Shown here one piece after another: positions 1 to 64,000 of a stretch of DNA of 64,000 nucleotides. The position numbers were made by a program, and so were the translations under genes. The notes beneath the pieces were generated by a model that saw only the letters and a list, made by a program, of their open reading frames with translations, did not search any database and was not told where the DNA came from. Each line of letters begins with the position of its first letter. The first letter of the stretch is position 1. Origin of the DNA: Isoetes taiwanensis (lineage: Eukaryota; Streptophyta; Lycopodiopsida; Isoetales; Isoetaceae); contig JAJEKV010000008.1 in assembly GCA_021234155.1 (NCBI GenBank), positions 19,173,308 to 19,237,307 on the forward strand, given 5' to 3'.

Positions 1-322
1 AAGTCCATAAATGCCTAATCTATAGCCTTTCTCGCAATTAAAGCATATCTACGTCACACCTCCACCTCACCGAAATCTGAGATGCAACACCTCAACAAAA
101 TCCGAGGTGGTATAGTATAAACTGTAAGATTTTCAATTTTAAAATTCAATGGCAGTTTAATGACATCAACTTTGAATGAGGAATTCATGTGTTGATCTTG
201 TAATATTATCCGTTCGGTGAAGACTATCTAAAGCTTCTTGCTATATAATTCATCTAACTTCCATGCTTAATACTGCAAGTTTTGTTACAAAACAATACGC
301 AAAGCTGGAAAATATCTTGGAA
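1..322. other. Unannotated left edge
   Basis: No gene is visible. The first 12 bases, AAGTCCATAAAT, equal one arm of the hairpin at 34019-34047, so the window edge probably cuts another copy of that repeat. A short pair of similar phrases about accgaaatctgagatg / caaaatccgaggtgg lies near 70-110. Nothing else is recognised. Confidence 0.4.
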
Positions 323-351
323 CTAGTAATGGTGCCCAGCGTTGCTGGGCA
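323..351 (-). repeat. Helitron 1 3'-terminal hairpin and CTAG end
   Basis: The stem arms are 333-340 and 344-351 around the loop 341-343, followed on the minus strand by the CTAG terminus at 326-323. This is the replication-termination signal expected of a Helitron. It is identical to 6175-6203. Confidence 0.85.
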
Positions 352-2639
352 TAAGTTGCGTTCCTGTAAATGTTTTATGTCGTTGAAAGGTTTCTTGTTA
401 TTAAAGTTGAAGGCCACACAAAGATACACCCTGGCACATGGCCTTGTCTCTTCATATGCAAATGCCAGAATCATAATCATCAATTATTAAGTGATTCTAC
501 ACATATTTTCAATGAGGATTGGTGACTCATTTGATGAAACAATATGTGAATTTGTAGTTGGTTTCTAGGTTTCACTTTTTAATAAAGAGAAGTACATCTA
601 GGCAAATGAGGAGCATTCCAAGCAGCAAGGGAAAATTTGATGGTAATCTATGTTAATGATTCATGTGCGTTTTAAGTTCCAACAGGTCCAATTTTCCTTA
701 GAAGATAGCTTGTCTCAACAACTTTGTTTATCACACCCTTTCTAAATAATAATTGAAATCAAGGACTTCATATGCATAAATATGAGACATTCGACATTTG
801 TCCCCATTTGATCCTCTGGAAAAAATGCAAAACATGTGCAAATTTCTGTCAATCCTTAAAGAACGTAGTATACCCTTCTAGAATTTGATGCAACCATTTT
901 ACAGCATTCATTTTGGAGCAAGCTTAGAAAGGAATATCCTTCTCCATTATTGACAGTATTGCAGAATTATTATAATTGCTCACATGCTTTATAATGTATC
1001 TGGCAGCTCTCCCCATGTTTTCAGCTTCTTTCGGACTTTTTAAAAGAAACATCATCCCAAAAGCAAAACTATGTGGCACCGCTTGACATTAACAACCTGT
1101 TTTTACGTGAACAATGCTATGAAAACCACCTAAAAAGACATAGTATGCCATATTAGAACCAGATAAAATAAATTGTCCATCTTGCTCTAAAAAATGGATT
1201 GCATGGCAATAGAAACCTTTGATGCAATCAATCTATGTACCATATGCTACACTACTTATCCTGCAAGTGTCTTGTCCATTGTAAAAAAGCTAAAGTAAGG
1301 CAAACTACACCAGCAATATAGAAGAGGAGAAAGGGGAAATCTAGGGTGACATGACGAAACCCAATCAACACGCTTGTGCCCTTAGAAATGGTTGAGCATA
1401 TGAGTACCCAATGGATGACATAAAAGCAAAGTGTTGCAAAAATTGACGGATGACACAATAGAGCAAACCATTAGAATTAAGCAATCATCCCAAAGATCAA
1501 GATATGGTGTTAATGTCTCGAAAATCTTTGTTTGAGATGTCTACCATCTTTTTGATCAACATGTAGACCCGACTCAAATGGCATCCCGACCGACGACCCG
1601 GTTTAATGCGAAGTTAATATCTAGACCATCTTTGTTGAAGATGTCAAAAATAGTACACAATGTTTTCCCTTTTGCAGTTTCACCTTGAGGCCCCAAAGGC
1701 TCCTCCTGCTAATGAATTTTGGTGAATATCTCTGTCAAAAAATGTCAACTTTGAAAAAAGAATCTCAGCTTTCAATTTCCGCCATTACATGCTTTCCGTC
1801 ATATCTTCTTGTTGGTGCTTTTCCTTTCTATCATGGCAAATGCCAAAACAGTGCTATTAAGAATGATGTCGGTTCTCCCGAATCCATCGTTTCCGGATCA
1901 TTGTATGGTGTGATTTGCCGGGGCATGATTCACTGGAGCTGGCATGTTTTGGCCAAAGAAGAAACGACCGGTTACATTCATCTTCATTCATGAGTATCCT
2001 AGCGGCAGACACAACCTGTTCACCTTCTTTATATACATCAAAATTTGAGTATTCGGAAGTGTTTTTCATGCACCAACACTATTGAGTCAATATGTACACT
2101 TCTGATACACATTAAAAAATGAGAAAAGTTCCTGCAAAACCGATAAAAATGAACGAATAATCTTCATTTTTATTCTATTGCAAAGTTGATAAATCACCAA
2201 TTTTTTTATAACAGGCCTACCAACTGCAGCGCTCCATCCCCGTTTTCTGGGATGCCATTTCTAAAGTAACTGTTCTTACATAATATTATGCTAGGATAAC
2301 TCTACCCATTTTCTCTGCCTGGAGTAGACGATAGAAATTGTTTGAGATGAAAAGAATTAGAAACAAAGTATACTTGCCTTTTGATTGCACAACATTCTCG
2401 ACTATCTCTGTTAGCAGTAGCCACTACTTGAGTACTGGGAAGACTATCAGCTGGAACAACAGGGATGGAGGGTCTGCCCATTTTTTTGTTCCTTCCTACA
2501 GATCAAGCATTTCACCAAATGTTTAACTACAACACAAAATACAAAACCCACATAAATCAATAACCCTAAATGCACTTTTACATCATAAAGCACTGATTCA
2601 CACATATGAGAATCCTTTTGCTGATTATTTCTAGTGGCC

Positions 2640-2967
2640 AGATCCAAGGTTCCACCGTGGGAATGTTTGTTTCCAATGATAAATTCATTAAGGTAATGCA
2701 TCGGAAGGGAGTATTCCAGATCATGACAGAGCAGTAGCAGGGATGCAAGGGAAGCATTGGCAGTGTCATTTAGCAGGTATTTGGAAATGGAATTAAGGGC
2801 ATATCTCTGTTTTTTGCCATCCTTCTCCATAGGCATCTCTGTGAAACGCCCAAAGCAGGATAAATGCCTGAGAAATCTGTCCAATTCTGTGGCATCTCTG
2901 TTTGCATGAGCCATGCATTTCTGGATATCATGTGCTGACATTAATCCATCTGGGGCCTATACGCAAG
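2640..2967 (-). pseudogene. O-methyltransferase dimerisation-domain exon fragment
   Basis: This is a captured exon of a plant caffeate/flavonoid-type O-methyltransferase. Read on the minus strand it opens after a splice-acceptor-like TTTATGCAG (exon from 2967) and encodes, in one frame, SAHDIQKCMA, then LDRFLRHLSCFGRFTEMP, GKKQRYALN, KYLLND, SLASLLLLCHD and HYLNEFI. That order (winged-helix positions, LDR-x-LR-x-L, Y-A-L-x-x-x-S/K-Y-L, then the HYL/W helix) matches the N-terminal dimerisation domain of SAM-dependent class II plant OMTs. The catalytic methyltransferase domain is absent, so no enzyme can be made. It lies inside Helitron 1 in the same orientation as the transposon, the usual situation for Helitron gene capture. 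Homology fades near 2640, where an intron-like sequence begins. Confidence 0.7.
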
Positions 2968-4194
2968 CTGCATAAAAAGGGATTAGAATATAGACAATCA
3001 AAAGTGTAGGATAGAAGTAGTGGCTTACCATAAGAATTGAAAGTTTGCTCTAGGTGCAGATCTATAGGTGCAAGACCTGCGAGCATTGGATAAAGAATGA
3101 AACATTTCGCCAGGCAATGGGACCAAATTTGAAAAGCCATGGACCCATTTGATCTTCATAAAGATCACAAACCACTTGAGTTGCAGCAAATGGATAGTAA
3201 AGAGATGCTGCAAATCGAGCATATACTGCACTGCATGCGTATATTTACCAGATCTGCATATACTACTTCCACAACAGACCATGAACCTTTGCTAAGCTTG
3301 CTAGCAACTACATCAAATTATGATGCATTTGAATACTAACAATTAGCAGATTGTATATGCCTCAGCATAAGCCATAAAAATACAAACAACTACTCTGAGA
3401 TGTATCGAACCGAAAGATGTCTTTGCAATGGATCGCATAATACCACCAAGACAGAGGAAAAAAATTTTGAAGTTGCCTGCTATAATGTCCCTTCAGCTAC
3501 CATGGAAACCACGACATAAAAATAACATGTTTAGAATGCACCAAAATTAAAATAGTTTAAGAATGTTGAGTAAGTGAGGAATCATTCTTACCATTCCAGT
3601 AAAAGCCCTTTTGCTTTTCCATATAAGGTGATCGCGAGAGGGTTGGAAACATTCTCTATCCGCCTTCTTGCCTTCTTCCTTTTAAATGATAAGCTTGTCA
3701 CCGCAATTTTATTATATAGCCAACAATGCAACAGGGTTCAAATTTGTAGTTCTACCTTCCTTAAAGAACTTAATCTTTGTTCTGCACCTTGAATCTCCGA
3801 AGCAAACTCCATCAGCTATGGATTCATATATTAATCGTCTAGAGTGTGAAGCCGTGGATGGTGCAGGACTGAATGGAGGCTTGCTCCCAGTTAATGATGC
3901 AGCTCCTGCCGTAAACAGAAACTCTAATTACTCCATCAGCTGTGGATTCAGAGACCTACCTTTGGAAAAATCCCGAGCCATCATCGCGAAGCAGAAGCAG
4001 GTCCACCGGATCCTTGTTTTATTTTTTAACTTTTTCCCCTTTCTTGTCATCGCGAAGCAGGAGTTCCACCGGACCTTTTTTGTCTTTGCCCTTTTCTTAA
4101 CTGATCCTAGCCGTTAAATCAAATAGCGAATGTTGGCCGCCCGATTTAGGGCGAGATGCACGACAGACATACACAATAATTTTAATATATAGGA

Positions 4195-6174
4195 TCATGT
4201 GCTTTGAGAGCACAAATAAACATATGGGCTTCACTAAACCAGTCAAATAGTTTTGACAGAAGCATCTTATGTATACCTAACAATAGAGAATCCTCACAAC
4301 TGATGGTAGCTCAAGGAAGCAACCTAAACATAGTGTCCATAGGTCATGGAGGAATTGAACAACATGCCAATAGTCTAAAGTTGTAACCATATACCTTCAA
4401 TTTACTATCAATGTTCTATTCTATTTGAGCATATTGTTTCTAGTCGCAATTCATTTCATGTGTCATAGTTGCAAATGCTATTGTTTGATAAACAACCGAA
4501 ACAAAACTCGAAACGTTCAATTAGGCACATGCCAAAAAGAACACAAATGTGCAGACGTGCAGACCAACGTGCAGACTTGCAGACCAAGCCAAACATGCAA
4601 ACCAACTATGAAGAAGTATATAGGCCAAATGAGAAACTTAGGGCAAAGTATTTACCAACACAAAATAAATACAAGCATCAAAAGCACCAAGCCATCCAAC
4701 ATGTCTACAACAACCTCAACTCAACTCCTAGCAAGTCTAAGAAATACTGGTTCCTTTTGCGAAGTGAAGTCAAAATAAAAACCTAACAAGTACCTTGCTA
4801 AAGCCTTCTGGTGTGCTTTTTGCTAGTTAAACTGTGATTTTTGTGGTGTGAGTTTTTCTGTATTACGAATTGAGTTGTTGTCTCTGGATTTGCGCAATTT
4901 TTACTCGGATTCTTGTCTCTCCTATGCTATCTGTGTTGATCTCGCTGCCTGCATGTACTCATGTCCTTTATAGCATCAACATACATGGTTCAGTAGGGCA
5001 TAATCTTGCGGGATGCATATGCATGCTATGGCAGTGTACAGAATTAGAGAGCCGGATTGAATTCCTCTTTCTATTATGCTGGTTTGGGTCACAATTGTCT
5101 TTGATTGAATTGGATTGGATAGGATTCGGCGATCTGTTTTCCAGATTCGAGCTTATCATTTTTCTCTTTTCGTGTCACATCTTTCTTTTACTTGATGGTT
5201 TGATCTCTTCCCTATGAATATCTCTGTGCTTCGGGTCTGCTCCAAACGACCCTTCTACCCATCCACTTCCTTTTCTTGGCTCTTTTTATCCATAGATTAC
5301 TTTCGACTTTTCCTGCAGCAACAGATTCAGCATCACATTATAGGTATGATCACGCCATGGCATCCAGATTGTTCAAGATATGGCATCCAATTTACTTGGA
5401 CATTTACCTGCCACACACCAGAGGTTCAAATCCCGCAGCTTCATCGCCAATCTTGCTGTCCATCACGATTGTGCAAGTTCATCATTTTGTTTACTTCCAG
5501 CTTGCAAACCTTAGGATTTCCATCGATTCCCTTCAATATTTTTCCCACCTATCCGATCTAAGCCTGTCATTGCTCTTTTTTTTGCCAATTCTTAACCGCT
5601 TCCGAGTTAACCCAGTGCAAAAATAGGTCGGGATTTTCATTCTCTAACTTGATTTTGGTCATTCATATGGATTAGATATGTGCCTATCCGGACTGTTTTC
5701 TGATAACATCTAGCTTACTGCAAATAGAAATCATTTGGTGGGACTCTTGGTTAATTGTCACTTGGTAATTGCTTTCAAGTTATTGCTATTTGGCAATAAC
5801 TCGGGTAAGTTGTTGAGATGCCATTCCAGTATTGAGCTAGAACCATTGAAAAGGGAAAATGCAAAACATCGGATCAGATATTTGAATCTTCTAAGCTTAT
5901 TATTGTTGAATTCAGGTGCGTGATGGAGCTTTAATATATTTCGACAATCTACTTGCTGCATCTCCTGTTCGTTTGCCTGGTTGTCTCCTACTTTTCCAGG
6001 TACTTTATAACAGTATTATCATTCTTACCATATTATTTCTTGCCTCGTGTAGTATTAAATTCTTACAATATTGTTTCTGGCCCCGTGTAGTATTAAAGGT
6101 CATTCTATTATTATGTAGACAACAAAATGTCATGCATTACAGACATATTAGACATGTCATGCATTTATATTTAA
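4195..6174. other. Intergenic stretch between two Helitrons
   Basis: No recognisable gene. The stretch contains a short gcagac-rich degenerate repeat near 4550-4605 and several open frames of 100-117 codons around 4870-5626 with no recognisable motif and low-complexity hydrophobic composition; I do not call them genes. Confidence 0.4.
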
Positions 6175-6203
6175 CTAGTAATGGTGCCCAGCGTTGCTGG
6201 GCA
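6175..6203 (-). repeat. Helitron 2 3'-terminal hairpin and CTAG end
   Basis: Stem 6185-6192 / 6196-6203 with loop 6193-6195; CTAG at 6175-6178 read on the minus strand. It is identical in sequence to the Helitron 1 terminus. Confidence 0.85.
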
Positions 6204-6245
6204 GAAGTTGGTAACCTGTAAATGATAATCCTACGAATTCACTTT

Positions 6246-6451
6246 GGAAACCATGGATTTACTTCTCTATCTATAGTTCTCATTGTGCCAATCATTTTGG
6301 AAAACATGGATTTGCTTCTCTACCCATAGTCTTCATTGTGCTAATCATCATGATAGACAGATTAAGGAAGAAGTTTTCTTCTTTTAGCATCATTGTAATA
6401 TTAGACAGATAAAAGAAGAAGTTTTCTTCTTCTAGCATCATTGTAATATTA
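6246..6451. repeat. Two adjacent tandem duplications inside Helitron 2
   Basis: A unit of about 52 bases starting near catggattt occurs twice (6246-6350). It is followed by a 48-base unit containing gaagttttcttctt and tagcatcattgtaatatt, also present twice (6355-6451). The copies differ by a few bases. Confidence 0.7.
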
Positions 6452-6719
6452 TTGGAATTAATATATTGATCGTACCATGTGTGCTTATCAATTTCTCCGA
6501 ATTTCTAGAGTACCTTTGTAAGGGGTGGTAAGGAATTGCCAATTTGTGTTGTCAATATTATGGTTTTTACTTGTAGTTTATAAATTTTCCACATGATTAT
6601 TATAAGTATAAATTGGGAAGTGCTAGCATATGGCACACTGCTTTTATTATATGTTATTAAATAATGCTTTAACATTACGAACCTGTGCAAATATTCTTTC
6701 AATCATTATACAGTATTAT

Positions 6720-7325
6720 TTACAAATGAAAATTGGCCTCTTGAAATCCAAGAAGCAAAGAATTTAGATTGTTTCAAAGCTTGTGCGCGCTCAGGGAGCA
6801 TGTTTGTAGAAGCAAATCGGAAGGCATCTTTGCAATAATCATAAATCAAGTGATTGCTCCTAACCCATTTAAGTCTGTCTCCACCAATCTCAAGTCGAAT
6901 TGCTGCAAACACCTATACAGTCGCTGGTGCATTTGCACGCATCAATGTAGCAAAACTCCACTTGATCTTATCAAGACCATTTCTGGTTGCCCAATCGTCT
7001 GCATTTCAAAGCCTAGAATAAACCTCCATGGGCTGAGTTAGCGGCTCATCATGGTTGTCTGTTTCTGAACATATCTGTTAGATGTGCTTAAAACCATAAA
7101 ATAAAATTTCAAATTAGTGCAGAAAAAGAATTAAATAGGCCATACATAGTGGGAAGTCGCTATCTCAGCAAATTCTCCAAAAACCAATTTGATCTTCATC
7201 GTGAAGTGCCCAAATAAAAAATTGTCCTTGGATTCAAAACCAGCTCTAGATACTTGATCCAGGACCAACTGCACAATCTTATTATTATCTGGATATCTCA
7301 CATTATCAGGGGCCCATCTGGTATA
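6720..7325 (-). pseudogene. Xyloglucan endotransglucosylase/hydrolase (GH16) fragments
   Basis: There are two separated exon pieces of an XTH gene on the minus strand. The first (7325-7131) encodes VRYPDNNKIVQLVLDQ and then AGFESKDNFLFGHFTMKIKL, the N-terminal beta-sandwich strand pattern of plant XTHs. The second (7045-6720) encodes PMEVYSRL, a stop in place of the usual Trp, then NADDWATRNGLDKIKWSFA and, after another stop, the C-terminal XET domain signature LKWVRSNHLIYDYCKD. The catalytic DEIDFEFLG-type segment that should lie between them is not visible. XTHs cut and rejoin xyloglucan in the wall; this copy cannot, because the active-site exon is missing and stops are present. It lies in the Helitron in sense orientation. 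Confidence 0.8.
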
Positions 7326-8566
7326 TTTTGTATCAAAACTCAAGTTTGATTTAATGGGAAAAAGGATGTTTGTGTGCTGCAAAGGTTGGTCGCAGCAGGA
7401 GTAAAATTTTATGAAGTTCTTACGCCTGTTTAGATCTGAAGAAGATGAAATCAAAGACAAAATTGATGCAGCGAAGGTTATATGTGGCTTCTAACTATTT
7501 TCCTCTTAGTCGGGCATTAGATACATGTTTCAAATCAGTGGAAAATAACCAAGAAGTTGGATATAAAAGAAATACGAAACGTCTATTTCTGTGTTGGCAT
7601 ACATCGAATGTGTATTTCATTTCCAGTCAGAGATGCTATGGCTAAAATCAAGAAAGTTACTGCAAAAAATGATTCAAAACTCTGGCCATGCTGCCTTTAA
7701 ATTATAACTCGAAATAAGGTTTACCAAAATCCTTACCATGTTAGTGCAGCTTTATGTATTCCTGATAAATCATCTTCACAACACATGATCATGCAGTTCA
7801 GTTATATCGTATTCACAGCCCATGAATAGCCCACAAATATCCTTATATGATGCTGCTAACACATGTTGCTCTCCTGCATTAAGAAGATATACAGTATCAG
7901 AGAAGGAGATGAAAGAAGAAAAATAAGAAAAGCTTCAAGAGAGTCGTCCTAAAGACCACCTCAAGTTCCTCTGAAGCTGCAGAGCAGCCCATTTTTGCTC
8001 TAAGAAGTGGCAGCATAGCCATCGAAGCCTATTTTTGCCCTAAGGAGTGGCGGCCATAGCCATCGGACCCAGAGCTAAGACCTAGAAATTCCTTCTCACG
8101 GCGTTGCCAGATTGAGGCAGAGTATCATATATTGAAGAATTCGAAGAAGAATAAAAAGTAGACAAATCAGAGCTAGAAGTGGATGCGTTGTTTGATGTTG
8201 AATCCGTCTCAAAAGGATATTACTTGAGTTTCTTACTTGGAAATTGCTGAATGCCACTGCCATCTTCCCATTCTGTGAGGCCGAATTTGAAAAAGTGCTT
8301 GGTGCAGTGCTAGCGTCGCCTCTGCTCCGCTCTACCTTGATCAGCTAAACCATGCCTCTGCTCTGCTTTGATCCATGCCCTGTTCTGCTCCATACTGACG
8401 CACTGCTCTGATCCATGCCCACCCGGTCCTCTGCTCTTTTACCTTTCAGCTTACAATGGCCTTTTTTTTTTGTAATGTTGAATCTCAATCGTTCAATTAA
8501 ATCAATCAAATCCTCACCCTTCGATTTAGGGCTGGATTCAACACACCAAAACATTATAATATAGGA

Positions 8567-8957
8567 TTATATGTGACTCTTTTTGGATGGGGAAGGGTCA
8601 GAGTGGGATCATGTTGTAATTGTTAAAGAAGCATCTAGGTCAAGCCCGAGACAGCGCGCAACACAGGTTCAGGTACTAAGGTGAAGTTTTAGAAGGTTAG
8701 AATAGGTATTTGAGAATTCTAATTGCATATTCGAATTCAGCGTATTCGAATTAGTTAAGAACAAGTCTTAAATTTTTAAAAATTGAATGTTTTTTTTGGC
8801 AAAAAAATAACACGTTATCACCTCTACTGGTAACTCATTATACGTGATTTTCGCGTTAGCCATTAGCTAACTACTAACTGCTAACTTCCAACTATGCTTA
8901 GAACCCATCGTTTGTTGTTCTGAGATCATATTTGGTTGAATTGGCATGGCTTCCAGT
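8567..8957. other. Unannotated spacer
   Basis: AT-rich sequence with no gene, conserved motif or repeat beyond a few copies of the word CGAATT or GTATTCGAATT near 8710-8760. Confidence 0.35.
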
Positions 8958-9027
8958 AGATCTTATCCTTCTTTTTCTGGCTGTGCATGCCCATCGTCGA
9001 TCTTATCCTTCTTTTTCTGGTTGTGCA
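8958..9027. repeat. 40-base tandem duplication next to the Copia LTR end
   Basis: GATCTTATCCTTCTTTTTCT followed by GGYTGTGCATG occurs at 8958 and again 40 bases later, at the outer edge of the inferred LTR end at 9028. Confidence 0.6.
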
Positions 9028-9177
9028 TGATAGAACTATTGCAAAACCAGCACAAACCCCGCAAGGCCGATTCAAAAAATAGAATAGAAGAACAAGAACA
9101 GGAAATACAATCTCTACTTCTGAGCATTGGTAAGTACATAACGTACAATGAATATTTATACAACCGGTGAGACTAAG
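9028..9177 (-). mobile_element. Copia 3' LTR, distal half
   Basis: Read on the minus strand from 9177 this continues the LTR that stops at 16464: it has a TATA-like TATAAATATTC, then pyrimidine-rich CTTGTTCTTCTATTC, and reaches a CA end at 9028. Together with 16464-16640 it makes an LTR of about 327 bases. It is separated from its other half by element A and the AATA target duplication. The end at 9028 is an inference, because the 5' LTR is not in the window for comparison. Confidence 0.55.
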
Positions 9178-9226
9178 AATAGGGTGTAAATATGGTAATG
9201 CTACCCAAAAAAGCGCGAAAGCACTC

Positions 9227-9254
9227 AGCACCTAAAAGCACCTAAAGCACTTGT
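9227..9254 (+). repeat. Subterminal AGCACCT repeats, left end of element A
   Basis: AGCACCTAAA-AGCACCTAAAGCACTTGT is partly matched near the right end at 16391-16418 (AAGCACCTCA-AGCACCTAAAGCACTTGT), in direct, not inverted, orientation. Clustered subterminal words of this kind are usually transposase or accessory-protein binding sites; that role is inferred. Confidence 0.6.
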
Positions 9255-9303
9255 GGTCGACAGAATTCGTGACCGCACGGTATAAATACCTTCTAGTACC
9301 TCG

Positions 9304-9470
9304 ACCTCGGTTCCCGCGCCTAAAGCTTTTCCTCAATCATTCGATGTCCCAAATTTGATCTACTTTTCTATAGCAGAGAATCCTTTACCTCGGTTCCCGC
9401 GCCTAAAGCTTTTCCTAAATCATTTGATATCCCAAATTTGATCTACTTTTCTATAGCAGAGTATCCTTTT
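9304..9470. repeat. 83-base tandem duplication, element A
   Basis: cctcggttcccgcgcctaaa begins at about 9305 and again at 9388; the unit, which ends in ctacttttctatagcagag, is duplicated with few differences upstream of the plus-strand gene. Confidence 0.75.
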
Positions 9471-9480
9471 CCCAATTTCT

Positions 9481-11483
9481 TTGCCCGCCCACAACATAGA
9501 TCGTTTATCCGAACCCGATCTTAGGCAATCAAGCTTAAATGGTAGAAGAAGGCAGAGTAAAATGAGGATTTTGTTGCTTTGCATGGTTTGTCGAATGAGG
9601 GTCCTGCGGCCCCATTTGAAGTACAATTGGCTTACAAGTCAAGTTACAAAGGATCAATGGGAATCCGTTTGGCGTGAACCTTTCAACTCAAAGTCCGCAA
9701 TCAAGGTTCATTTTGTTCGACCACATTTGAGAGGAAAATTGGAAAGCTTATTGAGAGTATTTTACCCGGATGGCGCTTTGTAACAATGAAGTAAGAAAAC
9801 AAAGTTGCTTATGCCTTTGTTTGGGAAAAACGCCCTGAAGGATTGCTTGATCCCGTAGGTCATCGATAAATTGGGCTTCATATGGTGCACGGTTTATGAT
9901 GTACAAGAAATGCAAAATGAGAAAAAATCCACAAAAAAGCAAAAGCTGAAATTGATACCAAACCCGATATTTCGCAAAAAAGAAAATCCTAAGCCTATTC
10001 TAGATCAGACCTATTTGAATCATAACTTGCGCTAGTTGACGAAAAACTTAAAGAAGCTTGAGATAAAAAAGGCTGAGATGGGAAAAGAAATGCAAGATAT
10101 TGTTGTTAGCCTGGCTGCTGATGAGAAATCAAATGATAAAATTTTCAAAAGGTTGTCTGAAAAAAGAAGTAATATGGAAAAGCTTAAGTCTAGTATTGCC
10201 GAGAAGAGAGCTTTGATTAGTACAAAGGAATTGGAGCTAGAAATCACAGAAATGGAAAAGAAATTGATGTTTGAAGAGTATGCCTGTGAATCTTTGGAGT
10301 CTTGAAATCACAGAAATGGAAAAGAAATTGAATGTTTGAAGAGTATGCCTGTGAACCTGGAGATCCACTTCTGCTTGTGAAGAAGGAGTCATTGGAAGCT
10401 CAGATAACTGAAAATGATGTTGAGCTAAATGCAGCAAAAGAAAATGCTAGCCACCTTGAAAGTCTGAGGCAGATCACCAACTCTCCTTTCTGCATCAACA
10501 CCATCAAAAGAAAGCTACCAGAGTTTTTACAAAGTTATTGTATTACTTGTGGTTTAAGTTTTCATGATAAATACAAGATGTCCATACTTCTTGATTGTGA
10601 ACATGAATATCATGTGATGTGTGCTGCATTGTTGAAGGAAGGGAGATGTTTGAAATGTGAATGTAATATTCCTGAAGACCTTTTTGTTGAACTTGGTATG
10701 AGTACTCCAACAGGATTAGAGCAAGTTGCTTCTTTTGATCCTAAATTAACTCATAAGAAATCTGATGTGGGATCAAAGACAAACCGGGCTGATTTGGGAT
10801 CAAATACATCGGCCGATATTGAAGGTCTAATTGATGTTCACTGGCAAGTTGAAGTCCCCTTCTAGTAGCAGAAAGAGGAGGCTGAGACATGCAAGGGATG
10901 CTGATTCTGAGCCAGATCTTGCAGAGTTAAGTGATCAAGTTCAGATGTTGAGTTCAAGGCAATTGAGAAGTAGTGGTAAAATTGGGGATGAGAAGGCGGT
11001 GGTTCTGAGGCGTCTTATTGAGAGTGAAGTTGAATGTGTGTTGGATACTCCAAACCGAAAGAAACAAAAGCACTTCGACACCAAACAAGGATGCTATGGT
11101 TGAGAAGAAGAAAGGGAAGGACAATAGCAAGACCAAAGGGGTTGAAGTTGGGACCTGCAAGAAAAAAAAGACCGAGGCCGAGGCGGTAACAAAAAAAAAT
11201 TGGGGAGGGTAGAAAGTATCCATTGAGACGGAGAATGCACATCGATGTGAATGAAGACGGGGAAGAAGAGGGTGTTGAGAAGACAATTATGGAGAATATA
11301 AGGTCCACCCTTGAAGATGTTGCAAATGTAGATCCTACTGGTGCAGATACAGGTTTTGAACAAGATGGTAATGCTGCAGCAAAATCTGTACACAATGAAG
11401 GTACAAATAGTAACTTTGCAGCAATTATGGATGCTCTTAGAGGAAATTCAAATATTTCTTTGAGAGCACTAATTCATAAATGA
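9481..11483 (+). CDS. RING-H2 / coiled-coil accessory protein of element A (frame-disrupted)
   Basis: Several frames must be joined to follow this gene. A first segment (9481-9783) ends in a HLRGKLESLLRVFYPDG-like stretch. 10036-10305 is a Lys/Glu-rich coiled coil. 10332-10865 carries a RING-H2 finger: C-x2-C (CITC), then DCEHEYHVMC (C-x-H-x2-H-x2-C) and CLKC, i.e. eight metal ligands in the right order. 10870-11210 is basic with KRRR/KKKK nuclear-localisation-like clusters, and 11223-11483 ends acidic, closing at a stop after ALIHK. RING-H2 proteins are mostly ubiquitin E3 ligases, some SUMO ligases; I infer a regulatory partner of the transposon. A 64-base tandem duplication (10241-10369) breaks the frame in the coil. 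A coiled-coil/RING gene in the same relative position occurs at 18959-20184. Confidence 0.55.
10241..10369 (+). repeat. 64-base tandem duplication breaking the coiled-coil frame
   Basis: aaatcacagaaatggaaaag starts at 10241 and again at 10305; the unit runs through gtttgaagagtatgcctgtg. The period of 64-65 bases is not a multiple of three, so the reading frame changes at the junction. Confidence 0.8.
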
Positions 11484-11796
11484 TATTTTAATGTTCAGGG
11501 ATTCATAAAGTAGTACAACTTGATGAGGATTTAATCAAGCTTCCAATTTAACTTCCGTGTTTATGACTTTTTAATTTAATTTGAAGTTTTTGTGGAACTA
11601 TTGATCCTCAGATTCATATAATTAATTGTCCGAACATCGCTACCGAGTTGCAAAGTACAATTGTAACTGGTTTGCAACTCAGCAATGTAACTTCGAGGTT
11701 ATTACTCTTAAATTTTAATTGTACTATTTTCTTGAATAATTCACTGAATTGCATGTTATTTAACTTATTAGGTGTTCTGATGTGCAAGTTGTACCT

Positions 11797-12435
11797 ATGA
11801 AAAAGAAGTTGTTGATACTAGATCTCAATGGCGTGCTGGTAAAGAGTTATAGAAGAACCAATCAAATAAGAGAAGACCTGAGACGGCTTAGCACTCAGCT
11901 TTTGAGAACATCAACCACTAACAAATTGGTTGTGTTGAGGCCAGGTGTTCACACATTCTTGGAGGAAGCCTCCAGACTATTCGACCTTGCAATTTGGTCA
12001 TCCATGAATGCATTCAATGTTGCAGAAGTTCTTGATGTTGTCTGTCCTTTTACCAAAGGTAAACTTGTATTTGTGTGGGACCAAAAATATTGTGATGAGA
12101 TGCCTTTCAAATGGCCACTTTCGAATCAAGCAAATCCAAGATTCATGAAGCCACTTCATAAGGTGTATGAAGCTTTTCCACAATATGGAAATAATGTGGT
12201 TCTTGCAGATGATGAAGTATACAAGACATACATGTCCCCACCATTCACATCCATCATGGTGCCTACTTTTCTGAGTGATCCTCATGATGATATTCTTGAC
12301 TCTTATTTGCTTCCAATGATTAGCCAAGTTGCACAGGTTGAAGACATTTCTGCAATTTTGAAGATAAATTCTAGGGCAGAGGCTTTTACAAGAACATCCC
12401 TACTAGGTGTTCTGGATGCACTATTTCAGCAATAA
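11797..12435 (+). CDS. FCP1/SCP-like HAD phosphatase-fold protein of element A
   Basis: Uninterrupted frame of 212 codons from ATG at 11797 (an upstream exon may add residues). HAD motif I is LLILDLNGVLV: the nucleophile Asp is present but the second Asp of the usual DxDG(T/V) is Asn, as in a plant family of FCP1-homology proteins with DLNGLL. RPGVHTFLEEASRLFDLAIW followed by SS is motif II (Ser after AIW), KLVFVWDQ matches the FCP1-homology core, and VVLADDEVYKTYMSPP is motif IV with two Asp. Family members dephosphorylate RNA polymerase II CTD or other phosphoproteins. The clean frame, unlike the broken neighbours, suggests selection or recent activity. A second, diverged HAD-like gene sits in element D (36825-38109). 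Confidence 0.75.
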   Translation: MKKKLLILDLNGVLVKSYRRTNQIREDLRRLSTQLLRTSTTNKLVVLRPGVHTFLEEASRLFDLAIWSSMNAFNVAEVLDVVCPFTKGKLVFVWDQKYCDEMPFKWPLSNQANPRFMKPLHKVYEAFPQYGNNVVLADDEVYKTYMSPPFTSIMVPTFLSDPHDDILDSYLLPMISQVAQVEDISAILKINSRAEAFTRTSLLGVLDALFQQ

Positions 12436-13043
12436 ATTGGTCAGGATCAGAGTTTATTAGTTAGAGCTTACTGCAAGGGTCAGATTAAGTGGTTAGTGGA
12501 TGGTTTTGGGAAACATTTCGCTCTGATCGGTTAGCAGATGAAGAAATATTTGACTATTGCCTAGAAGAATATTTCTTGTAAATACATGTCAATTTTGTGA
12601 AACCTTTTACATAGAGGCTGAGACCTCAATTTTGTGAAACTGTTTGTAATAGTATATGAGTGCAGATATGCCTCAATTTTGTGAAAGCTGTGACATAGAG
12701 GCTGAGACCTCAATTTTGTGAAACACTTTGTAATACTATACGAGTAAAACTTTGCCTCAATTCTCATATGTTTTGTTATCTTGTTATTTTGTTATTCTTG
12801 CTTCAAGTTTGTCCAATACTTTGAAGACATTGCAGCCTCAAGCTAGCAGATTCACGCAGTTCAAATCAACTTTGTGTGTCTTGCTCTTTTTAACATTGCG
12901 GATATGTGTATATCACTTTGAAGACATTGCAGCCCGGTGATAACAAATATGTGTAGTGCAGATATGTGGGATGCTCAATTTTGTGTGTCTTATTCTTTGA
13001 ACGTGATCGTTGTACATATTACCTTCTATGAGGCGGTGGAAGA
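12436..13043. repeat. Spacer between convergent genes, with 85-base tandem repeat
   Basis: tcaattttgtgaaac and acatagaggctgagacc recur in an 85-base unit present a little over twice (12586-12765). ACTTTGAAGACATTGCAGCC occurs at about 12818 and 12915. The stretch separates the HAD gene end from the transposase end; no coding signal is seen. Confidence 0.6.
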
Positions 13044-16000
13044 CTACTCATGATCTACCGGCAAGTGTCTTCGCCATGATATACAAGTTTGAGCCTTCGC
13101 ATTCACAATCATGTCAAATTTAGAAAGTCTAACAAGATGGCTATATACACCGGCAACCGGTTTTGTTCGCAATAGTTGAAACCTTAGACCACCATCGATT
13201 TGTTTGTAATAATGTCCCGTCACAATAACTTCTTCGACCCGGAATACATTTCCCCATCCATCCTTATAATTTTCTAGCAAAGTATTCTTTTGTTTCATTG
13301 CATTAAGTACATAAAAATCTACCCCTTCTTCATTCCCTTCTTCAAAGATTTACAAAAAAATTGTCACCCACTTCTATCATAGAACTCATTACATCATCTT
13401 CATCCTCTTCTTCTTCCCTCAACATCATACTCGTTATCTTCTTGCAAATCATTGTTGTCACCAGATTCTTAGGATCCTTCAACCTCAACTGAATGGTTGC
13501 CCAAAACCAATTCGACTCATATTGATGCATTTATCCCACTTAAATTGAATGCGTGTGGTTGCAAAAAGCATGACAAAGGTCCGTAAGCTACCTTCAAAGA
13601 GTTCTTCTTGTCACATGGTCTTATGCGATTGGAGCAATTGAGTTCCCTTTAAAGTATGGCATTCCAATCTTTCTCGATCTATCTATCTTTGAAGACTCTA
13701 CCTCCCCAGAAATACCAGAACAATATGAAAAGCAAGTGCTTTAAGTCTTTGAAAAGTGCTTGAAGTGCTGAAATGTCCGCAATAAAATTGTAAAACACTA
13801 CAAAATTATACCTTTTGATATCATGATCAGATGGATGATTTTCAAAGTGCCATTTAAGAAAAAGCAACTACCTCCTTTGCACAATCGTAGTTTCCATCCA
13901 TTATACTTCATTTGCTCTTGAGTTAGTATCCTCTTTATAACCTGCTCCAAAGACCATCATGCTCACCTTTCCCATGTGAGCTAGCAAAAAATTCCATAGA
14001 AGATCCTTGCCCATTCTTCCATAAAATCTACCAAGAAAGTGGAATGGTCTCGAAGACTTGAATTGTGAAGAACATCCATCACTCCAAAACACATGTTTTT
14101 TATATTCAACTCCAATACTTTGCAACCAATCAGCATGCATTTGTAGACAATGTTGGACATATTCTGTGTCATGTGTTTTGTCATCACTAATATAGAAATG
14201 AGTTTCCTTCACAATACCTTGAGACTTTGTTTCCTTTTTTCTTTGGCCAAGTTCTTGTTCTTCTTGCATGAGTTCTCTTCCTCTTTCTTTTTTCTTTCTT
14301 CTTCTTCTTCATTTTTCATCCTCCTGTAGGTTATATGCACTAGAATTGACACCTGGTCAAGATGCCAATGACAGATTGAGCTTCTTGTTGGATCTTAAAT
14401 CCATAATTTTCAGCAAAATCTATGACGTAAAACAATGGTATCATCTTGAAGTGTTGCCAAGCATTTCCTGAATTCCTTGGCTTGCCAATGAGCTCTATAA
14501 TTATGAGGTATAAAAGATTTCAAAGTCTTTCTTGCATGCTCATTAAATTCAAAAGGACTACCCAATTTGTAGGCCAATTTTGTAACCTTTGGAGGTTTCT
14601 TAGATGACTTCAATGTCTTCTTCCTTTGGACTTCTACCTGCCATGTTAAGGCCAATTTATCAGCTCCTGATATGGAAGTTATATGATTGAATCATATTTA
14701 ATGAAGTCACTAAATGCACTTTGCAATCTAATTTGAAAGTCATTACCTTCTCAAATACTTTCCAATTCACATTGTAAGTCTTGCTCTTATTCCTCTCCTT
14801 AGGACATGTTGGCAACCTGCAATACATTATAGCAAACATGGTAAATAGAAAGCAAAATTATAGGTTTGAAACAAAGGAAACCATGTACTCACTTCTTTAA
14901 ACCACATTTTGTACAAGTCGCATCGGACACGATGCTTATGCCACTGTCCACTCATCCTTTGGGCGCACCACCATTCTCCAATAATCACTACTTGATCCGA
15001 TGATGTTCTCCTTAGCCATGCATTAGACCTGGTCCACAAACCTTGCCCCGACACTTTACAATCCTTATGAACACCATAAGGATCTGTCCTCATATTGTTG
15101 ATGGCATGCCTTGCAAATTCTAAGTGCAAATGGTATTGGCAACAACAAGTCTCCCTTTCTTGAAGCTTTCTTACATAGCTTGGCTTCAGCCAAAAGCCTC
15201 TTTGGGACATCTTTATATTAGGATGTTCCTTCTTGAAAGCAAGGTACAATTGTACCTCAACACAATTACAATAATAAATTTAGTTATTTTATAAAGTGAA
15301 TGAAAGAATTAGTGCACAACATTTCAAATTTCTGGTCGAAACTATTACCTGTGTAATCTCTAGCAAATGAATAGGATGATCAATTTTATCACCATTTTCA
15401 GCCAAATGCTTCCTCACATGCTTCTTATAAGGTGAGACTCTAGTATTTTCATCCCAAAACTTCCTCACCGTGGATATTTCTTCAACTGAAAATCGTCACT
15501 TCTTCTCTTCCTTCCAAATATTGACCAAGGGCCAGACTTCACACTCTGCAAATATCGTCTTCTAAATGCCATGGCAATAGTTTTTCTTGGAACAGATAGA
15601 ACCCTTGAAATTGCAGATTGATTAATCCCTCCTGTCGAAGATGCTGCCATTTGAAGGGTGCTCTTTCTTGCTTGGAGGACATCAGTTGTTCTTTGCATTT
15701 TTTGTGCCTGCATTGTCCACCTAACATTCACAATCATGGTTTTCATTATAGCAATATCCCTGGGATCTGGTACATCTGCTTCCAATGGCAAATGTTTGTT
15801 TCTCTTGAAAAGTCTTTGAAGAACTTTCCCTTTATCCAAATCCTCAGAAACGTTCCTGACAATGTGATTAAAAGAATCATCTAACTCTTTTGAGAGTTCC
15901 TGCAGTCTTCTTTCACTAAGCCATTGTTTTCTCCTGCTCTCGTTTGGTGGAATGTTTTCCTTTTCCCTTTCTTTCATTCTCTTTCTCGATTCTCTTTTCC

Positions 16001-16247
16001 TGTTGGCTTCAAATTCCAGATAAATTCTCCTATTCTGATCATCAAGGCTTTCAGAATTGGCCATAAAATGGAGGTGCAATGGAGAACTGGAATTGGGATT
16101 GGGATTGAGAATTGGAATTAGAATTTCAGGATTGGGATTGGGATTGGAATTAGAATTGAGAATTGCCAGTGAATTTGCAGCCATGATAACGGAGCTTGGG
16201 AAGAATGACAATCCAAGAAAGAAAACTTTCCTCAAGAATCCCGCCAA
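13044..16247 (-). pseudogene. Element A transposase (DDE-type, HGKG family), frameshifted
   Basis: Long minus-strand gene with introns. From 16247: a Lys/Arg-rich N-terminus, then INQSAISRVLSVPRKTI (helix-turn-helix-like) and, after one frameshift near 15480, a segment ending KFWDENTRVSPYKKHV and a splice donor at ITQ|GT. Next comes a Cys/His-rich block (WLKPSYVRKLQERETCCCQY, ..WCAQ..) near 15200-14890, then FIPHNYRAHWQAKEFRKCLA near 14500. The probable catalytic core follows: HFYISDDKTHDTEYVQH, HVFWSDGCSSQFKSSRPFHF (14100), LLWNFLLAH and, in a shifted frame, HGKGEHDG (13970). The C-terminus (13298-13044) aligns with those of elements C and D. The SDG-QFK...HGK-x2-DG pattern resembles transposase-like proteins seen in animals. 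Copies at 38403-39595/62258-63960 (D) and 45559-47973 (C) support the gene model. Confidence 0.7.
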
Positions 16248-16427
16248 CTTGAGATCCCGCCAAACATGAGGATTGCTCTTGCAATTCCCGCGGGGACATC
16301 CATGTCATCGATCCCTCCCCAACCGGAACATGCATACTATTTTTGGAGTAACAACCCCCGAGGTCGTTGAACGAAAATTCATCGAGTAAAAAGCACCTCA
16401 AGCACCTAAAGCACTTGTCCGGACGGT

Positions 16428-16459
16428 GCTTTTTGGGTAGCATTATCATATTTACACCC
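16428..16459. repeat. Element A right terminal inverted repeat
   Basis: The reverse complement starts GGGTGTAAATATGATAATG and continues CTACCCAAAAA, matching 9182-9211 with one difference. AATA follows at 16460-16463, equal to 9178-9181. Confidence 0.85.
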
Positions 16460-16463
16460 AATA

Positions 16464-16640
16464 GTAGTCTACCATTTAACCACTGCCCACTAATTACGAC
16501 ACTGATTTAGGATCGGTGCTCAGTGCTGACAAAGTGCTGCCTTCTGTACATTTCAACATCTTCTCAGCACCTGTGTGCTAAGTGTTGAAGCACTGTTGTT
16601 TCAGCACATTATGCTTAGTCAACATATTTATATTCCAATA
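16464..16640 (-). mobile_element. Copia 3' LTR, proximal half, with polypurine tract
   Basis: On the minus strand CATTTAAGGGAGAG (16654-16641) is a polypurine tract, immediately followed by TATTGGAATATAAATATG, the typical start of a plant Copia LTR (TGTTGG with one change). The LTR runs to 16464, is interrupted by element A plus target duplication, and resumes at 9177. Confidence 0.65.
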
Positions 16641-16741
16641 CTCTCCCTTAAATGTTGCTGACTAAGCAGAAGAAAATCAGCCAAAACTAAGGTAATCCTT
16701 CTCTCCCTTCAGCTGCAATTTCTTCATGCCCAAGCTCTCCT

Positions 16742-18563
16742 TCATATTGACGAACTTAGATCCAAGTAATGGCTTGATAAAGCCATAAGCAAACTGATTC
16801 TATGAAGAGCATTGAACAAGTTGAGAGATCCAATTTGGATCTGCTCACAGACAAAACACAAGTGGGCGTCAAGTTGTTTTGTCTTTGGGTGGTACTTAGC
16901 ATCCTTGGCAAAATGGATGGTACTTGTGTTGTCGCACAATATAACAGCTGAGGATGGAGGTACCTACAGATATGTCCACAAATGTTTAAGCCACAACAAT
17001 TCCTGCATCCCAACACTGAGTGCTTTGAATTCTACCTTCGTGGTGCTGTTTGACACTGTAGACTGTCTTTTGGACAACCATGTCAGCATATTAGGCCCTA
17101 TGAATGTGACCATCCCTGTTGTGGACCTCCTACTATCATGACAATTAGCATGATCTGCGTCAACAAAGACTTTCAGCTGGAAATCAGAGGACCTCTGATA
17201 AAAGAGACCTTCCTGTGAAGTCCCCTTCAGATATGCCAGCAGTCTTTTAGCAGCCTTCCAGTCTTTTGCTCATAAATCTGCTTAGCACTCCCACAACAAA
17301 AGCTTTGATAGAGTGTGGGATCACACTCCTTACCATCGAAATCGAGCTCAAGCCTTGTGCCTAGATCAAAAGGACCTGCCATAGCCTTGCAATCTTGCAT
17401 ACAATACTGTTGTAACATTTCTTTGATATATTTCTGCTGAGAAAGATAGATGCCATCTGAATGCTACCACACTTCTATACCTAAACAGTAATGCATAAGA
17501 CTAAGATCAATCATCTCGAAGGACGAAGATAACTTCAACTTCAATGTAGAAATTAGCACATCAGCATCTCCTGTGATGATCAAATCATCGACATACAAAA
17601 CCACAATGCACATTTGGCCTTCATGTGATTTGTAATAAAGATTGGGATCTGCTGCACTTCTGCTGAACCTCTGCTCAAGAAAGAAAACATTAATTTTCGC
17701 ATGCCAACATCTTGGAGCCCGCTTCAAGCCATAAAATCTTTTCTTCAAATGACAAACCAGCTGCTCCTTTCCTTGATCAACAAATCCTGGAGGTTGAGTC
17801 ATATAGACCTCTTCCTCCAAATCACCATTCAAAAAAGCAGACTTAATGTCCATTTGAAACATTCGCCAACCTTTCATCGCAGCAAGAGCTATAACTGATC
17901 TAATAGTGGACATTCTGGCTACGGAAGCAAAGACTTCATCATAGTCTAAGGCTTTTTTTTGTGCAAATGCCTTGGCTACAAGTCTTTATACTTTGACACT
18001 GTCCTACCAGCATAAAATTTGGTTTTAAACACCCACTTACAGCCAATAACTTGCTTATCAGCTGGAAGTTCAACCAATTTCCATGTGCCTTGCTTCAGCA
18101 ATTGAGAGTATTCTTTTTCCATTGCATGCTGCCACTGCGGATCACTAGCTGCTTCATGAAAGGATCTCCTATTTCTCCTGTTTCTCCATCAGACGTGCTG
18201 ATCTCCTAGGTTCAACAACAGGTAGAACAGGTGCTGCAACCGGTTTTGCAACAATTTGTTTTTCTTGAGATGTGCTGATCTCCTACGTTCAACAACAGAA
18301 GGTATAGTAGGTGCTACAATAGGTGCTACATCATCTTCATGTGTGCTGGACTCCTTGTGAAAGGAACCAACTTGCTCATGGACTATAGGGCGAGTGGGAT
18401 TGGGATCATCCCGTGCCACTAATTCAGGCAAATGTGAGTCTGAAGAAACCATTAGAGAGGGAGAGAAAGGTCTACCAGCAGCTGCTATCAGATCTCCAAC
18501 ATCCAAGTTGCTGTCATTGTGAGCTGCAGGAGAATCATTGGAAGGTATACCGGGTAAAAGCAC
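16742..18563 (-). pseudogene. Copia pol remnant: reverse transcriptase and RNase H
   Basis: The 3' half of a Ty1/Copia polyprotein in several frames. From 18160 downward, AASDPQWQHAMEKEYSQLL and VIGCKWVFK open the reverse transcriptase. 17913-17464 is an intact RT core with FQMDIKSAFLNGDLEEEVYM, FYGLKRAPRCWH and the catalytic LYVDDLIITGD. 16939-16742 holds RNase H CDNTSTIHFAKD with YHPKTKQLDAH. The 18563-18189 segment is the Ser/Pro-rich linker before RT. Gag, protease, integrase and the 5' LTR are missing, so the element is truncated near 18563, where a new unit begins. Frameshifts make it inactive. Confidence 0.85.
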
Positions 18564-18660
18564 GTTAGCGTGATAAAATATTGGGCCATTTTAATACATA
18601 TACATTTTTAGAAATGTATAATAATTACCGTGAATTTCGGTTTTTTTTTCGACCGAAAAA
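18552..18660. other. Candidate left end of unit F1
   Basis: GGGTAAAAGCACGTTAGCGT begins at 18552, right where the Copia reading frame stops resembling pol. GGGT is the start shared by elements A, C and E. I found no matching inverted copy on the right, so this boundary is tentative. Confidence 0.25.
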
Positions 18661-18958
18661 TGGCAGTGGAAAATTCCCTCCAATTCTTTCTTCCCCGTTC
18701 TTGTTTCTTTGGTCCTTTGATCCCTTTGCTTTTATCCCTGCGATCCAGCACTTCGATCTCTTGCAAGCGACTAAAGCATGCTCTTCCGAAGTCGCTTGGT
18801 CATTCTCAACAAATCAAAGATACAATCGTCTTCTTCCCTAGTTTTCTTCTTTCTGCTTTTAATTTTTACTTTAGGTTTTTGTTTACATGTGCAAGCTCAG
18901 ATTGTTGCACCTTTAGGACAATTAAAAGATATTTGTTATTGCATTGCAGGTATAGACA

Positions 18959-20184
18959 ATGGCAAAGACACCAAAGAAGAGTGCTGCCCCTGTCCCAGGG
19001 CTTCCAAAGCAGGGATACATTTGAAGTCTGGAAGTCCTGGCTGTAGCAAGGAGAACCGAAATGAGGACACGGTATTTTCTGCAAGGGATCTGGCAAATAT
19101 GAAATTCAAGGAAAAATTTGCAGAATACAACTCTTTAGTGACAGAAGTTTGGGGCTCTAAGGAACCTACCAGGTACGGGTACAAGGATGAGCCGGTGAAG
19201 TTGGAAGACCAAAGTGAGAATTTTTCAAGTGGTGAAGTTTGCATTCGGTAGGAAAGATGTCTGAGAATCACTATGTTCCATTGTATTTTGCTCGAGCATT
19301 TGCCTTGCACTTAAAAGGTGAATCAGTTGATTGGGATGATGTGAAAAAAATAGCCACAGCTAAAAGCAAGGTCAAAGAATCCGAGGTTTTGACTGAAGTT
19401 GTAAATGATTAAGTCGAAAGCAATGCCGAGGGCCACAAGTCCTATGATAATTTCTACAAAAAAGAAGATCCGACAGCTTTGAATGTATTTCTTGAGAGCG
19501 GATCCTCTTTGAAGGAAAGCATATGTAAGGAGATGCAAATTACAGGAGACAAGACTGGCAAATATATGAGACTTTGAAGCATAGGGAAGGGGAAAGGGCG
19601 TTATATTCTAAGCTAGTCCATGAGGCCGAGACTAATTACTTGAATCTGATGTCGAAAGTTACAGGGAATTTCAACAGCAGATGGATGAAAGTGACTCAGT
19701 AGTGCTATGAAGTTTGAGCACATAAAATGGAAGATGGAGGATGCAATTGCGCAGAAGAGCAAGCGGGGGCGGGATCTAGCTGAGCTTAGCAAGGAAGTGG
19801 AAGCAAAAACATATGAGTTGAGGCAGCTAGATTCTGAACTTAATTTAAGGTCTTCAAAAAAAAAAAGCAATTGAGGAGGGGGACACAAAGATTTTGGAGT
19901 TGAGGGAGTTCTTAGATCACTCGTCGGTCCTTAGCTTGCAGCCTCCTCCTCTTTCTTTGGTTTCAGTTGCAGAGCAACCAAATGCTGATTTTCAGTCCTG
20001 CACAAATTGCGAGCAGTGTTTTGGTTCCTCCCCAGTGGTATTGGCATCTTGCAGACATCCTTATTGCCTATTATGTATCTCCTATCTTGCTAGCACAAGG
20101 AACAACTGCGCAGTACCAGGCTGCACATGGGATGTGAATCTACCTCGTGCATTGGGGCTGATTGGAAAAGGTAAGCATGCATAA
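18959..20184 (+). CDS. Coiled-coil / RING (C3HC4) protein of unit F1 (frame-disrupted)
   Basis: ATG at 18959 is preceded in frame by TAG and by a splice-acceptor-like gcattgcag. The protein starts MAKTPKKSAAPVPGLPKQGY, a short Lys-rich tail, then the frame shifts. Continuing frames encode SARDLANMKFKEKFAEYNSL, VTEVWGSKEPTRYGYKDEPV and, after further shifts, a Lys/Glu-rich coiled coil (about 19560-19900). The last 96 codons (19894-20184) are clean and hold a RING finger: CTNCEQC, then ASCRHPYCLLC and CAVPGC, giving C3HC4 ligands with an unusual C-x4-C at the end. Such proteins are usually E3 ligases. The arrangement coiled coil then RING, converging on a minus-strand transposon gene, repeats that of element A. 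Confidence 0.5.
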
Positions 20185-20355
20185 TCGATTTCTTTCATGT
20201 CTTTCTTGATTAGTTCAGGTGTAAGATTGGTAGATGGATATTAGTTAGAAGTTGTGCATTGGTTGTGCATTAATTGTTCTGTAAAGCACAGTTTCATTAA
20301 ATATGGATAATACCTTGAATTGTGGACTTTTTATAAAAGAGACGCTTCGATAACA

Positions 20356-23220
20356 CTAACATACATCCCCGGCAAGTGCCGCATATGCTTCTGCAACAAG
20401 TGTGGGAATCTTGACAGTGTTTGGTAGCTTCTTCTTATTCGAAGGACTCCAAGCGTAGTCGATACTCTCTATCTCAATGCGGTCACTAGCAGTGGTCGGC
20501 CTCCATCTCTTCTTCCAACAATTGACATAGTTGGCTGGGAACACCTGGTTCCTAACAGGGACAGGCTCCCACCAAGTGACCTGGATAGTCTCGAAGTTGT
20601 CTTTCTTATCATCCATTTGGGGTTCTTCTGTAGCATACCCTAGCCATGTTGGGCACAAGACATCATCGTATACGCCAATACAAACATGCCCTTCTTCAAA
20701 TCCTTGAAAGGATTGAATTCTGGTACGGGCTTATCCTTCAATGGACCAACATAAGCAGGAGTGATGGTTGCAATTGGCTCCACCACCACCACACATCGCA
20801 CGCCAAGTCTATCTTGCCTAGTCTTGCACCCAAAAGTCCTCGTGGGACCTTCCACGTTGGTGATGCTACTCGGATGCTCCAAGAGTCCCATCAATATTCA
20901 ATTGTCGCCGTAAATTGTCTTTGTATATTTGGCCGCCTCTACGGTGTGCCCTTCTTGTTCGTCGAGCATGCGACCCAATGGAGGATATGCTTATGGATAC
21001 TGTTTCGGAGCTGACCAATGTCTTTCACCGAGCTCTTAGGTGCTAGCATCTTCGGATTTCCAGATGGCATTAGGGGTTTTCCATCCTCTCCTTCTTTCCA
21101 CATTCTTATTCCACCAGCAGGTAGCCAATCCACGAACGTAGGACGAGCCTTATGGTACATGACAGGCCAGTCACCATTCATAGCAAACATAAAGGTCAGA
21201 GGCTCAGTGTGACCTGTCAATCTATCTTCCCCATCAGGGATATACCCTTCTATGAAACCTTTCCAATCTGGAACCTTATGAACAACATATGGCACTGGCG
21301 TGTTGAGATTGCACGTATGAAATTCATACAACAACTCGGGCATGGTTAGCACTTCGGCTTTCTTCAAGGTAGATGAAAAATTTCCAAACATAGCATCTAT
21401 ATCGTCATGTGTATGGCCAGGCATCATAAACCCTAACTCAATCTCCTCGAAAACACCCAGATATACAAGGTATGAAAGATACGAGAATACATACCTATTT
21501 TTGTTTTGTCCGGATGCATTGTCTAGTTGCAACAAAGAATTTGCGAGGGAGACGCTTCAATGAGGGTCCCTCGGGTTGAGGGATGGCAGCGGGGATGCTC
21601 TTCCCGCACAAATGACAACTTGACGCTTAGCGGTGGTGTCACGTAAAGGCCCCGCCCAATCACGGGACTGATGGATCGACAAAGGCAAGATGGCCTCCCC
21701 CAAAAACTCATTAGGGCAGCTCCAACCTTTTCAAAATACTATTCAAAGAACCTACGTGGAAGTTGGAGTCGCCCGACCACGGATCCAAAGCAAAATTTCC
21801 ATAGCACCCTCTCCCATGGCGGTGGGGTAAGTGCACTGTCAATGAAGTCTTTAGCTTATCTAGTCTCCAAAGGGACTTCACGAATCGAACAACTTTGGAA
21901 TCATAGTCTTTGCCTGATCCATTTTGTCGTGAATGATACATACAAAGTCTCGAGGATGCCCGTGGGATACTTGAGTCTCCATGACCCGATCTTTGGGTGC
22001 GACATGATTGTTTGCTCTAGTCTATGTGCCCTTCTCACGATCATGCAATATTCTCCTCTCACCTCATCCTTGGTCTTCAGCAGCCCGATGCGGATAACCT
22101 CGCAAGTGTCACACTTGGAGAATGCATTCTTCTTAGCAATCTTGGCGTCCTTGAAGCTACGTCTCCCGTCCTATGAAATCACCGGAGGATACCTTCTTGC
22201 CCGTGGAGTGCCATCACTTCAGCGTTGACCTCTTCGAGAATGCATGTCTTCGTAAACATAGCAGGCAACTTCCTCACATTTTCTCGAATCCCATCATCAT
22301 TCCTCCTGCTACGGTGAGGTAAGGACTCACAATTTTCCTTCACAAACATGGAAAAAAACAGCCTCTCGAGGCCAAGGTGGCCGCCGCGTGCTCATAGTGC
22401 ACGAATTGCCATGCTTTCGCCTTTCGAAAGTAACCGGCGAATTCGCCTTCCACTTCGGATACCTCGACTTTGAAATCCCAAGACCAAGGTACCAAGCCCT
22501 CTCCACGGATTACCGATGCCTTGCAAGACTAGTCGATGAACCCTTCTACCCTTCATATTGTTGCCTAACATGTCATACAAAAGTGGTCCCGTCACTTTCG
22601 ATTTCATGGCAAAGAAATCCTTTCGCATGTTTATAGCTTGATCCCTACCGAATTTCTCACAACATCTCTGTTTTGCAACACATGGTCTTCCTATACCTCA
22701 AGATGGCTTCATTGGTTGTTAGCGATCTATCTTTGGAGGCTTTGATGCTTTCTTTGGCCGACCGAGAATGGAAGGTGTATTTACGCTTCTCGTGCTGCGG
22801 ATGCTTCTGAATCTCAGAGCTGCCACCGCTCGGCGTCATATCATCTTTGTTCCACTTGCGCCCGCCTTAAAATTTCCGACACCTTCACCCCACAAACCCT
22901 AACTAGATCATTATTCCACCTCAAAAGCATGCCCGCTTTGGGTATTGTCAAACATGCTTGGACCTGTTCGAAGTTCACCTCTTCGGAGGAAAGCCTTGAT
23001 AACGAACACCCCTCGGTCTTCATACCCAAGAACTGGTCACATCTTGCATCGTGCGGACCCGTTGAAGGATATAAATCCCTTCACATTGCAGGGATGGCAG
23101 CACAAAAGTGATAAATTTTGCATGGGTCTCGGTGGTGTGTACCTAGTTAGCAACATGGTGTCTGTTGCTTCCCCTCGTTGTCTTTTTTGATCTTGGCAAC
23201 CCGTCCACGGAGTCATGAAC
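20356..23220 (-). pseudogene. DUF7869-like transposon gene of unit F1 (decayed)
   Basis: The best-preserved part (21535-20939) encodes LQLDNASGQNKNRYVFSYLS, IELGFMMPGHTHDDID and AMFG, the pattern of the eukaryotic DUF7869 domain (acidic residue in LDN-x-G-x-NK, then GHT-x2-D/E-D). Upstream, in another frame near 21940, is HDKMDQAKTMIPKL, and near 22110 FSKCDTCEVIRIGL, both typical neighbours in this protein type. Downstream frames to 20356 end in WWEPVPVRNQVFPANYVNCW. At least six frameshifts or stops occur. The Asp/Glu-rich motifs suggest an RNase-H-fold DDE transposase relative, but that is my inference. The gene faces the RING gene tail to tail, about 170 bases apart. Confidence 0.55.
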
Positions 23221-25800
23221 ATCAATATGTAGCATAATAACAGGGGGTTTTCTTTGTGTTTTTGTACGCTTTTTACAAAGGTTTTCTTAAGATTTCATGG
23301 CGTATTCGAATGGATGTACTAATGCGTACATCTAGAGTGCATCATTTCTTAGTCGTTGATTTAACTTTTTTTTTTCAATGGTCCAACATCCAAAGGCTCA
23401 CAACAAAAGCCCTCTTTTTATTTTAGGGGCTGAACATGCAAGCCTCGTGGATAGCATTTTAAGGCATTCTTTGCCCTAAAGCTTGGCCATGAACCACTGT
23501 TGGGGTTGGCCGACATCATGGCACATCGGATTTGAAGCAGCGGATTTGCAGCATATTTGCAGCGAAATGTCAAGGCAGATGTCAAGTTTTGGGCCTTTAT
23601 AAAAACTTCTAGGGCAAATCCAGAGTTGGGGGTTTCTCCTACAGCAGAGAGCTCAGGAGGTTTCATCTGCAGCCAGAGCTCGGGAGTTCCAGACTAGTTT
23701 TAGATTTTTTGGATTTTGGCATACACATGATCAGAACACTATTCTGACTCAGATTTCTGAAGGTGCTTACGTTTTAGAACCACCCCAAACAACGGCAGCG
23801 ATCCCCTCCACAGAAGCATTGAAAGCTCGCCATTATACCAGCGCCGAAAGGTCAGATATGGGGTTTTAGGTGTATCGTCGATCCGTCCACGGCTCGAACC
23901 AAAACCAAGGTAAACTTTCTTCCCTCGTTTTTCTTTAAGGCCATAAATTATGTGTACATGTTTAATGCTTCTGTTACTATCCATATCAATGCCCGGCAAG
24001 CAGCTCAACTACCGCTTCAAGGACCCTTTAAAGCTAAGTTATGTCTCAGATTTTTTACCGAATGAAGCTAATGGCTCTCAATCTCTCGAGTAAAATTGGA
24101 GCAAGATCATTTATCGGGATTGTGATTTTGTCTTTTTACATCCGATCTCAAATGTAGGTCTACCTAATCTAAAAGAATGAGCTGAAGTTAGATTTTTTGT
24201 GATGGGGTGGAAGCTAAGATGGCACTCGCTTTTTGTTTCTCGGACAATGAGTACGATCTTTGCACACCAACTCTCTTTGTATTTGGCGATTAAGTAGATC
24301 CCGGAAATAACAACTATTTGGCAACTACGGCAAAGGCAAACTTCCTCCTTATGGACAAATTTGATACTAGGCGTACTAATCCGGGTTTTCACCGTGGACA
24401 CTTTGTGAAGTTTGGTTTTGCAATGGCTTTGTAGCCACAGGTTCTAGCATGGAGAATTCTTGAAAAAGCCGGATTGCTTGATGAAGCAAAAGGGGTACAA
24501 TCTTGCTGGATTACATTATTTTATAAACGTTCATCCTTCCAAGAATGAGCTATACTTCCGGGTGAAATTTCACCCCTTATCCTTCTAAGCATTATCTTAT
24601 CTTCTATTTTTCATTATGCATTGTGCTCTCTCTCGTTTGTTCTAAGCTTAATTCCACACTGTTAAACCATGGAATTCATTGCTTTAAGTTATGCAATGGC
24701 TTGCTTTCCTTTGTCCAGGCTCGAATTTACATACTACCTTGCTAGCATTTGTCATGTTCTTGGAAAGTTTTTGCATATGTGCTGCTCAAAATATGTTAAT
24801 GCTAAAGTATTCTCTGTAGTATTCTCTATGCAGGTTCAAAAAAAATTTGCAGGATGTTGATATCTCTAGCAATGCTTACGATGGCAATTGCACAAACAAC
24901 TAAGGAAGATCAAGTTTATCGCATGATCCATTTCTATTTTATGTGTAACTACCAATGCCTATAGTTTCTATTCAGTCAAGATAAATTGAGCGTGTTGTTG
25001 CAACAATGCTATTTTAGAATGATTTCAAGACAATTTGAGCACATTGTTACAATGTTGTCATTTTGGAGCCTATAAATTATGCAATTTAAAATATATGGTT
25101 TGCAATAACACATCAATCATTTTGTACTTATATTTTATTTTGATTTTTATTTTTTTTTTACCTCAAAGTTTATCTATGTTTGTTTCTTTTGTGGCCCGAA
25201 GGGCCAAAATTTTTTTGTAATATAACAACCAACATAACTGCTATGAATATTAATTAACACAAACTATTACATTAGACATGTTTAAAATTAAATTCCCCCT
25301 TAAACCCCCTTTTGTTTGAGTGCATATTCACACGGGGGGTGACGTAGGGCAGCGAGAGCCCCTGTAATTATGTTTTGCACGTACAAAATCAACACCATAT
25401 AGTATATTGTTGAAATCTTATAGTATTTTGCAAATCTTATTATACAGTATAACAAATTCTATACATCCATACCCCACAAACGAGGAACTTTGTGTACGGT
25501 GTAGATTAAGGAATAAGGGGTGAATATGCCTATCCAACAGCTCCAGAGAATGAAGGAACCCAATGCCTCACCTAAGGTACTTGCTTCTGGAGTAGGCCAA
25601 GAGAGAACATGATGCCCCTCAAACACGCCTAGAACACCCACACTCACAAGTCCATGCAGGATGTCTTTAAAGTGGCATCTCTCCCCAGCTCCCATGGTCC
25701 CTTTGCCAACCGCCCGACCATCTTTGAATAGGTACACCTCCTGCACCAAAAAAAATGAATCAGTTCAAGAGCAAAGTTACAGCACATGGTCCTTAGATGG
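23221..25800. other. 2.6 kb without a recognisable gene
   Basis: Mostly AT-rich sequence. Frames on the minus strand (23418-23666, 23739-24008, 24111-24401) show no motif I know. A palindrome GGCCCGAAGGGCC lies near 25194. GGGGTGACGTAGGGC at 25336 is a weak candidate for a GGGT-type transposon end. Either host intergenic DNA or the unresolved edges of units F1 and F2. Confidence 0.35.
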
Positions 25801-26425
25801 TGAAATTGGCCGGGCGCCCAATTTTCTCCCTGTTGTTACGTAAATTGGGGAGGTGAAATTGGGCACCCGCCCTATTTCCTCCACTATTTGATGTTTCTTA
25901 GGCTGCTCAAGTGGGCGAGCGCCCAATTTGCTCCACAATCTAGTAACTTTGAGGAGTTGGGGGTGGGCGTGGCCCCTTTCCTCCCTCTTGATGTTTCTTA
26001 TTTGGTCAAATTAGGCTGGCCCAATTTTACTCCCACTGATCTAGTAACTTTGAGAAGTTGGGGTAGGCCCCAATTTCCACCTTCTGCGATGTTTCTTAGG
26101 CTTTCTTTGAGAAATTGAGTGGCAATTTGCTCCACAGTCTAGTAACTTTGAGAGTTTGGTTGGGCACCAGCCCTATTTCCTCCTATTCTGATGTTCTTAG
26201 GCACTCAAATTGGGCTGGCCTTGATTTTGCTCCACGGTCTAAAGCCTTTGAGGAGTTGAAATTGGGCAGTGGCCCAATTTCCACCCTGTTGCAGTGTTTC
26301 TTAGCTGCTGAAATTGGGCGAGCGCCCAATTTGCTCCCTGGTCTAGTAACTTTGAGGAGTTGAAATTGAACACCCGCCCAATTTCCTCCCTGTTGCAGTG
26401 CTCCTTAGCTGCTAAAATTGGCTCC
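25801..26425. repeat. Tandem array 1, degenerate GCCCAATTT palindromes
   Basis: A unit of roughly 90-100 bases containing tctagtaactttgaggagtt, a dyad such as AAATTGGGCGAGCGCCCAATTT (here split as arms AAATTGGGCG/A and GCGCCCAATTT) and ccctgttgcagtgtttctta is repeated about six times with many changes. The spacer differs from that of the other three arrays. Confidence 0.7.
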
Positions 26426-27232
26426 CTGGTCTAGTAATCTTGAGGTGCTATACGTAAATGAAACATAGCCACTCTTTCTAAGGCAGGCACCCAGGAATGA
26501 TACATATTCAGGAGGTCTATCCGCCCATACAGTGTTACTCAGGAATCAAACTAGGCACCCATTTGGCCCTGCTTCCATGCTACCCGAGATAGAATATAGA
26601 GGGGACCGAACATACATCTCTCAAAATTTTCTTTTTATCTCTCAAATCTTATCATCAATAATGTTCTATACCAATCCGGGCAAAGAATGAACGATATCAA
26701 TCGAAGAAACCTACCTTTGGTGAATCGCATACGCCATCCATTTGAAGAAGTTGTTGCCCAAGAATGTGAGAGAAACGAAATGGCTTAACCGCCAGCTTCC
26801 TCGAGTATTTCAAAAATCAATTCTCCCACCGAGTTCAATATATATTCAAATTCAAATTCAAATGCAAAAAGGGACGTAAATCAAATATTGGTGGGGCCCT
26901 AATTTGAAATTGAAAATGTACCGGCGGACCGTACTATAAATTTGAAATTAGGGCCGTGAGAGAATTCAAAATTTAAAATTTAAATTTCAATACGTGTATG
27001 TCAATTTAAAAAAAGCGCATTTACTTTTTCGGGCACATTTATTGCAAAGCTGTCTATTTTTATTGTTCTGTCCTTTGGTCCATATTTACTTAAAAACGTC
27101 TATTTTTTAGGGTCTTCTTTTGCATGGCCGCCACTTGTCACTCATCGGTTAAACCTAACAGCCCATTCCTTTTCGCATTCGGCATTCTTTGAGCTTTGTT
27201 CATATCGATTTCTTGAGCCCGACCACCTGCGA

Positions 27233-27385
27233 GCATCCAGGCGCCTATCGTGTTCACACTGATTTCTTCCAAGCGCTTACTCCAAGCATCCAGGCGCCTA
27301 TCGTTTTCAAATTGATTTCTTCCAAGCGCTAACCCGAGCTACCCGAGGCGCTGTCGTGTTCAAAGTGATTTCTTCCAAAATATTT
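27233..27385. repeat. Three tandem copies of a 52-base unit
   Basis: gcatccaggcgcctatcgt, a short variable part and tgatttcttccaagcgct occur at 27233 and 27286 and more diverged at about 27337. Confidence 0.65.
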
Positions 27386-27744
27386 GCGTACTGCTAGCTT
27401 CCGGCATACTTTGCTTTCATGGAAAGTCGACCCGTGAAGGGAGGAAAAGTCTTGCTCTTTTCTTCAACTTCAGTTCTTTACATTAGTCACGGGGAGATAA
27501 GCCAGCGGCCTTAAGGAGTCCACCCAATCCTATGGCGCACCTCTCTGGGCTTGGTTGTCACTTTGTACCTCGAAGTTGTCTCCCTCACCCAATAACCCTT
27601 TTGGCCCGATTGGATCATTCTAATTACCACGAAGGGCCCAATTTGTCTCCTCTTGGCTACATAAGTCCCTTGGATCGACAAATCGGTGAGCCCAAATCTA
27701 TCAAAGCTCTAAACCTTCTTCTTGCTTTCTAACCTTCCAATCTT

Positions 27745-28405
27745 GGGGCAAATTGGGCGCCCAATTTGTGCCTTTCTTCTTTAAAGTAAGTCATTTGGAG
27801 GTCTCTCTTCTAGGTAACCTCATGTCTTTTGTAAATTGGTGGTAGCCCAATTTGGGACCCTCTCGCCTCTCTCTTCTTGTAACCTCCTGCTGCTCACGGC
27901 AAATTGGTGAGGCCCAATTTGGGACCCCATCTTCTCTCTTCTTGTAATCTCCTGCACTTTCTGCAAATTGGGGCGGGGCTTTGGGACCCTCTGGCCTCTC
28001 TCTTCTTGTAACCTCCTCTGCTCTGGCAAATTGGGCGGGCGCCCAATTTGGGACCTCGAAACTTCTCTCTTCTTGTAATCTCCTCTGCTCTGCAAAATTG
28101 AGGTGCCCAATTTGGGACCCTCGAGCTTCTCTCTTCTTGTAACCTCCTCTGCTCACACCAAATTGGGCGAGCCCAATTTGGGACCCTCGAGCTTCTCTCT
28201 TCTTGTAACCTCCTCTGCTCTGGCAAATTGGGCGGGCGCCCAATTTGGGACCCTCTGGCCTCTCTCTTCTTGTAACCTCCTCTGCTCTGGCAAATTGGGC
28301 GGGCGCCCAATTTGGGACCCTCGGGCTTCTCTCTTCTTGTAATCTCCTCTGCTCTGCAAATTGGGCGGGCGCCCAATTTGGGACCTCTTGCAATCTTTGG
28401 TTAGT
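27745..28405. repeat. Tandem array 2 of the AAATTGGGCG/CGCCCAATTT palindrome
   Basis: About eleven units of 60-65 bases. Each has a palindrome and a spacer like gggaccctcgggcttctctc followed by ttcttgtaacctcctctgct. Four units carry the perfect 22-base form (arms AAATTGGGCG and CGCCCAATTT around GG); others have shortened centres. The array ends 90 bases before the start codon of the histone-tail-mimic gene, so it may be part of its promoter. Confidence 0.85.
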
Positions 28406-28493
28406 TTTGTAATCTCCTCTCTTTCCGCAAATTGCTCTTTTAATTCTTTGACACACCACTAATGGGATTCATGAATGATGTTATGCAGCACCC

Positions 28494-31082
28494 ATGGCAA
28501 GAACTAAACAAACTGCACGTGTACCAGGATCTGGCCCTCCGTTGGCACAGGCATTTGCTGCAGCAAAGGAAGCAGAGGCGGGAATTCAGTTCAATGGTAT
28601 TGAAGTCGTCCCGGAACTAATGACTGCCGTAGCAGATAAATTTACTTGGTGCATAGAGGTAGGCAATATCCACCCTGGGTCTAGCACGAATCACCTCAAG
28701 GATCTGTGGCTTTTTGTACTTTCTTGAGCAGGGACTGGAGGACCTGAGAATGCAGGTATAGCAATCGACATGTCTGTGAGCACTGAGTTTGCCAACGAGT
28801 TAGAGGTTGTCGTAGAGGACGTGCTTGATAAGTCATTTCAAGGATACAGGTTACCCTTTGGGACTTACAATCCTCAGCTAATGCATGCAAGCATCAAGAG
28901 GCTTCACATTAAGTGTCGAGGCCAAGGGTCGGGTCTGTCTTCTTACGAAAGCCTTGAGAGATCTGGACTCACCAAACGGGGAGATATTATAGATGGATTT
29001 AATACAGTTAGACAGTGCATACTCGATCACAAACAAAATCGATCAAAGGCCCTTTACACAGAGTATCATGGGAAGAGCCAACCAAAGGTCTATGACACGG
29101 CGTGGTTGAGATCACGTTATGGAGTTCCTAAGAAGGGTGACCGGACGAAGGGGAAGAAAAACCCGCGGCCGTGTCATCGAAAAAGGTTCCTAAGAAGAAA
29201 AGATCGAAACATCAACTCCAAAACTGATTCTTGGTGGTATGGGAAGAACATCCGTGGCCCGGGCGTTAGCATTAGATCGCGGGAGGTATCCGGCGGTCCC
29301 CACCGGAAAAAGCAAGGAACAAAGCGAAGTCGGCCGCGCGGCAATAGCTTCCTCGTCTAAGAAAAGAAGAGACCCTACTCCACCATCAACATCGGTGCAT
29401 CCGATGGGGAGGACGGGCCGACACTCCTCACGGAAAGGCAGCGGGCAAATTGTGAAGTGCTTTCGACATCCGGCGGGCGTTGACTCAAGAAAGCAAACGT
29501 GAGTTGTCCCAAACTGCATTGATCAACATTAAGCACAGGGAAAGGATCTATCCTCTTGGTGTTGAATTCGAAATAGAGGTGGATATCTTCAAAATGCATC
29601 AAGCACCTGCAAATATGACCTGCAGGGTCATCAATCCAGAACATGTTGATACACTCTATGAATCATTTATAAATGTGCAGATGCATCCACCTTGTGCGGA
29701 TGTTGTACCCTTTGATCCGATCCTTTGGGCGTGCACCTTTGAAGTGGAAGAAGGCCACCGATTTGGACAATGCGAATTCGGATTGTAAATGGCAATCACA
29801 CTACTCTGCGGTTGCCCAAATTCTTGTCAACCAGGCGTTGGAATGGCCAGTGAAAGGGCTCATCCGAAAGATCTTATCTTTTTTCTTCTCGCCAAAAGAA
29901 AATGTCGTGTCTTTGGCGGGGAACCTCACTCCTCGAATATGTGAAGGTCAGCCGAGAGAGCAACGATATCACCAAGAATACTATCCATCGGGATGTCTAC
30001 TTGAACAAATACGCCAGCTTAGGAATCAATGGGCATTCTATGGAAAGTCAAGAAAGGAAAGCGGACTATCCCAAGATAAGCGCATATTCAAGTAGTCATT
30101 TCTAATTGTGGATGCGATGCATTTTTTCATAAATCCTTTATTATCAAATTGGGCGGGCCCAATTTGGAGAGGCCTCCCATGTTTCTGCGCAATCTTGGCT
30201 ATGAAATTGGGCGGGCCCAATTTCAGATGCCAGGATACTACATGACACATGTTAAATTGCATCCGCTTGGGTATGAAATTGGGCGGGCGCCCAATTTGGG
30301 TTGGCCCCATGTGAATATAGCATGTTAAATTGCATCTGCTTGGGTATGAAATTGGGCGCCCAATTTGGGTTAGCCCATGTGAATATAGCATGTTAAATTG
30401 CATCTCCTTGGCTATGAAATTGGGCGGGCGCCCAATTTGGGTTGGCCCAATGTGAATATAGCATGTCAAATTGCATCTCCTTGTCTATGAAATTGGGCGG
30501 GCGCCCAATTTGGGTTGGCCCCATGTGAATATAGCATGTCAAATTGCATCTCCTTGTCTATGAAATTGGGCGGGCGCCCAATTTGGGTTGGCCCCATGTG
30601 AATATAGCATGTTAAATTGCATCTCCTTGTCTATGAAATTGGGCGGGCGCCCAATTTGGGTTGGCCCCATGTGAATATAGCATGTTAAATTGCATCTCCT
30701 TGTCTATGAAATTGGGCGGGCGCCCAATTTGCGATTTCCCTCATGTGCATTGCATGTTAGCTTGTGCATTGCTAAATTTTGAGACTGTATATTTCAAATG
30801 TGCTAAGTTTACTATGCTGTGCAGGATTGGCTCGCTATAGCGAAGCAGACATTGAAGAAGCTTAGCATGCGAGACTACGATTACTTCGTGTACCTGGATG
30901 ACGAAACTTGGAATATGTGCCTACAAGTGGCTCAGTTATTCTATGAAGACCAGCTAAAAGATGAATTGGGTGAGACGATAGTGGTAAAGGACCGGCTGAG
31001 AATGTTCACGAATAACAAGTGCCGACCTTTAAAGTCCATGCATCCAATGGATCTCAAAAAGACTTTTGACGAGAGATTATGA
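28494..31082 (+). CDS. Transposon-type protein starting with a histone H3 tail, possible ParB-like domain
   Basis: ATG at 28494 (context acccATGg, in-frame TGA at 28476) opens MARTKQTARVPGSGPPLAQA: after Met removal the first eight residues equal histone H3 residues 1-8, including Lys4, but Lys9 is replaced by Val. A frame change near 28730 leads to 28770-29360, with GQGSGLSSYESLERSGLTKR and a basic KKGDRTKGKK tail. A Ser/Lys/Arg-rich linker follows in shifted frames. 29480-29788 encodes IYPLGVEFEIEVDIF and CRVINPEHVDTLYESFINVQ; next, in other frames, FRIVNGNHTT, ENVVSLAG and LEYVKVSRESNDITKN. The order R-x-I-x-x-x-HV-x2-L-x2-S, DG/NGNH and LA-x2-N recalls ParB/sulfiredoxin-fold proteins. Array 3 separates this from a last exon (30826-31082, after tgctgtgcag) encoding LKKLSMRDYDYFVYLDDETW. 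The gene family is otherwise unknown to me. Confidence 0.5.
30145..30735. repeat. Tandem array 3 of the same palindrome with a different spacer
   Basis: Nine units of about 58-75 bases; six carry the perfect 22-base palindrome (starting near 30277, 30417, 30489, 30562, 30636 and 30709). The spacer is ggttggccccatgtgaatat followed by agcatgttaaattgcatctc. The array lies between coding parts of the gene starting at 28494, probably in an intron, since tgtgctgtgcag follows. Confidence 0.85.
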
Positions 31083-32403
31083 CAGCCACCACGCATAAAA
31101 GACCACCAAAATTATCTTTGGAAGGCGTGTCATGAAAATCCGTGCAAGCGAAATAAGAAGATTGGCAATCGCCGTGCACTCCTTAAATATCTCAAAAGAT
31201 GTGAAAAAGCTTCATGTTGACAACATGACCGATTTGAGGAAAATTCATCCTATATTCACGGAGAATTTGATGTTAATGTTCATAACAAGTGTAGGTGATT
31301 GGGTTGATAGCCGCAAGGCGAGGCGAAAAGCTCAACCTTCCAAAGGCTCTTATCCCCGAAGGTTGATGAGTATCTGCGTGGACGGTGGAAGAGGGATCAA
31401 AATCATTCAAATGCTACCGTGTCGAGTCCTCTGCAGGGATGTCGGTTGATGTGGTCAATACCTCTCTCGGTTTGTTGGATGTGATTTCAGAAATATCAAG
31501 AAATGGAGCATGGAGGATTACCGAAGTTCTTGGACTAGATCGGTGTGCTTACTTTTACCAGCAATTATATTGGATCACGATCTTTATCCCCGGATCGTTT
31601 GAGTGAATGCTTGTCCGCCATGAAGACTATAGACGGGGTAGTCGGTATGGGTGGGAGCGCAAATGATCCTAAAAGAGAAACCCTTCCTCTCGTGTTCGCG
31701 AGCCGCGGACTCTCGTTCTTGTAATGTATGTGGCGGAGACCAAGCGGCTGCCCCTGCAATGAATGACCTGAATCTATGCTTCAACGATCGCGGACCATCC
31801 TCAAGAGTATTCGGGTTCCCGCAAAGACTTGAAAGAAGTGGAGGACATAGAGAAGAACCTCCCGATCATGAGTCGCAAAGGTAACATGATTTAAACCCTG
31901 TGGTCTGCGTCTATTTCTTTTCAATGCCACTTATAACGGTTGTACTTTGCTTTCAAAGATACTTGTTGTATGTCGGCCTTGGGGTGACAAGAGTGTGGCA
32001 GGAGGCGGGTGCCCTTTTGCCACATCAATTAGATTCCGGACATGCACATACCTTGTCCCGAAATTTATGCTTGAGGGATCAAAAAATCCTTGATTTCTTC
32101 TCTGGAGGATCCTTTAGCCGTGCAAACTGTATGTCGCGGAATATAAAGCCACGCCTTTGAGAGTGATGAGAATATGCAGCAAAACTTACTCGCATTTTTG
32201 ATCAACTCGAAGTAATCTTTGGATGAGAAGAAATCGAGAGCCCATGCATTGCAAAAATAGCGGAGGGTAAAAAAAGCAAGCGGCTCCAAGGCAAGTCTTT
32301 GTAGTGTCCACTCCTCTACCTCCTTGTCCATTCCCCGCACAAACGGTGTTGCAAGAGTTGCAATCCACTCTCCTGTTGTCTAAAGATTCTCTCCACGCAC
32401 CAT
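31083..32403 (+). other. Fragmented coding-like segments of unit F2
   Basis: Plus-strand frames continue after the DERL stop: 31090-31240 reads like HQNYLWKACHENPCKRNKK with further stops; 31600-31730 gives DRLSECLSAMKTIDGVVGMG; 31750-31880 MNDLNLCFNDRGPSSRVFGF. They may be later exons of the gene starting at 28494 or a second accessory gene. None shows a motif I recognise. Confidence 0.3.
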
Positions 32404-32858
32404 TTGAGAAAGGTTGCGGGTTTTGGAGCAAAGGACATGTCTTTCTTTAGAAAGAAGAAGGATAACATTAATGCTTTGGCGGGCACTACATTAGTGTGCA
32501 CCCAAGATGTGATCGAGGTAGCTTCGAGTTTACGCAGCCTACTCCTCAAGGATCGAGAACCTTCGTTGTCTTGGACACAAGAAGCTCAGCACTGTGGATC
32601 CGCTACCATCGAAAAGAAAAGGATGTCGAAAAGGAGAAGGAAGTTGAGAAGGAGGACGAGGAAGTTGAGAAGGAGGACGAGGAAGTTGAGAAGGAGGACG
32701 AGGAAAATGAGAAGGAGGATGATGTTGAAATGGAAATTGAGAAGGATGCTCCTGACGCTACGCTAACCACTGAAGAATTCCTCGCTCAGATGGAACTCCT
32801 TAAGCAAGCGGCACAGGCGGGGAGAAAAAGCTTGCTCACACACACAACTCGTCGGTGA
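32404..32858 (+). CDS. Acidic Glu/Lys-repeat protein segment
   Basis: The plus-strand frame through 32590-32858 encodes a run of the heptad-like repeat EVEKEDE (four to five copies, from 21-base tandem repeats near 32638-32720) and then LTTEEFLAQMELLKQAAQAG and a stop. The composition predicts a charged helix or coil. The adjacent frame gives only Arg-rich sequence and is a shadow. It probably forms the C-terminus of an F2 accessory protein; function unknown. Confidence 0.4.
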
Positions 32859-32906
32859 AGGGGTGGACCCTTGAGCACAAGGAGTATGTTTTGCTAGCAC
32901 AGGGGT

Positions 32907-33006
32907 GCAAATTGGGCGGGCGCCCAATTTTGCATCTCTGATACTCTGTGTATATGTGTTTAGAGTGAGCACGGGGGTGCAAATTGGGCGGGCGCCCAAT
33001 TTCGCA
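32907..33006. repeat. Array 4: two units of the palindrome
   Basis: Two perfect 22-base palindromes (arms AAATTGGGCG / CGCCCAATTT, centre GG) about 71 bases apart, each preceded by gcacrggggtgc and with a third kind of spacer (tctgatactctgtgtatatg). Confidence 0.85.
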
Positions 33007-33231
33007 CCACTGTTACTCACTATATAGGTTTTTATAATGAGATTGAGTGAAAAAAACTTATGTACATTGACCAAGAAAATAAATACATGTCGAAAATTTT
33101 TGGTATTACTTTCCAATGTTTGGTATTCTTTTAGATAAAGAAAATACATAGGTCTTACAAGACATGGCTAATTCAACACAAACATACTAGATAATAGACA
33201 ACATATAATAGAAAAGACCAAAGCTTCACTC

Positions 33232-33724
33232 TATGTCCACTTCAACCTCAATAACATCCTCCAGATCGAACTCATCAATATGACTTCGACTGAACAGATC
33301 CAGCCAGTCATCCAAGTTTTTGAGAGAGTGACCACTGCTGACGATGAGCTTGGTTACCAAACCTTCGCATTGTCTTCTTTGCTTCTTGTAAAGCTTCTAA
33401 ACGAGGTCGAAACGTGTTGTGCATCCAAACGTCCTCCATTTTCAGCAGCCTTTTCAGTGCCTTTGCCCTATAAATAAAGCGTTTCAAAGATATGAGGCAG
33501 TCCTCCTCAGCTCCACCCTATTGAGTTGTTCCTCGTTAGCCATTCCTTATCAACCCATCCCCTTCGAGGAGCTTCGAATTGAAGCTAACTTCTCTCGTTC
33601 GGATCTGGTTCATCTCGTTTTGTACCTCCAGCTGCAACTGATTTCGCCGGCCTAAGATTGCCTCACTAATATGAGACTGCATTTCGGTGATGGTGTGTCC
33701 CCGTCTGCGCCTTGTGTCGACCAT
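33232..33724 (-). CDS. Small hypothetical protein gene, minus strand of unit F2
   Basis: ATG at 33724 opens MVDTRRRRGHTITEMQSHIS and a charged segment (ILGRRNQLQLEVQNEMNQIR, a likely short helix). The frame ends at 33536; other frames continue to an acidic end DEFDLEDVIEVEVDIE with stop near 33232. Two or more frameshifts would be needed for one protein. It converges on the plus-strand F2 genes, the same tail-to-tail layout as in elements A and F1. No family recognised. Confidence 0.35.
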
Positions 33725-34018
33725 TTTGAGTGTCCTGAGATGAATGTAAGAGAGCGAATGAAGGTGCTTGCACGAAGAGATAGAATGAAAAGACGATGAA
33801 GAGACTGGATGAAGGGACCTCCTACCTCACCTACTTGCACGATTCCCGAAATTGTGGCTCCTTTTAATAACAAGAAATGACGAAATCTAAAAATTCGCAT
33901 TAGGTTCCACGACCTGCCATGTCAGCTACCCGCACGGAATCCGAGTTCTTTTTTAAGCAATAACCCTATATTTTCAAGAAAAAATCCTATATTCTTACCA
34001 CTGGCGCTAATTTGAGAT
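33725..34018. other. Candidate right end of unit F2
   Basis: The reverse complement of the bases ending at 33931 begins GGGTAGCTGACATGG and then has GTCGTGGAACC, recalling the element E end (GGGTGAAAGCATG..GTAGTGGAAC). A weak partner is GGGGTGACGTAGGGCAGCG at 25336. CACGG lies on the outer side of both, but it is offset from the predicted cut points, so I do not consider the ends proven. Confidence 0.25.
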
Positions 34019-34047
34019 ATTTATGGACTTGTGGAAAGTCCATAAAT
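34019..34047. repeat. Perfect 12-bp hairpin
   Basis: ATTTATGGACTT (34019-34030), loop gtgga, AAGTCCATAAAT (34036-34047). The same arm starts the window at 1-12. Possibly the end of another repeat family. Confidence 0.75.
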
Positions 34048-34149
34048 AATGAAACTGTGCTTTGTAGTATATTAATTACATTTGGATTTTAAAATGTAGG
34101 TTGAAGTGAAGATTTGTAGGGTTGGATCGTTTTGCTTTTCTAGGCTGGT

Positions 34150-34530
34150 GTAAACATCATGTTAGTACATGCATATTATTAATGTGCATGATGTACAGTG
34201 TTGCCAGATATTATTGAGGAGTTACTTTTATGTACTAAGAAAATAGGATAAGTAAGTAACTGCCTGCGTGTACATCTGTATAACATGTGGTCTTCTACTG
34301 GGGGGACATTTTGATACCTGCTGTACTCTATGATACATTTTAATGCAATTACAATTTTCCAGTAAGCTTTTCTACACTTGGCTCCAAATACATATATCTA
34401 ATACAGCTACATGGAATGCATTTATGAATTCTTTTTTCTAGGAAGCTTTCTACATTTGGATGTGGGTACATAAAACTGTACATAGTTCTGCAATACAGAT
34501 ACATGGAGTATATTTGGAATTGGATTGTAC
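34150..34530. repeat. GTACAT-rich left subterminal region of element D
   Basis: About seven copies of GTACAT or its reverse complement ATGTAC, or of TGTACA, occur in 380 bases (e.g. gtacatgcat, gatgtacag, gtgtacatctg, gggtacataaaactgtacat). The same word is dense at 62936-63110, on the far side of the transposase gene of the same element. The exact left end of element D was not found. Confidence 0.5.
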
Positions 34531-34685
34531 ATTGCTTTTCTGGTTTTGGTTTATAGTAAGCACTAATATTCTTTCAGTCATCTAGTTACTATTGGTAATG
34601 CTTTCATTATAAAGAAGCCAGAGAAAGGTATGTGATATGTGGTTATGGTCTCTTCATATGTATTTCAATTTCACCTCGTATGCAG

Positions 34686-36638
34686 ATGCCGGCAAGAATA
34701 GAGTAGATCCTCCTGCAAAGACACTTGATTTTTCAAGTTGTGTGGATGATTATGACGAAGGGAAGCATGATAAGTCAACCCCGTCCACATCTAGGTCACC
34801 TTTGAACACATTGAACACATTTGTAGTAGAGCATGAGAGAGGAGGAAAAGAAACATCAAGTAAGTAATTAGTTTTAAATGAATTTGCTGGATTTTATAAG
34901 GAAGCAAATTGAGCTCATTATTTTAATAACAGATACAGTTGTCACAAGCAAAGCTACAATTGTAGCTTCATATGCACAACAAATTGAGCTCCTGAAGCAA
35001 AGGGCTGAATGTGGCAACACAGGTGTGTGTCCATATTAGTTTAATTTCTACATTTTCTTGATGTTTATCTTCTTTGTTTGCTAATGAGTTATCTTGTAGT
35101 CTTGAAACCAAATGAAATTTAGGAGAACAATGAAGCCGTCTCGACACTCTAAAGAAAAAAAGATATTATTGTAGAGGTCTTGACACTCCAAAGAAAACAG
35201 ATTGTAGACAAGGTGCAGAAGGTACCAATTCTAAAGCCAATGCCACATCATCAGACTGAACTTGAAATGTTGTTTTCAAATGGTAAGTCAAAAACTACTT
35301 ATTGCATTTGTTTATTGCATGTTCATACATTTTATTATTCGCGAAACGAGAGGAAACAAGTGGATCTATGGCCTTAGTTGGAACTACAATCGAAAAAGAT
35401 TGAAGAATCATGTAAGACGAGAACATATACAACCGTGCTTGAAGAAATTTTAGTGGAGAATGTGGCTCTGAGATATATGAGCGGTGGTTGTGGTGAAGCA
35501 AGAGAAGGAGGAATCTGAGGATAGAACGGAATCTGAGATAGTGGTGTGAACGAGAAAGAGTCAAGAAAAAGAAAAAGATACAAAGGTGTCACGACCAGCT
35601 AAGAGAACTAGAAGCCGGACATCGGTTGAGCAAACGTAAGTGTAATTGGATTAGTAAATATGTGTTTTATGCTAGTTACCATTGATGCTTGGTTTGCAGT
35701 GACATGGGATAACCTTCAGACAATGGTTCCATTCTATCCGCTCCAAAGTGAACCTCGATTAAGGTCACAAAATATTGTGTGGAGACATTGGTTAAAGATA
35801 GGCACATGTCTAATGGACATTTAGACATATTCTAAGGTATGTGAGCAGCACATTGACATCAAATGGCGAGATGTCTTTTTTTTCTTCCCTTCGAAAACTT
35901 TTTGACTTATCGGGGCAGCATTTAAAAGATTAGCCCTGGATGCTAATAGTATGGGATAGTCAGGCAGGAGTGCAGTTAAGAAAGGGCTACAAGGCATTGT
36001 TGTTAGTAAATGCCAGTATATTATGGTTCCAGTTCAAGTTGAGGACCCTGCCCATCATGTTTTGGTGATTTTTGTTTTAGAGTATGCAAAAATTGCGCAT
36101 ACCACCTCAATGGCTTCTCCCCGCAATTATTGTGTTGAACTCCATGACGGTATAACAAACGGGACAAACAAACTCCTAAATATGTGAGCATTTTCTTTCA
36201 GTATATATACTCGTGCTTGCTTAAATCTTAGTTGCATGTTCTCATTTGTGTGTGCAGGCTTCATAAGGATGTCATCACATAGCTCACGTAGAGTTGAATT
36301 ATATGTGAAGAATGCAGTGAAGAAAGAAACTATTCCAGATGTTCCACAACAACCAGATAGTGTAAGCTGCGGTCTTTATGTGATGGCCGGTATGCAAGCT
36401 TTTGTGGATGCCCAAGTGAATTCTAAAAGCATGGTGAGTTGTTCTTATATTTCACATAAATCCTTTGGGATGTTTTATTGTAGCGGATCTTAATTCTTGT
36501 GTTTGTGGCAGTTTTCATCAACCTGGTTCGACAAGGATTTTGCACTTGGCAGAAGAAACGTATTAATAAAAGCCATGATTGAATATGGTTTGAGAAGAAG
36601 AGATGAGACAAAACAAGTTGTCACTGGGCAGAAGAATG
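34686..36638 (+). CDS. Ulp1-like (C48) cysteine protease gene of element D, multi-exon
   Basis: Clear exons: 34686-34859 (donor GTAAGT), 34933-35022 (in phase with the first), about 35940-36189, 36258-36433 (acceptor tgtgcag, donor GTGAGT) and 36512-36638. The exon near 36000-36180 encodes CQYIMVPVQVEDPAHHVLVI and NYCVELHDGITNG, the next PQQPDSVSCGLYVMAGMQAF. His in AHHV, Asp in ELHDG, Gln and the Cys of SVSCG fit the His-Asp-Gln-Cys order of Ulp1/SENP SUMO proteases. The last exon gives FSSTWFDKDFALGRRNVLIK. A stop-containing stretch near 35100-35930 leaves the middle unclear. Ulp1-like genes are known passengers of plant Mutator and other transposons. It lies upstream of the HAD-like gene and converges on the transposase of element D. 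Confidence 0.6.
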
Positions 36639-36824
36639 GTAGTTAAACTCATTCCAACTTATGGAATTTAAAGCTAATTGACTATTGTACTTTGAAATTT
36701 ATTTGAATAAGAAATCGTTTGCAACGCTTTAATTTCTATCAAGGGTTACAAACTAGAATTAGTTTAGACTTTCTGTCTTATCCTTAGGCTTGGTCCGGTT
36801 AGATATATGGCTAACCTAACTGCC

Positions 36825-38109
36825 CTGGATTACTTACATGGCTTATTATATTTGATCTCCAAGGCATTTTGGGTTATAAGTATTGTCAATCAGCACCCAG
36901 TGACTATAATGGCACTCAAGTGCCAATCCAATCTGATGGAGTCTTCTTTTGTCGTCCATTGTCGAAATCATTGTTGTACTGGTGTTCCAACCATTGGGAT
37001 TTGGCTGTTTGGTCAGATCTTCCCTTGGATGTTCTGACAGCCATTGTAGACAAGTTGTATGAGCAAGGCATACCAAGATTTAAATTCATTTATGGTGGCA
37101 ATGGATGTTGGACCCTCTTCTTAGAGGTCAATGATGGGACAGACATATCTCTTTTCCCTTTGGATATTCCACTCCTCAAGTATCCAGAATATAGAAATAG
37201 ATGTGTTATGATTACTGACCTTCCTTTCAAATGTATCTTCAATGAGGGTTGCTCTTGCTGCATACCAGTATGGCATCCCAGGCTAACTGGTGAAGACAAA
37301 GTTTGTGTTGGCTATTTGACTGGTTTGTAGGCTTGAAGAATGCAAATGACTTTACCACTTATGTCCAAGAGCATCAATTTGATACTTCTTGTGCATACAA
37401 TGACACAGTAGTTCAATGCATAAAATCTCAATATGGTGAAGACATTGATAGTTTATGGAGCTTTTGCAATAGAGGTTGCTTGCTAATTAAGAAGCCTAGC
37501 ATCACAGTGAAGAGATTCACAATAATAGAAGAATCTAGTGAAGATGATGAAGGTCTGGTACAAGATGAGTGTGCTGGTACATCAGATAGTAAACAAGTCG
37601 AGGACACGGGCACATCTTCGTGTATGTATCTAACTTAGGTAATACAATTATGCTTAGATGTTGTATGTTGTAGAGCTTTTGCAATACATGCTGTATATAT
37701 ATAACTTAGGTAATACAGTTAAGCTTTCACATGATATACTAATAATTTTGTATGCATTGTAGATGTAAGGAATGATCTACAAAACAAATGTCAAATTCTT
37801 CAACCAGCTGAAGTAGATCTTCAACCAACTGATATAGAAGAAACAAATCTAAGTTCCCAATATGCTTGGCGGGGACTAATCCAAGGTCAATACCATGCTT
37901 CCCCGAGCTTTGAGAAATGGTTGAGAGAATCGGTGATTCCGGATACTCGAAGCAATTTGCTAAATCTACTTGCAGTCCAAGGTTTACTACATAATCCTTG
38001 GGGGAGACCATCCTTTGCAGAAGTAGTTGATCAGCCAATAGGGTGGACCGGCCTTCCAATAGCCAGAGAATGCCCAATAGCAAGTGCTACCGCCAGAAAG
38101 CACATGTAA
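36825..38109 (+). CDS. Second HAD/FCP1-like protein, element D (one frameshift)
   Basis: 36825-37330 encodes LIIFDLQGIL (HAD motif I with Gln at the second Asp position), RPLSKSLLYWCSNHWDLAVW then S (motif II) and CVMITDLPFKCIFNEGC in the motif IV position. This parallels the order DLNGVL, DLAIWSS and VVLADDEVYK in the element A protein at 11797-12435. One frameshift near 37310 leads to WLFDWFVGLKNANDFTTYVQ and a Glu-rich segment ending at 37638. A further exon (37763-38109, acceptor cattgtag) encodes SFEKWLRESVIPDTRSNLLN and ends RKHM stop. The loss of the second Asp and weak motif IV suggest a pseudophosphatase or altered chemistry. Presence of the same fold in two different elements marks it as a transposon accessory protein. 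Confidence 0.55.
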
Positions 38110-38402
38110 ATCCCAAAACCGTTGGAAGAAAGGCTTGCATGATGCAATAGTCTTTGAGATATTATGTTCCAAATGACATAGTGATTAGGCCTGCTTCTTA
38201 AGTTATTAAGTGTGTACACTGTACTATTTGCTTCAGAAATATAATTATGTGTACCTCTTGCACTTGTCTACAATTTGAACTTCAACATGTTCCATGCTAT
38301 ATTTTACAAACCAGGTAGTTCACACGATTACAAACCAATCGCAAATTCAATTCAATTCAAAAAGTAACACAATACAAACCACTGCAAATTCAAAGCCTTC
38401 AC

Positions 38403-39595
38403 CTAATCCAAGGCATCCACCATTTCGGGAAGACTTCCTAGCAACATCTCATGCACATCATCAGACAATGCAAAAGCTACACTAGCACCTTTAACCCTGT
38501 GATTTATCTTCTTCATGGGAAATTTAGCTCCAATAATAGACTCTACTGGTACCAATACTTCTCTATCATCCAATAGCTTATATTTGTTATGGCAACTTGG
38601 CAATTTCTGATAATAGTAAGCTGATATGACTGTGTCACCTGCATGATGCTCATTCTTGTAATCTCAATGACCGTTTGATCCAATACATGCTTTTCTCTAG
38701 TGCAAGCAAGAACATAGTATGGCACATCTTCCTCATTACCAGGAAGAGCAAAAGAAGCAAAATTATCACCAAACTGTATCACGTCATATAACTTCTCTAG
38801 ACCTCATTTGCAAACATTGCAGTTTCTGATTCCAATTCTGTACCTTCAGCATGTGCACATGGGACTAGCTTCTTCAATGTCCACTTTCCACAGTGTTAAA
38901 TAGACTCACATGCACGCCATTCAAAGTTTATCAGCGGTAATTTGCAAAAACAAGATAGTGGTCTAACCATCGGTAAGGTTGGGTCCTCCCACTTATGGAA
39001 GATACACAAGCCGACTTTGGACACCGTGAAGTGGTTGCACATCAAATGGCTTTGACTTTGACAATCTCGACCTAACTTCACTTCCCAATACACTCTACTT
39101 AACTTGAGATTTCTTGTTTCTCAAAACAACACGGGCATCATGAGCACCCTTTATTTCAATCCCATGCCCTCTTCTTTGCTCATGGCCAAGAGTTGCTTGG
39201 CCTTGGCAGCCTCTCTATCATGTTCCCCTTCCCATGCCCCGATCCAAGAAATTCCATTGTACCGCTAATGCCATCTTTGACAATGGTACCTGCATATGAA
39301 GTAGAATGATCGTCTGGATTTGAACTGAGCAGCACAACCATCTGACCACACGAGATGATACCGCATGTGAGATTCTCCATTCTCTTTCAACCACTGAAGA
39401 TGAAGTTGAAATGCATGTTGTACAAAATGTGTGTCATGACTTCTATCATCAGAAACATATAAGTGAACAGTCTTCTGCAACTTACCATTTACCTTGAAGA
39501 GAGTGATGTGTACCAAAATAGTGATCTGGTCTGCATTCCAATATTCAGCGTTGCAATGTGTAATTTTCTGCAAAGTCTACTACTGATATCACAGA
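38403..39595 (-). pseudogene. Element D transposase, C-terminal part (split by Gypsy)
   Basis: Continues the gene of 62258-63960 after the Gypsy insertion. From 39573: YWNADQITILVHITLFK, VSDDRSHDTHFVQHAFQLHL and HLVWSDGCAAQFKSRRSFYF, i.e. the same SDG-QFK core as in element A. In a shifted frame near 39200, GTMEFLGSGHGKG is followed by Glu-His-Asp. 39093-38896 gives LSCFCKLPLINFEWRACESI, and 38782-38403 the C-terminus with FGDNFASFALP and SCHNKYKLLDDREVLVPVES. At least three frame changes. The reading direction converges on the HAD-like gene, whose end is about 300 bases away. Confidence 0.7.
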
Positions 39596-39600
39596 ATCAT

Positions 39601-39811
39601 TGTAAGGAACCTAAGAGACGTATACGACAGGACCATGGTCACGTATTTTTGTACATAAATACTTATACAGTATTTATACTTTTGTACATGTCATTTGGGA
39701 CATGACCTTTCATTTGGGACTTATGTCCTTCTTTGTATTATTTTAAAACGTAATATAAGAGAGAGATATTAGATAGTATATGGTTTGTTTCTCTCTCTTG
39801 GGTTTCTTTCA
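39601..39811 (+). repeat. Gypsy 5' LTR
   Basis: Starts TGTAAGGAACC, ends GGGTTTCTTTCA. A TATA-like TAATATAAG lies near 39751. Target duplication ATCAT directly upstream. Confidence 0.93.
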
Positions 39812-39813
39812 AT

Positions 39814-39825
39814 TGGTATCAGAGC
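39814..39825 (+). promoter_or_regulatory. Primer binding site (initiator tRNA-Met)
   Basis: TGGTATCAGAGC begins two bases after the 5' LTR; it is complementary to the 3' end of plant initiator tRNA-Met and primes minus-strand synthesis. Confidence 0.92.
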
Positions 39826-40547
39826 CTGAAGATTCAAGGAAGTGCAAGAAGATTGAAGGATCAAAGCACTAAACAGGTTAGTTTCATGCCGTGGCTTTCG
39901 CTATTATTTCTTCCAGGATAAATCATACAACAGAAAAATCAATGCACATGAAATTGTTAAGCCTGAGAAATAACTAGCAAATGGCAAGCCGGGATGAAAC
40001 TATCCATCTGTCGAAACCCTAAGAAGCCCTAAAAAAAAAAAAAAAAAAAAAAAAAAGAATTCTGTTATTCAATAAGATACTGCTAAGAAACTGTTAATTC
40101 CGCAACAAGAACTTAAGAATAAATTCTTAAGAACAAGAACTAAGAATTAGAAACCCTAAGAATCAATAAGAAAGCCCTAACGCACTGCCCAAGAACCGGC
40201 ATCGCTGGAAAAACGTTTCCCTGTCGCCGGAAGAAGCGGCCGGAACCATCGCCGTTGTAACTGGCGTCGTAAGACAACAAAAGGATTAAAAAAAAAATGA
40301 CTTCATATAAGAAAATAAAATGAAAATAAAACGGTTAAGAAGGGAAACGTAATATAAGTTGTTGTGGTTTGTTTGTTCGGTGTGTTGGTAAAGGCTTTGG
40401 GTTTGTATTTAGAGGTCGTGTGTTCAAGTCTAGATGCCGACCACGAATTTTAAGAAACATTTTTTTTAAGAATTTTATGAACAAACCTTTAAAGAAAGCT
40501 TAAGCTTATGCTAAGCTAAGATAACCTTTTTTTTAAGGTTATTTAAG
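39826..40547 (+). other. Gypsy leader with poly(A) run and possible tRNA-like SINE
   Basis: The leader has a run of 27-28 A near 40031-40056. At 40365-40470, TTGGTAAAGG and, about 35 bases on, GTGTTCAAGTCT resemble pol III A and B boxes, and an oligo-T stretch follows. This may be a tRNA-derived SINE inserted in the leader, or chance. Confidence 0.35.
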
Positions 40548-41932
40548 ATGCCTAAAGAAGACAAGCCACGGGTGGTGCCAACGCGCTCCCCGTATCCTTT
40601 AAGAAAAGACGGCTCTCCAAAAGAATCAAGTACCAGTCCAAAGGTGGGGTCATCTCCCCTTAGAGACCCACCCAAAGAAGTGCCCCCTAGCGATCCCAAG
40701 CCCGAGGCAAGCACTTCAGTTCCTCCTGATACGGAAACGCTTCAGGACGCTAAACTTGAGGACGCTAAACATGAGAACCACTTGGACGAGGATTTGGAGG
40801 GAGAGGAGTTCGACATTGGCGACCCTCTCCAAGAGGAAATGCATGATCTGTGTGCACAATTGCGCACTATGGCTGCCCAACTCGTTGAGTTACGAAGTGA
40901 GGGAAGTCGTAGGCGCAGGCGTGACGAGGACTCCGATGAAGAAGAAGAGAAGGGAGATAAACAAAAAGGCAAAGAGGACTCAAGCGACTTCTCTCCAGAG
41001 GTTAAGCAATTATACCACCTTCTAAAAAGGGAAAAAAATCTTATGTTCCTCCTTTGCCTAAACCCTTTAACGGGGCTAGGAATAAGACAGCCCTCTCAGA
41101 TTGGATTTTCAAAATGGAACAATATTTTCAAGCTGCTGAAACACCAAATTCTGAGAAGGTCCTATGTGCCTCAAATTCATTAGGAAAGGATGCCTTGTCA
41201 TGGTGGCGTCGCCACACCGAGGCAGTCCAACAAAAACAAGCCCAACAAATTGAAACATGGTCTAAGTTTACTAAGAAATTACGAAATTATTTCATACCCT
41301 CAAACGCAGATCTTAAGTTGAGGGATAAGCTTCATGATATGCGTCAAGTAGGCAGCATCGCGTCTTATGTTCAGGAATTTACTTCGTGCATTTTGGAGAT
41401 TGAGGACCTCACCGAGAAGTCTAAGCTTCATCAGTTTCTATGGGGTCTTAAGAAGTATGTTCGCCGGGAGGTTGAAAAATCTTCCCTTGAAGACCTCCAA
41501 GACGCCATTGAACTAGCAGAAAGTGTTGCTGACTTTATTCCTGAACCAGAATCAAAAGGTACGGATCGTGCTGTTCTGTCTAAGAATTCCACAACCACTA
41601 ATGATAATAGACAAAGTTCCTTTCGACGCAATGAAAATAAAGCTGTCTTTAAACACATGAGTGATCAGCAAAAGGCAGAAGGACTTTGTTATATTTGTGG
41701 AAAGGGAGGACATTTACATTTTCAATGCCCCCATAAGAAAGATAAGTCAAGTAAGCCTGAGGCTAATGCCTCTAAGTATCCGGATAAGAAAAACAAACCT
41801 CAAGGCACAAATAATATGGTCTTTGTGGGAGTAGCACAAGTTAAAGATACTAAACATGCTCCCCATGATACCTTCCGGATTAAGGGATCTATTCGGGGCT
41901 CCGAATTTATCATTATGGTGGATTCGGGGATG
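40548..41932 (+). pseudogene. Gypsy gag (one frameshift)
   Basis: ATG at 40548 opens a Pro/Ser/Glu-rich N-terminus; the frame changes near 41030 into the capsid part (41054 on) with the retrotransposon-gag core WIFKMEQYFQAAE, DALSWWRRHTEAV and ETWSKFTKKLRNYF. A CCHC zinc knuckle CYICGKGGHLHFQC (C-x2-C-x4-H-x4-C) lies near 41690. Gag packages the RNA. The frame runs on into protease (IIMVDSG) and stops because of one extra G near 41927. Confidence 0.88.
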
Positions 41933-43480
41933 CTCCCATAACTTTGTCTCAAGAAAGATGGTTAATAAATTGAGCCTTCCTACTGTGCCACATGACCATC
42001 CCTTGGAGGTTCGAGTGGCTGATGGAGGATCTCAACCATCATCAGACAAAGTGACTTCCCTGAGCTATCGTATTCAAACCTTTCATGGAAAGGATGACTT
42101 TGCCATTATGGAACTTACGCATATTGATATGATCATTGGCCAAGAATGGCTCTGGAAGTATGATCCCTTTATCAGTTTCAGGCGACATGTTATGAAATTG
42201 CAAGTTGATGGCAAGCGCTATGAATTATATGGAGAACATGACTTACCTCAAACTCCATTGCTCTCTGCCATTCAAGCTAAGAAATGGGTAAGCAAACATC
42301 AGGCTCAACTGTATGTTATTACCCTTCATGAACAAGATAAGCATAAGGAGTCTAAGACTGGGATTGTTTTTTCTGTCTTTCCAAGTTCTTTTCCTCTTGA
42401 TGAGTTTAAGGATTTTATGATGCAGGACTCTAGTAAAGATCTCCCTCCACGGAGGCTGGTAGATCATCCTATTGATGTTATTCCAGGGTCTTCTCCTCCC
42501 TCAAGAGCTCCTTATCGAGTCTCTCATCATGAATCACTTGAGATTGAGCGACAACTAGCTGATCTCCTGGAACGCGGGTATATTCAACCCAGTCGTAGTC
42601 CTTATGGAGCGCCTTGATTTCTTGGTCAAAAGAAAGATGGAACAATGAGGTTGTGCGTCGACTATCGTGCCCTTAATAAGATTACGATTAAGAATCGCTA
42701 TCCGTTGCCACGAATAGATGATCTTTTAGATCGTCTACAAGGTGCTCATCTCTTCTCTAAGATTGATTTAAAGAGTGGTTATCATCAAATAAGAATTCAA
42801 GAAGGTCATGAGCATAAGACAGCTTTTAGGACCCATTTTGGGCATTATGAATATTTGGTTATGCCTTTTGGTTTAACTAACGCTCCTGCTACATTTATGG
42901 CAGCAATGAATGACCTCTTTCGAGGACATCTACAAAAAGGAGTAATTGTCTATCTAGATGATATTTTGATTTACTCTAAGACCTTAGAGGAGCATATTCA
43001 GTTGGTACAAGCTGTTCTTACTCTCCTTAAGAATAATCAATATTATTTGAACCCTAAGAAAAGCTTCTTCTTTCGGGATCATATTGAATACTTGGGCCAT
43101 TTCATTTCAGCTCAAGGCATTTCAGTAGATCCTCAGAAGGTGGTCGCTATACGAACATGGCCTACTCTTAAGACTCAGCATGATGTAAGATCCTTTTTAG
43201 GCCTTGCAAGTTTTTATAGGAAATTTGTTCAGAATTTTTCCGTAGAGGCAGCACCATTGACCAATTTGCTGCGTAATGCTCCATTTCGATGGACTAAACA
43301 AACTGAAACAAGTTTCCAAAATCTTAAGAATGCACTCACAACTGCACCCATTTTGGCTATTGCAGATCCAACTCAACCTTTTGAGGTTATGACTGACGCC
43401 AGTGACTATGGCATAGGTGCAGTGTTGATGCAACAAGGCAAGGTGATTGCATATGAAAGTCACAAGTTTTCAAGTCTTTG
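41933..43480 (+). pseudogene. Gypsy protease and reverse transcriptase
   Basis: The protease frame resumes after the single-base insertion (active site DSG, then aspartic-protease fold residues to MIIGQEWL near 42140). RT follows from about 42480; an in-frame TGA at 42615-42617 interrupts it just before the first conserved block. RT blocks are intact: CVDYRALNKITIKNRYPLP, FSKIDLKSGYHQIRI, FGLTNAPATF and the catalytic VYLDDILIYS at about 42945. RNase H begins near 43380 with TDASDYGIGAVLMQQ (catalytic Asp). The frame shifts again near 43475. Confidence 0.9.
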
Positions 43481-44114
43481 AATCTCATTATTCAAAGATA
43501 TGATAAGGAATTTCTAGCAATGGTTTATGCCTTGCAAAAAGTGGAAACATTACTTAATGGGTGTTAATTTGAAATAAAAGACTGACCATCATGCTTTACA
43601 AAATTATTTAACTCAACCAGTCATGAATAAAAGGCAAGCACGGTGGTTGGCTTTTCTAGCCAATTTTCATTTCACTATCACCTATATACCAGGAAGTAAG
43701 AATGTGGTGGCTGATGCTCTCAGTCGAAGGGCTCATTGCAATGCAATCTCAGTAATCACTACTGATTTTGCTCACCACTTTCTTTCACTCTACCCGAGTG
43801 ATAAGGAATTTAAGGAAGTATTCTCTAGCTTGAGTATGCAACAACGTACTCAAGCTGAGATTTCACTTTATAAGGATTATTCTCTACGAGAGAATCTTCT
43901 TTATTTTAAGGATCGATTATGCGTGCCGAATTGTAAAGAGACTCGTGCTCTTATTATTCGCGAGGCACATGAGAAACCTTATGTGGCTCATCCAGGTTTC
44001 GCTAAGACATATGAACATGTGGCATCAGTGTACTACTGGCCACGTATGAAACATGATATTCAAAGGTTTGTACAAGGGTGCTTGGTGTGTCAACGCATGA
44101 AGCTCGATACCCAT
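43481..44114 (+). pseudogene. Gypsy RNase H end and integrase zinc finger
   Basis: After a frameshift and a stop, RNase H resumes as ITYIPGSKNVVADALSRR (43680-43730). The integrase H2C2 finger follows: REAHEKPYVAHPG with two His, then CLVCQRMK with two Cys (near 43965-44100). The gene is interrupted at 44114 by element C; the frame resumes at 50473. Confidence 0.88.
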
Positions 44115-44438
44115 GGGTGTGTTTTTTATTTACATACTCAATCTCTAGTGTGGGCGACGCATGTGCTGGTTGAGTGCTGGACCCGTCACATTACATTTTC
44201 GCCGCACGTCAAAGGCCTTCACGCGTCATTTTCTCTTGGGCGCCAAATTCTGTTGGTCGATCCGAAGCACCGGAATTTGCCACTTCAGCAATCCGTGGTG
44301 CTGCTAATCCGTCTTCTTTATGCGAGGTTGTGACCGCTGATGCAAAATGAATTTTAAAATTAGATTTGGCGGTTTTGGTAGTGTCCACAGCAATAATTTC
44401 ATGAGTTTCTTTGCTGCTAATTTTCTCCAGTTCTGGCT

Positions 44439-45540
44439 ATGGCGCACTGGAGAGAGGCATTTTGTGCATCTGTGTGCAAGACACATGTTAATTTTGATGT
44501 GGTCAAACTGCTATCTAGCCTTCAATTTTTTCTCGTGAACAGGGGTGAAAACTTCTTTGCCATTTGTTCTCGAATTGCTGATGCAATTTCTCAGCAATCT
44601 GCACAAGCGAATTTGTGCAAGAATTGCAGCATGGTAACTGATACTCATAATTCATTACATATTATTTGGTGCTGACAAGCAAAATAGACACAATTTGAAT
44701 GATAAGCAACTTATTTGTGAATCAAGATGCAGAACAAGAGATCCACACACCGCTACAAATGGATCCCATACATCCAAAGTACTAATTTACTTCATAGTTG
44801 TTGGGAACTGCTCTCCTAATTTGTTGGTGTTGGTTGTGTTGATGAAGTGCTTTCATGTTTAGAATCTTTTCCCGAACCTTATGAACAAATTGAATCAAAT
44901 GCACAATTACCTGAAGGCAATGAATGTCACTTAAGTTTTACAAACCTTGTTTCCAAGGTAATTTCCAAGTCTTTTCTTTTCTTTCAATCTTTTTACTTAA
45001 TTTAAGTAATTTTATTTCTTATCCATCTTTAGATTCTTTTCCCCAAGACTTTGAAGATTATGAAGGTTGGCGCCAACAAAGCACTCAAAGAAACCCAATG
45101 TCATGAAGAACCTTGTTTTGAAGGTAAGTAAGTTTAGCAATTTACTTTCGAACCCGAAAGATTTCTCTAATATTGAACTTCAAAAATATTTTGCGGATGG
45201 TGATGCTTTTAGAAGGTATAGAGCTGAGTTAAGGAGAAAGGAGAGGAGTCTTAAAAGGGAAAGAGAGCTTGCGTGAGATGAAGAAGCCTTACTACAAGGA
45301 GATCTCAAAGACATGGAAAAAGAGAAGGTTATCAAAAAAGACTTGCACTCAAGGTAAAAAAGGTTCTTCAAAGTGCAAATTTTAAAGATAGAAAGGAGAT
45401 ACTTCAATCTGCTGAGAAAGTGGCTTCTGAACTTGTTTGTTCCAAGCAAAGAAGGAAGAGTCTCAGATTGAAGAGTATTGTAGAAAATTTAAAAAAATCT
45501 TTTGCGCTCATAAGAATGAGAAGAAAATGAGATATTAGGA
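44439..45540 (+). other. Element C, 5' coding-like region (Cys pairs, coiled coil)
   Basis: 44439-44675 is an open frame starting MAHWREAFCASVCKTH with further pairs LCKNC; 45067-45276 encodes a charged coil FRRYRAELRRKERSLKRERE. These could be N-terminal exons of the transposase or a separate small gene. No motif recognised; the coil resembles those next to the RING fingers of A and F1 only in composition. Confidence 0.35.
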
Positions 45541-45558
45541 GGGCAAAGAAATGCTGCC

Positions 45559-47973
45559 ATGGTTTATGTTGTCAATAGTGACATCAACAAATCAGCATTC
45601 TCTAGAACTCTATGCTTGAACAGAAGATTGTTACAAACTAACTTTGAAGAAGGAGAGTATGTGCTGAACATGGTGATGGACCATGGTCCATGTTCAAGAA
45701 TAAGATTAGATGTGACAAACTATCTTACAATGAGAGAAAACTAGTTGTTGACTTTTGGAGGTACAACACAAGGGTTTCTCCATGTAAGAAGCATGTCATC
45801 AAGATTAAAGCCTCATCAGGAAAGAAGATCTTGCATGCACTTCACTTTCTTGAGGAGACCCAGGTAATTCTTAAGAAAATTGTTACAATGATGAAAAGTT
45901 TTAATCTGTGACATCTTTGATTTGTTTCGGGTAGTTTTTTACCAATGCTTTGTAAAACAATATCCGAAATTTCAAATATCATTTTCAAAGATTCCATGCT
46001 CAAACCTCCATATGTGAGGAAGGTAAAAGATAGAGAAACTTGCTGCTGTATCTATCATTTGAGAATTGACTTTGTGAGACTGGCCATAAACAAAGTAAGA
46101 CTAGATCAGAACATTCATGGTACCAATTGCACATGCAATTGTGATTTATGTGGTCCAGGACCAACTTGCAATGCGTCTATATTTACATACACTTCAACCT
46201 CTGAGCTTTGGAGAGCTATGGTATGTTCTAAGGATGATTCAGAAGAGTGGCATCAACATAACTGTCTGCTACTGAAATGCAAAACATATAGAACAAAAAA
46301 GATCCCAACTTGTCCACAAGAAAGAGATTACAAGTTGGACCATCAAGTAGAGTGGAAGACATTTGTTAAGGTGATGCACATGTTCTTGACACGTTCTTGT
46401 GAAATGTACATGAATTGAAACTGTTTTCTTATATGACAGGTTTATGACGACAAGGTAACATTTTGCACACTTATAATCAACTAAGAACATTTGGTATTGC
46501 AATTGCCATTCTTATAGAAATAGTTATTATGGGGCAGAACATAGTTGAAGAACCTTTAAGAAGGTCACTTTGAGAAGGTGAAAAATGTGAAGAAGAAAAG
46601 TGCAAAGAATAGCGGATTCCTTGAAAGACCGCAAAAGAGAATTGGTAAGCAAACTGTTGTTGAGCAGCCTGGTCAGAAAGAAGTTTCAATAGCTACTAAG
46701 AAGGTACTATACTGCTAATGAATTGCTTATTCCAAGAAGGTGGTAATGACATGTGTTTATTGTCATTTACAGCAAGCTCCCAAACCTGTCAACAAGCTTG
46801 TGTACAAGAAAACACCAGTACCAGAGTTGTTCAAATTTGGTGACACCTTTCTTAATGCTTTTATTCCTCATAATTATGAAGCAAGATGGCAAGCAAAACA
46901 GTTCAGGGAGTGCTTGGCAACCTTTCCAAAGGACACTATAGTTTCAGTCATTGACTTTGCAGAGAACTATACCTTCAAAATTCAACAAGAAATACAAAGC
47001 CTGCATTGGAGGAATGACCAATGCTCCATTTTGGTGCATATCACTTATAGGCATGCTACCAATTCTACAGAGCAAAAAAGAAAGAGCACTCACACATGAG
47101 ATGTTGAAGAGGAATTCAGTACCACTAAGGAATGCACATGATGTAGTTGTGTTTTGCATTTCACATTTTAAATCAGATTGTGAGATAGAAGGAGAGGAAA
47201 AATATAGGTATGGTGCTAGTATGGAAATTAGTTGTGTTTAAAACAATATTGAACATTATTTTTTACAGGTTTTTTTGGGAGATAACTATCAATGATGTTG
47301 ATAGGAGTGATAGCCATGATTGTAAGACATTAACAGGGATCGAGAAAGTTCCATTGTATCGGGGCTGTTCATGCCAATGACCCTACTCGGGGTAGCTCAT
47401 ATGGATTTCAGTTGCTTTTGTGTCGCCACCGGGGCGGGAAAGTATGGGAAGTGCATAAACAAAAGCAGAATAGGATCTTGGGTTTATTCTGAACTAAGTC
47501 CTGGTGTTGAAGAGGTGCTGGAAACTCTGCAGGGTCCTATCTATGAAGGGGATCATGAATGGGTATCTGATGTAGTTGATGTTGGGGATAATTTTGCAGT
47601 ACCATCTGAGGCCAACAACAAAGAAAAAGTGGACTTTTATATTATCCGATGCACTAAACCTAAGCACATTGTGGAAAAGGCATTTAAAGATGCATGGGGT
47701 GCTAAATTTGCAAGAAGAGAAGTGGTTCTGTCAGGCAAGTATTACAAGTTCATGGGAGGAAATCAATATGAATTGCTTGAGGATGCACCAGAATGCCATG
47801 CATATAGCCACTTGGTCATGTCATGTTGTTTTGATATGTTACATGCAAATGAGAACATATATGAACTTCCAATGGATGTTCATGATCATCTTCTGGACCG
47901 AGTTTTGGAGCACAAGAGTAGTCTATATGCTGATAGCATAATTGATGATGATAAGGCTGCACCAAGTTGCTGA
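45559..47973 (+). pseudogene. Element C transposase with catalytic core deleted
   Basis: Follows the element A protein block by block: DINKSAFSRTLCLNRRLL (helix-turn-helix region), VVDFWRYNTRVSPCKKHV with donor at ETQ|GT (45862), LKPPYVRKVKDRETCCCIYH and the Cys-rich NCTCNCDLCGPG near 46000-46160, LWRAMVCSKDDSEEWHQH, KIPTCPQERD, then FIPHNYEARWQAKQFRECLA and FAENYTFKIQQEIQSLHW near 46990. The SDD, SDG-QFK and HGKG blocks that should come next are absent; the sequence goes directly to NAHDVVVFCISHF and DVDRSDSHDCKTLTGIEK. The C-terminus (47371-47973, 200 codons) is one clean frame with FYIIRCTKPKHIVEKAF and GKYYKFMGG. It cannot catalyse transposition, so element C was moved in trans. Confidence 0.72.
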
Positions 47974-48056
47974 AGAAAGAGTACCAAATGAATATTTTAC
48001 TGACATAATCTCATTGCTCTTACAAACACCTCATGTACATTCATTTGATAATGAAA

Positions 48057-48355
48057 TCATATACAACATTGTAGTATATTCAAATGAATTATGGTTCTCA
48101 TTCATTTGCAGATTGCAGATATGAATTGGCATAATTGTGAAGTTAATTGGTTACCAAACAATCAATCATATACAACATTGTAGTATATTCAAATGAATTA
48201 TGGTTCTCATTCATTTGCAGATTGCAGATATGAATTGGCATAATTGTGAAGTTAATTGGTTACCAAACAATCAATCATATACAACATTGTAGTATATTCA
48301 AATGAATTATGGTTCTCATTCATTTGCAGATTGCATAAACGAACTGGTACCATAA
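48057..48355. repeat. 108-base tandem repeat, 2.8 copies, element C
   Basis: atcatatacaacattgtagt begins at about 48057, 48165 and 48273. Copies are nearly identical and lie just after the transposase end, between the convergent genes, where element A also has tandem repeats. Confidence 0.85.
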
Positions 48356-48564
48356 ATGTGAAGCTAATTGTTTAGTATATTGCTTACAAAGCATATGACA
48401 TAATTAAAAAAGATTTCAAAAGTGTATCCCTTTCATTGATACATAATATGGCATCGAAAAAGTTACATGCCTTCAAAAGTTCATACTTAATATCAGTACA
48501 TACTTGGATCAGCCGAAACATAACAAAATATAAACAAGCTTCAAACTTCAGACCTGAAGATCTT

Positions 48565-49713
48565 TCAAACCTGCAAATCCTTTAATATTTCCTTATCCAG
48601 CCTCTTTATGAACTTCTGTGCAAGAGTAAGACCTTCCTCCTCGATTGAATATCTGAATCCACGGTGTGACTTCACGGGGGGTAGCAATAACATCATCACT
48701 AACAGGTTGGCCTGAAACTTGCTTGGGATCTCATGTTCGGGAATAGTAACTTTTGTAAGACTTGGTGGACCGTGTCTTGCTTTCTTCTTTGCTCCTAAGA
48801 ATCTTCTTCTTACCTTTCCTCTTGGCAACAAAATTTGTAGCCATAGGTTTTGCATACTCGGTTTACCGAATTAGAATCCTCAAATTTCTCTCAACCTTCA
48901 CGGGTTTTTTTAACCTTTGTCACTTTCACATCTTAGTCTCAAGATTCATTCTCCTGGATATTTCATGTTCATCCGACTTGAAGTAGCCAAGTTCTTCTTG
49001 TAGCTTCTCCGTACTTCTATGCCACAACACCGCCATCATACAATGCATAGTGTCCAAAAAACAAACAAAGCAACACACATGGAACTTATGGTCACATGAT
49101 AACTTGATAAGAAAACTATAATCGAGGCTAAAAGATAAACCACAACCTTCACATCTTTTTTAAGAACCGATCTACAGGCGGATCATAAATACCCATATGA
49201 ACATTCAAAGCCTTCTTACCTCGATGAGCAACCGCAAAGCAAGAATATGTTTGCACTTTGCATGCCGAAAAGTCATCCTATGACCATAAGCTTCTATATT
49301 AACTTCCAAAGACGTTATTTCCTCCTTCAACTTCGCTTTTCGGATATACTAGCACTCCCAATGGTGGCGAAAAGCATGGCCATCAGATTTTCTTCCTCCT
49401 TCTTCAAATACTCCACCAAAGTCGAATTGTTAGGTAAATCAGCCTTTGTAAAGCTTAATAGCTTTTTTCTTCTCGGATATCTGTGTATAACAGACTTGCA
49501 TGTAGCATCAAAGAGTTCATAGCTCCTTCTAGCCTTAACAAAGTTTTTTTTTTGTAGTTATATCTTCTTCACTTTTCTTACTCATATCTGAAAGACTTCT
49601 AATGTGATTCATAATTACATTCAAGTTAACATCAAAACAGTTTAACTTCTTCCTTACTTTTTGAACTATAGAATATCTATGAGAATCTGCGACCGAGAGA
49701 TGCCCAATTCACC
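48565..49713 (-). other. Element C, decayed accessory coding region
   Basis: On the minus strand near 48840, frames give MATNFVAKRKGKKKILRSKE, a nuclear-localisation-like basic cluster, ending at a stop near 48565. The intervening kilobase is AT-rich with short frames. Probably the 3' exons of the gene starting at 50170; not recognised. Confidence 0.3.
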
Positions 49714-50170
49714 TTATAATTTTTCTGGATCAGCCAAAGCTTTAGGGGTGTTACGCCATACAAATGCCCTTGCAAATCGTGTCCAGAACTTCATTATTAG
49801 TAGGGCCATTACGGTAAACTTTTCGGCAGGATCATTGAACTTCTGCTCAAAAGCCGGCTTGATCTCTTTCACATTTATCTTCCCTGACCTTAGTGGTACC
49901 TGAAAAACGGACGAAACTTCAGCAGCTGATACCTCATGTGACTTGATTTGACTCGGTTTCCTTCCTTCACACTCCACATTCCTAAACTCAGCAAATTCAT
50001 ACCGTGTTCTTGCAGGCTTCAGCTGAAAAAGTAAAAAACAATAAAAAAAGAAGCACAAACAAGATTTCTGAACAAAGGAAAAAAGAACTGAGCACAAAGA
50101 AAAACAAACATTTCTGATCAAAGGAAAAAAAAAGTAATGTGAGTACCTCTGCCACAGGCGTAGAACTCAT
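49714..50170 (-). CDS. Element C accessory gene, first two exons
   Basis: Exon 1 (50170-50147) encodes MSSTPVAE and ends at a GT donor; after an intron with a TTTTTCAG acceptor, exon 2 (50022-49714) continues in the same phase with LKPARTRYEFAEFRNVECEG and VPLRSGKINVKEIKPAFEQK to a stop after DPEKL. The join is clean, which supports a real gene. It occupies the place taken by the RING/HAD genes in A and the Ulp1/HAD genes in D, mirrored. No known domain seen. Confidence 0.45.
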
Positions 50171-50468
50171 GGTAGCAACCTCGAATTGTGCAAGAAAAAA
50201 ACAGAGCTGGGTTACTGCTCGAAACTTCGTTCGGTCGATTGCCGGAGTGCAAGAGAAAGGATTATAGCGCGAAAATTGAAGCTCATGATTCCTTGAATCA
50301 GAGAGGGAATGATTCGCCGTGAGAAATGAATAACCCGTCAGTACCCGTCCGTGTTCGCTAATGAATAACCCGTCAGTACCCGTCAGCGCCCGTCCGTGTT
50401 CGCTAATGAAGGTGCTAACAAGGTGCTGGAACTCCTAAAAGTTGGGTAGGTTAAGTAAAAACATACCC
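50171..50468. repeat. Element C right subterminal region
   Basis: CCCGTCAGTACCCGTC and gtccgtgttcgctaatgaa are each repeated (50335-50410), and AAGGTGCTGG/AAGGTGCTAAC words follow up to the TIR at 50444-50468. Confidence 0.6.
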
Positions 50469-50472
50469 CCAT

Positions 50473-51444
50473 CGCCCTGCAGGACTTTTACACCCTTTGG
50501 ATATTCCACAAGAACGATGGGAATCTATTTCTATGGATTTCATCACTGGTCTTCCAAAAACTTCAAAGAAACATGATGCAATTTTGGTAGTGGTGGACCG
50601 CTTGACTAAGTTGGCTCACTTCTTACCATGTAAGAAAAGCATCACTGGAAGCTAGGTTGCTAAGTTATTCATTAAGGATGTTTTTAAGATTCATGGCTTA
50701 CCCAAATCTATTGTGTCTGATAGGGATTCAAAATTTACTGGCCATTTTTGGACCAGTTTATTTGAGTCTCTTGGGACGGAACTTAAGTTTAGTTCTTCAT
50801 ATCATCCCGAAACAGATGGTCAGACTGAACGTACTAATCGTACTTTGGAAGATATGTTACGGAGTTTCGTCGCTGACAAACCTTCTTTATGGGAAGATTC
50901 TCTTCCTCTCATTGAGTTTGCATACAACAGCTCTGTGCATTCTTCCATAGGGGTAACGCCTTTTCAAGCTGCTTATGGTTTCACTCCTCGAACCCCGACA
51001 AATTGGTTGGCGAATTCTCGTGTTGAGATGGCTGATCAAATGGTTCAGGACATGGGTGGTATTATTACTGCCGTACGAGATAAGATAAGTCAAGCACAAC
51101 TTCAACAAAAGAAGTTTGCAGATAGACATCGAAGACATTTGGAATTTTCGGTGGGAGATAAAGTATTGGTGTATATTGCGCCACACCGTTATGTTTCCAT
51201 TACTAAGAAGTATCCAAAGTTACGTCCTAGGTACTTTGGACCTTATGAAATCTTACGTAAGTTTAATGATGTAAGTTATGAACTCCAACTTCCACCAGCT
51301 TGGAAGAGGATTCACCCAGTGTTTCATGTCTCCCTTTTGAAACCATTTGTGGTGAATGAATACACTCAGACTGAACCCGAGGATGCACCGCCTCCTCAGT
51401 TCGTTGATGGAAATAAGGTTCTGATTGAACCACTTAAGTTATTG
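50473..51444 (+). pseudogene. Gypsy integrase core and C-terminus
   Basis: RNase-H-fold integrase core with the DDE residues: first Asp in [11 protein letters not shown] (50527), second in SDRDSKFTGHFW (50718), Glu in GQTERTNRTLEDMLR (50830). One in-frame TAG lies near 50653. The C-terminal segment with KVLVYIAPHRY and the GPYEILRKFNDVSYELQLP fold follows. The frame meets the TIR of element E at 51445 and stops on its TGA. The chromodomain that completes the protein is at 61853-62012. Confidence 0.9.
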
Positions 51445-51470
51445 GGGTGAAAGCATGTTGTAGTGGAACA
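51445..51470. repeat. Element E left terminal inverted repeat
   Basis: GGGTGAAAGCATGTTG followed by TAGTGGAACA; the reverse complement of 61827-61852 is identical. Confidence 0.93.
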
Positions 51471-51718
51471 CCCTGGGTGTCCCCCCTGTCCTCCTAAAAA
51501 TGTGGTGGGAGATATCAAATTTGTGGTGCGATTTTAAATGTTTGTTTGGCGCCTAGTGCATGTACTGCCCGGATTCAATCATTTCTTGAACTGCAACAAC
51601 CCGATTCCTACGCCACCCGTCCCATTCCAATTTCCTACGCCACCCGTCCCATTCCAATCTCCACCGAACCGATTTCTAAACCCACGACCCACCCGCGCCT
51701 TTCCTGAAGCACACGGCT

Positions 51719-51956
51719 ATGGCGCTTAATCCGGTTGTGGATCAATCCGGTTCATACCTTCAATCATTTAATTTGGAAGCAAATCTGCCTAAAATCTCAA
51801 ACCGGAGCACAGGTAAGAGAAAGAGAACTCCAGAACAAGAACGGGATCATAAAAGACGCCAAAGGAAAAGACAAAGGGAAGCTAAAGAAGAATTAGCAAA
51901 AAATTGCAACAGCGAGAGGAGGATCCACGAACGGCCTCTACCAAAGGCGTCGGATG
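51719..51956 (+). CDS. Basic-region protein exon, element E
   Basis: ATG at 51719 opens MALNPVVDQSGSYLQSFNLE and then a strongly basic segment KRKRTPEQERDHKRRQRKRQ, REAKEELAK, which resembles the DNA-contacting region of bZIP proteins but lacks an obvious leucine zipper in this exon. A GT (gcgtcggatg|gtatta) follows at 51957, so this may be exon 1 of a split gene. Later short frames (52388-52520, 53155-53406) may be further exons but are broken. A DNA-binding accessory role is inferred. Confidence 0.4.
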
Positions 51957-52619
51957 GTATTAAAATTGTTATCTTCATTTCATAGCACCACTAAAGGCTT
52001 GTCTAACGATAAAGAAAGAGGTTTTACTAGATTATCTGGGGATGACACAATGGACAACGTGCTTGGCGAAGAGTCGAAAAGATTTGCAAGCCAAGAGCAT
52101 TGTGGTCAAGAACCTCGTGGCTTCCATTCAACTTGTGAAGAAGTCTAACAAAGAATGGCGGTTTAGCAGCCAAGAGTAGTTGCCTTGCTATGGCCGTAGA
52201 GGAAGCATTAATACCGAAAGTGCTAATCTGTCGGTGCTTTCGGGGTTTTGGTAAACCTTTGGGTGTTCATCCTAGGAATCTTACCAAAGCAAAATTGAAG
52301 AGGGAAGAGATAGATTGCAAAGGGGGGGAAATGGGTTTTGTATAAAAGAGTTAGAAGAGCGTATGCAATTCCCAATTCATCTAGAACTTGTCTAAAAAGA
52401 ATTTTGGTCCAGCAATATGGTCTCTCCAAATGCAAAGGATGTTAGATTCGAGATTGGAGCGAAATGTAAGAGAGGATCATGCCACTCACTATCTGGAAGA
52501 ATCCACGAGGTTATTTCATTTCTTCATCTTCACCACATTTTTTATTGTTAATGTGATGTGGTTAGTGATTGCTTGTGATATGTGGTTCTTTGTGGTTAGT
52601 GATTGCTTGTGGTGTGTGG

Positions 52620-53060
52620 TGCCTATTAATCTTTGTGATATATGATATGTCTTGCCTAGTGTGGTGAGGCCGCGTGGTGTGAAATAAATCTTTGTCAATA
52701 TATGCTTTGTGGTGCCTAGTGTGGTGAATAACATGGTGTAAAATACATCTTTGTAATATATGCTATGTGGTGCCTAGTGTGGTGAAAAATATGGTGTAAA
52801 ATAAATGCTCTAAATATCGCGTTGTGGTGCCTAGTGTGGTGAATAACATGGTGTAAAATAAATCTTTGTAATATATGCTATGTGGTCCCTAGTGTGGTGA
52901 ATAACATGGTGTGGTGTCTAGTGTGGTGCCTAGTGTGGTGCCGTGTGGTGCCTAGTGTGGTGCCTAGTGTGGTTAAAAATATGGTGTAAAATAAATGTCT
53001 TTGTAATCTATTCTATGTGGTGCCTAGTGTGGTGAATAATAACGAGGTGTAAGATGAATG
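52620..53060. repeat. 58-base tandem array with GTGGTGCCTAGTGTGGTG, element E
   Basis: About seven units of ctttgtaatatatgctatgt, GTGGTGCCTAGTGTGGTG and aataacatggtgtaaaataa. A local expansion near 52910-52975 repeats gtgtggtgcctagtgtggtg alone. Confidence 0.85.
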
Positions 53061-54299
53061 TCCATAATATATGCTATGTTTAATAGAAATCTCAATCGTT
53101 TAATTGACGGGGTGAAAGTGACACACGTAAAAATTACATTAAGGATGGACGAGAATGGGACGGAGAATCATTGGAAATCTGTCACATCAAATGCAAGGTC
53201 AATCATTCAAAAGCTGGTTTGTCGAAAGCATTGGGGAAACCATAAATCTAGTTTTGCATGCGGACATTGGCTTATCACAATCCAGCTATGGCGGAAGAAA
53301 ACGAGAAGGAGAACACGAGCACAAACAATTTCACCAGTTCAAATGCAATGATCTGGTAGGACCTATCTTTGGAGCAAATAAACCGAGAAACGCAGGCGGA
53401 TATTAGAGGAGCCGGAGGACCCATGAATTCTCGAGGTATTCTAGGCTTAAAACATAGGTTAATTCCCGATGGGCTTAAAGAATTAGAAGCCAAAGCGGTG
53501 ATAGGCGGTTGCCTTTCTTTGTAGTAGATGTTGTTTTACACGGATGATGTTGTTTACACGTCACGGTCGGGGAGACTTAACAGTGCAGCGGCCGGCGAGG
53601 GGTTCCGGGGGTGGTGTATGATTTTGAGGATGAGTTCTCGGCTCTCCCCGGCTTGAGGAAGAGGATATGTTCATCCAACTAAAGCAGGAAATGATCCATG
53701 CTTCACCATTAAAAAGTGCTCGACAGGCCGGATGCATGGAGACACAACAACTTCGAGACAATACTTTATGAATCAGATCATAAGTGGGAGCGTAAACGAA
53801 GCTCATGTTTTAGTGTTCTTTGGATTACACCAACTATTCAGCAGAAACACTTGATGAAGTCTTGAACGTACTTGGAAGAAGAAGAGTTACATATCTCACA
53901 ATGCAGGATCTGATTGAGGCCCAGTAACTGTATGTCATCTCTAATGCATTTTGATAATACTAGAAGCTCAGGGTTATAGTTTTCCCTGATTTTTCTGCAT
54001 AGCTTTCACCACAGATTTCACCATAATCAGCCAGGGGCATTGACCATTTTTTGACCGGTCGAGGAAAAATGGAATGGCTCTCAGATTCCTGATAGTATCT
54101 TGACTGATTTTGGTGACAGCAATATATGGATCCCAAATTAGGTCCCTGAATTGATATGAAAGTATTAGGAAAATCCACTTACTGTGGCAATTGTGTAAAG
54201 GGTACTGTATAGATACTTTTATGAATATAAAGAAGTTTCTGTTTTGCATTCTCATTTTTATGCTTGATTCTGAGAAATTTGTACTTGAATGTTGAATGA
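53061..54299. other. Element E, broken coding-like stretch
   Basis: Plus-strand frames such as NLVLHADIGLSQSSYGGRKR (53240-53300) and VVYDFEDEFSALPGLRKRIC (53610-53680) look protein-like but are short and interrupted; from about 53960 on the sequence is AT-rich with no signal. Confidence 0.3.
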
Positions 54300-54830
54300 A
54301 TTCCAAGGTATAACTGGATTAAACTGAATTAAACTGAATTAAACTTGCACAAGGCACATTAGACATATGGGTGAGATCAAAGAAAGGCACTAAGGCACTG
54401 TGGTATCTGTTTTAGAAACAGGGCACATGGTAAAAATAAATTAGAAATTTACACAAGGCACAAATTTACACAAGACACAAAGACATTACAAACTATTTTC
54501 TGGATTAAACAAAAGGCACAAGGCACGGATTACGGTCGGCACAAGGCCATCGTATGTTAAAACGAGAAGATGCCGAATACCAATTAGAAATTTACACAAG
54601 GTTCAAAAGGCACAAGGCCATCATATATTCAAAAAGGCACTAAGGCCATCATATATTACAAAGAGGCACTAAGGCACAGATCACAAGGGGTGAGTTCACA
54701 AGGGGGTGAGATCAAATGAAGGCACTAAGGCCTATATACCATCTGTTTTTTTCAAAAAAATACAAAGGCACAAAAGGCACATAGACTAACTTGATCAAAA
54801 AAAAAAAAAGGTGGCACACTAGGACTTCAA
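54300..54830. repeat. Degenerate AAGGCAC repeats, element E
   Basis: The word AAGGCAC (often cacaaggcac or gcactaaggc) occurs more than ten times in about 530 bases without a fixed period. Confidence 0.6.
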
Positions 54831-54905
54831 GCTTCATCTGTAAGAAAAAGTGAAGAAAATTAGTTTAGAATACATAAAAGAAAGCAAAAATTTAATGCAT
54901 GCATG

Positions 54906-55355
54906 CTACTTACTCTGTAGAAAATTTTGGAGTTCCAAAAAAACTTCATGTTCTTCTTCGTCTTCTACCTCTTCTTCTTCTTCTTCGGTCTGGTCTTCGC
55001 TCGATTCGTTATCAGAATCTTGGGAATCAAATTGATCATCAGAAGAAGCTTCATCAGAGGAATCAAAATTAGAGGAGGATTCCACCTCTTCTGAAAGCTC
55101 CGAAAGATCTTCAGAGCTTTCAGAAGAGGTGGAATCAGACTCAGAGCTCTCAGGCTCAGGGCTCTCGGGTACTGGGCTCTCAGGTTCGGGCTCCAGCAAA
55201 TGGTAATTTGGCCAAGATCCTATTTCATAACTGGCCATCACCTGTGCCAAAGGAATTGAAAGCAGTTTCCGGCGCTTAGGGGAGGGAGAGCGAGAGCGAG
55301 AGGGAGAGGGAGAGGCAGAGCTGGAGGGAGAGCGGCAGCAATGCGCCGCCATCAC
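54906..55355 (-). CDS. Ser/Arg- and Ser/Glu-rich low-complexity protein, element E
   Basis: Open frame of 149 codons from ATG at 55355 (a second Met follows). The N-terminus is SR-rich (SPSPSRSRSPSPKRRKLLSI, an SR-like and nuclear-localisation-like segment). The middle, ESPVPESPEPESSESDS, and a long Ser/Asp/Glu tract follow, with EEEEEEVEDEEEHE near the end, then FLELQNFLQSK and a stop. A disordered, acidic, nuclear protein is predicted. Low complexity makes family assignment impossible; it could also be a chance frame, but the length, start and mixed SR/acidic design argue for a gene. It lies on the opposite strand to the basic-region exon. Confidence 0.5.
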   Translation of the reverse strand: MMAAHCCRSPSSSASPSPSRSRSPSPKRRKLLSIPLAQVMASYEIGSWPNYHLLEPEPESPVPESPEPESSESDSTSSESSEDLSELSEEVESSSNFDSSDEASSDDQFDSQDSDNESSEDQTEEEEEEVEDEEEHEVFLELQNFLQSK

Positions 55356-55537
55356 ATTCGGAAGGAATTGGACGATGCTTCTCCTTCACGACCATAGCCT
55401 ATAAAGGCTGGCGTGAAATTAATTTCGTAGGCTACGATTTTAGGATTTCGTACCATTAGCATCTTTATTCCTAAAGATTTAGTAGGCAACTAATAATAAC
55501 CTCGAAATGACCATTATTATATTTTCTAAAACATAAA

Positions 55538-55562
55538 AAAAATATATATATATATATATATC
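55538..55562. repeat. TA dinucleotide microsatellite
   Basis: About ten TA units following a run of A. Confidence 0.9.
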
Positions 55563-55599
55563 CTGAATTGGCCATTCATGAATAGCTCCAACAGGCCAC

Positions 55600-56465
55600 C
55601 TACGATGCACCACATGATTCACCACATGATTCACCAAATGCACCACATGATTCACCACATGCACCATTTGCATCACCAAACATGTTGGTCAATGAAAGTC
55701 AAACATGTAACAAAGGTCATGTAAAGGCTCAAGCATGCCAAGGTGGCTCAAATATGCCACCTAGGCTCCAACATGCCAAGGTGGCTCAAACATGCCACGT
55801 AAGCTCCAACATGCCACCTACGATGCACCACATGATTCACCAAATGCACCTCATGATTCACCACATGCACCATTTGCATCACCAAACATGTTGGTCAATG
55901 AAAGTCAAACATGTAACAAAGGTCATGTAAAGGCTCAAAAGCATGCCAAGGTGGCTCAAATATGCCACCTAGGCTCCAACATGCCAAGGTGGCTCAAATA
56001 TGCCACGTAAAGCTCCAACATGCCACCTACGATGCAACATATGATTCACCACATGATTCACCAAATGCACCTCATGATTCACCACATGCACCATTTGCAT
56101 CACCAAACATGTTGGTCAATGAAAGTCAAACATGTAACAAAGGTCATGTAAAGGCTCAAGCATGCCAAGGTGGCTCAAATATGCCACCTAGGCTCCAACA
56201 TGCCAAGGTGGCTCAAACATGCCACGTAAGCTCCAACATGCCACCTCACGATGCACCACATGATTCACCACATGATTCACCAAATGCACCTCATGATTCA
56301 CCACATGCACCATTTGCATCACCAAACATGTTGGTCAATGAAAGTCAAACATGCCACGTAAGCTCCAACATGCCACCTCGATTCACCACATGATTCACTA
56401 CATGGTTCACCAAATGCACCACATGATTCACCACATGCACCATTTGCATCACCACATCTATCACG
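55600..56465. repeat. 206-220-base tandem array with CACCACATG and CATGCC words, element E
   Basis: caccatttgcatcaccaaac starts at about 55662, 55868, 56087 and 56308, with a final partial copy at 56436. Within each unit are sub-repeats: ccacatgattcaccaaatgc and catgccaaggtggctcaaat / atgccacctaggctccaaca. Open frames across the array are by-products of the repeat. Confidence 0.88.
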
Positions 56466-59400
56466 ACATGTAACACCACATTGTCATGAATCTTTGAATA
56501 CATCAATTTCTTACGGAGATTTGAACTCCACCGTAGTGTTGCTCGTCACCGAAAAAGTCTATTGTATACAATAGTATACAACAATGTACATTAGAGTGTC
56601 AATAAAAGAATAGGTTACAAGAATAACCTCTTTGGTTACAATAATACAAACATGTGATTACAAGTAAAGATCTATTGATCTGTCAACCTCGACTTCATTA
56701 CTACGAAGAATCGTAGCTTCACAACATCAATCATCATTCTGCGCGTGTCCAACAGCTCGCAACTATAAATTGGTACATCCTGCAACAAACATATCAGGCC
56801 TCACATTGGATGAGTAATACCTTCAAATTCTGAACTCACCTTGCATTGGGATAGTATGTCCAAGTCTCGCATTCTGCAGCCACAACTTTCTTTACAAAGA
56901 CACATATAGCAGGACCACCACGACCAGCAATCGGTGAGTGGGGAACTTGTAATTTTCTTGTGGCCTTGCCTTTATGGTGCTTGGGAATTTTGTGTTTGCA
57001 TCCTCAACAAAACTCATGACGGTGACATTTAACATTTCTAAGACATTTCTAAATGGTACGACACGGCGACATTTAACCTGGCTGACCTCCAAGACCTACA
57101 ATGACATACACTATCCAGTCTTTGTACGATAACATCTTTGGCGAATGGTACATTCGAAATTGCAAGTTGAGGGTGCAACAGTTTGTCCTTTGAAGCAAGC
57201 TCGTTCGGCGATAATGTGTAAATGGCGGATCCATGAAATGGAACCTCTGTTCCATGTCATGCTTGATGCGAGTTGGTGCATACACACTTAAAAGTCCAAG
57301 GTGCGGTAAAACAAGATGATTTAAGAAACAACGAAGACTTCAAATCTGAGTTGTTTATATTAAATTACTAACCTCATGAAGAAATGGACTATCCCGTCAT
57401 CCTTTGAACCAATCCCTACTTTTCTCCAATATTACGATTGCCTCTTGATCAAGCACAAGAGGCTCCTGGCATCCTTTAAACACTTCAAGTGGCAAGTGTT
57501 ACAGTGGGATGTGGCGCTCTTAACACCTACTTGATCCTCGTCTTTGGTGGTGCAAGTTTACATTCAGCAAATGGAAGATTATTGAAAACCTTGAGGAACA
57601 TTGAAATAGCCAAGAAATGAACAATTGAAGTAAAACTTTGTTTATATTAAAAAAGTCAAGAGAGGTTACATCATATACACAATAATACTATTTCTAGGCT
57701 TTAGTTCTATGTTTTTCATCATATTAATACAAATTTGACTCTCGATGTCAAACATATTCAAATTTTTGTTGCTTTTCGACATAACTTTACACATTCCCCG
57801 CCTTGACAACCCCCTCAAGCCAAACCTTTAGATCATTCATGAGGAAATTGCCATCTACTCTGTCGAGGGCCCCAATTTGTTTGGATGATCATGGTGTTTA
57901 GGCGCATTGAGGTACCCTTTGTATCTGCTTTGTCATCAATGAGAAGCCGCGTTCTCTTTTGTGAAACCCGAAATTAAATTAGTAGACCTTTTTGGTGCTT
58001 CAAAAAATTGGCTTTTCTTGTTAAATAAATTTGTATTGGTACAATGATCCCGACTCCATATGAACTTGAATTTGTCCTTGTGTTTCATCAATGCTCCCTT
58101 AACTATGACTCTCAAGTTTTGAGCCTGGGCTGGACCAAAGTGCTATATGAAAATTACATTTGCACCAATCTATGAACTCGGCCCACTAGTCTAGTTACTA
58201 CCCACTTGGTTACGGTAAGTGTGATCAACTTAACATCATCTTCTTTGGCGGTGGGTATGGACTCACTCTTGTCATAGCTTCTACCCGAACTCCATTGTAG
58301 TAAAAACAAGCAAGATTGGGCTTAACCTTGTAGTCTTACGCATGGGCGAGAGTTGGTGCGGGGCTGGAAACTTCTGCTTGACATTTCTTGGTCGCGGGGC
58401 TGGAAACTTACGTGAATCTCTTAAAAGTGCGGGGCTGGAAACTTCGCTTCCAGAATGTCTTGGAGGTGTCTTTTGCTTGGAATTCTGCTCTTGCTTTTCT
58501 CCGAGACACTTCCTTAAATACTGCAAAAATTTAACAGATTCGGTAACTATATGGGTCAAATTAAAAGAAGACAGGCACAAAAAGGTTGGAAGTTACCTTG
58601 TGACTTACATTCCGCGAAACGATTTGTTCGGATCATAACCTGATGCATCTGGCGATTTGGCGATTGGTGTGGTGGCATGACTTAATGCATCTGTTGATCT
58701 GGCGGATTGTTGTCGGTTAGGAGCACCTATTGGAGCTTGACTTGATGCACCCTCTGATTTGTTGACATCTACTGATTTGTCCGGCTTCCTCGTAACCATC
58801 TTCTCGATTTGCCCGAGTTTCTATCTGTGTCTAATGCTTTGAAGGGGTGTGAGTGTCTTGTCCCCTAAACCCGACCACATTGTACATCTATATCTACAAA
58901 GTAGGGATGAAGAAGTAAGCTACATATCCCAATTGCATCAAACAAGACTTGGTTACCTTTGAGGGTAGAAAATAATTCCCTTTTGGTGTGCTAGATGGAC
59001 TCACATAGTCATTGCCATCGGTATGAGCAGTTAGACTGAATTAAATGCGGCACCATGCTCTCAAAAACCCACGAATTGAATCACAATTGATTGTAACTAT
59101 GCTTTGGTTTTTTTTAACTAAGCTCGGACTTTTTACTCTCTTTCACGATGTTCTGTTTTTATATATCTAAAGTGTCCCCTAAAATGAGCGGCGATCTCAT
59201 CCCTGGGGCACTTTAGATACCTAAAAAAGGAGAAGCAAAAGAGACTAAGCCAACCAGGATCTTGTTTTATGTCGGGGCTTACTCCTTTTCGAGTTTCTGC
59301 TTGAAGTATCTAATTAAGCCACACGAGTGGCGATGACATCCTAGGGGAAAATTAGATCGATGATAAACGAGAAAACGAAGGAGACTAAGCCAGGCTTACT

Positions 59401-60164
59401 CTCTTTTCGAGCTACCTATAAGTGCTCACCTGTAAGTGCCTCAGTAGCTTGAAGTTGCTTTTGATCCTCCCTACTCACACCTAAGGCTTGTACCCATGCT
59501 GTAGAAAATTCATGACAGCAATTCTCAATGCAACAGTGATTACAAATCCTGCAAAGTGAACGCAAATTTGTCAATGAGAATACAATTATACTAAGCACTT
59601 CAGAATTTTGTTATGAAGTACCTCAAGAGGCCGGCGGACATGGAAGATGGTATTGGTGGACCCATTCACAAATCAAAGTTGGTAGTGGTTTCCCCATCCA
59701 ATCGGAGGATCTTGCCACAGAATGGACAGCCACTACCATAATCTTCAGCCTTATCAAGGTCTGGAAGTAGTGGATCCAAGACAAATAAAGGAAGACGGTC
59801 CTTGCAAGGCGAAACCTCTCTAACCTTGGTTCCAAAGACTCAATCTTTGTTGTTATACGCTTCCCTGGCCGCCATGATTAAGCTCCTCGATTTTTTGTGC
59901 GCTCAAGTTACGGTAATAGTTCCTTCATTTCGACCTCAGATTCTTGGCATATAGCCCGAATCCGCCTCGCACGACTTGGTTTATCCTTAATCATTCCTTC
60001 CCATTTTTTAAATCTTTATTCATCTTCTCGATGCGGAACTCAAGTTCTTTGAACCTTCATTTGTAGCACCACGCGCAGGCTTTGATCACAAGTTTGCAAC
60101 CTTGCCTTTACATGAATCACTTCGATCTTGTAGAGTTGATCCATTCTCCCGGTGTCTGTTGAAT
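56466..60164 (-). other. Element E, decayed minus-strand gene region
   Basis: Protein-like frames on the minus strand, all short: 57285-56892 (MYAPTRIKHDMEQRFHFMDP; VEDANTKFPSTIKARPQEN), 58799-58605 (VTRKPDKSVDVNKSEGASSQ), 59835-59623 with a possible CPFCGK pair in the adjacent frame, and 59598-59416 with CRICNHCCIENCCHEF, a Cys-rich block that could be part of a zinc finger. They probably derive from one or more accessory or transposase genes, but I recognise none of them. Confidence 0.35.
58358..58444. repeat. Three copies of GCGGGGCTGGAAACTT
   Basis: The 16-base word starts at 58358, 58394 and 58429, in units of about 36 bases. Confidence 0.85.
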
Positions 60165-60189
60165 TCATCTGGAAAGTAATCCAAGGTTA

Positions 60190-60720
60190 GTACCACATGA
60201 CACAACAGGCACCACTTTACACACCACAAATTCCATCATGACAAACTTTGCACCACAAATGGCGTCATATTCACCACATGTGGTGTGGCATGTGGCACCA
60301 AACTGGTGCCACATGCCACACCACATATGGCACCACAATGCACCCAAGGCACCACATATGGCAATCCATTACTTCGCACCACAAATGGCGTCAAAGACAC
60401 CACATGTGGTGCAAAATGTGGATCCATAGTGGTGCCACATTAGACACCACATGTGGCACCACAATGCACAGAAGGCACCACATCCGGCAGGCATCCACCA
60501 CCCTATATGTGGCAGATAGCGTGGTGCAATATTTAGCGCAGCAGTTGGCACCACATATGGCAGACAATCCACCATTCACAAGTATCACCATATCTAACAT
60601 CACATATGTATGACACTAAGTATAGAAACATATGGAAGCCAATTCACTATTCGGAAAGGTACCACGTTTGGTACTATATGTGACACTACATATGCTACAA
60701 ACTACATTATTAACATATAA
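60190..60720. repeat. CACCACA/TGTGGTG repeats with long inverted repeat, element E
   Basis: Dense, irregular copies of ggcaccacatatggc, caccacatgtggtg and accacaaatggcgtca. A perfect inverted repeat with 23-base arms (60278-60300 and 60304-60326, starting ATGTGGTGTGGCATG) and a 3-base loop lies inside. Words are shared with the arrays at 52620 and 55600. Confidence 0.8.
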
Positions 60721-61076
60721 TTGGCACCATATGACCGTCTGTAACACATTTGGAGCTACATACTCATTGTGAACTGAAATTATCCACCACAACTTCGAAA
60801 CTAGCGGCAGACAAATTTCCTACACATAACTTACAACACACCCAAATGAAGAAGTAAGTGGTGTACTTGATTGTTCAAGCTTGCTAGACCTTGCTGGAAA
60901 ATAACAGTTCCAATATTAAATTGCATCATATGGTGGTTCCAGAAGAAGAGGGTTGAAAAGTACCTATTTTTTCGATTTTTTCCCCAGATTCTTCTTACGA
61001 CTTGAGGAGGCTTGAATTGTGGCCTAGTCATTTCAAGAGAGGAAGCATCATCGTGGCATGTCGCTCTGCTTCCTCT

Positions 61077-61815
61077 CTATTTGAAATGCTTGCATTCTTC
61101 CTCTTCACGTTGCGTTAGAGGCTTGACTCTTTTTCTTAATTGTTGCGGAAACTCAACCAGTTTATTTCTTTTCCTTTTGTGTGAAGGTAATACGCAATGA
61201 CCATAGTCTGTGAGGCCATGCCTCCCCAAGCACACTTCACCCACCTGTGATTTTTTGTAAAGGCACATATATTCATTATACCTCTCCTTGCTCAGATTCT
61301 TCAACCTGCATGATGAAACAAAACAATATTCTAAACAACGAGAGAATCATGGGCATCCCAGAATCTAGAATGCAACCCACACAGCAAAGTGGATTTTCCT
61401 AATACTTTTCGGTCCCCAAATGGACTCGATTTCTTCTTGTGTGGCGTAATGCTTTTCTTGCTGTACATTTCCTTGTAGGTGTATCCCGTGGCATTCAAGT
61501 CCGGTATGATCGAGCCATTTAAATGATCGATCTTCTTGCCCGAAAAATCGAAAATGGTCTTGCCGGATTAAGGGAGCGTGTCGAGTTTTGAGGGAAAATG
61601 AAAATTGAGAATCGAAATGGTCTTGCGGATTAAGGGGCGTGATCGAGTTTTGAGGGAAAATGATGGGTAATGCGTTCTTTGAATAAGCCTGAATAAGACT
61701 GAAAGGACAAAATTTTGAATAAGTAATCATGTGTATTTTTGAAAAAATAACTCCCTCTCCCACTACAAATTCGGTAGTTCCCACCACACTTAGCACCCAA
61801 AAATGTGGTGCTAAA
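61077..61815 (-). other. Element E, broken minus-strand exons next to right TIR
   Basis: 61315-61077 encodes RLKNLSKERYNEYMCLYKKS, HGLTDYGHCVLPSHKRKRNK (basic cluster) and stops; upstream 61540-61365 gives RSFKWLDHTGLECHGIHLQG and TQEEIESIWGPKSIRK. Near 61555-61660 a phrase of about 60 bases (tcttgcggattaaggg..gatcgagttttgagggaaaa) is duplicated. Likely the first exons of the minus-strand gene; not recognised. Confidence 0.35.
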
Positions 61816-61826
61816 ATGCACGTTTT

Positions 61827-61852
61827 TGTTCCACTACAACATGCTTTCACCC
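61827..61852. repeat. Element E right terminal inverted repeat
   Basis: TGTTCCACTACAACATG followed by CTTTCACCC, the reverse complement of 51445-51470, then target duplication ATTG. Confidence 0.93.
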
Positions 61853-62012
61853 ATTGGGCTCACGCGAACGGGTCCTCACTCGCCGTACGCGGGTGTTGGA
61901 ATACCTAGTCCAATGGAAGAATTTGCCTGTTGAGGATGCCACATGGGAACCATCTTCATTTGTGGCAGATTTCCCTGAGATTCTGGAAGAATACTTGGGA
62001 CTTCGACAATGA
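61853..62012 (+). pseudogene. Gypsy chromodomain (3' end of pol)
   Basis: In frame with the integrase once element E is excluded. Encodes the chromodomain core VLEYLVQWKNLPVEDATWEP and ends at TGA (62010-62012). In chromoviruses this domain steers integration to chromatin marks. It is cut off from the integrase by 10.4 kb here, so this copy cannot supply the fusion protein. Confidence 0.88.
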
Positions 62013-62030
62013 GGACATTGTCTTCTTTAA

Positions 62031-62041
62031 GTCGGAGGGAA
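62031..62041 (+). promoter_or_regulatory. Polypurine tract
   Basis: GTCGGAGGGAA directly before the 3' LTR; priming site of plus-strand DNA synthesis. Confidence 0.85.
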
Positions 62042-62252
62042 TGTAAGGAACCTAAGACACGTATACGACAGGACCATGGTCACGTATTTTTGTACATAAA
62101 TACTTATACAGTATTTATACTTTTGTACATGTCATTTGGGACATGACCTTTCATTTGGGACTTATGTCCTTCTTTGTATTATTTTAAAACGTAATATAAG
62201 AGAGAGATATTAGATAGTATATGGTTTGTTTCTCTCTCTTGGGTTTCTTTCA
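62042..62252 (+). repeat. Gypsy 3' LTR
   Basis: 211 bp, differing from the 5' LTR only at the seventeenth base by eye. ATCAT target duplication follows at 62253-62257. Confidence 0.93.
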
Positions 62253-62257
62253 ATCAT

Positions 62258-63960
62258 CTCTTAGACTCTGAATGCTTCTCCTAAATTCCTTGCTCTGCCA
62301 ATGAGCTGCAAAGTTGTGATGCACAAACTTTTTCATGTGATCAAACATAGCAGATAGCATGAAAGGAGCATCTGTTTGCTTCTCCACCAATCTTAGTCTT
62401 CTAAAAGTGCCCTTCCTTGACTTCTCGTCATATAACAGTAAGCCTGCCATTTAACATCATCTTCATTATTCTGATCAGTCTCTTTTGGACATAAGGGAAT
62501 CTTTTGCTTACCACATTTTTCACAATCCCCCCTTATGCACTTCAGATTGTGCCACTCTTCCCTTTCCTCTTTTTGGCAAACCATTTCTCTCCAAAGAGTG
62601 CTAACATTACAAAATGTAAGCTTTTGTGCCTGACAAACCCCATCATGTGTACCAACAGTACATACATCACAATTGCAACTGCAATTTATGTGAAACTTCA
62701 ACCTCATAGAGTTGAAAGCTTTTCTGAAATTCTCTGCTTGTTCATGCTTGACACAACAGCAAGTGTTTCTCTCTTTCAATTTCCTTATGCAACTTGGTTT
62801 CAGGTATTCGAACATTCTAATACCAACATCTGCATCTGGATTCTCCTCCACAAAGTGCTCATACAGCTCAGCCTACACATTGCAAAAGAAAATAGGTAAG
62901 TTGGAGAAGACTGTGCATTGAATACCTTACATATCCAGTACATAAGTAAGAAATACTATGTATACCAGTACATATCAGTTGTACATGTAAAAAGATTTGA
63001 TTGAATCTATACATAGTCAGTACATATGTACAGTAGATTATGTATAGTATCAATTTATAGCACATTTAATCCTACATCCTTACACTATGTACATATATAT
63101 CACATAATATACATGAAATACTTCCAAGAGCAAGTAGATGACCCCATAAACCTCATTTACATGTATAATCTGAGAAGCAAAACAGAATCAAAAAGGCTAC
63201 ATCAAAGCAAGTAAACTAAGATTGGTAGAGGAGTTCACATATGTGCATGAAAATGTACATGAAAACTAAAAAGAAACTGAAATGTAATAGTTTCTTTGAC
63301 AAAAGCTTTAATACCTGAGGAATGTCAAGATACTGGATTGCCTCGCTTCTTTTTTTCCTCACATCCCTGTACTTTGGTGAAACCTTGGTGTTGTTAAGCC
63401 AGAACTGGATGACTTTTAGCTTGGTTTCTTCATCCAAACGATCAGATCTAGCCTTCCTGCCTGCTAATGCCCAAATGTTTGAACCAAGAATTGCCATTCT
63501 CTTTCTTCTACTAGCGAAGATATGAAAGATTTGGGGATGGCATTTGAGCATCTTGCAAGCAATTCCCTTTGCTTCAAATCACCATTTTCCCCACAAACCA
63601 TTGATAAAACCTGAGTGCTTGGCAGCCAATTTATCACCACTATTAGAGCATTTTACCTCTTCCAATCCATCATTAAGGTTTTCTAAAATTGCATGCTTGA
63701 CCACTGCTTGTGAAGGCAACCCAATCACAGGTTCAAAAAGCTCCAATAGCATGTGATCTTGCAAGAATCTAGAAGCAAATAAGTACCTTTGATTAGGAGC
63801 CAGAGATTCAGCTTCTTTTCTCATAACAGTAACAGCATTTTGCACACTGGTCCGTTGGTCTCCATATTCTATTCTATTCTTATTTTTTTGGTAACATACC
63901 TTGAGGATGTACTACCCTTTTCAATTTCGCTATCATGCTCTGCCATCTTCTTTTTCCCTT
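62258..63960 (-). pseudogene. Element D transposase, N-terminal part (split by Gypsy, runs off window)
   Basis: Exon pieces in order on the minus strand: 63845-63579 (LAPNQRYLFASRFLQDHMLL), 63551-63314 (ILGSNIWALAGRKARSDRLD, VIQFWLNNTKVSPKYRDV, donor at PQ|GT), 62870-62393 (YLKPSCIRKLKERNTCCCVK, then a Cys-rich block CSCNCDVC, LWREMVCQKEEREEWH, CEKCGKQKIPLCPKE) and, after a frameshift, HNFAAHWQSKEFRRSIQSLR to 62258. Every block aligns with elements A and C. The gene is interrupted in the codons after RDD by the Gypsy and continues at 39595. The true start lies beyond 63960. Confidence 0.72.
62936..63110. repeat. GTACAT cluster within element D
   Basis: At least six GTACAT/ATGTAC words (cagtacataag, ccagtacatatcag, ttgtacatg, cagtacatatgtacag, atgtacatat) lie in an intron of the transposase gene. 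Matches the motif of the left subterminal region at 34150-34530. Confidence 0.5.
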
Positions 63961-64000
63961 TCTCATCTCTCCCACTTTCGAAATTACTGCATGCCACCTG

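Follow-up and report, generated by a model that had tools for sequence, protein, structure and literature searches.

Introduction

Some transposons carry anti-silencing proteins, and histone tails are mimicked by some host and viral proteins, among them the SNAG domains and influenza NS1. According to the available portion of PMC5735166, VANC21 occupies the introns, the intergenic regions and the non-coding termini of VANDAL21, and the short motif to which it binds builds up in tandem repeats. Epigenetic genes borne by transposable elements are also known, as described in the accessible text of PMC12730594.

We report here on a 64,000-bp stretch of the genome of the quillwort Isoetes taiwanensis (hereafter ‘the window’), in which a gene carried by a DNA transposon begins with the codons for residues 1–8 of histone H3. 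The sequence-only reading that drew attention to this gene knew of no transposon family with such a tail; none is reported among the literature matches listed for histone-tail mimicry in transposons.

Results

The gene lies within a class II DNA transposon

The window contains a whole DNA transposon of 13,779 bp, running from one terminal inverted repeat (TIR) to the other at 20284–34062 on the + strand. Its limits were given by homology as well as by the TIRs: homology with locus L003 begins at the left TIR, and homology with locus L009 stops at the right TIR. Comparison of the ends placed the left TIR, AAGCACAGTTTCATTAAATATGGA, at 20284–20307 (+) and the right TIR at 34039–34062 (−), the inverted repeats of both ends reading AAGCACAG... 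(AAGCACAGTTTCATTA...). The same 4 bp, TGTA, flank the element on the left (20280–20283) and on the right (34063–34066) as a target-site duplication. When one mismatch at most was allowed, the 24-mer of the left TIR was found at 251 places in the genome, as against none for the reversed control. Both ends were located in six of the eight elements whose flanks were fetched, and all six have a duplication, which is 4 bp long in the window (TGTA), L003 (TATC), the subfamily D element (AGCA), L004 (GTGG) and L017 (GTAC), and 5 bp long in L013 (CCATT). Within the stretches fetched, L009 showed its right end only, its left TIR not being found, and L002 showed neither end.

A probable transposase gene, degraded in this copy, occupies 20359–25764 on the − strand. 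It was delimited from a match to the DUF7869 domain at 20942–21556 (Pfam E 3.8e-32), from the corresponding ORF of the D copy and from an N-terminal segment at 25462–25764 that is conserved between subfamilies; an ORF at 20359–20730 forms its C-terminal part. The gene of the D copy is a long ORF with one stop, and there the match to DUF7869 (PF25273) reaches E 1.9e-40. Pfam assigns no function to this domain, and none of the papers covered by our literature search names it. The DUF7869 protein is probably the transposase, judging from its position, its length and the D / D-N-xxGQNKN / GHTH-ID motifs that we read in it. With TIRs, a 4–5-bp duplication and a probable transposase gene, the element is a TIR DNA transposon, and the description of the H3-tailed gene as transposon-associated in the sequence-only reading was right, since the gene lies inside these limits. 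Other affiliations were considered and rejected. A Helitron-like interpretation of a hairpin at the 3′ end was dropped in view of the TIRs and duplications, and the RVT_1 ORF beside the D copy, which could have suggested a retrotransposon, sits outside the right TIR of that copy. Membership of the KDZ/Zisupton group was dismissed because the DUF7869 protein has no Pfam match to a KDZ-type transposase and because the duplication is of 4–5 bp, not of the 8 bp given for Zisupton in the available part of PMC12730594.

An exact copy of H3 residues 1–8 at the start of the reading frame

The ORF at 28494 starts MARTKQTARVPGSG, and its longer reading from the same ATG is MARTKQTARVPGSGPPLAQAF.... The start codon and the tail, M-ARTKQTAR, lie at 28494–28520 (+), as placed from ORF reading, a motif scan, copy counts and codon comparison. 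Once Met is taken off, residues 1–8 are the ARTKQTAR of H3; the next codon (28521–28523, +), at the place of H3 Lys9, encodes Val. Both the exact tail at this ATG and the absence of Lys9, as first described from the letters alone, were thus confirmed in the window copy; the interval then given, 28494–28560, spans the start of the gene alone. A degenerate 26-mer for MARTKQTAR matched the window once and matched none of 100 shuffled versions. The window copy itself is damaged, having an in-frame TGA at 28725–28727 and frameshifts later on.

The tail is kept in most of the copies read

The genome (1,658,258,908 bases in 1110 contigs) was searched in six frames with the window protein, its TGA being read as a residue. 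At least 138 matches were obtained, scoring having covered 135 of 1777 first-look candidates, and 89 of the 138 begin at residue 1 of the query. The N-terminal region was then read in 103 copies (30 + 60 + 13 new), scoring the best match to the tail in any frame within 60 bases. MARTKQTAR is exact in 49 of the 103 and has eight of its nine residues in 18, so that 67 of 103 keep at least eight residues; the remaining 36 stand at seven or fewer, many of them with indels inside the tail. The existence of copies lacking the tail had been named as a refuting observation: most copies keep it, and about a third do not. Many of the indels among copies look like assembly noise; the available text of PMC8566536 gives the published assembly as 1658.30 Mb in 204 scaffolds and 909 contigs, derived partly from Nanopore reads.

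Residue counts were made in 78 of the 103 copies, an in-frame set with downstream frame evidence, pooled over subfamilies; for each copy, the frame closest to MARTKQTAR was used, provided that its first residue was M, I, T or V. Along the tail, A is kept in 69 of 78, R in 67, T in 67, K in 69, Q in 62, T in 68, A in 71 and R in 63, Q5 being the most variable position. Variants include ARIKKTAR, the tail of subfamily D, ARTKSTAR in three subfamily C copies, and the replacement of K4 by R in L024. At the place of Lys9 we counted V in 48 copies, M in 15, L in 4, I in 3, A in 2, K in 2 and others in 4. The loss of Lys9 is therefore not random, V, M, L or I being present in 70 of 78. Beyond this position, S10–T11 of H3 are not kept.

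The tail codons are under purifying selection

At least 205 open codons follow the aligned start in 51 of the 103 copies, nine of which have no ATG there. Over all 51, the tail window has a pN/pS of 0.26 and ranks 59 of 162. Demanding an ATG at the aligned place leaves 42 copies, in which the tail has a pN of 0.091 and a pS of 0.692, a ratio of 0.131 that ranks fifth of 160 eight-codon windows, as compared with 0.476 for codons 10–29 and 0.32 for the rest. The purifying signal is thus visible in the 42 copies with an ATG and not in the unfiltered 51, and in the former the tail is conserved more than the 20 codons that follow, a comparison that the sequence-only reading had proposed.

Majority codons were also compared between subfamilies A, B and C (12, 17 and 9 copies, respectively; four others were left unassigned). 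In the tail, synonymous differences amount to 7.0 between A and B, 6.0 between A and C and 6.0 between B and C (6.8, 6.3 and 6.8 sites, respectively), and nonsynonymous differences to zero in every pair (17.2–17.7 sites). In codons 10–35, the same pairs show 20, 14.5 and 21 nonsynonymous differences among about 50 sites. One-sided Fisher tests gave P values of 0.0008, 0.007 and 0.0005, which are not independent of one another. Neutral evolution of the tail codons, another outcome that had been named as refuting, is accordingly not seen between subfamilies, where six to seven synonymous changes stand against no nonsynonymous change. We conclude that purifying selection acts on the tail. A 38-row alignment omits four of the 42 copies, whose tails are frameshifted or lost, and does not serve as evidence on the tail.

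Translation is likely to start at the ATG of the tail

The stop reported in frame 18 bases upstream of the ATG does exist, as a TGA at 28476–28478. On its own it is no proof of the start, because it is located before an acceptor-like TATGCAG whose AG lies at 28487–28488 (+), just ahead of the start codon; the TGA is probably inside an intron. By reading, an acceptor-like AG is present 5–8 nt before the ATG in many copies, which implies an upstream first exon. If that exon were coding and spliced to the acceptor, ARTKQTAR would be internal and the ATG would not mark the N-terminus. The spacing from AG to ATG, mostly 5 or 8 nt, would preserve one frame and so fits such an arrangement; nevertheless, the spacing in L037 is 6 nt, the residues between acceptor and ATG vary between subfamilies, and the Met and the Ala are kept in 69 and 69 of the 78 in-frame copies (with the first residue required to be M, I, T or V). 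Furthermore, when frames of at least 15 aa in window positions 23201–27850 were compared with L091 and D, no protein segment conserved in subfamilies B and D was found upstream except that of the opposite-strand transposase. The segment at 25462–25764, considered as an upstream exon of the accessory gene, was rejected because it encodes, in the opposite direction, the N-terminus of the probable transposase. An upstream coding exon is therefore quite improbable in our estimate, and translation from the ATG at 28494 is favoured, a start position that we infer.

The accessory gene and a third gene

Exon 1 of the accessory gene extends from 28494 to approximately 30091 (+). It is open over 533–542 codons in seven other copies, whose tails are ARTKQTAR in four, ARTKSTAR in one and ARIKKTAR in one (D), and lost in one (L112). 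Exon 2, at 30825–31880 (+, end approximate), was placed from collinear conserved frames in A, B and D; in subfamily D, a predicted in-frame splice of exon 1 to exon 2 gives 897 residues, with exon 3 next. The latter, at 31974–32864 (+, both ends approximate), contains a stretch resembling methyltransferase motif I, with weak matches in the D copy only. A third gene of about 170 codons lies on the − strand at approximately 33240–33720, placed by its reading frame, which starts MVDTRRRRGHT in the window and MVQTRRGHGHT in D; it matched no Pfam family at curated cut-off.

No homologue of the accessory protein was found in the protein collection (at E 0.001 and at E 10, scoring word-sharing candidates), and none was confirmed in viral or prokaryote contigs searched with two short peptide patterns each. 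Exon 1 gave nothing in Pfam at curated cut-off, the best match being Ig_NUP210_9th (E 0.0035, 17.9 bits against a cut-off of 27), and no match better than E 1.7 in the PDB; no histone was among its Pfam or PDB matches. Pfam-A matches here did not include DUF1985, which we take to be the VANC domain. AlphaFold models had pLDDT values of 34 and 38 and were unusable. With no homologue found and no usable fold, no DNA-binding domain was identified in the protein. The motif ‘WIVNGNHTT’, which to our eye resembles ParB/Srx, was tried as a sign of that fold and abandoned when several searches returned no profile match.

The weak matches of exon 3 in the D copy (PHROG 3008, E 4.4e-4; RsrI, E 0.11; N6_N4_Mtase, E 0.21) are mutually consistent, all falling at the end of DNA methyltransferases that carries motif I. 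In Pfam, however, the unrelated VirionAssem_T7 (E 0.0067) outscores N6_N4_Mtase, and profile searches with the B copy L091 gave no methyltransferase match. Reading exon 2 of L093 and L091 revealed no motif IV, (D/S/N)PP(Y/F/W), which a beta-class DNA methyltransferase, with its motif I near the C-terminus, would also have, and because this motif was not seen an active methyltransferase seems unlikely.

Palindrome arrays in the non-coding parts of the element

A 22-bp palindrome, AAATTGGGCGGGCGCCCAATTT, recurs along the element. Allowing up to five mismatches, it occurs 18 times in the element of the window and not at all in the other 50,221 bases; there are likewise 18 occurrences in the D element and 16 in L091, a subfamily B locus of 10 kb, while the L009 stretch has 28 inside the element and none outside. 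The motif scan grouped the occurrences of the window into an array of six between the transposase and accessory genes (25803–26384), one of four in the presumed 5′ intron, ahead of the start codon (28028–28379), one of six in the intron after exon 1 (30276–30730) and a pair between the accessory and third genes (32909–33002). In the stretches scanned, and with exon boundaries as we have deduced them, the palindromes are confined to the non-coding parts of the element. The array units vary, with periods of 67 and 73 bp in the window, while the motif persists. Upstream of the accessory gene, what A, B and D have in common is the palindrome and one segment, the transposase N-terminus.

Host H3 genes and H3-related repeats

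A plant H3 protein was compared with the same genome, and 150 of 9022 first-look candidates were scored. Among these are at least 15 full-length H3 genes with 96–98% identity. At least 135 further matches have 71–86% identity, and all but one of them begin at H3 residue 9 or later; many sit in open frames of 420–500 codons. They look like a separate abundant repeat with an H3 core. A basic stretch can be read in a piece of 251 bases whose end falls within one of the H3-core matches. A tblastn search of H3 against the window and the fetched loci gave no match at E 1e-3.

Discussion

A product of the transposon likely presents a mimic of the H3 tail, as far as can be judged from sequence. Mimicry is the simplest account because a conserved copy of H3 1–8 stands at the start of the protein. 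That the tail would engage a host protein acting on or reading the H3 tail we consider quite probable, and we put the chances at about even that the accessory protein would be a self-directed anti-silencing factor presenting this mimic. In such a scheme, removal of Met would expose a free N-terminus equal to H3 residues 1–8, with an aliphatic residue at the place of Lys9; part of the accessory protein would locate the element through its palindrome arrays; the tail would then decoy or recruit host readers or modifiers of the H3 N-terminus; and the element would stay expressible as the outcome. Nuclear action, splicing, palindrome binding and the host target are the parts of this mechanism that we infer, and the palindromes could instead be bound by the transposase or by the third protein. 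Its most elaborate version, in which a counterfeit tail with Lys9 exchanged for an aliphatic residue would be delivered by the palindromes to the element’s own copies and would locally disable host H3K9 and H3K4 enzymes, appears rather doubtful to us. The interpretation made from the letters alone, which had looked to the writers, erasers and readers of H3K4, stands as regards a transposon protein with an exact H3 1–8 tail; as regards the partner, those H3K4 proteins are candidates, and so are proteins on the H3K9 side.

One specific form of the anti-silencing account has the tail dock LSD1-like or KDM5-like demethylases, PHD or ADD readers, or COMPASS-type complexes, and either recruit or block them. 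Some readers of the H3 tail grip A1, R2 and K4, and the SNAG domains of SNAIL and GFI1 are H3-tail mimics that bind LSD1; consistent with such partners, 69, 67, 67 and 69 of 78 copies retain A1, R2, T3 and K4, respectively, while Q5 is freer (62). Nevertheless, T6, A7 and R8 are conserved too (68, 71 and 63 of 78), and readers of A1–K4 need no residues that far along, so we regard an H3K4-side partner as possible, if on the doubtful side. By analogy with H3K9M, the tail might instead be a pseudosubstrate in which A7–R8 followed by an aliphatic residue would trap SUVH-type methyltransferases and let the element evade H3K9me2 silencing. The V, M, L and I counted at the Lys9 place (48, 15, 4 and 3 of 78) agree with such a trap, which we nevertheless think unlikely: the commonest of these residues is Val, which we do not know to be inhibitory at that position, S10–T11 are not kept, and conservation of A1–K4 would be needless. 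As precedents, and as given in the available parts of the respective reports, Clr4 is trapped by H3K9M (PMC5030085), EZHIP uses a K27M-like mechanism (PMC6513997) and a geminivirus protein inhibits SUVH4/KYP (PMC4606454).

The tail could also be kept for a reason other than mimicry, as a basic nuclear-import signal or a stability signal, its identity with H3 being due to ancestry or chance. H3 residues 1–8 are basic and the proteins of transposable elements need nuclear entry, which the tail would suit; yet an exact eight-residue match at the N-terminus, maintained despite near-saturated synonymous change, exceeds what a basic signal needs, and T3, T6 and A7 vary as little as the basic residues do. 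A non-mimicry role is improbable on these grounds. More passively still, the tail could be the neutral leftover of the start of a captured histone H3 gene. The genome does hold the near-identical full-length H3 genes counted above, and CTGCAGCT, directly before the ATG of one H3 gene that we read, is somewhat like the element; such a leftover is nonetheless contradicted by the subfamily majority codons, with zero nonsynonymous differences against near-saturated synonymous ones, and is most improbable.

If mimicry is the correct account, this DNA transposon joins anti-silencing with histone-tail mimicry and offers a testable handle on how the chromatin enzymes of an early-diverging vascular plant may be deceived. 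The conserved octapeptide, retained across a long divergence in many paralogues, would then be a natural experiment on which H3 residues are read by the host partner. Epigenetic genes on transposable elements being already known, what would be new is the H3-tail device of a candidate anti-silencing accessory protein.

Among known systems, the VANDAL/VANC elements of Arabidopsis (available text of PMC5735166 and PMC10398659) likewise have an accessory transposon protein, and the likeness extends to a short motif in tandem, to its place in introns and intergenic parts, and to fast-changing repeats. They differ in that no H3 tail is mentioned for VANC in the portion of PMC5735166 at hand, and in that binding of the motif is presumed for the quillwort element. 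The TET/JBP DNA transposons of fungi, as presented in the available part of PMC12730594, likewise carry an additional gene whose product presumably acts on epigenetic marks; their accessory protein is another one, and the DUF7869 protein of the quillwort is without a KDZ-type match. With DUF7869 (PF25273) proteins at large, the element shares the domain of its probable transposase. A parallel to the tail is offered by EZHIP (PMC6513997, in the text available), and likewise by SNAG and NS1, each with a short H3-like peptide placed to engage enzymes of the H3 tail. All three are host or viral proteins, whereas in the quillwort a plant DNA transposon encodes the tail, which copies H3 1–8 exactly at the presumed N-terminus.

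A histone H3 core in an abundant repeat

A search of the Isoetes taiwanensis genome with a plant H3 protein showed that the histone H3 core is encoded by an abundant repeat, with at least 135 scored matches besides the 15 true H3 genes; this count is a lower bound, as only a small part of the 9022 first-look candidates was scored. The scored matches are 71–86% identical to H3, mostly over residues 25–135, and are often enclosed by open frames of 420–500 codons; examples lie at C1044:6217178–6217492 and at locus L137. The repeat may be another transposon, one that has captured H3.

Relatives and neighbours of the main element

Two accessory-gene copies, at C1042:13106131 (L048) and C1042:13109959 (L039), are separated by 3.8 kb and, by reading, are identical around the start codon, including the base that breaks the H3-like tail; the pair is a local duplication. 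At L093, the locus of a subfamily D copy, a minus-strand reverse transcriptase ORF (L093:125–2026; RVT_1, E 1.3e-27) adjoins the right TIR on its outer side and is probably a separate non-LTR element.

Within the window, reading revealed similar cysteine-rich stretches (ETCCC.., CNCD.C) in ORFs at 13904–15279 (−), 45921–47970 (+) and 62396–62872 (−), which may be additional transposases from the same broad group; in a Pfam search, neither 47326–47970 nor 62396–62872 matched a family at cut-off. Gag, protease, reverse transcriptase and integrase-like ORFs of a Ty3-type element (40515–51447, +) were likewise read, interrupted by inserted DNA between ∼44.3 and 50.6 kb, as was a Ty1/copia-type reverse transcriptase-like ORF (17467–17985, −). 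An ORF at 36815–37327 (+) matches NIF phosphatase weakly (Pfam E 0.0015; its 18.7 bits fall short of the curated cut-off, 21.8), and by reading the ORF at 11764–12432 (+) resembles it. Dense nested tandem repeats, with periods of 12, 19, 21, 38, 219 and 427 among others, occupy 55584–56457.
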